64,000 nucleotides of DNA, from assembly GCA_947034895.1 (NCBI GenBank), contig OX344764.1, positions 6,634,001 through 6,698,000 on the forward strand. Direction: 5' to 3'. Position numbers and translations under genes: made by a program. The notes beneath the pieces are model-generated. The model was not told the origin of the DNA and made no database searches. It worked only from the letters and a program-made list of their open reading frames with translations. Of the stretch, positions 1-64,000 are shown one piece after another (the first letter of the stretch is position 1; the number at the start of each line of letters is the position of its first letter). The DNA is from Rhytidiadelphus loreus. Taxonomy: Eukaryota; Streptophyta; Bryopsida; Hypnales; Hylocomiaceae.

Positions 1-1
1 T

Positions 2-480
2 CTCCACTGTGCCACAAAAGGAGCCAAACCCAATCGTGTGTATGTGCTCAAGGGTGGGGAAGTGGACGCAAGCTGTGAGGGCAAGAATTCCTGGGACGCA
101 GCACTTCGGGAATTAGTTCCCAAGATCATTGATATGAGTGTGGTGGATTGGGCGAAGCACCCGCCGCACACGCTGAAGAAGCTCCGAGACGCCCTTGATA
201 GCGAGTTCGAATACCAGGGGCATCCCCTAAGCATGCAAGGCTTCCGCACTGCAGTGACAAAGTTTCTGAAGTCGGAGCGGTCGCGACTAAAAGTGCGTTA
301 TTTGAGAGGCCAAGAAAAGCCCCCTATAAAGGTGGATCCCAATCAATGGAAACGGCTAATTCAATATTGGAATACAGATGCGCAAAAGGCCAAGGCAGAG
401 AAGATGGCAGCAGCACGCCAAGACGTCAAGAACTATACGTTGGTGGGGAGGAAAGGGAAGGCTGGGAAGGAAGCAATGTT
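2..480 (+). CDS. Transposase_24-like (plant En/Spm accessory) exon, partial
   Basis: The reading frame is open from the window edge, so the gene starts upstream. It runs about 159 codons and ends at a good splice donor (ATGTTG|gtaagt, donor at 481). The C-terminal third has the pattern of the plant Ptta/En/Spm Transposase_24 family: a tryptophan-led block (DPNQWKRLIQYWNTDAQKAK), then an alanine/arginine-rich helix and a glycine-lysine tail. Before it is a region with the feel of 'WPPHTLKKL...LD..FEY.G..LS' and 'RSRLK'. It is probably an accessory DNA-binding/packaging protein of the CACTA element rather than the catalytic subunit. The family call is from memory of the pattern, not from a search. 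Confidence 0.6.
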
Positions 481-1171
481 GGTAAGTCTACAAGCAAAAT
501 TGAGAGTCGGTCTTTCCTTTATGTTCGTCCAGTTTCTGGTTGCTATTGCCATGTTTGTATAATTTTGAATGCTTCACGTTACTTGGGCAGAGGGCAGGCC
601 GCGAAACGAGTCCTGGAATTACGGATTTTGCCGAGGGAAGGCAGGCGGCCCAGGGTGGGGGATCTCCAGTTCCTGTAAGTGCACCAGTGCACGACGACTG
701 TAAACCCGCGATCGTTCTCAAAAAAAATTCATAGCCATTGACCTCCTTGTACAGCTTGTTCCATGTCACGTTGTAAAACCGCCTTACAGTTTCTTCTATT
801 GCGCTTGCATTGGTTGCATCTGAGTTGTGAAGTTCTTGTCTATGTTAAAAAGGCAGATTCAACTCTCCCTTTCTGCCTTAGCCGAATCATCCTACGTCTG
901 GTCCTCGTGTCATCCATCAAATCCAACTGTGTAAGTGTCTGGTAGCTTTGGCCAATGAGTCATATGCCAGTCGCGTTGAAGTCGCTCAGTAGTCCCGTCC
1001 AGTCGCGTCTAAGTCATGTTCAAGTCGCGTTGAAGTCGTGAATGAGTTGTACTTGCGTTCGCAGATATATTTCGAGACTTGGTGCTAACATGGGAATGCT
1101 TCTTGTGACGCTGTTGCACAATTGTGGGTGCATAGATGGGTGGTCCAGGTGAATCATTACGTTGGTAAGCC
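481..1171. other. intron/intergenic, AAGTCG-rich
   Basis: This stretch follows the donor at 481 and holds no convincing coding exon. At 960-1045 there is a cluster of loose GTCGCGTTGAAGTCG-type repeats, related to the AAGTC motifs that return at 3390-3530. Confidence 0.5.
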
Positions 1172-3229
1172 ATGGACTCTTGGAAGAAAGACGTGGACGG
1201 GAAGTTCGTTCAAGTTTTGGCTGTCTTTGCCGCCAATGCGACGGCACTTGACGAACTGCATTCCATGTTTCAGAGCTTCATGAGTAGGTCTAATGAGGCG
1301 GACGAAGGCAGCCCCTCAATCAGCCAGTCAGCGCTTGAAAATCAAGATTCACGTGGGAAGCAATCAGTTCAAGCTGCTGGGATGTTGCGGAATTCAAAGA
1401 AGAAGGTAGTGGGCATGGATTCCATCATGGGGCATGCTCGCGGGGTTCGGTCGAAGAGAAATCATGTGTCCAAACAGAAAGCGATTTCGGAGAAACCTGT
1501 GACAGCGAAGGCTGCCGACCTCACCCTTTCTTCGTCAGACTCTGAGCTTACATTGCTGGACAAAAGCAAAATGGACTTTGTGGTGGATGCTGATGGAAAG
1601 TTCAAGGTAATGCAAAGGGGTATTCAGGAGCCCGTCAATGATCAGGTAGGCTCGGCTATTCCAAAACCCGATGTGGTCCTGGAGGCGATGCCTGACCTTG
1701 ATCCAACATTGACAAAGGATTCTAATGAGGCGAGTCCTCAAAGTGAAGATGACGTATATGGGCTTCCGCGGCCGAGAAGTAAGAACAGCATCGACCACTC
1801 TTCGGCCAACATTGCGCGCAAGTCTGGAAGTGATGCATCGGAGAAGCAAGCCAGCGATGCATCTGAGAAGGAAGACAGCGAAGCTGAAGAGGAACCAGCC
1901 ATCGAAGTCGCATCCCCAGAAGCTCCAAATGTGCTAGAAGATGCACCTGTTGTTCCCCCTGCGGTGAAGCTGAAGGCCCCAGAAGTGAAGGCCCCAGCGG
2001 TGAAGGCGAAGGCCCCAACGGTGAAGGCTCCAGAGGTGAAGGCCCCAGCGGTGAAGTCTCTAGCCCCAGAGGTGAAGGTGAAGGCCCCAGACGTGAAGGC
2101 CCCAGAGGTCAAGGCCGCAGAGGTCAAGGCCGCAGAAGTGAAGGCCGCTGAGGTGAAGGCCGCACAAGTGAAGGCCGCGGAGGTGAAGGCCGCACAAGTG
2201 AAGGCCACTGAGGTGAAGGCCGCACAGGTGAAGGCCGCGGAGGTGAAGGCCCCCGAAGTGAAGGCCGCAGAGGTGAAGGCCCCCGAGGTGAAGGCTGCAG
2301 AGGTGAAGGAAGATTCGGGAAGAAACTCTGAGAAAGGGAGTGACGCTGTCGTAGTCACAGGAAATCCTTCTCAGAAGAAAGCGCGAAGGCCACCTAAGTC
2401 CCCGACGAAGGTAAAAGCCCCTCCTGGACTGGGAAACTGTCCTGGAATTGAGGTGAGAATACCTAGTGAAATTTCCCCACGAATGGTTCTCATTGAACAT
2501 GGTCCTCCGAAATTAATAATCTTTAATGTGCACGGGACACTGTTGGACTGCAGTTTGCTGGCAGAGCAAAATCTGAACTGTCGAATCCGTAGTCATAAAA
2601 ACACTGAACTTCGGAGAGTTGTTTTTAGGCCTTGGGTGAAGTCATTCTTATGTAGGTGCTTTTTGACCTTCTCTGTTGCATTCTGGGGTAGCAAGAGTGG
2701 GGCGTATATGGATGACGTTGTTCCTCCATTGCTGGAAGGATTGAAGGGTGTTGGCACTGCTAGCCCTCTTTTTTCATGGTCCGCTAGAAATTGCGAGGTT
2801 GATGAATTCGAAAATGGCGAATCAAGTGAATTCCTGAAAAAACTTTCGGCAGTGTACGCAGCTTGGCCCAACTTCAGTGCAGCGAATACGCTCATCGTAG
2901 ACAATAGGCACGAACGGGTCGCTTGCAATCCATCTGTGAATGTCATCATTACTACTCCTTTCTATGTGAAGTGGGTGTGCACCCTGGCAGATGACAGGGA
3001 CTACTTGAAACGGACCCTGTGGCCACTATTGGAGGCCTGGCGAGAATACCCAGACATTGCAACCTTCCGCTCAGCACATCCGGAAATTGTGAACGAATCC
3101 ATGCCACAAATGTTACAAAGACGACGAAGTGGACATGCTTATCAGTTTGTTGACATTAGGGAAGGTGAGGGGACTAGCATACTACGAGGTTGCAGACGTC
3201 ATGGCGTCCCCTCACCTTCCATTGAATAG
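1172..3229 (+). CDS. FCP1/NLI-interacting-factor-like HAD protein with long disordered N-terminus
   Basis: Intact 685-codon ORF with an ATG start. Residues 1-260 are polar and acidic, probably disordered. Residues ~264-380 are a run of 5-residue units (KAPEV, KAAEV, KAAQV). Residues ~440-640 look like an FCP1-homology HAD fold: a motif-I-like IFNVHGTLLD, then FRPWVKSFL, FSWSARNC and a motif-III-like LIVDNRHERVACNP. In active FCP1/SCP phosphatases motif I is DxDx(T/V) and motif III carries DD. Here the first Asp is Asn, the second is His, and DD is DN. Catalysis is therefore unlikely; a phosphopeptide- or CTD-binding role is possible (inference). It sits between two transposon exons on the same strand and inside the CACTA element, so it is probably cargo or a fused part of the element's gene. 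A related ORF with better motifs is in element B (25092-25914). Confidence 0.6.
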   Translation: MDSWKKDVDGKFVQVLAVFAANATALDELHSMFQSFMSRSNEADEGSPSISQSALENQDSRGKQSVQAAGMLRNSKKKVVGMDSIMGHARGVRSKRNHVSKQKAISEKPVTAKAADLTLSSSDSELTLLDKSKMDFVVDADGKFKVMQRGIQEPVNDQVGSAIPKPDVVLEAMPDLDPTLTKDSNEASPQSEDDVYGLPRPRSKNSIDHSSANIARKSGSDASEKQASDASEKEDSEAEEEPAIEVASPEAPNVLEDAPVVPPAVKLKAPEVKAPAVKAKAPTVKAPEVKAPAVKSLAPEVKVKAPDVKAPEVKAAEVKAAEVKAAEVKAAQVKAAEVKAAQVKATEVKAAQVKAAEVKAPEVKAAEVKAPEVKAAEVKEDSGRNSEKGSDAVVVTGNPSQKKARRPPKSPTKVKAPPGLGNCPGIEVRIPSEISPRMVLIEHGPPKLIIFNVHGTLLDCSLLAEQNLNCRIRSHKNTELRRVVFRPWVKSFLCRCFLTFSVAFWGSKSGAYMDDVVPPLLEGLKGVGTASPLFSWSARNCEVDEFENGESSEFLKKLSAVYAAWPNFSAANTLIVDNRHERVACNPSVNVIITTPFYVKWVCTLADDRDYLKRTLWPLLEAWREYPDIATFRSAHPEIVNESMPQMLQRRRSGHAYQFVDIREGEGTSILRGCRRHGVPSPSIE
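1960..2306 (+). repeat. 15-bp coding minisatellite (GTGAAGGCCGCAGAG-like)
   Basis: About 23 imperfect 15-bp units encode the [KAPEV/KAAEV/KAAQV] five-residue repeat inside the FCP1-like ORF. The length is a multiple of three, so unit gain or loss keeps the frame. Confidence 0.85.
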
Positions 3230-4255
3230 TGTAGGTAAGATTTTGTGCATTGTGTGTGTAGGTGAAGGTGCAAAAGCGGGAGACAAGGACAAAGAATGCA
3301 CCCACAGCGGAGAAAAAAGGCGAAGGGCAGTCTACAATGAAGGTGGATTCATAACCACCTGTCAATCAATTTTGGGTGCTTGTGGGCTTGAAGTCACATT
3401 TCAGTTGTTTCGAAGTCATCATGGAGTGAAGTCGTAGTTACATTGTATTTTGAAGTCGTAGAGGAGTCACTGAGAAGTCATGGTCACAAAACAAGTGACG
3501 TTGGAGTCACACAGAAGTCATGGACTAATGATGCGCACTCATTAGGGGAGTGTCATTAGCTTTGAAGCAAGTTCAGCCTTGAACTGGTTAGTGTTTTTTT
3601 TACTTTCAGAGTGCCTTTTGCGCGTCGAACATGCAAGCCTTGGAGCCTTGATTCTTCGTATTCCACATGGTCTCCTTTAGCAGTGCCTAAACCCATTTGT
3701 TTCCTCAATTAATTCTTTGGGCATGTCACAAATAGTGCCTCATATTTTTTTGGCAGGTCATTCATTTTTCCATATTTTTTTGGCAGCACTTTTGATGTTT
3801 TAGTAAGTGCCTACCTTCTTGGCCCCGGGTTGGCTTCAACAGTTCTATATTTTTTTCCATAGAGCCAAGCTCCAAGAACTCCCCATTTTTTTCCACCTCC
3901 CATTTGTTGTTGACATCTCCAGACTTTAGAGCTCCCCACTACATTCCCATTTTTTCCCATGCAGCGTAGCTTTCAAAGCCGCTCCCTATTTTTTTCTACG
4001 TAGGTAAACCGCTTTCATAGTTTTAAACTGTACAACTTGAAAAGCAGTTGTGATGTATGTTTCTTTGCCAATGCAGAGAAGGCAGAAGTTGTAGTCAGTT
4101 GTATACAGTACTGTCACTGTGTCCGCTATGTTATATACTTACTTTTGTGGGCGTGACTTCGAATCATGGCTTCAAATCACGTCTGATATCTGTACTAAGG
4201 TTGTGAACACCCATGTGGCTTTTCCAAAAAGTAGCTAATTAGTATCTTGTTGCAG
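3230..4255. other. non-coding, AAGTCA and CATTTTTTT motif clusters
   Basis: No convincing exon. From 3390 to 3540 the motif GAAGTCA/GAGTCAC recurs many times. From 3740 to 4000 at least seven (C)CATTTTTTT or CATATTTTTTTGGCA blocks are spaced 20-60 bp apart. The region ends in a splice acceptor (TTGTTGCAG, 4247-4255). It is probably intron. Confidence 0.5.
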
Positions 4256-4537
4256 TTCAATCTCGGTGACGAAGTCTTTCTCATGAACCCGCGATCCATA
4301 AGACAGAAGCTGGCTGTGGGAAGCATTAGCGGATTCCCGCCTGAACACAGGTTCCACTTCCACCATATCCCCCCAGCATGGTATAAAGTGGACGTCCGTG
4401 AAATTCTGCACCCCGGAGTGGCGCTCATGTATCCCCTGAAAGAAGTAGAGCAAGAACGCATTGAAGATGCGAAGGGGACCTGTGCTATATGGGACCAGAA
4501 GTACATTAAGCTTTTTCATGCTGTGGGCCAAGCGTAG
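4256..4537 (+). CDS. DUF8039-like exon of a CACTA gene
   Basis: About 93 codons start right after the acceptor TTGCAG (ending 4255) and end at TAG. The pattern is GDEVFLMNP, then KLAVGSISG, FHFHHIP, WYKVDV.EIL, VALMYP, and WDQKYIKL. It matches the ~90-residue domain (DUF8039 as I recall it) that sits C-terminal to Transposase_24 in plant En/Spm proteins. A clear paralogue is at 61679-61945, also just inside a CACTA 3' end and also beginning at an acceptor in the same phase. The function is unknown. It is probably the last or next-to-last exon. Confidence 0.6.
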   Translation, partial: FNLGDEVFLMNPRSIRQKLAVGSISGFPPEHRFHFHHIPPAWYKVDVREILHPGVALMYPLKEVEQERIEDAKGTCAIWDQKYIKLFHAVGQA

Positions 4538-4859
4538 TTTACTCGCTTGCAGGATTCAGGGACTGCTGGAGTTCTTGCCAGTGCGGGACTCTTCCAAGTG
4601 AAGTCTGGTATTGTAAATTGACGCTGTTATATAATGAACTTCAAAGCACTTAGAATACACTTTCATTCCTTCAATTTGTAGAATTGAAGGTGATCAATTG
4701 AATTAGCGTTTGACTTTCTGAGTTGTATAGGGCCATTGAAATCCATCTGTGTGTCCATTTAATGGTTTAATGCAAGAGTTTTCAGGATGCATGCAGCATG
4801 AGTTAGTACTATCTTGCTCACTTTTGTAACTGTCTCGTATTTGCGTGTTGTCGTCGTGA

Positions 4860-5596
4860 CTCTACTTCTTCGATGTCTCAGTCACAAATCAGTGACATGG
4901 AAGTCATAGATGTGTATAGATTGTGCATATCTCGTTGGTCTAAGAACCTGCATACAAATTCCACTTGTCATCATGGTGACTGCGGGGCCACTACCTGTCA
5001 AAGAAGTCTCGAATCCGCCACTAGTCCACTACTATGAACATTCTAGGGAATGACTTGAAAGTCATTGCTCATGCAAAGTGGTTGACAAAGTGTAAACCCT
5101 AAACTGGCATTATAACTTCCATGAAACATAGAAATGACTCAGTCATAACTCATACGTGACTCGGCCATGACTTCGTTGCAGTCATTCCATGACTGTAGAA
5201 TAACTGTCATTCTCTCAGACACCATAAATGCTCGCAACTCACCCACGACTAGAAAATGACTGCCAAATTTAGCTGACGTGGACGTCCACGTCAGTTCCCC
5301 AAAATATTGTCGCAACTCAAAAATGACTTGAAAATGACTATTGACGTGGATGTCCACATTAGCTAAATTTGCCGCGAAAATGGACCCTGCCCGAACTTTT
5401 TCTCAAATTTCCCTGCACACCTCAGCAGCCACGTAGACTTACTCATTCGTTCTTCATCCAAGGCCCTCATCGATGGTGATATTACAATCGCAGTCATTTA
5501 ATAAATGACTTGTCCACTATGACTCTAGAGCCCCGAGTCATTTTTCTGTCATTCTTGTTCGGAATGACTGCTACGCAGTCATTTATCGCAGTCATT
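4860..5596. repeat. CACTA subterminal repeat region (AGTCATT/AATGACT)
   Basis: The short motif AATGACT or its complement occurs more than 15 times in both orientations. Two longer units (5215-5300 and 5305-5375) share 'GTGGACGTCCAC' and 'AAAATGACT' with the 69-bp units of element A' at 62566-62880. CACTA transposases bind such subterminal repeats. No gene is seen. Confidence 0.65.
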
Positions 5597-5619
5597 TATA
5601 CCCCTAGTTTCTTGTAGTG
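5597..5619 (-). repeat. CACTA right terminus of element A
   Basis: Ends TTTCTTGTAGTG at 5619, which reads CACTACAAGAAA on the other strand. The same end is found at 63110-63132. The 3-bp target duplication would be ATA (5620-5622), but the left end lies outside the window. Confidence 0.75.
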
Positions 5620-7014
5620 ATATACTTCCAAATCCCTCATATATGGTCACAACCACATGGTCTAAAATGTAAGACTACTTTACATGTCAGATCACATGGT
5701 CTAAAGTACGTGTAGGACTGGTTTACAGTTCGAAGAACATGGTTTGAACTTGGAAGTCCCAAGTCTGTGGAATATTGTCATTTCAACGAAATATCCGTTT
5801 AAGCGAAAACTACATTTACGGAATGTCTTTACACTGCCCTCGTAATGTCATAAGAATATTGTAACAATTCATTCGGAATGTCTGAAGCATATTTCTGGAA
5901 TGTCTTTAGAATGCACCTTCTTCAACACATTCCAATGACGCACTGTGAATAATGACGCATGTCCATTGCTGGTGAAACTATAATTATGCCGCTTCATTGC
6001 AGACCATATTTCCGGGAAACTTAGATGTACGTTAACCATTTGTGAAGTTGTATCGGGTCAATGGTAGCCTTGCAATTTTGTTGGTTGCCCAAGTTTAAGT
6101 GGGAATCAAGAAATAAATAAATAAATAAAAAAAACACCAAAACCCCGAAAAGAAAAAAAGAAAAAGTTCAAGTCGGAACATGCGTTTTCTGCATTTTGAC
6201 AAAAAGAATGACTTAGAGAAATCGATTTTAACTTTCCATTTGCATGGATTCGATTGAAGTATGAACAAATATGTGTTCTTCATATTATTTATTATGTTTG
6301 ATCAACAGGGATTTCGAATTGCATCTTGTAGCTGGAATACAATTTGTATTACACTTGAATTTGGGAAGAAAATGGAGTTGCAACATCTTGTAAGACACAG
6401 AGTAAAATTGAATTACATAGAGATTGTTTTCATTTTGTCGGGTTCCGTAACCCCTTGACGCCTCAATCCTTTTTCAAAGTTAGCCACATTTTTGCTTATA
6501 TCTTTATACACTAATACCATTTATCAAAATTTCATGAAATTGGGCATACAATTCTCCTGGCTTGGACACTTTTTACTGGTCTTTTTTTTAATAAAATGGC
6601 TCGCCATTTGTTCAAAAAAAAGAAAAAAATAAAAAAATTGGGCGTAAAAGGAGGTTGTGTTTTCAAGATTAAAGCTTTACATTGGACGAATGAGAAGGTC
6701 GTTGGATTAAACGGTGCCTGCAAGCCCTCTGTTCATCGTCCAAAATATGGACGTCGGAGCGCTTATTAATGGGTAAGCATTGAAGAGGACGCTGCTGTAC
6801 TGTAGTTGCAATGCGTGGATCTCCGTTGAAACATTAGCTTTCCAGAAGTGTCCACATGCCTTTTCTTGTTTCTTTTTGCACGATGACGTCCTTGTCGTAT
6901 TAGAGTGCGTACATTTCTCGATAAGCCCTTCCAATATCAATTTCACAGTTCGTCAAGCTTCAAGAGTATGTTGTAAGTGCAAACGTCTAGGTAGCATCAC
7001 ATACGGAAATTTCG
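5620..7014. other. no gene seen
   Basis: AT-rich sequence with A-rich runs at 6106-6165 and 6610-6640. Around 5820-5935 there are several ACATTCCRWAATGTC-like half-repeats. I find no coding exon I can support. Confidence 0.5.
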
Positions 7015-7578
7015 ATGGAATTTTATGCCGACAATTCAGTATGCGGGGAGGACGCGGGAGAAGACAACATAGATTCAAGTGCACAAAGACATCTTAGGCA
7101 CTTCAGTCCTGAACCCGATGACAACGACTTCTAGGCATCCCCGTTCCGAGCGATGCGTACTTTCAAAACAACAGAGGAAGGTTTTGACATTATGTATGAT
7201 AACATCGGAGTTCCATGTTATGCAGACGTTCATGAGTTCCCTGGAAGAGGTCGTTCTCCAGAAGACGGACGGAAACACAACCCCTGTAGAGGTCGTCAAC
7301 TCAAAAGACGTAATAGCGTAGACGTTGTCCACGGTCAATACAGTTACTCTTCAATTGAATTTGCGGGACAAGATCCGAAGATTCAGTTAAAAAATGGCTC
7401 GAACAAAGGAAAGCGTAGGAATGTACGCACGGATTCTACGTCGGATGCTACACAGGGGGTGAACGATGTCTCCGATTATTGTGTGAATGTCCGCAGGAAT
7501 AGCATGAACACTTCTGCTCTTGTGCCAAACCAGAACAATGTGTCGGCCAACAAGAATGACCATACTGGAGCAGTATAG
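7015..7578 (+). pseudogene. hypothetical protein, one in-frame TAG
   Basis: From the ATG at 7015 the frame runs 39 codons of acidic sequence (GEDAGEDNIDSS...), meets TAG at 7132-7134, and then stays open in the same frame for 147 more codons (to 7578). CAG at the stop would restore a smooth frame. The part after the stop (SPFRAMRTF...EEGFDIMYDN) faintly recalls the start of FAR1/MuDR DNA-binding domains, but too weakly for a call. The C-terminus is Asn/Ser/Arg-rich. Coding status is uncertain. Confidence 0.3.
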
Positions 7579-7812
7579 AAGCACTTCTAGCAGTTCTAGA
7601 CATTCAATGAGGAAGTGCATTATAGAGTTCATACATGACAAAACAATAGTGCAGTACATTGTTTTTTGTATAATTGCCCCCAATATAAGATTTTTTTTTT
7701 TGTACTAGGCAAAACTGTTTGGCAATTAAAGACCAGAGCTGGTACAGGCAAACATCAGAACATGGCCAGAGGAGCACTATAGAAATCCAAATACTAGTTT
7801 CGTGAACGACAT

Positions 7813-8091
7813 CTAAAAGCCCCTGAGATACCTCTCGGCTTCCTGTACCGAACTGAATTTTTTGAACAATGCGCCACTGAAACCCTTGACCTGCTTCTCA
7901 CAGTTGGACCAGGTGTAGTACATGCCTGGCACAAATCCCTGCTTAACCGCATAAAACTTTCCAGCTTTCGTTATCGCAGTACATGCACGATTGGCGTCTT
8001 CAACTTCTTCTCTTGATTGAAAGGAGCTGTGAGTCACGACCGGGTCATTACGCCGTGTATAATTGACGCCGCATACGGAGTGTAACACTTC
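7813..8091 (-). CDS. terminal exon with RNase H1 N-terminal (hybrid-binding/viroplasmin) domain
   Basis: The minus-strand exon begins just after a likely acceptor (ATTTTTAG|AAGTG) and ends in TAG, giving about 92 residues. The last ~50 residues fit the RNase H1 N-terminal domain: FYAVKQGFVPGMYYTWSNCE, then QVKGFSGALFKKFSSVQEAE and YLRGF. In the known family YAV.KGR..G.Y.TW...Q..GF....FK.F...EA binds RNA:DNA hybrid and normally precedes the RNase H catalytic domain. Here the stop codon follows directly, so this is either a stand-alone binding module or a gene truncated before its catalytic part. Upstream exons (higher coordinates) were not found. Confidence 0.65.
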   Translation of the reverse strand, partial: EVLHSVCGVNYTRRNDPVVTHSSFQSREEVEDANRACTAITKAGKFYAVKQGFVPGMYYTWSNCEKQVKGFSGALFKKFSSVQEAERYLRGF

Positions 8092-9269
8092 TAAAAATTT
8101 TAGTAGAATTCATAGGAGCAATACCACGATGACGCACACACAAAACATCTCCACCTACAAAACAATATAGAAAGAGAAGTGAGTAAAAAAAGACGTCAAC
8201 GTGGCCCTCTTACTAATCCTTAGAGTTGTAGGAGCTCACCGTCGACATTTCAGTACACTGGAATTGGTGAGGCTTAGCGTGTTGTTGGTCAGTCGATATG
8301 TGTGGAGAGTCTGGTAAGCATTACCAGACAGTCACTACGGATGTCGGGAAGAAGGTATGACCATTGGGTACGTTTGTCTTCCCTTAGAAGAAAGGTAGAA
8401 GAGATTTCAGCCGAAGTCTTAAAGTTTGTCGAATGTTCATTCAGTAGGTCGCCAATTGTTTGTAGGCCGTACCTAGCGAGTTCTCGGTTTGTATCCTACC
8501 AGAAATGGAAATCGGAATCCATGTATGTAAGTACCTCATCATCCCACCAGAATCGGCCCACCAGAAACTAGTCGTAAGTACCTCATCAGCGGTGCTTTGT
8601 TTTAGACGCGCGGTTCGATGAACTTGGTGACACGCGTCGAGGCCGCCCTCAGCCCAGTTCCATGTTGTGGAGCCTAGGGAACTAATGGATTGCGCACCAT
8701 GAGCGAAGCTTCAGAAGGGAACCAGTAACCACATTTACGGTTTGGCTTATTTCTGTGGCCGGTATACCTGAGAAGAACCTTGACATTGTGATTTCCAGTA
8801 CGCAAATTTCTTGGTGATTTTTTGGTTAAGGAAAGTCAATGAAATTGAACGAAAGAGAGTCAATGAAATTGAACGAAAAATAAGAGTCGTATATAGATGT
8901 AAGCAAGTAATTATTGCGTGACGGGGTAGACTGTTTTGAAGCGAAAAGAAAGAATCTAATTTAAGTGGAACGCATGTTCATGACATGTTCGCCAACACAC
9001 TGTGACAACAACGGTGGAAGTGGCTTTGAAGTCATCAACCTATTTTTGTTCCATTTGTTAGCCACCAAGAAAATCGTCTGAAAATAGAGTTAATCGTAAA
9101 TAATGGACAATCTGGAACCACGTACCTTATTTCGGGAAAATAAGAAGACGAAACTTCGTGGAGGAACAGTATTGAGGACGGATGGAGTTCTCTAATTTAA
9201 CGTCTTCTCTTTCCGATTCAGAGAGGCAGTAAGGTTTTGGAAGTGCCATTACATTTGCTGTGATGAAGG
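8092..9269. other. no gene seen
   Basis: Includes an 89-codon ORF at 8302-8571 with no recognisable features, and a small tandem duplication GTCAATGAAATTGAACGAAA at 8836-8880. Nothing else is supported. Confidence 0.5.
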
Positions 9270-9301
9270 AAGGCCATATTCATTAAATTGAGACAATGTG
9301 G
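9270..9301 (+). repeat. left TIR of element B
   Basis: Begins AAGGCCATATTCATTAAATT and matches the reverse complement of 27684-27715 at 31 of 32 positions. A partial second copy (CCATTAAATTGAGACAATT) lies just inside at ~9349-9367. Confidence 0.75.
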
Positions 9302-10067
9302 ATTCTCATTTTAATCATCTTCTTAAATTTAGTATGTAGAAGAGTCCATTAAATTGAGACAATTCAAAAAATTGAGACCATAAACTGCTTGAAGAATAAA
9401 GAATTTGTACAAGTATAAGAAATTGGAGGAAAAAAATAGTAGTGAAGGACGTTGAAAGGAGGGATTTTGGATGGGAAACTAGAACCATTTATAATATGTG
9501 CTTAACTAAAATATCTAAGTAAATAGTTTGACATATAGTGAGGTAGAGATTTTTGAAATCATCCATGATAGAATACATTTGTACACCTAGCCTGATCAAA
9601 AACTACAATGTCAAAGTAAAGAATTTGACATATGCTTAGATAGAGAAGTTCATAATTACTTTGTATAGAAAACATTAGTACTCATCGTGTTCCAAAACAA
9701 ATGTCATAGACAATAGAATTCCAATGAAGAACTTACAAAATACACAATACCATACAAGAAATAAAAATAAAAATATATTATATTATACAACATCTATAAC
9801 ATCAAATTCTAAAATAATATAAAAAAAGATCAAAACAATTAACTAAAAGAATAAAAAAACTAAATCTATTTCATCTTCTCCACATGTTTTTTTCTAACAA
9901 CTTTTTATTATATTTTTTTTGCCCTAATCAAAGAAACTATCAACTTCTACAACTCTTTATAATTTATTTTTTTCCATATTTTTTTGTCATCCTCCCTAAA
10001 GTTAAGAAAATAACGTACAAACTCGCAAAACTCCTCATGATTTCCTATGCCTACAAACTATTCATCT
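9302..10067. other. left subterminal region of B, AT-rich, no gene
   Basis: Very AT-rich, with poly-T runs around 9885-9990. It lies between the TIR and the 3' end of the transposase gene. No coding sequence is seen. Confidence 0.5.
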
Positions 10068-12917
10068 TCACTCCGAAGATACATTATTGCTTTCACCAGA
10101 TACATATGCATCCACCGATGTCTGGATTATAGCAATTTGTGTTTTGGGAATTCTAACTCTTGGATCAGAAGTGCCTTCTTTGAAACGTGGCTTCCAAGCA
10201 GTCATAATGCAGTCTGTATGCGTCCAACTCGGAGAGATAGCCTTATCCTCGCACCAAGAATTCCCTTGTTTTGTATCCCATCCAGCATATGTTTTTTCAT
10301 TGGTGTGATGAAAAGACGTAGGTGTCCAATATTGAAGTTGAATCGAATTGACATGACCTGGATCTGGATTAGGATTTGTTAGAGCCCGAGCAAGCCAAAA
10401 TGGACGGAGGTCACCGTCAGCGGGGCGCACAACAACTAAGTAACCTGCATATACATCACGGCCAATACGAAATGAAGGAGGTGGACGATCACGCCTACGA
10501 CCAACAAAAGGTGCATCTTCTGCAAACTCCTCACGCATCGTACCATCATCTAGGTATTGGTCTTCCACCTCATCAACAACACGAGAATTTGGCCAAAATC
10601 CATGCTGCAATGTCTCATGTACCACAAGCGGAGCATTGAGAGCACTTCTCACACCTTCCCAATATTTCCGCACCGGCTCATTCTTCCTCCTAAACTCGCC
10701 AGATAAGTCTTGATTTCCCATTGCCCCCCACAATGCAATGTACCCATCTAAACCCTTGCAAATCTCATCAAAGCAACGCATTTGTTGTGGTGGCAAAGGT
10801 AGAGGACTACCCCTCGGTACTTTAGGGTGCCCATCTATTGTCTCCTTCCACAAGCGAATCCCCCCACCCTCTTTCGGCAACCAATCAACATCGGTACAAA
10901 GGATCTTGTACTACATCAATGGCCACCCATTGGAATCCTTATAAAACTTAAACTGTTGCGCTTGAGAATGACCCTGTAGAGAATCATCGCTTGTATGCAA
11001 GTACCCGTCCACAAATCGCTTAAAATCAGGAACCTCTTCAATGAGATGAGGAATTACGGGTTGTGTTTCACAATCCATGAAAGACTTCATCAACCTCGGA
11101 AGTGTGGGGTAGTCATTCGTCTTCAATTTAGTGCTCCAACGACCAGATAGAGCATCAATGTCCTCATGAGTGTGTCCAACAATGAGGAAATTGATGTATA
11201 TCTCTCGAAAAATAGCTCTATAGACAAGAAGAGAACAGAATGCAAAAACCCACCGATTCTTGTTGTCGCCAGAAGCATTGTCAAGCTAAAGAGTCTATGT
11301 TGGAGGAAGAGGTTGAGCTTCCACCAATACTTCAGGGGGGGACCCGAGAGAGTCCGTACAAATCTCTGAACCTATTAACAAAGCCTCTGTCAGTTCAGAA
11401 CGCTCTCCTCCTACAAACAATTGACGAGATGAATGCTTCGGTTGGGACTCTAGATCTCGCAATAATTTTGCAATGGACCCAATAGTATGGTTGGAGTCTG
11501 TTGGGAAGATGTCCAAACCATAGTGTGCATATCGCACATCTCCATGACCATGAGCAATCATGCCTGTAACAGCGACAGGCATCTTCATGAAAGAATCATT
11601 TCCCTTACTCTTGTGCGAGTAATGAGGGGAAGCAGTCTTTGAGTGATCCATCTTGTCATGGATTATAGTCAAAACCTTGTCAGGATACATCTCAGACATT
11701 GAACGGTTTCCATAGTACAAGTCCCTATGCACCTTTTGCCCCGATAGGTGCACTCTCAATTTGTTAGACCACACGTCTTGCGCTTGTGAACGTGGAGTGC
11801 AAGCACTCTTGAGTTGCCTATATCTATCGCAGGTTCCACAACGAGAAAAACTATCTCCTCTAGCCTTTGGAGCATACTCTGGAAAAGATTGACGACGTAT
11901 GTTGCTCAATCCACTAGCCGAAATATGTTGCAATTGAAGTGAGGAATTGACATTGTTAATCTGTGGTAACTTGTCCTTCCAACGAAATGCAGACGGTAGG
12001 ACCATAGAGGGGACTTTCTCCCCAGACTCAAGGGTCCTCGATTTGTGAGGCATCGTGTCCGCTTCATTCTCCACTAACAATCGAAGAGTTGCTGTTGCTT
12101 GCAAAGTGTGTGTCCGAGGTTTCTTCATTCCAAGGTTGCCATGATGCTCCGGTTTTTGGTCATCTTTTGCCATCTTCTTGTATCTATAAAAGGTAGCCTT
12201 CGATACTCCATGGATGGCACACCAAGCCACCGAACAAATTTCATGGTTTGCCAAGGTGATCATGTCTCTTCCATTGGAATCAGTGTGGGTTTGCTTGTGC
12301 ACGTCAAGCAGACGTGACTTGCGCCAGAACACTCCACCGTCAATATGAAGTAGAGACCGAACGGCTTGAATCTGACCACGTGGAAATGGTTGCAAGCAAT
12401 TCTTCTGGCAACATTTCATACTAGAAACATCAGCAATTGCTTGCTCTGTGAGGAGGGCTTCTTTCTTCGGGAGATTGGTAGGCTCAGTCCTCTCCCGTGA
12501 GCTTTCATAGGAGCGAACTCCAGTCCGAACACGCCGCCTTGAACTGTTTGAAGAGATTGCAGAATTGAAGAGATGCGTTTGCTCGTGATCATATAAGCTG
12601 GCACCATTAAGGTAGACTCTAGATATGTGCCAAGAGTGCATGGACCACATCCACTCCGACGGAACATGTGCCTCACACAAAGACTCTGCAATTTGAATTG
12701 CAACCCGGTCATCACCGAGTGGTTGCCCGTCCATGTCAATGACGAGATCTGCATCAACACTATGACAAATTCCTTTTGCCACCTCTATCCCCTCTTCATT
12801 TCTGAGTGTGACGCATTTGGTATACCAAGAAGCTCGAGGAAATCCCTCGCAGGCTGCAACACCCGGAGACAAAGTTGGCACTGGAACTGTAAACTCGTTG
12901 GCATCTGAAGTATCCAT
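10068..12917 (-). pseudogene. DUF7869-like DDE transposase of element B, three in-frame TAGs
   Basis: One frame of 950 codons runs from ATG (12917) to TGA (10068). It is broken only by TAG at 11297-11295, 11288-11286 and 10913-10911. At each a Gln codon (CAG) fits, for example TL[Q]LDNASGDNKN and LM[Q]YKILC. Order of parts: Cys-rich region with KCCQKNCLQPFPR (~165-180); helix-turn-helix-like GVSKATFYRYKKMAK; second Cys motif RCGTCDRYRQLKSAC (~355-370); RNase H-like core with HDKMDHSKTASP (D421), LDNASGDNKN (D546) and GHTHED (E585). These three blocks fit the D, D(N), E/D pattern of the family. The C-terminus is ~270 residues of Trp-rich sequence. The start was chosen at MDTSDANEF because upstream codons have no coding character. 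The gene faces away from the other genes of B. Expected role: cutting and joining at the TIRs. It is inactive as read, unless TAG is decoded. Confidence 0.7.
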
Positions 12918-12959
12918 TCTGCGTGTGAAAGAACACCAATTAATTAATACTGTTGTGAG

Positions 12960-12978
12960 TATCCTCGAGGCGAGGATA
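12960..12978. repeat. palindrome in transposase 5' leader
   Basis: TATCCTCG-AGG-CGAGGATA lies 43 bp upstream of the transposase ATG. It belongs to the B-specific palindrome family (arms TTATCCTCG/CGAGGATAA around 3 bp). The position suggests a leader hairpin or an operator for autoregulation. Confidence 0.8.
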
Positions 12979-13396
12979 AAAAACAAGTATGACACATTGA
13001 CAAAATCAGGGGCAAAGTGACTTCCAGTGGAGGGTAAAATTATAAACCATTTTGTGATCATGTATACTAATCCATCCACCTAGACTAATGAAGTTAAAAT
13101 GCGATGAATTAGCACAACAAAACCAAAAAACAGAATCTAATCTATCATCTTTGCATTCCTTAGAACAATCAGAATTATATTACTTCATCTACCAAACACT
13201 CTAAACTACGAGTATGAAAAGCAAAAGGTATCTTCGATTCGAAGATAGCAGACGTCAAAGATTGAGAGATTTTATGCATTCCCCCTCATTAGACTGTCAG
13301 AATGATTCTGTATGTAAACTCTATATATCATCTCGAATGTCAGTGAATGTCTTCTTTTGTCTATGGTTATTATTTACATTCTATGCATTTGGGCGA

Positions 13397-13815
13397 TTAT
13401 CCTCGGCTCGAGGATAACCTCTATACAAGTGTGTGATTATTCTCTAGTCTACGATAACCTCCATGCATGTCTGTGATTATCCTCGAGCCGTGGATAATCT
13501 CCAACATGTCCGTGACTATCCTCGAACCGAGGATAACCTCCATTCTATCCGTGATTATCCTCGGACCGAGGATAACTTCCATGCATGTGTGTGATTATCC
13601 TCGGACCCAGGATAACCTCCATGCATGTGTGTGATTATCCTCGGACCAAGGATAACCTCCATGCATGTGTGTGATTATCCTCGGACCGAGGATAACTTCC
13701 ATGCATGTGTGTGATTATCCTCGGACCGAGGATATCCTCCATGCATGTTTCGGATTATCCTCGAACCGAAGATAACCTCCATGCATGTTTCGGATTATCC
13801 TCGAACCGAAGATAA
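13397..13815. repeat. palindrome array 1, 11 units of 40 bp
   Basis: Palindromes start at 13397, 13437, 13477, 13516, 13555, 13595, 13635, 13675, 13715, 13755 and 13795, a strict 40-bp period. Each unit is a TTATCCTCG-N3-CGAGGATAA palindrome plus a ~19-bp spacer (CCTCCATGCATGTGTGTGA). The second unit is the most decayed. The spacers are near-identical, so this is not a CRISPR. It lies upstream of the transposase gene. Confidence 0.9.
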
Positions 13816-14700
13816 CCTCCATGCACGTATGTATTAGAGAAATTTATAGTTCCGATATTTACGGCGTGAAAATCGGTTGTTCTTTCTCGAACATAACATA
13901 CGAAGAACAACACTTGAGACGTGACACCGGAATTCTGAATACGCGATGAATCGGAGGACTAAATAATACTGCATGTACCTTTGCTTAAAACTGAGGAGCA
14001 AGAACAGGAATCTAGCATTCAGTGAAGAGGGAAGAAGGGAAGTAGAGGAACTTACGACAACCCGTGCGAAACTAAGCCACCTACTCACATAAACATGTAA
14101 ATGAATGCAAAAACATAAGTTCAAAGGCCGTGCGGTAGCAATGTCAGCAAGAGGCCGCGGAGGAGGGAAATCTGGAAAACACGAGAGAGGAAATGAGGTG
14201 CTCGAGGAAGAGAGACGATGCATACACTAGCGGGAGAAAATGAGCAGGAAATTCAACGGCATTTGAGTTCTTCATGGTTTTCTGGACGTAGGGGAGAAGT
14301 ACTTGCTCGGATTAGGGGGCCGTTGACATTCGATTCGCCCACATAATGACAATGATGTGGAATATGAAGGAGCTTTTCATTAATAGAATTGGAATATGAC
14401 GTAGCCGATCTTTTTATGATTTAAATAGGGGACTTTATATTTTGTGGAATCCATGGCAGTCACCTTTTTCCGGAGAATGTGGAAATATTCTTTAAAAGCA
14501 TAGCGGAATTTAGAGTTTGGCAAATTTGGCAATTCATACACCACCTACCAATCAGCCTTCTTTTTAAAATAGTTTATTCTTAAGTCTGATTTAGATGAAT
14601 GTATAGGGGAGGTATCCACACCAATTTGGCACATGGTGGGTCCAATGTGCATTGGCTATAATCAAAATTGTACCTATTGTAAGCTTTCAGTAGGGAATGA
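13816..14700. other. no gene seen
   Basis: Mixed-composition intergenic DNA between the palindrome array and the telomere-like tract. A 129-codon minus ORF at 13834-14223 has no recognisable features and poor composition. Confidence 0.45.
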
Positions 14701-14899
14701 AGTTAGGGCTTTAGGGTATAAGGATTAAGGTTTTTAGGGTTTAGAGTTATGGTTTAGGGTATATGGTTTAGGGTTTAGGATATAGGCTTCTAGGTTTAGG
14801 TTATAGGGTTTAGGGTGTAGAGATCAGGGTTTTTAGGGTTTAGGGTTTAGGGTATGTGGTTTAGGGTGTAGGGTGTAGGGTGTAGGGTGTAAGGTTTTA
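14701..14899 (+). repeat. degenerate plant telomere-like tract (TTTAGGG/GTGTAGGG)
   Basis: About 20 imperfect TTTAGGG-like heptamers, with GGGTGTA variants at the right end. This is the plant (Arabidopsis-type) telomere motif at an internal position. Short echoes occur at 15046-15062 and 18964-18978. Confidence 0.8.
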
Positions 14900-17800
14900 A
14901 CAAAGTCTTGAAGAAATGTAAATTATATGTTCATGAATTCAATATTTTTATCATTAAGATTTTGCGGATTATATTGACAATTCATATTTGCTTTTGAAAT
15001 TCCATATCCAGAAGTTTAAGGATGTTTCTTATTTAGATTTATAGGTTTTGGGTTTAGGGTTTTCACCTTAAAGCACACGATTAAATATAATAGTTTCTAT
15101 TTTGAATATTATTAGTTCTAATTAAAAAATGATGTCCAAAGTTGTTGACTTTTAAATGACCGTACAATCTCGAATTTAATGTCATAAAAAATATACACAA
15201 CTTTGAGTTCCATTATTCAGAATAAAGAATAATGTACAATTGTGAATTTTTTAAGATTCAATTCTATAAAATGTAGTTCTTGTAATAGTTTCTTTTCCAG
15301 AATGTTTTAACACATTCTAAGGAATTTGCATTTATAGAGGAGCACATTGGAAACGAAAGAAGAAACGAAGCCATTGATGTTGTACTTCTTAGAATTGAAA
15401 TTTTAATGAGGACAACTAGAGCAGAAACAGAAAATATTGTACGAGTTAAATTATGATAAAAAAATTTGAAAGAATAATGATTCTTCAACATAGTATATTG
15501 TTCTGTTCAATTGTTTTTTTTAAGGGTTTAGAATGATAAAGGGGGAAAACCAAAAGTTTGCACAACAATGTAAAGAAGTACTATAAAAATATTTAAAAAA
15601 ATCTTTTAAAAATTAAAAAGAAATAAAAAGAAAATGTTTCAATATTTCAAAAAGAAAGTAGGATACTTGAACTATACAAAGTAGGACCCCTATTTTTACA
15701 AGCTTGGTAACTATATGAAGAGTAAAAAATTTCAAAGACCTTTGTTCTAAGAAGTCATCCTGTCCACTTTCATCACATTCGAATTTCGAAGCTATGATTT
15801 GAAGAATAATTGGCTTCAAATGGGCCTACTTTGTTAGGACATTGAAATGAATGATGGATTTTGTATTCATTTGCTAACAATCATTATTATTAACTCCATC
15901 ATGGTTTAGAGACTTGAACCACTTCAATGTCTCATAAAATTATAATCATTAATATGAGAGTTTCACCTCCTAGAAATGAATGTATTACAACGTATTGCAT
16001 ACTATGACTTCGAAATTGTATGAAAATACTATATTCTATAAGTTTGAGAAATTCTTTACATCTTGTGTAATTTAAACACAAAATTATTCAAAAAATGTAA
16101 GTTATGTATCAATGAAAGGCCTATTTTTTAACTACTATGAACAATTTTTAGTGTTGTACTTTTAGAATTGTGTCATGAAAACTTTTCAATAAACAAAATA
16201 TTATATCAAAATCATTCTTAATCTTTTTAAAATGGAATTAATTAATAAAACAAGCCAAGAGTACTTTGTACTTTAAAAACTAAACTCAATGCACAACAAT
16301 CATGGAATTTTAATGAAGACAACCGAGTGAAAAAAACGTAGAAGTTTCATTTTTTTTGCCATTCCACCCTGAAACCTATTCCATGAATTGAGAAATAATA
16401 GTTCTTCAAACTACAAAACATGAATACTTCATTTATATTTTTTGTTGTAAAGAACCAAACAACTGGCACCAAATTAATTCACAGAAGAATCATAATTTAA
16501 AGTTCAAAAAATTTTCAACTTCTACATTTTATTTCTTGTCCCAATTAGTGGTTATTCCATACCTTTTTAAATGTTAAATCTTTAAAATATGGTGTTTAGA
16601 CCTTTAAGGGAGAGAAGTATCTAAAAAGTAAAAGTTCTTTATAATTTAAAAAAAACAAATTGTAAAATTAAAGAGTTTATTATTTATTATTCTTTTATTA
16701 ATGACAATACTTTGTATTACATATAGAATTTTAGTGTATGGAATGCCCAAAATGTAATGTAAGCTTTGAATAGAGTATGGAATTTGAAAATTGTGTTTCG
16801 GTGCATAAATTCTAAAGATGCTTGATTCATTTGAAATTAAAAGTAAATTCCAAAAAGCTCAAAAAACACATTGGTCATTTAGGGTGTTGAAACCCTAAAC
16901 AATTTAGAAATATCATTGATTGAATTCTATTCAAATTTGATTAAATTAGCACATATGAAAAATCCCAATGGATATGGAGTATTTCCCACATTCTTGTGGT
17001 ATGAAGAGAAAGTCTACATTCAATCAAAAAATTTGAAACAAATGAATTATGGTGGTGGAAGATATCATACACACTTTGACAATTGTTTGATTTATGTGTT
17101 CAATAACTCTTAGTCCCATTAGAGGGACTCTTCAAATTCCTTAACTCCTCAATGACACCAAGGCCATTTCCTTGTCAATGAGTGACAAACAATCTTGCCG
17201 TATAGGACACAAATGCAACTATTCATGCTTTAGAATTTGTGTGGAAAGGAAAGATCATGTACAATAGTTTGTTGTGCAATGAGTACTTTTTCATTTTTTT
17301 AAGCCAACAATACATCTAGTGACACAACAAACGATATCCATGATGATTGACCTAGAATTCAAGGATTAATTTTTTTTTTAACTACCAACATTTAGAGAGC
17401 CCAAATGTCATGAAATATAATTTGTGGTTGTATAGTCAATTCTTTGAAATTGAATGCCACCTCTTTGAATAACTGTGACCTACAAAAACTTAGTGAAATG
17501 AAGTTCTCTTACATTCTTTAAAGCATAATGACTATAAGGCCATTTTCTAGTCAATTAATGACAAAGAATCTTTATATGTAGAACAAAAATGCAACTATTC
17601 ATTGTCCAAAAAGTATGTAGAAAGGGAAGATTATCTACAATAGTTTGTCTTCCTATGTGTATTTTTTAGGGTTTATTTAAACCAACAATTCTCACAGGGA
17701 CAAAATAGATGATTTCTGCAGTGACCAATCAATCGTTTAAGGCTTAAGGTCTTAAGGACACCTACGTGTAGAGGGCCCCAAGCTCAAAACTAGGGTTTTG

Positions 17801-17905
17801 CGATGTACATTTGGCAAAATAGGTTTGGGACAGGCAATAGGCTCGGCATGGTAGGTTTAGGGTTTAGAATTGTGGGTTGAGGAAATAGGGTTTAGGGAGC
17901 CAGCA
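14900..17905. other. AT-rich intergenic DNA of element B, no gene seen
   Basis: Three kilobases of AT-rich sequence between the divergent gene blocks of B. Two weakly related stretches (near 17150-17290 and 17530-17650) share wording such as CATTTYCTWGTCAATKARTGACAAA, which suggests an old internal duplication. No coding exon is supported. Confidence 0.5.
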
Positions 17906-18175
17906 GGCTCAAGAATGTACGTTTTGGAGGTTAAAGACTTGGGAACGCAGGTTTGAGAGTTCGAAGACTCATGAACGTAGGTTTAGGAACGTACATTTAT
18001 GAGGTTGAAGACTTGGAAACATAGGTTTGGGAGTTTGCAGACTAATGAATGTAGGTTCGGGAGTTCGTAGACTCTTGAACGTAGGTTCGGGAGGTTGCCG
18101 GTTCGGGAACGTAGGTTCGGGAGGTTGCCGGTTCGGGAACGTAGGTTCGGTCGCAGGTTCGGTCGGTCGAAGGCT
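17906..18175 (+). repeat. ~30-bp tandem repeat (GAACGTAGGTTCGGGAG)
   Basis: Eight or so degenerate units of about 28-33 bp ending in GAACGTAGGTT(C/T)GGGAG. The last two are identical, so the array has expanded recently at its right end. Composition rises sharply in GC here. Confidence 0.75.
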
Positions 18176-18229
18176 CGGGCTCGGTCATAGGCTCGGGCGG
18201 TCATCTCTCCGGCGCGAGGGTTCACCATC

Positions 18230-18610
18230 ATTCTGCAACGCGAGGGTTCAGGGTTCAGCGTCTGCAGCGCAATCTCTCCAGCGCGGGTTTCCAGGGCGGT
18301 TGTAGTCTTCTTTCGTGTGTTGCTTGCAGTGTTGGGAGCTTCAGTGTTGGGAGCTTCAGTGGCGGAACTAATGCAACTTGAGGTGCGGGACGGGAGGTGA
18401 AGCGCGGGAGGCGCAGGAGGTGAGGCGCGGGAGGCGCAAGGAGGCGCAGCGCGTGGAGGGGCGGGAGGCGCAAGGAGGCGCAGCGCGTGAGGTGCAGCGC
18501 GGGAGGCGCGTGAGGTGCAGCGCGTGCAGCGTAGGCAGGTGCAAGAGGAGGCGCGGGAGGCGCGGGAGCTGAAGCAAGAGGAGGTGAAGGAGCGACATTG
18601 GCTGCTGTTT
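18230..18610 (+). promoter_or_regulatory. GC-rich island upstream of the ParB/methyltransferase gene
   Basis: A 380-bp island rich in GCGCGGGAGGCGCAAGGAGG units, surrounded by AT-rich DNA. It lies 1.5 kb upstream of the + strand gene of B. It could be that gene's promoter or 5' UTR (inference). ORFs here on both strands are compositional artefacts. Confidence 0.35.
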
Positions 18611-19273
18611 CAGGCAGGGTTTAGGGGAATCTGAGCACTTGATTTTTGGTAAGAAGAGTTATGTACTTTGATGTGTTTATTCAATTTGAAATTGTTGTAC
18701 TTTGTTTTCAACCTTTGTGACTGTTTCTGTTTTCTAGTGTTGTGGTTCTAGAATTCAGGGCAAGGTTCTTGAATCTGAATTAAGGTTCTTGAATTTTGGT
18801 TGTAGTTACTCATTCATTCATTGTGCATGTTCAGTGTGAAATTTCAGTTGTTATGTATTCATGAATTCTTCACCTTCTTGCAATGTGAATGCAAGTGCTA
18901 CCAGCCTCAGTTTTAGAGTTTGGGTTTGAATTTTTTGATCATTTGTTTCATTTGTTTGTGGATTAGGGTTTAGGGTGTGTGCAGTATTCATTGAACATTA
19001 GAGTGTGTAGAAATTCTATTACATTTTAGAATCTACTGCAGGAAGTGTACAAACAATATAATTTGCAGGTGACCAAGTCTTCAGTTGTAGTATTCTGTTG
19101 TTTCCACCCTTGCTTTTGCATTCATTGCGTGATTTCAATTTTGTTTATTGCATGTATTAATTGAATGTTTACTAAATTCTATGTCTGTATTCTACGTGTG
19201 CCTAGATGATTAGTATTACATTTAGGGTTTTCGTCAAAATTATCATCAGTTATTACTGAGTTACCAACAAAAA
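18611..19273. other. no gene seen
   Basis: T-rich, intron-like DNA containing TTGTTTTC and GTGTGTAG stretches. It could be a 5' UTR intron of the gene starting at 20158. Confidence 0.35.
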
Positions 19274-20112
19274 TTATCCTCGGTCCGAAGATAATGATCA
19301 TCGAGTCTAAGATAAACTGTAGTCTATAAAAGCTAAGAACCCACAGGTGTAATGAAAAACACAGCAAGACTAACAATTATACTCGGCTAAAAAGTAAAAG
19401 CACAAAAAAACACCCATCATTTCAAAAAAAGAAACAATTATCCTCGGCCCGAGGATAACTAACTAACAAGCATGCAAAAAAGAAAAGAAAAGAAAAATAA
19501 AAAATTATCCTCGGGCCGAGGATAATTGTCAAACAAACAAACAAACACAAAAATATATTAATTAGAAAACAATCATCCTCGGCTCGAGGATAATTGTCCA
19601 AAAAAATATAATAAAATTAAAACAATTATCCTCGTCCCGAGGATAATTTTTAAAAACAAAAAAATAATTTAAATAAAAAACAATTATCCTCGGGCCGAGG
19701 ATAATTGTTGAAAACAAAAAATAATTTAAATAAAAAACAATTATCCTCGGCTCGAGGATAATTGTCAACCAAAAAAATAATACAAAATATTTTAATTAAA
19801 ATAAAAAACTATAAGCAACGAAAATAATATAATGAAATTAGAATACGAAAATAATATAATGAAATTAGAATAAGCAAAATTTATACCCCTCTAGAGTATA
19901 AAAGCAACAATGTAATTAAAATAGAATAAGAGAACGTACAGTATTATCTTCGATCCGAAGATACTGAACCGTAGCATTGACATACAAATAAATTCCATAT
20001 GTTGATAATTGTTTTATACGATTTGAAGCCCAGGACGGTATTATTTAGTCAGATTACATTAGTCACAACATTTTTCATTTGTTATCTTCGAGGCGAAGAT
20101 AAAAATCAAATT
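19274..20112. repeat. palindrome array 2 (about 10 copies)
   Basis: Palindromes start at 19274, 19438, 19505, 19573, 19626, 19684, 19741, 19944 and 20092, with a decayed one near 19297. The first seven are of the CCTCG/CGAGG type and the last two of the CTTCG/CGAAG type. Spacing is 53-68 bp in the core and the spacers are A-rich. The last copy is 46 bp upstream of the ATG at 20158. Confidence 0.9.
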
Positions 20113-21582
20113 ACAACTCTGATTTTCACGATTTGCTATGTACAGATTTATACCAACATGTCTACGGACTCTGAGTACGATTACTCAGCTACACTACCGT
20201 TTCTGGAGCCATTTAGCAAGTGGGTGGATGAGGAGCCCTTCATAACGGAGATGCCAGAGCTCTACGGCAAACTCTGGCAATTCAAAGCCGTTGTCGACTC
20301 TTGGACATTCGGTATCAACCAGTCGAAGGATTACATCTACCTACGTCACCGAGTAAAAGACAGTGGGATTTACGTGAATTGGAACCTCAGTGAGAAGGTC
20401 GCTCTCGTAGAGAATCACCAAGACAAGTACCTAGTCATCACACTACAAGGGTACGACAACGCAGGGAGGGAAACAAAGCATACGCATTCCATTGTCTGCC
20501 ATGAGGATGACACTGTGGGAGTGTTCGACTTCGACAACCTCATCGCCGACTTGCACTTGGCAAACCATGATACCTTGGCTGAAGACTTCATTTCAAGGTA
20601 CCACCCCTGGGTTAGAAGGAACGCCAGGGCCATGGCGAGGAAAATTGGGTACATGTTCCATAAGCTCACTGAGCATGCCAAGGAACATGTCCAAAAAGGA
20701 CCTGCCCGAGCGAGTCACGGTCGTGGTCATCAAAGGCAGGAAACTGCGGCTGAGACCAAATCAGCGTCAGGAGTGCGTGGCCGAACAGGGAGTAGAGGAA
20801 GTGGGAGAGGGACCGCCCGCGCTTAGGCCCAGAAGAGAAAGACCCCGGACACCAGTACCGGCGAGCCGAGTGACAAACGGAGGAAATCTGTAACGGACAC
20901 TCGTCCAGCAACCGCTGGTAGTTCAGGCTCTATTCTCACAAATGTGAATCCACGGAAGCCATCAGATAAGAAAGCAATCGAAAAACATGAAGTGGCTGGA
21001 GCATATCAATCAGATTTTTGGAAGGAAAATGGCAAGTGCTTCATTTTTCATCCCCAGATCTTCACCGTAGACATCAAACAATGCTTCCTGGCCAAGGAAA
21101 GATATATTATCCGGAAGCTAGAAATGAGAATGGTGTTTGAGATGAAAGACACCCTCGTTCATCTCGGCTCAGAGCAGTAAAGACAAAAGCTTTGCTTGAC
21201 ACTTGTAGATGCCAATAAGAAACTTCTGAAGGAGCGTCCGAAGGATTGGGATTCCATCAAGACCGGAGGCTTCTTCATCATCAATGGCCAGCACAGTGTC
21301 ACTGCAGCCAAAATGCTACAACAAGGAGGATGCTGTGAGACTCGGAAGATCGAGTTGCAAACGTGGGAGGCTATAATCGTCTGGACTAGAGACCCGAAAC
21401 AGCTCACAGCTATTTCAAAATGGTGCAATGCCTCCAATCACCTCGTTCACAGTCAGCCAACGTGGGGGAACCAAATTTCCGCGTGTAGGTAGGTTTGGAA
21501 GGAGCTCAAGCGGCCTACCAACATCGAGAATGAGGGATTGGTGAGGCGGAATAAGGCTGTCTTCAACCTTGCAGCATACAAG

Positions 21583-21786
21583 GTAGGTCCATTTTATCTT
21601 CGTGGCGAAGATAAAATGTATATGTTCATGATCTAGTTATTTCAATGTACTGCCTCTACAGGGTTTGTTATCTGTAATTTCATGTTCTGTGATCTCTGTC
21701 TCAACTATCCTCGGGTCGAGGATAATGGTCAGAAGAATGTATGCATTGAGTATTGAGCTTACTTCATTGAATATTCGTCTCGACAG
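21583..21786 (+). other. intron 1 with two palindromes
   Basis: GTAGGT...CGACAG, 204 nt, phase 0. It contains one CTTCG-type palindrome (21594-21614) and one CCTCG-type (21705-21725). Confidence 0.7.
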
Positions 21787-23118
21787 GATTTTGTCGACAC
21801 TGTCATGATCCGATATGGCAGCATCAATCCGGACAAGGAGGGAGCACAGGTGAAGCTCGCATCGGATGTCAAGAATGAAATCCGAATTATTACCTTGGCC
21901 GATGAGACTTACCAGATGTGGAAGGAGTTCCTCCAAAAACACATGGAAGGATCACTAATTGATCCTGTGACGCGCAAACCATTCAAAAGCGCAAAGACCT
22001 TCAACGAGAAGAATTTCTCATTGAAGAGGGAATTTTTCAAGCACATGGGACACTTCACAGACATTGATCTGAAGGATTACGTCCTCCATCTGCTTGGGAG
22101 AACAGAAGGTCGCACACGGGACTACCCGAAGGTCTCAGTGGGCGCTTCAAAGATATTGTGCGAGGACAATTATAAAGCCGAGCACTGGGTAGAGAGGAGG
22201 AAGCAAAAGAAAGTCATCATGGAGGAATTCATGGCCCTCGATAAGTCCTTGAAATTCAAGGACAGACATGGGGAAGTCATTGACATGGCGTGGAAGCAAT
22301 GGAAGCGCGACAACATGTTTTCCTCGGCAATGTGGGATTTCCTCCTCACTGCCCCTCCCAACCAGTTCTTCGTTAAGCGCCTCACCAACGAGGCGAAGAA
22401 GAAGACAGCAATAGACTACAAGGACAACCCAAAATTGTCGATGGTCTATAACATGTTCAAGACCTTCTTGAAAATGAAGAAGCGGGTGGAGCCAATGGGA
22501 GGGGATGTATTCATTCGGGGTCACCAATGCTATCCCCAAGCTCTTGTGACCACCCACGTGTGGCCCTACGTCATGAGAGACCTTCGTGTCGCCGTCATAG
22601 ATTTTTGAATCCTCCCTAGACCAAATCCAGGATCCGGTGACAGTCCGCCATGCTTGCCATTGCTGAATTTTTTGACAGATCACCTGAGGTCGGTGTTGTC
22701 TACTCCTGATGTTTGGTTATGGATTCTAGGGAATTCATATGACATCGACGCGGCAAAGAAATTTGCGGCGTCGAAGATGACAGGGTACGAGGTCAAGATG
22801 TTCTCCTACCTACCAAGTAAGGCCGAGAGGATGGACAACTCGACCAACCGTGCGTTGGCGCCCCCGGTGAAGCTCCTATTTGTAATGAAGAAATGGGATG
22901 ATGGGGAGCCAAGATATAAGGATGTAGTGAAGAAGGTCTATGCCACAGATGACATTCCTTACTACACGGATTTTCAGAAGAATACCGAGGCGAAATATAG
23001 AATCCATGCGAGTGAGCTCAGGATGGAATTCTATATTGACATTCTCTAGAGTTTTGCCGTGACTGGAGAAAACGTCATCGGCATTTACATTGGCTCAAAG
23101 TTTATGATTGCTGCCAAG

Positions 23119-23268
23119 GTGAGACTCTATGTTTTGCCTTTATCTTCGGCTCGAAGATAAATTGTCGTATTGTCAGTTATCTTCGGCTCGAAGATATCCT
23201 TGTCTGTTGTATGATGTGCAAAATGAGGGGTTGAGAATGAGTATTAACAACTGCTTTTTCTTCTATAG
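23119..23268 (+). other. intron 2 with two palindromes
   Basis: GTGAGA...TTCTATAG, 150 nt, phase 0. It contains CTTCG-type palindromes at 23140-23160 and 23177-23197. Confidence 0.7.
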
Positions 23269-24131
23269 ATGTATGGTCTCTATTATTATGGCCTTACTGA
23301 CCCGCATGCATCCCAAAAACTTCGAGAAATGGCGAAGTATGGCAGTAAATTAGACATCAACGATTTCTGCCATGAAAACTCGCCATATCTTCCAGATTAT
23401 GAGCGACCTCGTAACCTTCAAACTCCAGATGTGGACTCGGAGTCCACACCCTCAATTGATGGAAATGCGGGTGTGTCAAGGGCGGATCGGGATTTTCTTG
23501 GTGACGAGGGTGCTTCCAATCTCGGCATCAATGAATACGGAACAAATACAAATATTGTTCGAGGAGGAAATGTGGAAGAATCCCACGTACAGGACAAGGG
23601 CCCCGAATCCGCCTCCAAAGGAATCCAAGACTCCGGAGCGGATACGCGGAGGAAAAAGAAGATCGGAAAGAAGCCCTTGGAGGAGATCATACCGGACATC
23701 ATAATCAGTGATGTGGAGGACTCCTATTCCGATATGGAGGACTTCAACTATGATGGTCCGGATGATGGTGGCGCGGGTCCATCACGGGGCACCCATTCTC
23801 CAAACGCACCTGCAGAGGCACACCCTGGCCATACTCCCGAGTCCAGGGAGCCTTCAGACCCAACTCATGTTCCTCTCCATCCTGTGAAGCAGGAGCTCAA
23901 GGATTTTTGGAGGCAGAGAGAGGAGAGGAAGGCCTTCAAGAGGGCAGAGCAGTCAAGAAGAAGGGAAGAGGAGCTGGCGGAGAAGGAGGCATTGAAGAAA
24001 GAACTAGAGAAATTGCGTGAAGAGAATGTTTCTCTGAGAACGCGATCACAAGACCCCTCTGCCTCTCATCCTGATGCCCATGACGCTGGTGGTGCATTAG
24101 AAGCCATAGGTCAGCAGACCGCCGAGAAGGA

Positions 24132-24332
24132 TTATCCTCGAGTCGAAGATGATCCTCTCCCACCTGTCGAAGACGATATTGTTCCCCCTTCTCCGCCTCC
24201 ATTGGAACAAGAGCAGGTGTCCAATCTTCTAGTTGATAGAACAGATCAACAGATCCAGGAAGAGAGAGCTCCCCTTGGAACTGGAACAGAGGGAGCTGAT
24301 AGTGCTCTGGATTATCCTCGGGGCGAGGATAA
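24132..24332 (+). repeat. two palindromes inside coding exon 3
   Basis: Copies at 24132-24152 (partly decayed) and 24312-24332 (near-perfect) lie in frame in the coding sequence. There they encode DYPRVEDD and DYPRGEDN. The 21-bp length keeps the frame. Confidence 0.8.
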
Positions 24333-24588
24333 TTTGAGCCAGCCGCCTGCATTGGAGGTGCAAGCGGAGTCGGTCCCGGAGACACAGGAAGTGGGTGACG
24401 TTGTTCCAGATCCCATCCCCCCTCCACCTGAGCCACGAGTACCGGAGGTGGAGATAGAGTTTGAAAATCCCCCGGACGACGACGACGAGACTGTCGACTA
24501 CGGGGAATATTTGGATGAGGACGCCGGAACCCTGGAGTTCGGTCAGGTACACTCCCCTCCATCGTCAGATCCCTACGATATTTCATGA

Positions 24589-25091
24589 TTGAGTCTGTCG
24601 AATGTGATGTGATGGATGTTTGTTTTGGCTTCCATCATGTTCATATTCCCAGTGAGAGACTCTCATGCCAATTCCTTCTGTCTGACAGGAGGGAGTGGAC
24701 AGTCTCTAATTGTGAAGCGTGGACGGACTACCACTCTATGACTACGTTTGTAGCATAGTGTAGATACCGGAACGGAGTGTAGTTGGTACTTGTATACAAT
24801 CGGCTAGAGATCAACAAAACCGTTAGACCGGGTGTATCATAAATTATTTTGAAATAAATATATGTCAAACTTTTCTTCAATGCGTGTAGTGTCTAATGAA
24901 TTGATATTGCCCATGTTTGTGCCCAGCGCGGACAACTTAGAAGTGTGCACCGCCTGTTGGCACTCAAACAATCACTTAATGGAGGGGTTCTGCAGTCACT
25001 TAGTGGGGTTCAATGCTTTTCACCGTTTTATGGGTCGCCTGATTCTGCCTTTCAACAGGTAACTACATCTCTTTCGTGTTGTGTTTGATCA
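24589..25091. other. intergenic or intron between B cargo genes
   Basis: Holds a 66-codon ORF (24862-25062) with CxxCW...H..H character but no recognisable family. It ends with an acceptor-like TTTGATCAG at 25083-25091. Confidence 0.4.
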
Positions 25092-25914
25092 GGTAGTAAC
25101 GGCAGGTCGAAAAAACAGAGTGCCGCGGAGTGTGTCCTCGTTAGTGGTCCAACCGCGACAGAAGTGGTTGAATATCGTGTTCGATTTGAACGGAGTGCTG
25201 TGTGAGAGCCAGGGTCAAGGGCCCCATAAGAAGAAAAAACATTACACAGTCCGAGATAATGTATTCTCCCATCGAACCCCAACCCTCATTGGGACGAAGG
25301 CCGTCTTCGTTCGTCCCAATGTGCGCGAGTTCTTAGACGAGGTTTCAAAGATTTCGAATCGCGTCGTAGTTTGGAGCTCCATGTTCAAGAAGACGGTGGA
25401 ACCCGTTGCGAGTTTCCTATTCCAGAACTGCAAGGCTCCCTACCACATCCTAGGTCAGGACAACTGCAGGAGGGTAGAAACCTCGGAAGGAAAATTTCTT
25501 CATCAGGCTGGGAGTCCGTGGAAGACTCTGCTCTTCAAAGTGCTTGATGAGAAATTGTTCCTAGACCCTCAGGATCCCAACTCATTCAACAAGGACAATA
25601 CCATTCTCATCGATGATTCTCCGCAAAAGGGCATCCTCAATGAGAATGGGAATTGCATATACCTTGAGAGTTGGAACCCGTACATGCGTGGAGACAATGT
25701 GCTCGTCGGCACTCTCATTCCGTGGCTGAAGAACCTACACGAGGAGTGTCCACTCGGACGCCTTCGTGAGTTTGTAGATCGGAACCGCATAGGTGTGGCG
25801 CCCTTGGTCGCATCAGACGATCAAGCCAATTATATATTGGATGGGATGAGGATGTCCGCGAAGGCATTCGAGTCGCGATTTGTGTTGCGGGGGATGAATC
25901 TAGTGATTGAATAA
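25092..25914 (+). CDS. FCP1/NLI-interacting-factor-like HAD phosphatase (element B cargo)
   Basis: Intact reading frame of ~273 codons to TAA. No ATG precedes the domain, so an upstream exon must supply the start; the TTTGATCAG acceptor at 25091 is the likely junction. The FCP1-homology fold is clear: motif I FDLNGVLCES, then FVRPNVREFLDEVSKI, motif II VVVWSSMFKKTVE, and motif III ILIDDSPQKG with NCIYLESW. Total length and order fit small C-terminal-domain phosphatases. Motif I is DLNGV rather than DxDx(T/V), so the general acid/base Asp is Asn; activity is uncertain. Known family members dephosphorylate the RNA polymerase II CTD or other phosphoserine proteins in the nucleus. Unlike its neighbours it has no internal stop. 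A more degenerate relative sits in CACTA element A (1172-3229). Confidence 0.7.
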
Positions 25915-26109
25915 GAGAGACGAAGGAAGAAGTAGACTTCTCAATGTCTCAGTCAATCATAGAACTCGTTGTACATTATTTTTGTGAATACGGATTTTCA
26001 TGTACATTTCATTCTTGTGAATTAGTAAAATTTTGAACTTGTAATCAAGTTTTCTGGCCTCTTTTGGTTGTACTGTTTTGTTCAACATGTGTTTGTTTTC
26101 TATGTTGAG

Positions 26110-26278
26110 TTATCTTTGGGTCGAGGATAATTGTGGTTGATGTCTGTTATCTTTGGGTCGAGGATAATTGTGGTTGATGTCTGTTATCTTTGGGTCGAGG
26201 ATAATTGTGGTTGATGTGTATTATCTTTGGGACGAGGATAATTGTGAAGGATGTGTTTTATCTTTGGGTCGAGGATAA
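26110..26278. repeat. palindrome array 3, five units of 37 bp
   Basis: Starts at 26110, 26147, 26184, 26221 and 26258. The left arm is TTATCTTTG and the right arm CGAGGATAA. Relative to the perfect form the left arm has two C-to-T changes, which leave G.U pairs if transcribed. The array probably lies in an intron ending at the acceptor TTGCTGTAG (26305-26313). Confidence 0.88.
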
Positions 26279-26313
26279 TTGTGAAAGATGTTTTGACACT
26301 GCCATTGCTGTAG

Positions 26314-27237
26314 GTTGGAGGATCCATTCTACACTTTCTTCAACAGAGGGAACCACTGACGAGGAGCTTGCTGTCTGGATCGGATGTGTCACTTTCAATG
26401 AGGTCCGGCTCGATTGGAGGGAGCTTCGTGCCGTCCTCCTATTCTAAGCCTAACTTCCTGGGCTCGGCCACCGATGCGGCTTCGGCGGCCATCAACTTCT
26501 CGAAGGGGAATATGGAGGAAGGCGTGGTAGATAGCCCATCTAGTCGGGGTCTTGTGAGGACACCGATTTGCTCACCATCGCCGATGAAGAGGGCCAGCTC
26601 CACCCCAAGTCGTTTGCGTTCACAGTCGCCGACTTTGCGAACGCCAAACATCCTGCATAGGAAATTGTATGCGGATGACGAAGACTGGGGTATGGATCCT
26701 TGTCTCGAGGATGGAATACTGTTGCCGGTGTCGATCGCACATCAGGCTGTGCAGAGCAAGGAATTCAATATAGATCCGAAGGTTGGGGATCCAATCAATG
26801 CGGTACCGTTGGGTGCATGCACTGCACAGCAGCTTCCACGCCTCGTTGAGATTCCTATCTCGTTTCCCTCAAAATCCGTGGGCGGAGTATCTTTGCCTTC
26901 TGTTGTACCTATTTCCCACCGAACGACTCTTGGAGACCTACGGCGGACAAATTATACACGATCGACAACAACTGCCGATCCGTACATAAGCACTGTGAAT
27001 AGATCGATACCCCGGCTGCCTCCTCGAGGTTCTAGGTCTCTTTCCAATACCGAGATTCCGCGACGTGAACGAAAACGGAAGAGAGAGGCCAAGGATTTAA
27101 TGATGATGGGGATGTTCAATACTTTCAGTAAATACAGTGGATCACCCAAGTCTTCTCGACGCGAGGATATCTTCAGAGGATTGGCCAAGTTGAAAGCCTT
27201 GGAGGCAGCCAAGGAGGCAACAAATAGCAGTTCTTAA
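26314..27237 (+). CDS. basic Ser/Arg-rich protein, terminal exon (element B cargo)
   Basis: The frame is open from the acceptor TTGCTGTAG at 26313 through 307 codons to TAA. The first half is Ser/Pro/Arg-rich with SPSPMKRASSTPSRL and RLRSQSPTL, typical of phosphorylated nuclear proteins. The C-terminus has a bipartite basic patch (RRERKRKREAKDL) likely to be a nuclear signal, followed by a helical tail. I recognise no family. The first exon was not found; it could be a 3' exon of the FCP1-like gene by alternative splicing or a separate gene. It is intact over this exon. Confidence 0.5.
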   Translation, partial: VGGSILHFLQQREPLTRSLLSGSDVSLSMRSGSIGGSFVPSSYSKPNFLGSATDAASAAINFSKGNMEEGVVDSPSSRGLVRTPICSPSPMKRASSTPSRLRSQSPTLRTPNILHRKLYADDEDWGMDPCLEDGILLPVSIAHQAVQSKEFNIDPKVGDPINAVPLGACTAQQLPRLVEIPISFPSKSVGGVSLPSVVPISHRTTLGDLRRTNYTRSTTTADPYISTVNRSIPRLPPRGSRSLSNTEIPRRERKRKREAKDLMMMGMFNTFSKYSGSPKSSRREDIFRGLAKLKALEAAKEATNSSS

Positions 27238-27683
27238 TCCAAGAACGATGGTTTGCCGAGTGATCCTCGTTCATAGTGGTCTTCTTTTTGTAGAAGGATC
27301 ATTACTATTAATAGAATAGTCATTCATATACAAAAACCAATTTTTAGTAAGGGTGAGTGCTCTTTGTGTGCACATAGCCTCTACATTTTTACACAAGACA
27401 TTCAATCATTAGAATTAGCAAGATTAGATATACCGGGAAGTGAAGTATATAGAGAAGTGAGAGAAGTTGATTCAAGTAAATTCATGTTCTTCAATGTAAA
27501 GGGACCCGCTTTTATAAATATTACATTTTATTACACAACTCATGTGGAGTTCCATTTTGCACGTTCACGTTTCTTAATTGTTTTGGTGTGGAATTGCTCT
27601 TAGCCTTCTACCGATTTGCCTATTTTTATCTTCGCCTTCAACAATTTATCTTTGAATGGAGGAGCCTTAAGTTCTCAAAATGA
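27238..27683. other. right subterminal region of B
   Basis: No gene. Half-palindromes (TTTTTATCTTCG at ~27625, TTTATCTTTG at ~27648) occur close to the TIR. Confidence 0.5.
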
Positions 27684-27715
27684 CCATATTGTCTCAATTT
27701 AATGAATATGGCCTT
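27684..27715 (-). repeat. right TIR of element B
   Basis: Inverted copy of 9270-9301 with one mismatch (A for G). Confidence 0.75.
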
Positions 27716-28650
27716 AAGGAAGAAGAATGTCACAAGTTTCGTGAAAGGAGGACCACATTCGAGCATGGCGTTTCCATATGTCGAAGCTGCTGTAAGTGTT
27801 TACTCGTCTGTGACAGTATAAAATACTTCTGCGTATCAAAGAACTCAATTGCTAGAAACCCTTGAAGAACTGAAGAAGCAATTGGCAATGTACCCTTTCT
27901 GTGTATTACTGTATTCGAAGTTCTTTAAGGCATCATATTTGACTTTACTGCGGCGTTCTGAAATCGACGTTTCATTATTGATGCGGATGCTATCGTTCAT
28001 ACGGACAAATTTTATTCAAAAATTAGTATTACAGTGCATGTAGTTTATGATAAGATAGAAAGTGTGTGCATTTCCTTCACAGGAGGAATAGAGGATGTCC
28101 ATGTACTTTAATTGCATTGAGGTATACGTACACTGTCTGTCACTATTCGCATAGTTTGGTTTCGTTTTTCTCTAGTAATCATTTGTACGACTAGTCTGAC
28201 ACTGAAAAGACATTTTTTTGTTTATTTGTAAGAATATGATTTCATAAATTATGTAAGAGGGTTTCCTACTGCATTTGAAAGGAGTTCTATCAATGTACAA
28301 GAGTTATGTCTGTTTTTCGTTTTAAGTCTGCGGATACTTTCATGTACGGAAGTCTAGTATACCATTCGAACGCCTCGAAGACGCCAGTGGAATTCAATGG
28401 CATAGGACACCGGTAATTGATTGTTTTGTAGTAGTCCCAGAACGTGAGAAAAGCATGTACTGCAGTTTTATTTGATATGTTGTTTTCTTTATTTTAAGCG
28501 AACTTACAGTTTCGGCAGTAGAAGAAAGCTCTGTTTACGTTATGGAATAGAACTAAAAACTACTTTAAATCGGGAAGTCGGTGGCGTTTTGATAGTATTT
28601 ATCCCATTTGATGTAGGTAATGAGTAATGACAGATTCTGTGGATGAAGAT
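27716..28650. other. no gene seen
   Basis: AT-rich DNA flanking element B. Short ORFs of 60-64 codons have no recognisable features. Confidence 0.5.
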
Positions 28651-28654
28651 TCCG

Positions 28655-30160
28655 ACCTGAGGGTGCAGCCTTGCAGGCCAGCACACAGACCTCTCGGCCC
28701 CGAGGGCTACCTGTCCATGCTGGTGTGCTTGCTCGCGGGCTACCAGTCCATGCTGGTGACCTTGCTCGCGGGCCATTGGACATCGGGTCCAATTTTTATT
28801 TTTTGGTAAGAGTGTTGCCTTGCAGGCTTGCACACAGACCTCTTGGCCCCAAGGGCTACCTGTCCACGCTGGTGACCTTGCTCGCGGGCTAGTGGTGATC
28901 CGGTTCCAATTTTCATTTTTTAGTAAGGGTGTAGCCTTGCAGGCCAGCACCCAGACCTCTCGGCCCCGAGCGCTACCTATCCGCGTTGGTGTGTTTGCTC
29001 GCGGGCTAGTAGTGATCCGGTTCCAATTTTTATTTTTTGGTAAAGGTGCAGCCTTGCAGGCCAGCACCCAGACCTCTCGGCCCCGAGGACTACTTGTCCA
29101 GACTGGTGACCTTGTTCGCGGGCCACTGGACATCGGGTCCAATTTTTATTTTTTGGTAAGAGTGTTGCCTTGCAGGCGTGCACACAGACCTCGCGGCCCC
29201 GAGGGCTACCTGTCCACGCTGGTGACCTTGCTCGCGGGCCAGTGGTGATCCGGTTTCAAATTTCATTTTTTTGTAAGGGTGCAGCCTTGCACGGCAGCAC
29301 CCAGACCTCTCGGCCCCGAGGGCTACCTGTCCACGCTGGTGACCTTGCTCGCGGGCCAATGGTGATCTGGTTCCAATTCTCATTTTTTGGTAAGGGTGCA
29401 GCCTTGTAGGCCAGCACCCAGACCTCTCGGCCCCGAGCGCTACCTGTCCGCGCTGGTGTGTTTGCTCGCGGGCCATTGGACGTCGGGTCCAATTTTTATT
29501 TTTTGGTAAGGGTGCAGCCTTGCAAGCCAGCACCCAGACCGCTCGGCTTCGAGGGCTATCTGTCCACGCTGGTGACCTTGCTCGCAGGCCAGTGGTGATC
29601 CGGTTCCAATTTTCATTTCTTTATAAGGATGCAGCCTTGGAGGCCAGCACCCAGACCTCTCGGCCTCGAGGGCTACCTGTCCACGCTAGTGACCTTACCT
29701 GCGGGCTAGTGGTGATCCGGTTCCAATTTTCATTTCTTTGTAAGGATGCAGCCTTGGAGGCCAGCACCCAGACCTCTCGGCCTCGAGGGCTACCTGTCCA
29801 CGCTAGTGACCTTACCTGCGGGCTAGTGGTGATCCGGTTCCTATTTTTATTTTTTGGTAAGGGTGTAGCCTTGCAGGCCAGCACCCAGACCTCTCGGCCC
29901 CGAGGGCTACCTTTCCGCGCTGGTGACCTTGCTCGCGGGCCACTGGACGTTGGGTCCAATTTTTATTTTTTGGTAAGGGTGCAGCCTTGCAGGCCAGTAC
30001 CCAGACCTCTCGGCCCCGAGGGCTACCTGTCCACGCTGGTGTGCTTGCTCGCGGGCCAATGGTGATCTGGTTCCAATTCTCATTTTTTGGTAAAGGTGCA
30101 GCCTTGCAGGCCAGCACCCAGACCTCTCGGCCCCGAGGACTACTTGTCCAAACTGGTATG
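28655..30160 (+). repeat. 117-bp satellite array 1, ~12 units
   Basis: The landmark CTTGCTCGCGGG recurs every 116-117 bp from 28729 to 30042, after one short 32-bp unit. Two subtypes alternate: GTGGTGATCCGGTTCC and TTGGACATCGGGTCC. Each unit also has GGTAAGGGTGCAGCCTTGCAG, which looks like a splice donor and acceptor back to back, and the near-palindrome CTCGGCCCCGAG. The unit is 39 codons and open in several frames on both strands, giving spurious ORFs. Confidence 0.92.
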
Positions 30161-30290
30161 AGCTCCAAATTCGTCACTTGGGACTCATTGTTTTCTTTTT
30201 TTTAGTTTATTACAAATTAAGGCATAAAGTAGTACAAAAAGCCCAAAAAAGAGTGTAGAACCAAAATAGGTATGTCACGTTGTCGCACTG
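30161..30290 (+). repeat. conserved tail of the satellite block
   Basis: About 120 bp (GGGACTCATTGTTTTC ... GTAGAACCAAAATAGGTATGTCACGT) is repeated almost exactly at 57372-57497 after the other satellite array. Satellite plus tail is therefore one mobile or duplicated unit. Confidence 0.8.
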
Positions 30291-30422
30291 TAAATGCGTA
30301 CATAGTGTAAAAATGCATAGTAATACATTATTTCCATAGATTTGATTTTAATAATATAAAAATAAAGATGACATCATCCTTAGTAGCTTCAAGATGACGC
30401 CTTTTCACGATGACATGAGCCA

Positions 30423-30431
30423 TCTATATAA
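30423..30431 (+). promoter_or_regulatory. TATA box
   Basis: CTATATAAG lies ~70 bp upstream of the ATG at 30502, with no upstream ATG in between. This is normal plant spacing if transcription starts near 30455. Confidence 0.45.
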
Positions 30432-30501
30432 GAATAGGTTATCATCTTAGAATGCCACCAAACTTGAAGTAGTTTCTTTATTGTATGTTATAGATTTCAG
30501 T

Positions 30502-30960
30502 ATGTCGAATTGGAGGGTTTTTTCTGAGTCTCAGGATGAGGAGCCTCTACCAGAATCGGAGTTTGAGTTTTCGTTATCTCAACTACCGGCTCAACCTCTT
30601 TAGCCGCTAGGTCTTTCATTATCGCACGAGCGTCCTCAAGATGAATCTGGGCCTTCTCGACCGCCAAAGCAACCCCGTGTGGAGCAGCGATGGCACGGGA
30701 ACCTACAACGTGGAGCTCGAGCACTAGTGATCCTGTTGCAGGTTGGGTGTGTTGAACCTGGTACCCAAGAAGTGACATTCGAAGGGAGTTTTGAAGGTCT
30801 TAACGACGATCAATACTATTGTATGGTCAGGCCTATTAAAGGGAATCGCGGTCACCAACGATGGTTAGAGGGGCCGGTCAATCCCTTGACAAAGGCGGAT
30901 CGTGTTGAGTTTGTTGCTACTACCATCAAGCGAATTCTCAAGTTCTTGAAGATGGAGTGA
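30502..30960 (+). pseudogene. small hypothetical protein, one in-frame TAG
   Basis: The frame of 152 codons runs from ATG to TGA and is broken only by TAG at 30601-30603 (L[Q]PLGLS if CAG). The N-terminal third is acidic and Gln/Pro-rich. The C-terminal ~90 residues have a folded feel (QRWHGNLQRGARALVILLQV, then YYCMVRPIKG and FVATTIKRILKFLKM). I do not recognise it. Upstream there is a TATA-like site. It may be the protein of a small element lying between the satellite and the 4-kb repeat. Confidence 0.4.
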
Positions 30961-32358
30961 AGTTTCTTTGAAGACTTTAGTTTTTTACCTTTGAGAAGAC
31001 ATTTATTTTATGTTAGTTGTTTGTAGATTTCATTTTGGGTGTTGAAAATAGAGAAAGAAAAGATAGAAAGGAATTAATGAAATAGTTTTCCTTCTAGGTG
31101 AACTTGAAGTGAATTTTCTTTCTAAGATAAAGATAAAGAGATAGTTGTGGGGTCAAATAAGGGCTCAATTATTAATGTGAGAGCTTTGGGAGTGAGTTAG
31201 GGGCTGACCCCACTTGTTTGTGTGGTTAGAATAGAGATAAGGTGGAGAAAAAAGGGAACACTATTCATCTTCTCTCCCGTTGTGAGTTTAGGAAGGCCCG
31301 AATGTTTGAGGGCCCATTGTGTTGTGAATTTGAAGGATTTTGAAATGAAATTTGGAGGTGTTGTGTATCATGGTGTTTAGTTTCCAAATTGATCTCACTT
31401 TCTTGATTTGGAGTTGTGAAGCAAAAGTTGTGCTAGTTTGAGTGGAGGGAGGTTTGTTGCCTTTAAAATTAAGAGGCAGAGACTTCGACCGACCATAAAA
31501 GACGGACAGGTTCTTGTTTTGCCATGAATTTGGAGGGAGTGTAGGAAATTGTGTTAGCTTTTCATGAAGCTATCATTCGTTCTGTTTGGAGTTTGTATGA
31601 GAAAGTTGTGAGTGTGGAAGCGAAGGAAGGTCTGCTGCCTTTCCCTTCTCAAGGCCGAAACTTTGGATGGCCATAGAGGTTGGATAGAGTCTTAGAATTG
31701 TATGAAATTTGGAGGAGAAGTAGATGATTGTTTTAGCTTTCCGAAAAGCTATCATTTAGTTCATTTGGAGTTATAGATCAACAGAGACACTCATCCAAAG
31801 ATCAGCTTGGGAGTTGGAGTTGGAGTTGGAGTTGGAGTTGGAGTTGGAGTTGGAGTTGGAGTTGGAGTTGAAGGAGTTGGAGTTGAAGGAGTTGGAAGAC
31901 TTGTGTGTTTGTGTGTGTGTGGCTTGTGGCTTTATAAATTTCATTTTATTGTTGCGGGCAGTTTGGTTCACACCAATACTAGCCTCATTTGGTGTTGTGG
32001 ATGCGACGAAGTGGGGTTAATTGCCCACATGGTCGAGACTTTTATGTTGTTCCCACTGGTGAGGCAAGTTTGTTGGTCACCGTGGGTTTGAAATTTAGGA
32101 TCCAATCCCTCGGACGGCTCAGCTCATGGTCTGGCCGTCCCGTTTTACACGTCCGAAGCCTGTGGTTTCTTATCACCCTACCTTAACCCTTGGCCTATTT
32201 AGAAACACAACAGAATAGGACAACGAGTAGCAGTTTGAAGATTTGAAGACTCGAAGATTTGAAGATTCGACAAGTTATAATTTATTTCATTCCCGAGCCA
32301 TTTCTAGTCGCAGCCAGAATCCTCGTGATTTCCCGAGGCAAACTCTCTCTACACGACA
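30961..32358. other. non-coding with ~170-bp diverged repeats
   Basis: Three diverged units (near 31330, 31500 and 31680) share AATTTGGAGG, GTTAGCTTT, AAGCTATCATT and TTTGGAGTT in the same order. From 32225 there is a short GAAGATTTGAAGACTC duplication. No gene is seen. Confidence 0.55.
31808..31902 (+). repeat. (GGAGTT)n microsatellite
   Basis: About 14 units of the hexamer GGAGTT, a few interrupted by GAA. It gives artificial Gly-Val and Glu-Leu ORFs. Confidence 0.95.
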
Positions 32359-33501
32359 ACGTACCAATATAGCATTTGGTCATAAATAGCCTTTTACCCA
32401 TAGATTACCCATAAAACCCACTTGTATATAGGGTAGAACTCGTAATTAGTGGGAATCAACAGGGCTACTGGGAAATTACCCAAAATAGCCCAAAACCCTA
32501 GTGCATGTGACCATGATAGGCTAAATCAAGTCTTAGGAGAGTGGGGGAGGTCCCCACGTAAATCTCCAAAGATAGGTTCTAGTTTCCCCATTCCACCGAC
32601 GAAACATTAGGAATCCAAATTGTTAGCTTGCAGGTGTCACTTGTCCCAGACAGGCCGCATGGAGGAATCCACAGCCGCCGGATAGTGTTCTCAGATCTGG
32701 AACATGTCGAGACATCCACGGCAAAACCCATTCGCCAAGATTCCCTCACATGTGAAAGATTCCCTGACTGCTGGTGATTCAAACGAAGTCAGTTTTCACC
32801 TCGCCACCAACTGTGTGCCAGAATAGCCCAAGACTTGGCACGTGGCTTGGAGGACTCCATGAGAGGTTCCCCAAAAAGTCTCGGTTTTTTCTGATCTCCA
32901 AAGGATCTTTTTCCGAGCGGTCAACCGCCAAAGGCCACGTGGGGAAATTCATAGAAAATACCCAGGCCGCGGTAAAATCTCACTAAAAATTAGACTAGCA
33001 TCTTTTATGTTAATAACGCGCCCCGACAAATTTCATGGCGTTCCAATAGCGAGAAGCAGCCGAAACTGACAACATCCCCCCAATTAATATTTACGGCAGG
33101 ATCTTTGCGGGGTTGACCGGCGTCCCGAGAGCGTACGAAGTCGGAACGAGGACATCAAGGAGCCTTTTCTTACTCCCTAGAGCTTCCCCAACAACCCTAG
33201 CTAGTTGCCCAAGCCAAAAGAGGTAAACCCCAAAAGTTAGGTTTTTACCCTTTTAATTGGCTCTAGTTGGCACTAGTTTCCGAGGGGTTTTTTGTGATAG
33301 AAATAAGGGGTAGGGGTCTATTAGGCTAAAAATGGCATTCTGAAGCCATTGGCGCAATCCATTTGCGATTCCGAGCTAAACTCCAAAAGTTAGAAACTAG
33401 GACCAACGTAAAACCCAAGATTAGGTGAAGATCTCAAAGTTGGATGAAAATCCGGATGGATGAGGTTACTCATCGAGGGGGGGAGTGGGCCCTTGGAAAC
33501 C

Positions 33502-33508
33502 TATAAAA
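33502..33508 (+). promoter_or_regulatory. TATA box in repeat C1
   Basis: CCTATAAAAGGGGGCCC is conserved exactly at 58637 in copy C2, amid a conserved block (GGAAACCTATAAAAGGG ... CTCTCTCCCAAAACACC). It is a strong candidate promoter pointing right. Confidence 0.65.
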
Positions 33509-34314
33509 GGGGGCCCTTCTCTCTCCCAAAACACCCCCAATACTTGTTTTGGGTCTGTGGGTCCAAGTTATCTTGGAATTTTTGGCGTTTAGGCCAAAAA
33601 ACCTCTACGGTGTTTTTGGAGCACTTTTGGCTCTCGTTGTTGTTCTATTTGCAGCTTTTAAAGGTCCTTGGAGTCCTTCTTCTCGTACGTATGTACTTTG
33701 TGTGTTTTCTTTGGCTTTCTTTTGGTCCCATTTGAAGAGTCTTTGGTGAAGTTTATCTTGTGTCGTGCACTAACCCCAGAGTAACCCCCCACCGTACCTT
33801 GGCGATGCCGCTTTGGGGGGCCTTTGGTGCATAAAGTCTCTTAACGTTACTATCTTACATGTACATGTGCCTTAGAAGGAGATCTAACCCTAGTAACCCT
33901 TTCCCTTGATTGTGTGGACCCCACCCTTCGGGGGACGGCGAAGCTTTGATCTTGTGACCCTTTGAGTCCTAAAGAGTGTGTTAAAACGAGTCCTAGACGA
34001 CGGAGCTTTGAATCCCAAACCTTGGCAAGTCCTAAAGTCGGTGTTAAAACCGATTCTACGGCGAAGCTTTGGACCCGGGAAGGTCTAAGTTCCAAAAGTT
34101 TAGTTCCCAAGATCTTCTTGGGAAAGATTAAAGTTTAGCTCCCAAGATACCCCCTAGGTGGTAGAAAGGCAGAAGAACCCCCATAGGATAGCGGGGTTAA
34201 CTTTCAGTTCATCCCCTAATGGCGAAGCTCTGCCCTCAAAAACATCACCTTTAGTCCAGCCCCTGTTTCACCCTGACCACAAAAAGTAATATCCAGTTTA
34301 GTTTTTAGTTGAGT

Positions 34315-34334
34315 GGGTTCCCATACGGGAACCC
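34315..34334 (+). repeat. hairpin GGGTTCCC-ATAC-GGGAACCC
   Basis: Perfect 8-bp stem with a 4-nt loop, identical at 59441-59460 in copy C2 although the flanking sequence diverges. Confidence 0.75.
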
Positions 34335-35219
34335 GAGAGGAGGAATTTAGGAAGGAGAAAGAAACCAGCGCTAGACCAGCCAATAGCACCAGTACTGGGG
34401 CAGCCCGGCAGCGGGACCGGCAGTCAGCCAGGCGCAGTACTGGCAGCAGTATCGGCACAGTACCGATACAGTATCGGGGGAGCTTGGGCGGGGAGTCGGG
34501 GAGTCGGGGAGTCCAGAGGGCTCGGACTGGGGAGTCCAGAGGGCTCGGACTGGGGAGTCCAGGGAGTTCGGGCTAGGGGGTCGGGGAAGTCCAGGGAGCT
34601 TGGGCGGGGAGTCTAGGAAGGGGGGGGGGGGTGAAAGGAGAAATCCTCACCTCAACTAAATTCAGCACTACGGGACGATGCCCTGCGGGGCCCCACCACA
34701 CCTTTTGGGGGGGGGGGGGGGGTATCACACTAAGATTGAAACCGGGGTCTAGTGAAAGACTAACGAAAGGCCAACTCAAGGCTAAGGGAAGAAGGGGGGA
34801 AGAGAAGTCGCCATCCCACGCATCCAAACCTGCACAACCTCTCAAAGTCCCTCACCAACAAGCCACCTCACACAATGATGACAAGATTAGGAAGGGGGTA
34901 GTTATAGGAGGGGAAGAAGGGAGAGACGATAAATAGTGTTGCGTTATAGGATTAGGTAGGAAATCTCAAAAGCTTCTTACAACCATTAGGAAGGAGATTA
35001 GGATGACACCGAAATGACGACGTAAGGGAATAGGTGATTCTTCCATTAGATTAGCATCATATGGTGTAAGGTCTCATTTAAAGGGTTGGTAGGAATAGTG
35101 TTGAAAGAAAAGAAGAAGAGGCAAGGAAGAAGGAAGGAACCATTAAAGGTCTTTAGGGTGTACCACTTCGCCAAGGACTAAGCCGTTGGCATTTTACTAC
35201 GTCAAAATACGTGTCAACT

Positions 35220-35282
35220 ATGGAATACGAGCACGCGGCTGGAGGTATGGAGGAGAATGCCGCACATGCTAACGACGATAAG
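35220..35282 (+). CDS. first coding exon in repeat C1 (MEYEHAAGGMEE...)
   Basis: ATG plus 21 codons ending AAG|GTAAGTC, a strong donor in phase 0. The same exon, the same length and an intact donor are found in C2 (60174-60236) and in the inverted fragment C3 (43860-43922). Amino-acid differences are few (VAHANFDQ for NAAHANDDK in C2). The downstream exon was not identified. Confidence 0.55.
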
Positions 35283-35464
35283 GTAAGTCATTAAACAAAT
35301 CCCCGGTGTCTTTTTTTTCCCTTCTAATTTACGTTAGACTCTGCTAGATAGTGAATAATTTTGATTAGCAAATAGGGATTAGGGGGCCTTGAGTTAGACA
35401 TAGAAGTTTATCAAATAGGACTCGAAGTATCCAAATCCATTTCATACATAGGAGTTGACCATAG

Positions 35465-35995
35465 AAGCAACTAAGTTAGATAAATTAAATTAGGAGATAA
35501 ATTAGACAACTTAAATTAGGAGATAAATTAGACAACTTAAATTAGGAGATAAATTAGATAAAAGATAAATTAAATTAGAAGATTAAATTAGGAGAAAAGA
35601 TAAATTAAATTAGAAGATTAAATTAGGAGAAAAGATAAATTAAATTAGAAGATTAAATTAGAAGATAAATTAGATCAATTAAATTAGGGAATTAAATTAG
35701 GAAAAAAGATAAATTAAATTAGAAGATTAAAGTAGAAGATAAATTAGATCAATTAAATTAGGGAATTAAATTAGGAAAAAAGATAAATTAAATTAGGAAT
35801 TAAATTAAGAAATTAAATTAGGAAAAAAGGATAAATTAAATTAGGGGATAAATTAGGACAAAATGATAAGTTAAGTTAGAAGATTAAATTAGACTAAAAA
35901 GTTAAATTAGATTACGAAATTAATTCAAGAAAGAGGATCAATTAAATTAGGAAGAAAGCATAAATTAAATTAAGAAATTAAATTAGGGAAAAAGA
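35465..35995 (+). repeat. AT-rich degenerate array (TTAAATTAGGAGATAAATTAG)
   Basis: Roughly 30-45-bp units of AAATTAG and GATAAATT blocks. The same kind of array occupies the same place in C2 (60535-61110), where it is longer. Confidence 0.85.
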
Positions 35996-36348
35996 TAACT
36001 GAGACTAGGAGAAAAACCCAATCCACTCAGGAACCATGGAAGGGACTTAGGTAATCCCTCCTCAGTCTTAGGAAAGGTCAATTAGCCTCAGATTCCCATA
36101 GATTAGGAAAGATTTGGTGGTAGTTCGCATAGGCTGCCGTTAGGGGATGGTTAGCCCGAACTATTCCCTCGCCAATTGGGGGCAACTTCATTGTCACCTG
36201 CGAAAACTAGGAACTTAGTAAGGAAGATCCATTGCTTGGAAGGCACAATGGACCGACGCTTAATCACCCGTTAGGTTAGAATTTAGTTAACCCCTAGAAC
36301 CTGGTTGTGTCCGATTAATTACCAAAGGTGGGTAATTAAGCGCCCACA

Positions 36349-37158
36349 ACTGGTGACCTTGCTCGCGGGCTAGTGGTGATCCGGTTCCAGTTTTTATTTT
36401 TTGGTAAAGGTGCAGCCTTGCAGGCCAGCACCTAGACCTCTCGGCCCCGAGGGCTACCTGTCCAGACTAGTGACCTTGCTCGTGGGCCACTGGACATCGG
36501 GTCCGATTTTTATTTTTTGGTAAGAGTGCTGCCTTGCAGGCGTGCACACAGACCTCGCGGCCCCGAGGGCTACCAGTCCACGCTGGTGACCTTGCTCGCG
36601 GGCCAGTGGTGATCCAGTTCCAAATTTCATTTTTTTGTAAGGGTGCAACCTTGCAGGGCAACATCCAGACCTCTCGGCCTCGAGGGCTACCTGTCCAAGC
36701 TGGTGACCTTGCTCGTGGGCCAGTGGACATCGGGTCCAATTTTTATTTTTTGGTAAGAGTGCTGCCTTGCAGGCGTGCACACAGACCTCGCGGCCCCGAG
36801 GGCTACCTGTCCACACTGGTGACCTTGCTCGCGGGCCAGTGGTGATTCGGTTCCAAATTTCATTTTTTTGTAAGGGTGCAGCCTTGCAGGGCAACACCCA
36901 GACCTCTCGGCCTCGAGGGCTACCTGTCCAGGCTGGTGACCTTGCTCGCGGGCCAGTGGTGATCCGGTTCCAATTTTCATTTTTTGGTAAGGGTGCAGCC
37001 TTGTAGGCCAACACCCAGACCTCTCGGCCCCGAGGGCTTCCTGTCCATGCTGGTGACCTTGCTCGCGGGCCACTGGACATTGGGTCCAATTTTTATTTTT
37101 TGGTAAGGGTGCAGCCTTGCAGGCCAGCACCCAGACCGCTCGGCCCCGAGGGCTATCT
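36349..37158 (+). repeat. 117-bp satellite array 2, left part (~7 units)
   Basis: Same unit as array 1. It breaks off at GGGCTATCTGTCCACGC, where the hAT element begins, and resumes at 56984-57372. Confidence 0.92.
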
Positions 37159-37166
37159 GTCCACGC
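37159..37166. repeat. 8-bp target site duplication, left (GTCCACGC)
   Basis: Matches 56984-56991 (GTCCACGT) at 7 of 8 bases. The satellite consensus here is GTCCACGC followed by TGGTGACC, so the right copy has one C-to-T change. Eight base pairs is the hAT target size. Confidence 0.85.
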
Positions 37167-37175
37167 CAGGGTTGT
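37167..37175 (+). repeat. left TIR of element D (CAGGGTTGT)
   Basis: Nine bases, the inverse of 56975-56983. hAT ends commonly begin CAGGG or CAGTG. Confidence 0.8.
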
Positions 37176-37354
37176 CTTGTCTGACATATTTTTGGGTTTA
37201 GGCGTCGTGTATGACATCTGACGTCGCGTGTCGCGTGTCACGAAGTGTCGAGTTTACTTGACATCGCGTCGCGGAGGGGTAAAAAATTTTACCCCATGGT
37301 AAATAGATTTTGCCTACGTGGCAGGGCTTCAGAACTGACGTGGACAGCCAGCGT

Positions 37355-37451
37355 GGGCGACTGCGGGTGTGGGCACGTGCAGGTCTGCCTTGGGCGACCT
37401 CGGGTGGAAAAATTGAGGCGACTACGGGTGAAGGGGCGACTGCGGGTCTGG
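37355..37451 (+). repeat. GGGCGACTGCGGGTC array, left end of D
   Basis: Five or so copies of GGGCGACYNCGGGTS, the first repeat cluster inside the left terminus. It is likely transposase-binding subterminal sequence. Confidence 0.8.
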
Positions 37452-37562
37452 GATGAAGGCTCAAAGCTTGAACTACAAAGATTTGCTACCTAACATATAA
37501 GCTAAAACCTTATAACTATAACTATAACTATAACTATAATTATTGTCTACTTCTCTAGTACT

Positions 37563-40500
37563 CTAGTCACCAGGCGTGAATGTGGAATCGCTCGGCACCT
37601 CATCAGCATTAGGGTCTGTATCTTCGTAAGACTCTTTGTTGCTCCTGTTGTCGCCGGAGCTTTCGATTTCATCATCTTCCCTTGTTACTACTTCAATTTG
37701 TACCTCACGCTCTACCTCTGAGTTCAGATTTCGAACTTCTGTATCTACACCACTTAACCCTTCAGTTTGCACAAGTCGTTTCGTGAGCCTCAACGCATCC
37801 GTAGTTCCATCCATGTTGGATGCAGGGTGTCGCCCTCCTCTACTTGATTGTCCAACATTCTGGGTGGAACATCCCGCTCCAATGGTACACCGTTGGACAA
37901 TTTGAGTGGGTCGTTTAGGATTTCGAGGTCCCCTCTCGTCAACCTTCCTAATACGCCTTTTCTGGCCTCTACTGTTGCGCCCCTGGATTCCTAATGATGA
38001 TTCGCCAGGGCCAGACACGGATGAAGGTTGAGTGGGTTGTGGAGCTGAGCCGTGAACCTCTTCATCAATCGTCCGTAGAGCACCTCCACGCACCGGTGGC
38101 CTTGTTGGAAGGGTTGGGATAGACCTCCTCACTGTTGCCACATTTGTAGTCGTCTCTGGATTCAACGGCACATTCCAACTTCGATTCATAACATATGCCA
38201 ATGGCACATCATCATCATCATCTGTAATAACAGTTGTTCCGAGGGTAGATGCGTTCAATACAACGGGATTTGGTATTCCCTCGTGTACAACTTCATTGAC
38301 TTTGATGGCCTCTTCTTCATGTTCGCTTCTCATTGGAACTTGTGCACTGCTTCTTAAATTGCGGGCCATATTTGGAGGCGAACTAGTTGATATTGGAGAT
38401 CTAGCTTCTTCCTCTACGGGTGCCATGGGAATAGGTACGCCTTCGTCGTTGTTGTCGGGGGTGCTTTCCCTCCTCAGTGATGCATGTGCCGGCGAAATTG
38501 CATCCATATTGTGCACGACGTTCTACGGTGGACTGCGTACAGGTGAATTTCCCGGAGAAACATACCCATCGTCACTAAAATCAAATGTATTCCCGTATAT
38601 TGGTCGTGGAGGACTATGTGGCGGCCTAACCATTGCATTCCAAGGATTGTTGCGCAACCGATCCTCTTCATCCCTGCGGTTCTCGCGTTCTCTCATAAAA
38701 TCAAGAACAACGTCGTCTTCTTCCCCTGAAGACAAAGGCCCATCACGCTCGTCCTCATCGTCTCCATCTGCAAGCATTTGGTCGTAAAAAATGGCTGGGT
38801 TGTGTCCACGTTTTTGACGTTCAAGTTTGTTGTTCGCGTAGATATACACCAATGTCTCCGCCTTTGTCGTGGCCAAGCGGTTTCGCACTTTATTGTGCAC
38901 AAAGGAATACATGCTCCAATTCCTTTCACACGAAGATGCAGAGCACGTCAAACCGAGAATTCGCTTTGCAATTTTTGGAAGAGCATTGCCCCCCACACGA
39001 TTCCACCATTGATGAGGCAATAATTGACATTCAATGATATCGGGAGCCTCATGTAAAGGATCGAATGCACCTGTCTTCTCTTCAAATTGAGTTAGCTCCT
39101 GCATTACTTCCACCACTGACACGTTCAATGGTACGCTCAGTTTTCGTATGACTCGATTCAAAGCTCCCTTCGCGTAGCCATTGTTATGAATAGCCTCCAC
39201 GTCACTCAAGTATGGATTTAGTAGTGCCCCCGCATAGTGTAGGTCAGTAATCATCAACTTCCAGCGAGCATCAAATTGTTTCTCATATCGTATTGCCACC
39301 ACTGGATCAAGGAAAAATGGAGCATTCTTGAGAGAATAAATGTGCTCCTTCAAGGCTGTCATCATTACTAAAGCTTTCGGCATTGCCGGGACTTTTCCAT
39401 CAAAATGACGAAGACAAAGCAGCACGGGCTCTACCATATGGAGGAAATTGTCGCACTGAACCCAGAACTCTTCTGAACGGATATCTTACCTTGCAAGTTT
39501 GGCCTTGCCCATAATGAAATGTCTATTTCTGCGGTTTTGCAAACTCAACTCGAACGTCATGTATGTCTTATCCAGTGTCACGTTGTGCACTGCTTGCTTG
39601 CAGTCTACCAAACGATCAATCATCAAGAAATTTGTGGCAAAACGTGTTTTGCTTGGAAGTCTCAACACTTTGTTTGGTGAAAATCTCCGAAACAACGCCA
39701 AAGTATGTTGGTATTTCTTGATGAACTTCACAATTGATGAAGCCTTTTTTACCAACTCCTTTACTCTCTGATCCTTTCCCCAGTCTTCTAAGAGTAAGTC
39801 CAAAATGTGTACCGCACAACCCTGCCTATAAATGTGAGGGTACCTTTCTTCCAACCTTGCCATCGCCCCCGTCATGACTGCAGCATTGTCCGTACACAAT
39901 TGCACAACGTTGGTAGGCCCAACTTCCTCAATGTATCGTGCCATCGTCTCAGTCGTGTAAGATATATCCTTCTTTTCCCCAGTACTATCCACTGATCCCA
40001 AAAAGACATCCCCGGCGGGACACACCAACATCATATTTAATAATGGCCGCGAATTAGTATCGGACCAACCATCTAAACAAATTGTCGCTCCATACTGACT
40101 TATTGAAACCCTCGTCCGCTCCGAGACCATGGCTTCAACCGATGCCTTCTTAACATCTATCATTTTTGTGCGAATCGCATTATACGGTGGCGGTTGCTAC
40201 ACGAATCCAGCTGCTGCAGTTTGTTTAACAGCATTCACGAAGGCCGGGTGGCGCACAACATTAAATGAAATGTTCGCCTCGTAAAAGAAAGAAGCCCACA
40301 ACCTATCCAACTCTTGTCTGCGGCCCGTCTGTAATGATTCATCCATGCTTCTTTGCCGAGAAACAGATGGCATGTTCCTCCTTCTCTCAAGCGTTGTTCC
40401 AGTAGAATCTACTGAATCAGGCGTAGGATTTGGTCTTGCATTTGACTCAAAGGGATTGAGAGACCCTTCTTCTTCGACATCCAACGCAGGTGCGACAATA

Positions 40501-40838
40501 GACTCTGCAACATTAACTGGTGCATCATATCTAGCCGGTGCATCATACATCTCTTCGTAACTCATGGACCTTGGAACTTGCCCCTCGTCAGTCCGAAACT
40601 TTTCTCGTACAATTCTAGGGATCTCCTTACAACGCTCCGATGTAGTCGAGCCGCCATAGCCAAAGTGAATCAATGCTCTCTTTCGTACAAATGCTTTGCT
40701 CCACCCACAAAACACGCATTTTCGAGCATGGGGGGAATTATCAATTGGGGTACACGGTACTAGCCAAAGGTCCCAATCATTTGTGGACCTCCGCGTATCA
40801 TTCATGGTCCCCCCCCTCCCAACACCTTGTCCAGCCAT
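37563..40838 (-). pseudogene. hAT transposase (BED-like finger, DUF659, dimerisation domain), three in-frame stops
   Basis: A single frame of 1092 codons runs from ATG (40838) to TAG (37563). It is interrupted by TAG 40199, TAA 39488 and TAG 38525. The N-terminus has a BED-like zinc finger (CVFCGWSKAF...ALIHFGYGG). A DUF659-type core follows: ICLDGWSDTNSRP (D256), QLCTDNAAVMTG (D317). Then comes the hAT C-terminal dimerisation region: WWNRVGG, LGLTCSASSCERNWSMY (E638), VRNRLATTKAETLVYIYANN. These give the D, D, E triad and the conserved CxxE..W of hAT enzymes. After TAG 38525 the frame stays open another ~320 codons of acidic, Ser/Pro-rich tail, so that stop may be either the natural end or a mutation. 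Role: mobilisation of element D, probably now dead. Confidence 0.85.
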
Positions 40839-41087
40839 GTAGTAGATCAACACTGGGTCTTCAAAGAAAATGACTACAATAATCACACTAATACTATGGA
40901 AGATGTAATGACAAAGCAACCCGCTTAGAGTGGTCTTGTAAACCCTTCTAAACACGGTTGTTGCCCTCCGAAGAAGTTAAACGTCCGCATGAAGCCTCTT
41001 TCGAAGGTCCAAGACAAGAGTTTTATCAACGGAGCCAAGGTGATAAAACAAGGGATACCCCTAGAACTTTATACAAGAAAACTCCTT
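40839..41087. other. hAT 5' leader, no gene
   Basis: The frame is open upstream of the chosen ATG for 39 codons but starts only at GTG and has hydrophobic, non-conserved character. Confidence 0.4.
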
Positions 41088-41286
41088 GGACTCGCGGTCG
41101 CCCCATGAGAGAATGCGGGTCCAAATACCTGAAATCAGTTAGGTGATGGGCGACTGCGGGTCCAAGATTGGGCGACAGCGGGTCCAGAAGTGGGCGACTG
41201 CGGGTCCAGAAGTGGGCGCCATGGGTCCAATAATGGGCGACTGCGGGTCCAGAAACAGGCGACTACGGGTCAGGAACGGGCGACTA
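41088..41286 (+). repeat. GGGCGACTGCGGGTC array upstream of the hAT gene
   Basis: About eight copies in tandem, spaced 15-25 bp, 250-450 bp upstream of the transposase ATG. Confidence 0.85.
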
Positions 41287-41765
41287 CCATTTGTTTGGAT
41301 AATTCTTACATCCCCTGGGGTAATTTTGGGCCTATAATTGAAACTATGAATTCAGAATTTCCACTAAAAAAATAAGCCTTGAAAATAAAAAATTCTAGTG
41401 TTTGCCCTGGAGTGGCAATGAGTAGGTCAATTCACCCTAGCTGTGACAATTGCTCTGAACTTCAATAACAAGTTCTTTTCCAATCCGGCAAGTTTTGAAT
41501 TTTCCTTTTTTTTTTAATTCTCTTTTAATTCCGAAAGTCCGAACTCCCAAGGTCATTTTCCTGCCAAAATTCCTAGAATATTCAAGTATTCACAACATTG
41601 CAAACATAAATAACCAAAAATTCATATCTATATTTATGTACTCTTGTCAAGGAACTACATAGAATTCAATGTGCTTGCATTAAAATGTTCAAAATGGATA
41701 ATATCCTTTTATATATACATAAGATGGAATATACATAGTCCTCAAAAATGTGCTAAAAATGAAAA
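41287..41765. other. no gene seen
   Basis: AT-rich, between the hAT promoter region and the 3' end of the next minus-strand gene. Confidence 0.5.
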
Positions 41766-43373
41766 TCATTCAACATCCATTTTGGCCTTTTCTTTGCGGT
41801 CATGAGCCTCACGTTCCATCTCATACAAGACTTTCCTACCTTCCAACTGCAAATTCCTAAGGTATCGGTCATCCTTCCCCAACTTCTTTTCCATCCAAAA
41901 TTGCTTGTATGATTTTTGGAACTTCAAAAGTGCCTTTAGTGCATCCCGATGTTCTTCCAATTTTGGATCCAATGACAAAGAAACCCCAAGCTTCTTTTTC
42001 AAGTCAATTACTTCCGTAAGAGACAATGCTTGTTTAGTAGCCACGTCTTTCCAACCACACATTTCTGCAACACGGTCAAGGGGGGCTTTGTCCTTTAATG
42101 CTTTCAAGGAATTTAATTTTGATCGTGCTTCTTCCACCCCTCGCTTCTCCAAGTCTATCTGATCTTCCTCCAGCTTGCATGCTTCCATAATTTTGGCAAG
42201 CCGTTCTTTTGCAAATTCATTGCTAGAAGAACTAGATCCTCCAGCATGCCGAGAAGAGAATCTAAGGTAAAATGCTTCCAAGTCTAAAATCTTTGTTATT
42301 TGCGTTGACAAAAGAACTTGCCGACTTTCAAGTTCAGCACGTAAGCTATTCACAATATCTCCACTCAAAGTTTGCGTTTCTTGATTGCGAAGCTTCTCAC
42401 ATTCTAGATGCTTTTCATCCAACTCATTTAGAAGCTTCTTGAGTTGAGCTTTGTAAACAACTTTGGTGTCCAACATTACTGTGTCAGGGACAGTTCCATC
42501 TTCAACAAATTCCTCACTTCGGTACATGTCATCAACACAATCCAATTGGAACAAAGAAGGCTTCACATCTTCTTCTGTTTCCATCTCTGTCCAAAAAACA
42601 TCATCTTCTGCTTCTTGCATGCATGCAAGCACATACTGCAAAACTTCGTCTTCTTCAGTGCGAGGGACTGTAATCGGATTCACCATAGCAAGAGGCAAAA
42701 TATCAAGATTTTGTGGTTGCCTAGCTGGTTCACCCTCTTCTTCCATTCTCGGGGGAGGTAAATTTTGTGAAGTAGAAGCCACCATCGCCATGTTTTGGGG
42801 CTGCATTGGAGGGTCTTCACCAAGGTTGTCTTCCTCTCCCGAAGATGAATCAGATGACGTCCAATGAAACTGCTCATCGGGCACTCCCTCCTTCAAGTTT
42901 TTCTTCTGGCCTAGCCCTTCACGTGGATTGGCAGATAGAGCCGCCCTTGGGATGTCTTTTGTCGGTGGAAGGCAAGCATGCTTCACTCCCTTGATTAAAC
43001 TCCAATCCACGCTTCGAAACAAAATGAGTTCCGCATACACCATTGCACATATGAAATACGGGACTTCACTCCTGGGCACTGAATATGTGCCATACAAGTA
43101 TCGATAAATTTCGATACAACGTTGCACAAATGCATCATTACGGCATGGATGCAAATTGGCCGTATTGTTGCGCCGATTGGTGTAGTGCTGATGATAGGGG
43201 AATAACTTGTCGATGTGGCACCACCCCACGAAGGACTTACAAGTCTTGGCGGTCCAGTGGCCCGTAATTCGATCCCAATCTCGGTAGGCCACACACGCTA
43301 GGTCCAAAAGGATGCGTCGTTGCCTAGGGTGCATGGCTCCTTTTGCCTTGGTCTTCTTCTTGTGGTCCGCCAT
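41766..43373 (-). CDS. cargo protein D2: WCHI-domain coiled-coil protein, intact
   Basis: Uninterrupted 535-codon gene from ATG (43373) to TGA. The N-terminal ~130 residues form a domain shared with 50794-52284 and 53957-56356: W at the start of a helix, then WCHIDKLFP, NTANLHPC, F.QRC.E....LY, YAE and VDWSLIK. The middle is acidic and Ser-rich. The C-terminal half is a long coiled coil with several Leu/Glu/Lys helices and a GWKDVATKQALSL spacer. I know no family for the WCHI domain; conserved His and Cys (WCHI...C...C) could bind metal or DNA. It is the only long gene of D with no stop or frameshift, so it may be functional. The promoter region resembles those of D3 and D4. Confidence 0.6.
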   Translation of the reverse strand: MADHKKKTKAKGAMHPRQRRILLDLACVAYRDWDRITGHWTAKTCKSFVGWCHIDKLFPYHQHYTNRRNNTANLHPCRNDAFVQRCIEIYRYLYGTYSVPRSEVPYFICAMVYAELILFRSVDWSLIKGVKHACLPPTKDIPRAALSANPREGLGQKKNLKEGVPDEQFHWTSSDSSSGEEDNLGEDPPMQPQNMAMVASTSQNLPPPRMEEEGEPARQPQNLDILPLAMVNPITVPRTEEDEVLQYVLACMQEAEDDVFWTEMETEEDVKPSLFQLDCVDDMYRSEEFVEDGTVPDTVMLDTKVVYKAQLKKLLNELDEKHLECEKLRNQETQTLSGDIVNSLRAELESRQVLLSTQITKILDLEAFYLRFSSRHAGGSSSSSNEFAKERLAKIMEACKLEEDQIDLEKRGVEEARSKLNSLKALKDKAPLDRVAEMCGWKDVATKQALSLTEVIDLKKKLGVSLSLDPKLEEHRDALKALLKFQKSYKQFWMEKKLGKDDRYLRNLQLEGRKVLYEMEREAHDRKEKAKMDVE

Positions 43374-43405
43374 TGGAGATGCTCTTGAGATTTGGGGCAA
43401 GGAAT

Positions 43406-43590
43406 CTAAACTTAACCCTAAACCGCAAAGTATTATTTAGCTAAACTTAACCCTAAACCGCAAAGTATTATCTAGCGATTAGTGAGTGATGGAGTAAAAT
43501 CAAGAACATGAGCCACATGTAAGTGAAACTCAAAACCCAAGCTCCCGGGCACGCAATCAGCCACTGTAAAGTAGGTGAAAGGCAGTACGC
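43406..43590 (-). promoter_or_regulatory. shared promoter/leader module of D2
   Basis: Contains a 35-bp tandem duplication (43406-43475, AACCCTAAACCGCAAAGTAT core). Further up, on the minus strand, are TTTCACCTACTTTACAGTGG, CTGATTGCGTGC and AGCTTGGGTTTTGAGTTT. The last three recur in the same order upstream of D3 (46656-46745) and D4 (50532-50620). Confidence 0.55.
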
Positions 43591-43687
43591 AGCAAGAAGG
43601 GAAAGTGGCGAAGTCGGGTAGGGAGACAGCTAATTAACCCGCAATCACCCTAGGGCGAGTGCGGGAAGGGGCGCAGAAATGTGCAAA
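43591..43687. other. remnant of GCGAC array
   Basis: One or two copies (GGGCGAGTGCGGGAAGGGGCG) before the inserted C3 fragment. Confidence 0.45.
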
Positions 43688-44556
43688 CTCCTATGTATGA
43701 AATGGATTTGGATACTTCGAGTCCTATTTGATAAACTTCTATGTCTAACTCAAGGCCCCCTAATCCCTATTTGCTAATCAAAATTATTCACTATCTAGCA
43801 GAGTCTAACGTAAATTAGAAGGGAAAAAAAAGACACCGGGGATTTGTTTAATGACTTACCTTATCGTCGTTAGCATGTGCGGCATTCTCCTCCATACCTC
43901 CAGCCGCGTGCTCGTATTCCATAGTTGACACGTATTTTGACGTAGTAAAATGCCAACGGCTTAGTCCTTGGCGAAGTGGTACACCCTAAAGACCTTTAAT
44001 GGTTCCTTCCTTCTTCCTTGCCTCTTCTTCTTTTCTTTCAACACTATTCCTACCAACCCTTTAAATGAGACCTTACACCATATGATGCTAATCTAATGGA
44101 AGAATCACCTATTCCCTTACGTCGTCATTTCGGTGTCATCCTAATCTCCTTCCTAATGGTTGTAAGAAGCTTTTGAGATTTCCTACCTAATCCTATAACG
44201 CAACACTATTTATCGTCTCTCCCTTCTTCCCCTCCTATAACTACCCCCTTCCTAATCTTGTCATCATTGTGTGAGGTGGCTTGTTGGTGAGGGACTTTGA
44301 GAGGTTGTGCAGGTTTGGATGCGTGGGATGGCGACTTCTCTTCCCCCCTTCTTCCCTTAGCCTTGAGTTGGCCTTTCGTTAGTCTTTCACTAGACCCCGG
44401 TTTCAATCTTAGTGTGATAACCCCCCCCCCCCCCAAAAGGTGTGGTGGGGCCCCGCAGGGCATCGTCCCGTAGTGCTGAATTTAGTTGAGGTGAGGATTT
44501 CTCCTTTCACCCCCCCCCCCCTTCCTAGACTCCCCGCCCAAGCTCCCTAAACTAAT
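43688..44556 (-). mobile_element. inverted fragment C3 of the 4-kb LTR-like repeat
   Basis: Reverse complement of 34590-35455 with high identity, including poly-C runs and the 63-nt exon. It ends abruptly on both sides. It is closer to C1 than to C2, which has different sequence at 59500-59800. Confidence 0.85.
43860..43922 (-). CDS. third copy of the 63-nt first exon
   Basis: ATG at 43922, 21 codons, donor GTAAGTC intact. The coding sequence looks identical to C1. Confidence 0.5.
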
Positions 44557-44945
44557 CATTAGCAATGCAAGAAGATTAAATTTGAATAGGCTACATAACA
44601 ATTGAGGCCCCCCTATGTTACTATAACACCCAAAAATGAAAGAGAATCAATGAAGAACCAAATGAATCATTTTCATTTGAATTGCTAATTGTTTTAAATG
44701 TGAATTTAGTGTACCCTTTTTCGGTGACTTCACACCCATTTGTGTGTGCATCCTTATTATTCAACAACTTTGCCACAATGAATGCAATTGCCGTTTCAAG
44801 GCCCTCTACATCAAATGGCTTTGATATTCTTACTATCCTAAACTAATGGAAAAGATTTTGGGTTCATTGAAGTATACAAGAAGTGTCTGCTGTATTGTTG
44901 GCTGTTTGTGGGAAACCAAAAAACCCACGAGACCTCCACAACATT
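44557..44945. other. no gene seen
   Basis: AT-rich spacer. Confidence 0.5.
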
Positions 44946-45752
44946 GGGCCCACATTCAGCCACTACAAGGTAGGTGAACTACAGACGCAGTTATGAAAAG
45001 TATGGACCACAGGCTGGAACAGCCCATGAAATACCCACGGTCGCTAGGGGCGCATGCGCTAACCCTAACACGGATACTAGGGCGACAGCGCATGGGGCGA
45101 CTGTGCATGGGGCGACCGCGGGTCCGGTCCAAGGATCCCTCGCGTCTTTCAAGGGCGACCTCGGGTGAGGGCGACCTCGGATCAGGGCGACCGCGGGTCA
45201 GGGCGACCACGGGTCAGGGCGACCTCGGGTCCTCGAGGGGGAAACACATTTCAAAATCCCCCCTCCATCAAGGCGACTGCGCATAGGGGGCGACTGCAGG
45301 TCAAGGAGAAAATGCAAACTCCTTGACCCGCAGTCGCCCCCTACGCGTAGTCGCCCATATGGAAGGGGAGGGAGACACCAAATACTTTTCCGCCCTCTAT
45401 CAGGGCGACTGCGCGTAGGGGGCGACTGCGGGTCAAGGTGGGAGACACCAAAAATTTCGAAAATGCAATCTCCCCCCTTCCATCAGGGCGACTGCGCGTA
45501 GGGGGCGATTGCGAGTCAAGGTGGGAGCAACCTAACTATTTCAAAATGCAATCTCCCCCCTTCAATCAGGGCGACTGCGCGTAGGGGGCGAGTGCGGGTC
45601 AAGGTGGGAGTCACCAGAAATTTCGAAAATGCAATCTCCCCCCTTCCATCAGGGCGACTGCGCATAGGGGGCGACTGCAAGTCCCCAGATCACTTCCAAA
45701 ATCAGACCTGGGGTTCTAGGGCGACTGCGCTTTGGGCGACTGCGGGTATGGG
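44946..45752 (+). repeat. large GGGCGACTGCGGGTC array with ~83-bp higher-order units
   Basis: From 45063 many 12-18-bp GGGCGAC(C/T)(G/T)CGGGTC copies. From about 45398 four higher-order units (starts 45398, 45482, 45565, 45648; ~83 bp) each have a GACTGCGCGTAGGG copy, a GACTGCGGGTCAAGG copy and a spacer ATGCAATCTCCCCCCTTCCA. An orphan promoter-like module (TTCAGCCACTACAAGGTAGG) sits at 44954-44973. Confidence 0.85.
45272..45355. repeat. 37-bp-arm inverted repeat in the array
   Basis: 45272-45308 and 45319-45355 are nearly perfect inverted copies around the loop AAAATGCAAA, with two or three mismatches. Transcripts could form a long hairpin. Confidence 0.8.
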
Positions 45753-46159
45753 TATGTTTCACAAGATTAATTTTTTTTTTGGGACCCCTCTCCCTTATTG
45801 TTTCTAATTCCCTTTAATCATATGTTACTTCCTCCATTTTGTTTACAAATTCAACAAGACAAAAAAGACATGATTCTGTTTTAGGTCTAAAACACTACAT
45901 CTCGTGTAGGATGTGTAAGTATTTTATGTAGGTTTAAGGATTTGATTCTAGATGAAAGTTGTATTATTGTTTTCCAAGGTCTAGGGTCTAGGGTTTAGGG
46001 TTTGGGAAACCCTTCACATTGTGAGAATAATTCTTCCATTGCCTTGCTATGTCTTTGATATGAATTGACGCCTAACATTTATTACCAATTTTGGATGTGA
46101 GATAAGGAAAAATCAATTAGAATATGCTGCAGATGCTAATTAGTGTTGGGTCAGATTGG
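45753..46159. other. no gene seen
   Basis: AT-rich spacer with a short TCTAGGGTTTAGGG telomere-like stretch near 45985. Confidence 0.5.
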
Positions 46160-46612
46160 TTGTTGGTTTAGGGCGACCGCGGGTCATCGACGAAGCAAAA
46201 AACACATTTGAATCAGGGCGACTGCGCGTAGGGGGCGACTGCGGGTCAAGGAGGGAGACTAATTTTCTGGAAAATGCAAACTCAATCTCCAGTGGGGTGA
46301 CTACGCGTAGGGGGCGACTGCGGGTCGAAGAGACTTCTTTGTAGGCGACCGCGTGTGCAAGTTTCGGTATGGTTTAGTTGGTACCCGCGGTCGCCCACGA
46401 TCCACAGTCGCCCTTGATGCGCAGTCGCCCATTTCAGCGCTCCAAAAACGCGCAGTCGCCCATTCCCGCTGTCTTCAGACCCGTAGTTGCCCCTCCTCAG
46501 ACCCGCAGTCGCCCTACTTCAGACCCGCAGTCGCCCTACTTCAGACCCGCAGTCGCCCCCTCCCGATCCGCAGTCACCCAAACGCACGCGCCCTGAGGCG
46601 ACTTCGGGTACT
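46160..46612. repeat. GGGCGACTGCGGGTC arrays, both orientations, upstream of D3
   Basis: 46167-46345 carries the motif on the + strand; 46383-46605 carries it on the - strand (GACCCGCAGTCGCCC), about ten copies. The strand flips 40 bp apart. Confidence 0.85.
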
Positions 46613-46655
46613 TAAGCGTTAGCCCCACTTTCGATTCTCACCTTACTTTAGCCTT

Positions 46656-46745
46656 GCGCACTGTCTTTCACCTACCTTCAGGTGGCTGGATGCGTGCCCG
46701 TGGGCTGGGGTTTCAATTGGGGGGGGAATTTTTACCCTTTCAATC
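46656..46745 (+). promoter_or_regulatory. shared promoter/leader module of D3
   Basis: GCGCACTGTCTTTCACCTAC, then GTGGCTGGATGCGTGC, GCTGGGGTTTCAATT and GGGGGGGGAATTTTTACCC. Nearly the same series lies upstream of D4 and, in part, D2. The ATG follows at 46789. Confidence 0.6.
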
Positions 46746-46788
46746 TACGAATTTTGAACTACGGTTTTGAATTGTTCCTAAGTACAAC

Positions 46789-48381
46789 ATGGCTTTTCCA
46801 CATGAAGGCAACACTACAAGGAGAAAGTCTTTATGGGATTTGGACCTTGATGATCCAATTTTTTTCGAGGTTCCGATAGCTGTAAATGAAAACGAAGAAG
46901 GAGGGAGTCAAGAGCGACGGAAGGGCAAGAAGCAGAAGTCAGCACATGACAAGGACTCCAACTATCCTCCCCCAAGTTATACCCGATATGCATACAAAGC
47001 GTGTCTCCAGTGGTACGCAGGGAAAAGTGTACAATTCTTGGAGGCAAGCTATTTGAGGTGTCCTACAACTGGTAGTGTGGCCTTGCCAAACGATTTACAA
47101 GCACGGATTTTAACCAAGCTAAAGGGATCCGATGATTTCGCAGACATTGACTTGACATATTCTTCGAGACTATTTGAATGGCTTGATAACACATTGAAAG
47201 CGGTGATGTTCAATACCAAGAAATTGATGGAGGAACATCGACCGTTTCTTCCGATAGTAGAGGAATCAGAAGACATCAAGGCATTCCGCCAAAAAATGGA
47301 GCGGTGGTCCAACGCAGTGAAGAAATTGGCAAGAGGCTCGGCAAGGGGTTTTAAGTGGAAAAATGCAGCGGTGCGCTCAGCATTTGCACGAGATGGTGGA
47401 TTGTGTATCACGTGGATCCCCGATACGGCGAAAGTGGTGCCCCTTAGTGCTTTTGAACGTGAAGGGGGGTATGCAAAAGTGCGTAAGGTACGCATTGAAG
47501 GAATGGATACAATTCCAAGCTACATCGCTTTTGCTGGGAAAGTATCCAAGGCAATAAACCCGCGCGAGGGGAGAGCGCAACGATCCATGGAGGCCCTTGC
47601 ATGCCCCTTGAACCACCCTGGCATCATTAAGTTTTTTGCCATTCATTCTCGCACGAATGAAGCGTACACTTTGTGGTGGAATGGGGGCCATTTGAATGAG
47701 TTGAGGCATTTAGATCGTTTTGTATCACCAACCATTGACTGGCATGAAATGCAAAAAGCCACAAGACTTCCTGAAGAGAAACAAAAAGAACTTGGTCTCT
47801 TCCGAAGGCACAAGGCAAAGTTGGCATGGGCTTTAGTATATGTGACAAATCTCATGCACAAGTGCCGCATGCTACACAATGACTTGTCTCCCATGAACAT
47901 CATGTTGCATTTTCCGGATTATTCAAACGACATAATCAACATTGGAATTTGTGATTTTGGAATATCAAGTCGTTTTGACGAAAACGCGCCTTCACATTTT
48001 GGAAAGCCATCTGAGGCCGAGAGGGATCAATACTGAGAAGGTCGTTGGTGGGTTGCCCCGGAGTTGTTTTATGCATATGGACCTCCAAATTCCGATACAA
48101 GCATACCGATCATGCAACAACGGTATAAATATACGCAATAGTCAGACTCGTATTCTATTGGGAAGTTGACCGAATGGATGAAAATTGGTGATATAGACGA
48201 TTGGGACAAGGATTTGTTCAAGAACCGCGAGGGATCAATGTACTTTGGAATGAAGTTGCGTGAACTCGTGAACACTGACCCAAAGAAGAGACCAACGTGT
48301 ATAGAGATCACAAATTCCCTTATGTCTCCACCATGGTCCATGATGCCCACCGAATTGGTGTTCCGAGACTCACCTTTGTAA
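46789..48381 (+). pseudogene. cargo protein D3: protein-kinase-like, two in-frame stops
   Basis: The frame of 531 codons runs from ATG to TAA and is broken by TGA 48034 and TAG 48139. CGA and CAG at these places fit (Y[R]EGRWWVAPELF and YTQ[Q]SDSYSIGKL). Residues 1-220 are unassigned, starting basic and Asp/Lys-rich. The kinase domain follows: Gly-loop-like GGYAKVRKVRI, Ala-x-Lys-like IAFAGK, catalytic loop LHNDLSPMNIML (H363, N364, D365; HND in place of HRD), DFG at 389-391, APE-like VAPELF, and KRPT near the end. Key catalytic residues are present, so the ancestral protein was probably an active Ser/Thr- or Tyr-type kinase. Its partners may be the WCHI-domain proteins encoded nearby (inference). 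Confidence 0.7.
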
Positions 48382-50142
48382 TAGGATAGTCTAGAGCAAG
48401 AGTTTAGTGCTGCAAGCAATGAGCTTGGTGGCCAATTATGTGTTGCTTACTTTGTAATATTTTCCTATAATATATGAAGGAATTTTATGCTATGCGCCTT
48501 GTCTTTAGAAAAACAATTACTCAATGGGCTATTTGTCAAATTGTATATATTGAATATGGCCTTTTACACATTGTTATGCAAAGTATAACAACTTTTGAAT
48601 TCAAATGTTCTTGGTCCTTTTTGATTCCGTAGTATATAATGGACGCAAGGAAAATAAGAAAATGAAAATAAATTAGTTGGTAATTGATGTTGAAGACTTG
48701 TATTATTTCTTGAATAAAATGTGCTAGTATGCACTTGAAAGGAGTTTTACTTTCATGGTCATTGAATTCAAATAGTTGTTTTTTCAATCCCTAAAAAAAT
48801 GTAAGCCATACATCATTTACATTCTCTTATTATTTTTTCTATTTCCAAAAATAAAAGCAAGTTGGTTTTTTTTTCCTATTTATTCTAATTCAAATATAGG
48901 AAACATACATTTTAGACATTTTTAGACTTTTCCTTTTTATTCGTACTTTACCTATTTCAAAATAGATGAGAGATGTTTTTATTTATTTATTTAACCTTTT
49001 TCGCTCTCGTCCTATTTATTTTATTTGGAAAAAGGAAGTTCATTGACTTCTTGCGACCCCTTTTTTTTTTTGAGACAATGAAACAAGAGTGGATATTGCA
49101 AAAAAGATATGTAGCCATAATCTTTGTCATTTATTAAACACGCAATTCGAGAAAACTTGGATGAATTCAATAATAAATGTAAATCTGGTTTTACCATATA
49201 TATTATTCCTAGTAGCATAATGTTTTCCTACCATATTCTTTTTTTTGGTATATGTCATCCAAATTGATAAAAACACACATTCTTTCATAGATGGTTGGAG
49301 TATGATATAAGTCCAACAATGACTTTCATTTATAGATTTGTGTCCGTACAAGAAATTTAGTTATTAGGCATGTAATTTACCAAAATTAGTGTGTGTAACA
49401 TAGTATGTAATTTGAGTCTACATCCAAAAATACATAATGAACATCTCATGTCAAAACAATTACAAAGACATTATTGTTACAATTGCAATGGTTAATACTT
49501 AATAATCATAACATTGGTTATTAACAATTGAATTAGTTATTAACAATAAAATTAGTCATTAACAATGAAATAAGTCATTTACAATAAAATTAAGAATTAA
49601 CAATGAAATTAATTAATAAGAAAAAAATTAGTTAACAAGAACTTCTTCTAAAACAATTGCAAAGATTTAACTTTTGTTCAGATAATCAATAAGGAATCCA
49701 TTTGTACCACAACCGACCTCAACCCTAATGGCTCCCCAAATATAGTATAAAGTATAAACTAGTATTCCATAAATTTTGCAACACAAATGGGATTGAGCTC
49801 ACAATCCTTTTTTTTTCCCTTGAGATTTGGTGCTCAAAAGCAACAAAAAATTTAGGCTAGCTATAAGCTATAGGAATTTTTTAGGAAAATTTTGGATGAA
49901 ATTGCTAGAAAAACTTCAACTTCTAGAAAAGTCTTCGATGAAATTGCCACAATGTAAATGAAAATAGAATTTTAGATACTTAGTATCACATTTTCTATCC
50001 AGTACGTGGATGAATGTTGAAGCTTGGAGCCCCTCCGTAACATTTAGTATCGCCACTTTCCCAGCGCAAGGAAAAATGGAAAAAAATATCACAATCTATA
50101 AACATGTACTAAGAAAGAAAAGAAAAGTCCATGCATTAATAG
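48382..50142. other. AT-rich, no gene seen
   Basis: Includes TTAACAATGAAATTAGT-type short repeats at 49490-49640. ORFs here are short and AT-driven. Confidence 0.55.
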
Positions 50143-50500
50143 ATGGACCCGCGGTCGCCTGGGACCCGCTGTCGCCCAGGACTCGCTATCGCCCAGGACC
50201 CGCGGTCGCCTTCGCAAAGTGGACCCGCGGTTGCCTAGGACCCGCAGTCGCCCTGGACCCGCGGTCGCCCACTCGCCCAGGCTCCTTTGACCCGCGGTCG
50301 CGTTGGAGCACCTGTCCAGACCCGTAGTCGCCCCACTCTAGGACCCGCGGTCGCCCTGGAGCACTTGCACTGACCCGCAGTCGCCCCACTTCCGGACCCG
50401 CGGTCACCCTGGAGCATTGGGCTGACCCACACTCGCCCCACTTCAGGACCCGCACGCGCCCCAGGGGCAACCTCGGGTACATCAGCGTTCTCCTCCACCC
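50143..50500 (-). repeat. GACCCGCGGTCGCCC array upstream of D4
   Basis: About fifteen copies on the minus orientation of the D-specific motif, ending 300 bp before the D4 ATG. Confidence 0.88.
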
Positions 50501-50531
50501 GCAGTTGCCATTAAATTTTCCCTGGCATTCT

Positions 50532-50620
50532 GCGCACTGTCTTTCACCTGCTGACGTGGCTGAATGCGTGCACAGAAGCTAGGGGTTTGAGTTGTGGGGG
50601 GGGATTTTTGTCCCTTTGCA
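50532..50620 (+). promoter_or_regulatory. shared promoter/leader module of D4
   Basis: GCGCACTGTCTTTCACCTGC, GTGGCTGAATGCGTGC, GCTAGGGGTTTGAGTT and a G-run followed by ATTTTTGTCCC. This is the closest match to the D3 module. A hairpin (CGGTTTAGG at 50727 with CCTAAACCG at 50744) follows before the ATG. Confidence 0.6.
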
Positions 50621-50793
50621 CAGCTCATTTTATTCACGCTTGGATGACATAGGGTGTTTCACGAGAACATTGTATTTTTGTAAATGTTAAATGTGATAGG
50701 ATTACGTTTAGCATTTTTTACACCTACGGTTTAGGCTTGCAACCCTAAACCGCATAGTACTTAGTTGGCTACTTTTGAGACGAAGTGATCGTT

Positions 50794-52284
50794 ATGGAGG
50801 GCGAGGACTCTCAACCGCCACACGGTATGTCAAGATACCGACTTCGGCTCAACAAAAAGGCGGTTCGTGACAAGGATCGTAAAAGGAGCGGCAAACCTCG
50901 CAAGAAGCGTGTACCCATCTTGTTGCATCCAAAGATGAAGGCCTTTTTGGGATGGGAAGTAGAACCAGAGCCTTGGACATATGAAACTGTAAACAAATAT
51001 GTGGATTGGTGCCACATCAACAAGTTGTTCCCGTTTTGGCGACACCCTTTGCACGTGAAGTCTAATAAGGCAAATTTGGCTTACTGCAAGAGTGTTGTCT
51101 TCCAGCGAAGGTGTTTGGAGGTATGGCAACAACTCTATTTGGAGTCCCAGCCTTATCGAAATGACAACTTCTCTTTCTATCTTGTGCAAATGGTGTACGT
51201 TGAAGTTCAATTGAAGAAAAAGGTAGATTGGACAACCTTGAAGGAGCTTCCTATCGGTGACCGCCCGGACAGACCGATAGTGCTGGATGAAGAAGGACTT
51301 CTTCAAACAAATCAGAAGCTTTTAGAGGCAAAGCCTGGCAAGTTGGCTGTTGGTGATGACCAAGTTCAATGGTCTTCAACTTCTAGCTCAGATGAGCACA
51401 CTCACGAATACGATGGATATTCTTTTGAGAGTGACGACGAAGACATTGGCAAAGAAAAACAAGAGGCGGCTGAAGACGTTCAAGTTGACAAGAAGGGCAA
51501 GAGGAAGCTTGAGGAGCCGCAATCATTGTCCAAGATTCAAAAACAAAGCGAAGATGTTCATGTACCGATCAATGTGGACCGTTTTGGTGCAGACATTGGG
51601 TCTAGTGAAAGTAGTGACAATGATTCGGAAGACAATTTGGAGATGTTGGGCACTAAGATCGAAAGTGCACGAGCAGCTTTGACTTCAATAGTAGCGGATC
51701 TTATGAATTTGAAAGAGAAGGTACAACATCTTCCAGTGAATCCAACTATTGTGGATGGGTTGAAGAAGGAGTTAGAGGCGACTGAAAACGCCGTTGCTGA
51801 AAATGAGAAGATTTACTCTAAGTTAAACAAAAGTAGAGTAAATTATTTCAAGAAGATCGAAGACGGGCGAGCATACATTTCCGATGATTTAGCGGTGCTT
51901 CAAAATAAACTTGATCTTTTGCAACGTGATAAATGGTCCCATCAAAGCGAAAGGAGAAGCTTGAATCTTCAAATACGTGAGCTAGAGATGGAATATTATG
52001 ATGATGCCTTAAAAGAAGCCAAAAAAGAGGGCATCTTGGCTTTAGCTCCGGATTATGGTAGCAATACAGAAGAAAGAGCAACGCTTTTTTATTTGGTGAA
52101 GCTACTGGAGAAAAAACAAGAGTTGTTGCACGAGGGCATATTGGACTTGGAGCGCCACATCCTTTAATTTAAGGAATGGCGCAAGTGGGCCTATGAAGGC
52201 ATAGGTGCCACCCGTGCGGAACTTCAAAGAATGAGACCGGAGCCCAAAGAAAGTGACTTTGTGAATAGTGAAAAAAATGCTTAG
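50794..52284 (+). pseudogene. cargo protein D4: WCHI-domain coiled-coil protein, one late TAA
   Basis: ATG at 50794, 457 codons to TAA at 52165-52167. The frame then stays open with coding character for 38 codons (FKEWRKWAYEGIGATRAELQ...) to TAG at 52284; CAA at the stop fits. It may be functional with a short truncation. The N-terminal domain matches D2 and D5: EPEPWTYETVNKYVDWCHIN, KLFP, NKANLAYC, QRRCLEVWQQLY, VYVEV and KKKVDWTTLKE. Next come an acidic Ser/Asp-rich linker and a C-terminal coiled coil (~residues 290-457). It follows a GCGAC array and the shared promoter module. Function unknown. Confidence 0.6.
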
Positions 52285-53956
52285 TGGTTGGATCTAGTGT
52301 GGTAGAAAAAAACAATTTGGCCTTCCAATTTTTGATTTTCCAAAGGTTTTGTGGAATAAAGAAATTCACACCTTTGTTTTTGAAATGTACATATGTTTTT
52401 ATTATATTTTGAATACGAGGGCTATGAATTTGGTGTCTTTGCAAGAATGGATGTCAGAGATGGTACCTACAGGCTGAAATTTGGGACTGAATTTTTGAAA
52501 CTTTATTTGAAGATAGAAAAAACGATTACCTTTGTGGTAATATAACTTTTTTTCCAATCGGTGCCCGGGAACAAAAGTTATGCCCATATAGTCCAAACTC
52601 CAAAGCAGGGGAGAATGGGCAGCAAAAAAATGTGACAAGCATTTGAATTTATTTTTCTAAGTTTTTTTCCCTCATAGATTATAATTTTGTCTATCCGAAA
52701 AGCTTTTTTTCATTTCATTTGGATATTTTATGAGAAAGTTATGGACAATCTTGTTTATTGGGCAATTAGAGCTTCTGGTGGGAAAAATACCTTGTAAGAT
52801 TAATTTAGGAACGCAATTTTGGCAATTGTTCAAGAAAAGAAGTTTGACATGGTTTAGTTTGCTTGCAACAACAATTTGACCGTGGGGATTAGTGCATTTT
52901 AATTCTATCTTAGAAAGAAAATAGATTTTCATTCAATCTCATATGTACTTCTATTCTACAAGTTTTTTAAGAATGAAAATTAAGTTTTTTTGAAAACCTT
53001 TTTTTTATTTAGACTCTCAACTCAATTCTCCACTATATTTGTTTAAAGCTCAAAACTCTGTAGTGCAAGAAATTAAAGTGAAAAATGTTAAAAGTCAAAT
53101 AATGTAGTCCAGCAATGTGCTGAAAAAATTGTTTTTTTCACTCTAAATGCGGATATCTTGCAATCTGTAAGATGAAAAATTCTGAAATTTTTTCCACACA
53201 TTCTCATACTAGTAAGGTGTAAGATCCTATGGTTATGTGTGGGAAAAAAACAATTTTCAAAAACAATTTTGGATACTTTAAGAAATTGTTGAGTAGAAGT
53301 AGGTAAGATGTAGTTGTAAAATTTAAATAATGAATATCTCTAAAATGAAATGAAAATGGTGAGAGTGTGCTATCAAGTGAAGTTAACTATGTGACCGGAC
53401 CTAATTTTTTTTTAGATTGTAGAAATTGCCTGGAGAAACAAATCCTACAAGCAACTTTTAAAAGAAGAAGCTGTAGACTCAAGTTGCCCGCCAAAGAAAA
53501 TGGTCCATAACTTTCTCATAAAAAATCTGAATGGAATGAATCAAATTTTTCCATGTAAACCAAAACATGTTGTATGAGAAAAAAATCCAAAAGGAAAAAA
53601 TTCATTAAAAGATTTGAAGATAGCAATTTTGTGGGGACCGTGTATGGAATCATTGTGTGAGGCATTACAACAAATGTATTTGCATTTCACCAATTACATT
53701 TTAGGCTACAAATGTATAAGTATGCCCAAACCTTCAAAACCAAAGCAATAGAAGGTTGTTGTCCATAAGCATAGTAGTACAATACACAGCCAAGGCGGTA
53801 TAGTTTTAGAAGCCAACATCTGAACCCTAACTTTTGCTAGAGTACTACATTGTGCGAGTATGGATATACTATGGCCCTTATACTATGGGCCTTACATCTT
53901 GTATACTACTACGATTAACTAGAACCACCGTTGAAGTAAGTATCTCATAGAAATAT
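52285..53956. other. AT-rich, no gene seen
   Basis: Several diverged blocks share TTTGAGAAAGTTATGG/TTTTCATTTGGAT wording, which suggests old tandem duplication. No coding sequence is supported. Confidence 0.5.
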
Positions 53957-56356
53957 TTAGTTCAAGTCCATTGGATTGTTATGAGAACCACTCGTTGCAC
54001 CTTGTTCGTAATCATTGGACTCTCCAACAACGAGTTTCTTCTTAGCACGAGTCCTTGAAGCAGGTCCATCTGCTTCTAAAATAGATTCCAAGACATTGGA
54101 GTTCTTGAGAGCTTCAAGTGTCCTTTTAGTTTGCGGAGAGTGTAACTCCAATAGATAATCGAGTGCTTGGCTTTGATAATAAGGCCCGTATGTTGAGTCG
54201 AGGTAAGCCATACTATTCAAGTCTTCTGGAGTGGCATTTTCATCACGATTAGCCCCTTGTTCACCTTCAAAATTCCAACGGTGTCCTTCCGGATGAGCAC
54301 CCCACTTGAAGGTTTGGGATGTCTTATCAAAATATCCACCAAGGCATTGAAAAAAAAACGCCCTCTTCCCTGCATTGTGAGCTCCTTTTCCCATAAGGTT
54401 GAATGCCACTCTTAGAATTTCACGTGGGTCCGTTTCCCAATTCAATTGTGAGGCAGCAGCTCCCATTTCTTGATCATGTAGGCCTTCTCGCCAACTCCAA
54501 AGCAAGTCTCGTCCCCAAAATCGTGTCTATGCCGTCGTGTCTCTATTGTGTTCCCAAGAAGGTGGCATGTAAGTCATCAAGTTGAACATGGTATACAAGC
54601 GATCATGGAATGGTGCTGCACAAATCACACATCGTCGTCTAATCAGACATTGAGTGATGAGACACTGAGGATGGTACACATGTGTACATGATCCAAGTGC
54701 CCATCCTCCTTCTGGCCCAAATTGTTCTAGACATATGGGGCATTTGGTATGATCCAAGACGAAATGAGCTGGCTTTGGCCACAATAGACTTTGGTCTTTT
54801 TCGTTGAAGTGACTAGACATCTGATTTCCATGGTCCCAACCATTTTGTGCCCAGTCTATGACATTTTTTTCCGCCACGTCAAGCATGGACATGTTATCCG
54901 GAAACATGTCCTCCATCAATGCCCATGATGTCAATCCATTCTCTCGTTTAGGGCATTTGCTACAAAGTTCTTCGAAACTTTGTCTAGCTCTTTCGCAACT
55001 TGTTGAGATCGATCCACGGAGAGAATGCACGCGACCTTCCAATGATAGTATGTCGCTGCCAACACTGCCAACTTCTCTCGAAGCATTCTATTTTCCTCAG
55101 CCAAATCAAGTTCCTTTGATGATTGTAGATGTGGAATGGCAGGAAACGAAAGTGAATCCTAAGTCCCTTGCAAACCATCAACGTGCGGATTGCTAGAATC
55201 TCTTGAGACGAACGGAAGTGGTGCCATTGGAAGAATTGAAGAATGCTTCGTACGCTTGGCAGGGGGAGAAAGATGAATGACATCGCTGGTGAGGTCCCCA
55301 TTGTTGAGAAATGAGAGCATTTTTTTGTTCACATGTAGACCGCCATTTCTTCACATCACCTTCTAAGGTTGCAATTTGTGCATCCTTGGTCTTCAAGAGG
55401 TCGAGAGCCTTCGCCAACGTCATCGCATTGTGAACAACATCAGATTCAGACTGTGGAATGGGAATGTGACTTGTGGCACATACGGGTGAGTCGTCACTTA
55501 AAGCAAAGTCGAAGACGTTGCTGGCGTCTTGTGGTGGCAAGATTGGAGTCGCAATTGTGGTTGAGGCTAATGCCAATCTAATTTTCGTGGTGGACCGTCG
55601 CACCTTCGCAGGATGTTTCATCTTTTTTCCCCGCGATGATGAAGCGGCTTGAACATTTGGATCTGGAACTGGAACTGGAACTGGAACTTGGACGGGGGTG
55701 ATAATCTGCTCCTTCACTCGTACAAGCTTAGGAATCCGTGTGCCATCTGAATCATTATCCTCTTCTGATTCTTCCGTGTCCACCTCTTGAGTTTCTTTGT
55801 TTTGTGGATCACTTCGAAAAGGCCCAAGTCCACCCTCCGGAAATTTGAGAACCCCTCTTGGAATTATTCCAACTTCTGGACGCTCCACGTAGGTACTTTC
55901 TTTAATCGTGGTCCAGTCAACTTGTTTGTTCAAGGCGACCTCAGCATAGGCACCTCTAACAATGAACAAAGGGGCCTCATTCCTATCTACAAAAGGGGTT
56001 TTGTAGAGGACCTGCCACAATTCTAAACACCTTCGTATGAAAGCTGGATTTTCACAATACTTCAAATTTGCCTTGTTATTGTGTCGGTTGTGATGATGGT
56101 GCCATGCCGGAAAGAACTTCCCGATGTGACACCATTCAATGTAGTCTTCGCACACCTGCATACTCCAAGGCTCTGGCTCCTCGTTCCACTCTTTGAAAGC
56201 TAGGTGGTTATCATTGTTCAACACATGCCATCGCTTCTTGTGAATGTTACCCCTCTTTTTTCTAGTCTTGTCTTTGGCAGCCTTCCTAATTGCACCAGGA
56301 GTGCGTACAGTGGAAAAACCCGGAAGGGACCCATTACTGCTACCTCCAGTTGCCAT
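53957..56356 (-). pseudogene. cargo protein D5: WCHI-domain, coiled-coil and RING protein, frameshifts and stops
   Basis: ATG at 56356. The first ~345 codons are clean and carry the WCHI domain: EPEPWSMQVCEDYIEWCHIG, KFFP, NKANLKYC, IRRCLELWQVLY, AYAEV and KQVDWTTIKE. Near 55320, at a T7 run, the coding frame shifts. The new frame reads NNGDLTSDVIHLSPPAKRTK, meets TAG 55161 and continues as a leucine-rich coiled coil. A second shift near 55000 returns to the first frame. That part carries a RING-type finger at ~54742-54615 (CPICLEQF...CTHVYHPQCLI...CVIC), typical of E3 ubiquitin ligases. TAG 54529 precedes a last block of ~185 codons ending TAA 53957. The frameshift at a homopolymer could be an assembly error. 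Confidence 0.6.
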
Positions 56357-56540
56357 GAGATTTGCGGACGTCGCAAAATTCTAAGAACCAAATGATAGCA
56401 AAAAATAGTATATATATTATCCAAAAGGGTCACGCATGCAGCCAACAAAGGTTGCAAGACAGAAAGCCTCAATGGAAAATGAAGGTGATAGCATGATGAT
56501 GGGCTACTGGCTATATAGGGCAAGTGACTTCGGTCTAGGG

Positions 56541-56820
56541 GGGTGAGTACGGATAGGGCAACTGCGTATCCAGCGACTGCGGGTCTGGGTAGGGCGACTG
56601 CGGATCCGACGTGGGCGACAGCGGGTCCAAATTGGGCGACTTCGGGTCCACCACCGGGTCTGGGTACCTTTTGCGCACCCGCGGTCGCCCACCCAAGAAC
56701 ACTTCCTGAACCCGCGGTCTCCCTGCCAAACCCACAGTCGCCCACCCGCGGTCTCCCTCAGAAATCCGCAGTCGCCCACCCGCAGTCGCCCCTACCCGCA
56801 CTCTCCTACCCATACGCGCC
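56541..56820. repeat. GCGACTGCGGGTC array, right end of D and upstream of D5
   Basis: About fifteen copies; 56541-56650 in + orientation, 56680-56815 in - orientation. Confidence 0.85.
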
Positions 56821-56836
56821 CTCCAGTTTGCCAAGT

Positions 56837-56858
56837 GGATGCCATGTGGCATCCACCT
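56837..56858. repeat. hairpin GTGGATGCCA-TG-TGGCATCCAC
   Basis: Perfect 10-bp arms with a 2-bp loop, 120 bp inside the right end of D. Confidence 0.8.
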
Positions 56859-56974
56859 GGAGGGGGGTAATTTCCTGTAAAGTCAAAGGTAAATTTGACT
56901 TTCTGTGACGTCGCGTGGGCTCTACTAAACGTCGCGCGACGTCTGTCTGTCGCGGTGTCGCGCTGTCGCAGCGA

Positions 56975-56983
56975 ACAACCCTG
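56975..56983 (-). repeat. right TIR of element D (ACAACCCTG)
   Basis: Inverse of 37167-37175. Confidence 0.8.
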
Positions 56984-56991
56984 GTCCACGT
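56984..56991. repeat. 8-bp target site duplication, right (GTCCACGT)
   Basis: Partner of 37159-37166; directly followed by TGGTGACC, continuing the satellite unit. Confidence 0.85.
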
Positions 56992-57372
56992 TGGTGACCT
57001 TGCTCGCGGGCCAGTGGTGATCCGGTTCCTGTTTTCATTTCTTTGTAAGGATGCAGCCTTGGAGGCCAGCACCCAGACCTCTCGGCCCCAAGGGCTACCT
57101 GTCCACGCTGGTGACCTTGCTCGCGGGCCAGTGGTGATCCGGTTCCAATTTTCATTTCTTTGTAAGGATGCAGCCTTGGAGGCCAGCACCCAGACCTCTC
57201 GACCCCGAGGGCTACCTGTCCACGCTAGTGACCTTGCCCGCGGGCTAGTGGTGATCCGGTTCCTGTTTTTATTTCTTGGTAAGGGTGTAGCCTTGCAGGC
57301 CAGCACCCAGACTTCTCGGCCCCGAGGGCTACCTTTCCGCGCTGGTGACCTTGCTCGCGGGCCAGTGGTGAT
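56992..57372 (+). repeat. 117-bp satellite array 2, right part (~3 units)
   Basis: Continues the array interrupted at 37158, with landmarks CTTGCTCGCGGG at ~57000, 57117 and 57351. Confidence 0.92.
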
Positions 57373-57489
57373 CTATGAGCCCCAAAATCGTCACTTGGGA
57401 CTCATTGTTTTCTTTTTTTTAGTTTATTACAAATTAAGGCATAAAGTAGTACAAAAAGCCCAAAAAAGAGTGTAGAACCAAAATAAGTA
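57373..57489 (+). repeat. tail of satellite block, second copy
   Basis: Near-identical to 30161-30290 (GGGACTCATTGTTTTC ... GTATGTCACGT). Confidence 0.8.
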
Positions 57490-58636
57490 TGTCACGTACT
57501 AGTATAGCATTTGGTCATAAATAGCCTTTTATCCATAGATTACCCATAAAACCCACTTGTATATAGGTTAGAACCCGTAATTAGTGGGAAACAATAGGGC
57601 TACTGGGAACTTATCCAAAATAGCCCAAAACCTAGTGCATGTGACCATGATAGGCTAAATTAAGTCTTAGGAGAGGGAGGGAGGTCCCCACGTAAATCTC
57701 CAAAGATAGGATCTAGTTTCCCCATTCCACCGACGAAACATTAGGAATCCAAATTGTTAGCTTGCAGGTGTTACTTGTCTCAGACAGGCCGCATGGAGGA
57801 ATCCACAGCCGCCGGATAGTGTTCTCGGATCTGGAGCATGTCGGGATGTCCACGGCAAAACCCATTCGCCAAGATTCCCTCACATGTGAAAGATTCCCTA
57901 ACTGCCGGTAATTCAACCGAAGTCAGTTTTCACCATGCCATTAACTGTGTGCCAGAATAGCCTAGGACATGGCACGTGGCTTGGGGGACTCCATGAGAGG
58001 TTCCCCAAAATGTCTCGGTTTTTTCTGATCTCCAAAGGATCTTTTTCCGAGCGGTCAACCGCCAAAGGCCACGTGGGGAAATTCATAGAAAATACCCAGG
58101 CCGCGGTAAAATCTCACTAAAAATTAGACTAGCATCTTTTATGTTAATAACGCGCCCCGACAAAATTCATGGAGTTCCAATAGCGGGAAGCAGCCGAAAC
58201 TGACAACATCCCCCCAATTAATATTTACGGCAGGATCTTTGCGGGGTTGACCGGCGTCCCGGGAGCGTACGAAGTCGGAACGAAGACATCAAGGAGCCTT
58301 TTCTTACTCCCTAGAGCCTCCCCAACAACCCTAGCTAGTTACCCAAGCCAAAAGAGGTAAACCCCAAAAGTTAGGTTTTTACCCTTTTAATTGGCTCTAG
58401 TTGGCACTAGTTTCCGATGGGTTTTTTGTGATAGAAATAGGGGGTAGAGAGTCCTTTAAGCTAAAAATGGCATTTTGAAGCCATTGGCGCAATCCATTTG
58501 CAATTCCGAGCTAAACTCCAAAAGTTAGAAACTAGGACCAGCGTAAAACCCAAAATTAGGTGAAAATCTCAAAGTTGGATGAAAATCCGGATGGATGAGG
58601 TTACTCGTCGAGGGGGGGAGTGGGCCCTTGGAAACC

Positions 58637-58643
58637 TATAAAA
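58637..58643 (+). promoter_or_regulatory. TATA box in repeat C2
   Basis: Same context as 33502-33508. Confidence 0.65.
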
Positions 58644-60173
58644 GGGGGCCCTTCTCTCTCCCAAAACACCCCCAATACTTGTTTTGGGTCCGTGGGTCCA
58701 AGTTATCTTGGCATTTAGGCCAAAAAACCTCTACGGTGTTTTCGGAGCACTTTTTGCTCCCATTGTTGTTCTATTTACAGCTTTTGTAGGTTCTTGGAGT
58801 CCTTCTCGTTCACTTGTACTTCGTGTGTCTTCTTTAAACATCCTTTGGTCACATTTGGAGAGTTCTTATAAGTTGTCTTGTGTCGTGCATTAACCCCGGA
58901 GTAACCCCCCACCGTACCTTGGCGATGTCGCTTTGGGGGGCCTTTGGTGCATAAGTCCTTTAACATTATCATCTTGCGTGTACGTGTGCCTTGGAGTAAG
59001 TGCTAACCATAGTAAACCCCTTCTTTGTTGTTGACAAGTGGACCCACCCTTCAGGGGACGGCGAAGCTTTGACCCTGTGACCCCTTAGTCCTAAAGAGTG
59101 TGTTAAAACGAGTCCTAGACGGCGGAGCTTTGAACCCCAATCCATTGCAAGTCCTAAAGTCGGTGTTAAAACCGATTCTACGGCGAAGCTTTGGACCCCG
59201 GTAGGTCTAAATTCCAAAGTTTAGTTCCCAAGATCTTCTTGGGAAAAATTAAAGTTTAGTTCCCAAGATACCCTTAGGTAGTAGAAACGCGGAAGAACCC
59301 CCCCGCCATGAGATAGATTGGTCAACATCCAAGTTTTTTCCCCCACGGCGAAGCTTTGACTTCAACACATCAAAATTAGTCTAGCCTCTTGTTTTACCTT
59401 GACCATAATCCGTAACGTCCGACTTAGTTTTTAGTTAAGTGGGTTCCCATACGGGAACCCGAGGTTAGGAAAGGAGTGTAAAGGCCAGGGCCAGCCAGGA
59501 CCCTAGCAGCGGGCAACCCAAGCCAGCGGGCAACCCAGCCAGCCGGGCGACCAGCAGCGGGCAACCCAGACAGCGGGCGACCCAACAGCGGGGACCCAGC
59601 AGTGGGCACCCAAACAGCGGGCACCCAGATAGTGGGCTTCGGGGGAGGAGGGCCAGGGCTTCGGAGAGGGGGGCTAGGGCTTCGGGGAGATTGGGCCAGG
59701 GTTTCGGGGGGGGGGGAAAATCAAAACAAAACATACAAAAGGAGGGGGGGGGGGGAAAAGAAAAAAGACAAGCTCCAAGCGGCGTCCTGCAAACCACATC
59801 CTCCACCTCTCAAACCAAACCTCACACAATGATGACAAAATTAGGAAGGGGGTAGTTATAGGAGAGGAAGAAGGGAGAGACGATAAATAGTGTTGCGTCA
59901 TAGGATTAGGTAGGAAATCTCCAAAGCTTCTTGCAACCATTGGCAAAGAGATTAGGATGACACCAAAATGACAACGTAAGAGAATAGGTGACTCTTCCAT
60001 TAGATTAGCGTCATATGGTGTAAGGCCTCATTTAAGGGGGTTGGTAGGAATAGTGTTGAAGGAAAAGAAAAAGAGATAAGGAGAAAGGAAGGGCCCATTA
60101 CGGGTCTTAGAGTGTACTCCTTCGCCAAAGACTAAGCCGTAGGCAGTTTACTACTTCAACCTACGTGTCGACT

Positions 60174-60236
60174 ATGGAATACGAGCACGCGGCCGGAGGT
60201 ATGGAGGAAAAAGTCGCGCATGCCAACTTCGATCAG
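60174..60236 (+). CDS. first coding exon in repeat C2
   Basis: ATG plus 21 codons (MEYEHAAGGMEE...) ending CAG|GTGAGTC, in phase 0 like the C1 copy. Confidence 0.55.
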
Positions 60237-60534
60237 GTGAGTCAGTAAATTAGCCCCCAGTGCTTTTTCTTTTGATTTGTGCTAAATTCTGTTAAGAGGT
60301 GGTCAATGTCGATTAGCAATTAGGAATTAGACTACAAAACAAGGTAGAACAGGATAGGATAGGACTAGGGAGTAGTAAACCGTTAGGGTCAAAATTCAAC
60401 CAAGAAGTTAAACATTAGATGAGGACAAAATAATCCAGTTAGGAGTTAAGGTTAAAATAGCCAATCAAAATTACCTTAAGTAATAACGACATAGGGTCAA
60501 GGGTAGAACGTAAAAAGATAATCTAATTAGGAAA

Positions 60535-61110
60535 AAACTAAATTAGATTAGAGGATTAAATTAGAAAGATAAGGTAAATTAGATAAATTAAATTAGGAGA
60601 TAAATTAGGAAAAAAGACAAATTAATTTAGAAGATTAAATTAGGAGATAAATTAGGAAAAAAGACAAATTAATTTAGAAGATTAGATTAGGAGATAAATT
60701 AGGAAAAAAGATAAATTAATTTAGAAAATTAAATTAGGAGATAAATTAGGAAAAAAGACAAATTAATTTAGAAAATTAAATTAGGAAAAAAGACAAATTA
60801 ATTTAGAAGATTAGATTAGGAGATAAATTAGGAAAAAAGATAAATTAATTTAGAAAATTAAATTAGGAGATAAATTAGGAAAAAAGACAAATTAATTTAG
60901 AAAATTAAATTAGGAGATAAATTAGGAAAAAAGACAAATTAATTTAGAAGATTAGATTAGGAGATAAATTAGGAAAAAAGATAAATTAATTTAGAAGATT
61001 AGATTAGGAGATAAATTAGATAAATTAAATTAGGAAAAAAGATAAATTGATTTAGAGGATTAAATTAGGAGATAAATTAGATAAATTAAATTAGGGAAAA
61101 AGATAACTTA
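60535..61110 (+). repeat. AT-rich array in C2
   Basis: Units of TTAGGAGATAAATTAGGAAA plus GACAAATTAATTTAGAAGAT. It is more regular and longer than in C1, so it has expanded recently. Confidence 0.88.
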
Positions 61111-61678
61111 GATTAGGAAAAAAGCCCAATCAACTTAGGAAACCATGGAAGGGACTTAGGTAATCCCTCCTCAGTCTTAGGAAGGGTCAATTAGCCTCAG
61201 ATTCCCATAGATTAGAATAGATTCGGTAGTAGTTCGCATAGGCTGCCATTAGGGGACGGTTAGCCCGAACTATTCCCTCGCCAATTGGGGCAACCCCATT
61301 GTCACCTGCAGAAACTAGGAACTTAGTAAAGAAGATCCATTGCTTGGAAGGCACAATGGACCGACGCTTAGTCACCCGTTAGGTTAGAATTTAGTCAACC
61401 CCTAGAACCTGATTGTGTCCGATTAATTACCAAGGGTGGGTAATTAAGCGCCCACACTTGGGTACAAGTTTCTTTCTTGTGAACAATGTGAAGTCTTGTA
61501 GAAATTGTTCTAGACTGAGAGGGAGGTGGATGTAGGTAGCACAAAGTGGAAACAGATTATTATCATGTCTCATCGAAGTTTTGAAGTGGGTGTGAGGAAT
61601 TCATCTTAGCAAGGCAGACGTGTTTTTCCTCCGATAGAGAGTGCATTGGCTAACCTTAAAACTTGATTATTGCTCCAG

Positions 61679-61945
61679 TACAAGATAGGCGATGCAGTCT
61701 TCCTATTAAACCCTCGAGCTGTATGCCACAAAGTGGCGAAGGGCAACATTAGTGGATTGCCCGATGAGCACAAATTTCACTTCAAGGAGATTCCTGAAGG
61801 TTGGGTGAAGGTGGACCTCTGCGACATTCTATTGCCTTCGGTGGCGCTCATGTTCCCTGTGCTTGATGCCGACATGCACAAGGTTGGTGACGCAGTGGGA
61901 AGCTCCATAGTGTGGTCTGTGAAGTATACAAAATTGACAACATGA
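61679..61945 (+). CDS. DUF8039-like exon of CACTA A'
   Basis: About 88 codons from the acceptor TTGCTCCAG (ending 61678) to TGA. It has the same blocks as the exon in element A: YKIGDAVFLLNP, KVAKGNISGLP, FHFKEIPEGWVKVDL, VALMFP and VWSVKYTKL. The acceptor phase is the same. No stops or shifts. Role unknown; it accompanies Transposase_24-like sequence in plant CACTA genes. Confidence 0.6.
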   Translation, partial: YKIGDAVFLLNPRAVCHKVAKGNISGLPDEHKFHFKEIPEGWVKVDLCDILLPSVALMFPVLDADMHKVGDAVGSSIVWSVKYTKLTT

Positions 61946-62565
61946 AGCCTACATCATTTTTTCTTCATGCAGATGGCTGTGCAAAAGGGAGTAGTTCAGG
62001 GTATGGAACTTTGCAAAACTATTGAAGACATCCTTGTAAGTGTTGAGAGCCCATGGATTGCTCCTTCTTGTTCCAATGCTGAACTCTCATTTTAACTTCA
62101 CTACTGTCACTTGGAATGGATTGCATGAAATCTTCACTTGCCTATGTGAGTGTCTAGGGTTGTCTATGAAATGCAATGCACAAGTGCCATCGGAATAGTT
62201 TTGTAATTGGGTTTGAACAAGTGAATGAGCAATGTGAGGAAATCAGCCCGGGATCCTACTACTTGGCATCTCTTGCTCATTACAAAGGCATACCTGAATT
62301 ATTGCTCGCAGAACAATACCGCTACTACCGCGCAAGTTCACTACAAGTACTAGTCAATTTGAATGACTAAACCAAAACCCAAAACAAACTGGCACACAAC
62401 TTTTTCATGACTTGTAAAAGACTTCAAAATGACTAATGACTCCTTCCCAACTGCACGATGACTTGCAAGATTGGACACGGCTGAACTCGGTCACAACTAA
62501 ATCATAACTTTGAAATGACTATACAATGACATCGTACATGGTAGTCCACGTCAAATTAATGAGGG
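61946..62565. other. 3' region of A', no gene
   Basis: Intron- or UTR-like, grading into the AATGACT-rich subterminal region. Confidence 0.45.
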
Positions 62566-62880
62566 GTCCATCGCAACTAGTACACGACTGAGAAATGACT
62601 GCCCACCTGTTCGGCCACATCAGATTTACCATGGGTCTGTGACAACTAGTACACGACTGAGAAATGACTGTCCACGTGGACTTCCACATCAGATTTATTA
62701 CGGGTCCGCGGCAACTAGTACACGACTGCAAAATGACTGTCCACATGGACTTCCACATCAGATTTATTATGGGTCCGCGGCAACTAGTGCACGACTGCGA
62801 AATGATTGCCCACGTGGCCATCCACATCAGATGTATGAAGGGTCCATCGCGACTGCGAAATGACTGCCAAATGACTAGCC
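62566..62880 (-). repeat. 69-bp subterminal tandem repeat of A'
   Basis: Four and a half units beginning GGGTCCRYSGCAACTAGTAC, each with ACGACTGMRAAATGACTG and CACATCAGATTTAT. The length is 23 codons, so the minus strand shows a false repetitive ORF. Confidence 0.9.
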
Positions 62881-63109
62881 ACATGGATGTCCACGTAGTA
62901 TGGTAAAGAAAAGCGCTTTCCACCTCAAACTTTCTCATCCATCCCCCACCTAGAAAGAAAAAGATGGTGATAATAGAAACGCTAGTCATTTATAAATGAC
63001 TTGATGACAATGACAGTTTAACGACTCCCAATGCCCCCAGTCACAAAATAGTCAAAAATCTTGTAAATGACTCCTAGGAGTCGTTAACCTGTCATTTTTC
63101 GCAGTCATT

Positions 63110-63132
63110 TACACCCCTGATTTCTTGTAGTG
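63110..63132 (-). repeat. CACTA right terminus of A'
   Basis: ACACCCCTGATTTCTTGTAGTG, matching element A's end (5597-5619) at most positions. Confidence 0.75.
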
Positions 63133-64000
63133 TAGTTACTTTTGCTATTTCTTTGGCCAATGATACACACGGTAATACAAAAGGATGATTTTGAGCATCA
63201 CCCCTTCGACGTTCATGGGTTAATCCATTTCTAACATGCAGATGCTACAAACTTGTGGTGTCTAAACTATTGGCGACAAAACTACAATCCCAAACATGTT
63301 TTTTAGTAAAATTGGATTCTTTCAAGGACATTTAGACAGTATTATAAAGGAAATCTTCCACATGATTCTTGGGAGGTCTCAAAAAGGTTGCAATGTGAGT
63401 ATGTGACCTCTATATGATGGTTGTGACTTAAGAACCATGGGGAGGCTTCTCTATATGACGCTGTCTAACAATCCCTCAAATAGTGTGATTCTAAACTCTG
63501 TTAACAGATGTAGTCCATTATATTCTTTAATGTAGAACAGATAATGTGGCGAAGAAATTATGATTGAACCTGCATAGGCGTGGACTCTCTAGCACATGTA
63601 ATGTATGCTCGCCAGTATCCATCTTCCCGTCTAGGAGGATTCTCAGTCTGTTGTCTATAAAAAACTTGAAACATGAGAGCACATACAGTTACACTAATAT
63701 CTTTAATAGAACCTTCTCTAATATCAGTACCTCTTGTCCCTCACTAAACCAAAAAGGACGGACTTCCATGGTTCTTCAGGAACTCATTTGTACTCTCGTT
63801 ATGATACTGAATGTAACAAGAAGTACCAAGCAAATGTGATAATAAGCAGTTTGACGAATGTAAAAATGGAACTAGAAAACTTTCCTGACTCTAGCAATCC
63901 AAATTTTAACAAGCAAAACTATTGATTTTTACAATGTCATAGAACTCCAATTGATAACCACATACAATTTGGATGACCATAAAGGTGTTTCAGTGTGACA
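63133..64000. other. flanking DNA, no gene seen
   Basis: AT-rich. ORFs of 63-91 codons have no recognisable features. Confidence 0.5.

Follow-up and report, generated by a model that had tools for sequence, protein, structure and literature searches.

A large (18 kb) DNA transposon of the moss Rhytidiadelphus loreus contains 31 copies (at most one mismatch) of a 21-bp dyad, TTATCYTCG-NNN-CGARGATAA, which are probably binding sites by which a protein of the element, with the ParB-like one as the likeliest, recognises its own transposon. The half-site is ATCYTCG and the 3-bp spacer is free in sequence; a pattern for finding it is TTATCYTCGNNNCGARGATAA. The element lies within the 64,000 nucleotides of contig OX344764.1 that were analysed (the window). 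No dyad was found in the 45.6 kb of the window outside the element, nor in 40 kb of random genome and the flanks of other copies, about 96 kb of non-element sequence in total. The 31 dyads are what is new here. The original prediction knew of no described element with this set of genes; ParB-methyltransferase cargo is already reported in a brown-algal Sola1 transposon (PMC12477816). As a whole that prediction is partly supported; it had overlooked the dyads, and also that the window copy is decayed.

The predicted 32-bp inverted termini (31/32 matching) were confirmed, and no other pair of this kind occurs in the window at up to three mismatches, where shuffled sequences lead one to expect none. 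Elsewhere in the same genome the left end was matched at 99% in at least 39 other loci. These matches begin at query positions 66-71 (9265-9270 in window coordinates); of 496 candidates from a first look, 40 were scored. Ten other copies were examined over 19.7 kb each and the right end fell inside that span in six. All seven complete copies (the window and these six), with lengths of 16.9-19.1 kb, are flanked by identical 4-bp target duplications: AAGG, TAGG, TTGG, ATGG, AAGT, ATAG and TTTG. The transposon is therefore real, and it presumably moves by cut-and-paste. Duplications of 4 bp are typical of Sola DNA transposons, although other superfamilies have them too. One locus (C3+20027965) has only the first 2.5 kb of the element and is devoid of the dyad core.

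Table 1 Features of the moss transposon in window coordinates
Feature	Position	Strand	Evidence or remark
Target-site duplication, left, AAGG	9266..9269		same 4 bp beside right end
Terminal inverted repeat, left	9270..9301	+	31/32 vs right end; boundary common to other copies
Transposase, 949 aa, DUF7869 domain	10068..12917	-	Pfam PF25273; 3 in-frame stops in window copy
Dyad, 42 bp upstream of transposase start	12959..12979		kept in 7/7 complete copies
Dyad with 2 mismatches, outside the 31	13228..13248		
Array, 10 dyads (at most 1 mismatch), 40-bp tandem repeat, upstream of transposase	13397..13815		
9 dyads (up to 1 mismatch; 57/67-bp repeats hold 6 of them), 5' of ParB/MTase-like gene	19274..20102		
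ParB/MTase-like gene, exon 1, ParB/Srx-fold domain	20158..21582	+	splice sites, homologs P0015 and P0017-P0031, fold; 3 in-frame stops in window copy
Intron 1, dyads at 21594 and 21705	21583..21786	+	splice sites
Exon 2, MTase-like fold after a helical region	21787..23118	+	homologs P0001-P0014 and P0016, fold; 2 in-frame stops in window copy
Intron 2, dyads at 23140 and 23177	23119..23268	+	splice sites
Exon 3, low-complexity tail	23269..24546	+	open frame, splice sites
Inferred last exon, stop at end	24689..24709	+	splice signals only
NIF/FCP1-SCP-like HAD gene, DLNGV and IDDSP motifs	25090..25914	+	PF03031, E 3.5e-16; 38 homologs; 5' end provisional
Array, 5 dyads, 37-bp tandem repeat, 5' of gene 3	26110..26278		
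Gene 3, basic protein	26398..27237	+	open frame from 26314; first exon provisional
Terminal inverted repeat, right	27684..27715	-	31/32 vs left end
Target-site duplication, right, AAGG	27716..27719		same 4 bp beside left end

The dyads sit upstream of the element genes and within introns 1 and 2 of the ParB gene, and 29 of the 31 are non-coding; those at 24132 and 24312 in exon 3 translate as DYPRVEDD and DYPRGEDN. Twenty-one are found in three tandem arrays whose units are unrelated, the dyad being their sole common part, and ten more lie outside the arrays. In two diverged copies, over all 31 sites, the dyad arms differ by 5-7% and the spacer and flanks by 32-47%, so the arms are constrained and the spacer is free. 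The contrast is less clear in four close copies (arms 1.6-2.7% vs flanks 3.4-7.1%). Furthermore, peptides of the dyad type recur just after splice donors of the ParB gene in 12 of 31 homologs, and after the intron 1 donor in 8 of 16 exon-1 homologs, in relatives whose ParB proteins are 38-56% identical. Dyads were found in both open and decayed copies of one transposon family, and the mutation spectrum resembles 5-methylcytosine decay. A search of IMG/VR gave one exact dyad in a single contig (L001), judged to be chance given the size of the collection.

The DUF7869-type transposase had been correctly placed on one strand (minus) with the cargo on the other. One piece of the window gene matches PF25273 at E 1.1e-31, and an open copy does so at E 1.4e-47 (162.2 bits vs a cut-off of 26). 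Of the residues proposed as catalytic, D421 and D546 are present in every one of 13 aligned transposases, and residue 585 (the E of GHTHED) is E or D in 12. A search of open-licence literature for DUF7869 found no paper. The three cargo genes are plus-strand open frames, the first of them recognised also by splice sites and homologs.

The first cargo protein had been described as ParB-like and methyltransferase-like, and this likeness stands at the level of predicted fold, where alone it appears to be visible. The exon 1 domain shares the fold of the ParB/sulfiredoxin superfamily, with KorB chains among the structural matches (8qa8, 8qa9 and 7bnk are in the match lists). Exon 2 has a methyltransferase-like fold, tentatively of the beta-class N6-adenine type; its first 50 Foldseek matches also include some DNMT2 chains and an Alba. 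Pfam and NCBIfam profiles assigned the protein to no family of ParB or methyltransferase type, PHROGs gave only weak matches to other families (E of at least 0.04), and no ParB or methyltransferase chain matched in a PDB sequence search. Relatives were sought in prokaryote genomes and viral contigs and none was confirmed. The nucleotide motif of ParB CTPases, GERR, is replaced by NGQHS in 16 of 16 homologs, so that none has this mark of a ParB CTPase. Motif IV, DPPY/F/W, marks beta-class N6-adenine methyltransferases. It was found in none of 14 homologs, which have D-x-R (13) or N-x-R (1) at the position set by strand order (a 15th row was too short). Judged from these motifs, the catalytic reading of the methyltransferase-like domain fails, DPPY being missing.

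A similar outcome applies to the predicted HAD phosphatase-like protein: its NIF domain is clear (59.7 bits vs a cut-off of 21.8), but the catalytic motif is not that of a phosphatase. NIF/FCP1-SCP phosphatases have DxDx(T/V), where the window gene has DLNGV; of 38 homologs, 30 have D-x-N and one N-x-N, and the site was not located in seven. A second NIF gene at 1169-3229 was considered as part of the element and rejected, its best E against the cargo NIF gene being 0.35, with no usable similarity. The basic-protein gene (gene 3), for which no Pfam family was found, has an open frame. Its dN/dS for the deep split is 0.29 and 0.22; the NIF gene gave 0.03 and 0.11.

The window copy is decayed, with in-frame stops in the transposase (three) and in the ParB gene (five). 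The transposase frame is open in three of the seven complete copies and all tested frames in one. Across the deepest split cargo dN/dS is 0.03-0.34 and the cargo genes are under purifying selection; close copies gave 0.04 to 1.6 on few changes, which is uninformative. Two copies, C2a and C3b, are 80-84% identical to the window in ParB exons 1-2, 96-97% in the NIF gene and 94-97% in the transposase. Because their segments diverge unequally from the window, the family is a mosaic for which a single tree is misleading.

From the sites, the constraint on their arms, the peptides in relatives and the folds we infer both the binding protein and the effect of binding. A protein encoded by the element and acting as a dimer, in all likelihood the ParB-fold/MTase-like one, would bind the dyads and assemble on the transposon's own DNA, with little elsewhere. 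Its most likely use would be to keep element genes expressible despite host silencing in the manner of VANC (which to our knowledge is not ParB-like), autoregulation being the main alternative use. That the element has its own recognition system of this kind, most likely countering host silencing, we consider about evenly balanced. A fuller version is much more tentative: a transposon-borne eukaryotic counterpart of ParB-parS, in which the ParB-fold protein with its catalytically repurposed MTase-like domain would load at some thirty dyads, coat the 18-kb element and, with the NIF-domain partner, maintain Pol II transcription and block host methylation there and nowhere else. The same operator would have been kept among relatives with divergent ParB proteins.

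Plain autoregulation, in which a KorB-like ParB protein tunes transcription of transposase and cargo through the dyads as operators and plays no part in silencing, is possible though improbable. It fits the dyads in three upstream regions, those of the transposase (12959-13815), ParB gene (19274-20102) and gene 3 (26110-26278), as well as the KorB matches, but some thirty dyads, some of them in introns and exon 3, exceed the needs of promoter control. In other large plant elements, such as En/Spm with TNPA, proteins of the element bind numerous short motifs inside it, and the gene 3 protein is basic; the dyads could by this precedent be internal sites to which the transposase or the gene 3 protein binds, pairing the ends or regulating excision. 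We consider this unlikely, as none of the 31 is closer than 3.66 kb to the left end or 1.41 kb to the right end, while dyads occur in the ParB gene itself as well as upstream of it and the peptides follow its donors in relatives. A match with three mismatches at 10062 is nearer to the left end.

Both halves of the dyad end in GATAA, a common plant transcription factor core, which would suit host factor sites exploited as enhancers. Host genes should then carry the motif, however, and its absence from the roughly 96 kb of non-element sequence read makes this reading less likely still. RNA hairpins in transcripts (a 9-bp stem and a 3-nt loop) would account for near-perfect inverted repeats throughout, including those in introns and exon 3, but the loop is free in sequence. 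At the mismatched pairs 6/16 and 8/14, among 64 distinct dyad sequences, C-A (13) is about as common as T-G (15); wobble pairs are therefore not preferred, and hairpins seem very improbable. A neutral tandem repeat, palindromic by chance, would agree with the arrays and is strongly disfavoured by the dyads outside them, the unrelated array units, the recurring peptides and, in the two diverged copies, a divergence of the arms that is 5-7 times lower than that of the flanks.

The preferred reading, self-recognition through the dyads, has parallels in known systems. KorB of plasmid RK2, with its O_B operators, and ParB-parS systems have many dispersed palindromic sites on their own replicon. The moss element shares this arrangement and the ParB fold, and differs in being a eukaryotic transposon with NGQHS for GERR, a free 3-bp spacer and a fused MTase-like domain. 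Some fungal DNA transposons carry TET/JBP genes, DNA-modification genes thought to aid escape from silencing (PMC12730594); they resemble the moss element in this type of cargo and differ in enzyme class and hosts.

The closest cargo is that of the Ectocarpus giant transposon Sola1-1_Ec32 (21.5 kb), where, in the portion of the paper at hand, a 1104-aa ParB-like and DNA methyltransferase protein is likewise encoded opposite the transposase strand and proposed to bind and mark its own transposon (PMC12477816). That element is named Sola1 whereas the moss one is classed by DUF7869 alone, and the ParB proteins are likened by description. Its methyltransferase is predicted to make N4mC/N6mA, unlike the moss protein devoid of catalytic motifs, and that portion mentions neither internal dyads nor a NIF gene, both present in the moss. 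Nor does it name a target site for the self-marking, for which the moss dyad is a candidate with measurable arm constraint; an exact dyad makes self-binding directly testable.

In VANDAL21 of Arabidopsis the protein VANC21 uses a short motif to recognise the element that encodes it, and anti-silencing, which we propose for the moss, was shown there (PMC5735166). As described there, that motif, like the moss dyads, is located in introns as well as in other non-coding sequence and is amplified as tandem repeats, but it is a 9-mer with no palindrome mentioned. The dyads share the non-coding placement and the arrays, and their confinement to the element was seen over the roughly 96 kb of sequence read. 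If true, self-recognition in the moss transposon could extend the VANC principle, that is, escape from silencing by sequence-specific self-recognition, to a second system unrelated to the first.

The original prediction described the element, an 18.4-kb DUF7869 transposon, by its ends and genes; a 21-bp inverted repeat that it contains (the dyad, TTATCYTCG-NNN-CGARGATAA, with 9-bp arms around a 3-bp spacer) was absent from that inventory. At up to three mismatches the window has 34 dyad matches, all between the element ends (0.08 expected), and 31 remain within the element at one mismatch or less. No dyad was found in the rest of the window even at up to four mismatches; four 10-kb pieces taken at random from the genome and 12.1 kb of sequence flanking the copies had none either. 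The spacing of the core was invariably 3, with none at spacings 0-2 or 4-8. Only 2 of the 31 lie in coding sequence, and the nearest are at least 3.66 kb from the left end and at least 1.41 kb from the right end, which argues against classical subterminal transposase sites; one three-mismatch match, at 10062, is closer to the left end than any of the 31. A 102-bp coding repeat in exon 3 of L017 (copy C2-49441690) contains two extra in-frame dyads and does not shift the frame.

Features of the element and its surroundings (window positions)
Feature	Position	Strand	Remarks
32-bp ends	9270-9301, 27684-27715		
Transposase	12917 to 10068	minus	DUF7869
ParB gene, four exons modelled	20158-21582, 21787-23118, 23269-24546, 24689-24709	plus	canonical splice sites
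Dyad, single	42 bp before transposase start		
Dyads, ten	farther upstream of transposase		in 40-bp repeat
Dyads, nine	upstream of ParB gene		
Dyads, two each	first and second introns of ParB gene		
Dyads, two	exon 3 of ParB gene		
Dyads, five	before gene 3		in 37-bp repeat
Degenerate telomere-like TTTAGGG array	14703-14897		within element; period 7, 27 copies, 72% matches
686-aa open frame	1169-3229	plus	6 kb left of element; NIF phosphatase domain PF03031 (E 2.3e-10)
hAT-type element	37563-40976	minus	two separate open frames, one with DUF659 (E 7.7e-37), the other with a hAT dimerisation domain (E 1.6e-5)
Long frames with common motif WCHIxKxFP ... ANL	41766-43436, 50779-52167, 55193-56380	minus, plus, minus	
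Common repeated block REQGHQHGQVALGAERSG...	28540-30065, 36454-37253, 56806-57475	both	several frames open

Two diverged complete copies in the same genome, C2a and C3b, have non-coding sequence that has drifted far from the window copy. At the window sites aligning gap-free with them (26/31 and 20/31, respectively), divergence was 7.1% and 4.7% in the arms, against 47% and 33% in the spacer and 36% and 32% in the 12-bp flanks. Among 64 distinct sites (up to two mismatches) the ATC/GAT positions were invariant, and most changes at the CG positions were C-to-T, on either strand. At the sequence level, this conserved half-site pair with a free spacer is the footprint expected of a dimeric DNA-binding protein. 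In public data, proteins predicted for the ParB gene often read beyond its splice donors, and dyad-type peptides (xSSxRR/G, YPRxED) were found past the donors in 8 of 16 exon-1 and 4 of 15 exon-2 homologs (38-56% identical to the window protein), so that dyads in relatives are known from predicted peptides and not from their DNA. P0001 has one more, doubtful, frame-C match. The controls gave one such peptide among 116 transposase relatives and none among 38 NIF relatives, a weak comparison since those genes mostly have no intron tail.

The 32-bp inverted termini agree at 31 of 32 positions, as predicted, and are the single such pair in the window. In the 407-Mb assembly of the same genome a 201-base left-end probe matched 39 other places at 99% identity, a lower bound with 40 of 496 first-look candidates scored; the alignments begin at window 9265-9270, confirming the boundary. 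Ten further copies were retrieved as 10-kb pieces, with the right end in reach for six. These and the window copy (16.9-19.1 kb) all start with AAGGCC, finish with GGCCTT and have a perfect duplication on their flanks, which sets the target duplication, left to be defined by the original prediction, at 4 bp. Three of the other four copies match larger parts of the window, and their retrieved stretches contain 5, 12 and 20 dyad cores; the fourth matches the first 2.5 kb alone and has none. Copies C2-49441690 (L016, L017) and C3+52112527 (L014, L015) are 80-84% identical to the window in ParB exons 1-2 and 96-97% in the NIF gene. Because segments within one copy differ so unequally from the window, the family has probably exchanged parts between copies.

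Beyond the ParB gene (ParB fold plus methyltransferase-like fold) the plus strand carries a NIF-domain gene and then gene 3, coding for a basic protein. In-frame stops interrupt the window transposase (three) and ParB gene (five), and every tested frame is open in one of the seven complete copies. ParB exons 1 and 2 have no indels across the seven, at identities down to 80%. Across the deepest split (open copy vs C2a/C3b) dN/dS was 0.11/0.13 in ParB exon 1, 0.09/0.10 in exon 2, 0.34/0.30 in the first part of exon 3, 0.03/0.11 in the NIF gene, 0.29/0.22 in gene 3 and 0.72/0.14 in the transposase. Among five close copies, 144 substitutions are private to the window copy; 102 of these are C>T or G>A changes and 13 run in the opposite direction, with rates per available site of 2.8% at CG, 2.7% at CHG and 0.7% at CHH. 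Other close copies have the same bias (20:0, 49:5, 29:4), weaker in the most diverged of the five (127:85). This pattern is consistent with host 5-methylcytosine at CG and CHG.

The 116 transposase relatives (query residues 300-949, from 7995 scored candidates) include seven named ones, all from mosses (three Ceratodon purpureus, four Physcomitrium patens), so that the host of the element is likely to be a moss or something closely related. Locus tags of the Ceratodon DUF7869 relatives P0047, P0112 and P0145 contain VG and UG, letters that may, as we infer, denote the V and U sex chromosomes. Some homologs come from contigs of identical size: 46150 (P0026 ParB, P0037 transposase), 493283 (P0013, P0081), 5311 (P0022 ParB, P0152 NIF), 1444176 (P0076 transposase, P0183 NIF) and, for the first and second half of the ParB gene, 10519 (P0008, P0020) and 9091 (P0009, P0027). 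Equal contig size, the sole basis here, suggests that the element genes travel together in other samples. As for the window neighbours, the 686-aa frame has in its middle a decapeptide-like repeat (VKAAE...) under the Pfam cut-off, and comparing its protein with that of the cargo NIF gene gave no usable similarity. The three WCHIxKxFP frames matched no Pfam family at E 0.01 and are possibly genes of another repeat family, and the common block is probably a dispersed tandem repeat.

The simplest account of the dyads is that an element protein would bind them and so recognise its own transposon. The leading candidate is the ParB-fold protein: ParB proteins bind palindromes, nine sites lie upstream of the ParB gene and four in its introns, and the intronic dyads have an echo in relatives. 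KorB acts in operator control, and similar control by the ParB-like protein would fit. Anti-silencing in the manner of VANC21 fits as well and is favoured, because the sites extend past promoters and the copies carry silencing marks; the data do not settle which of the two models holds.

The original prediction knew of no described element with such a gene set. Cargo of the ParB-like/methyltransferase kind is in print: a 21.5-kb Sola1 element carries such a gene on the opposite strand to its transposase, as ours does, with self-marking suggested (PMC12477816). As far as our search of the open-licence literature shows, the NIF partner, the DUF7869/moss setting and the lost canonical catalytic motifs are new, and the dyad sites are the foremost novelty. 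Their placement resembles that of the VANC21 motif, which is located, as are the dyads, in introns, intergenic parts and tandem arrays (PMC5735166).
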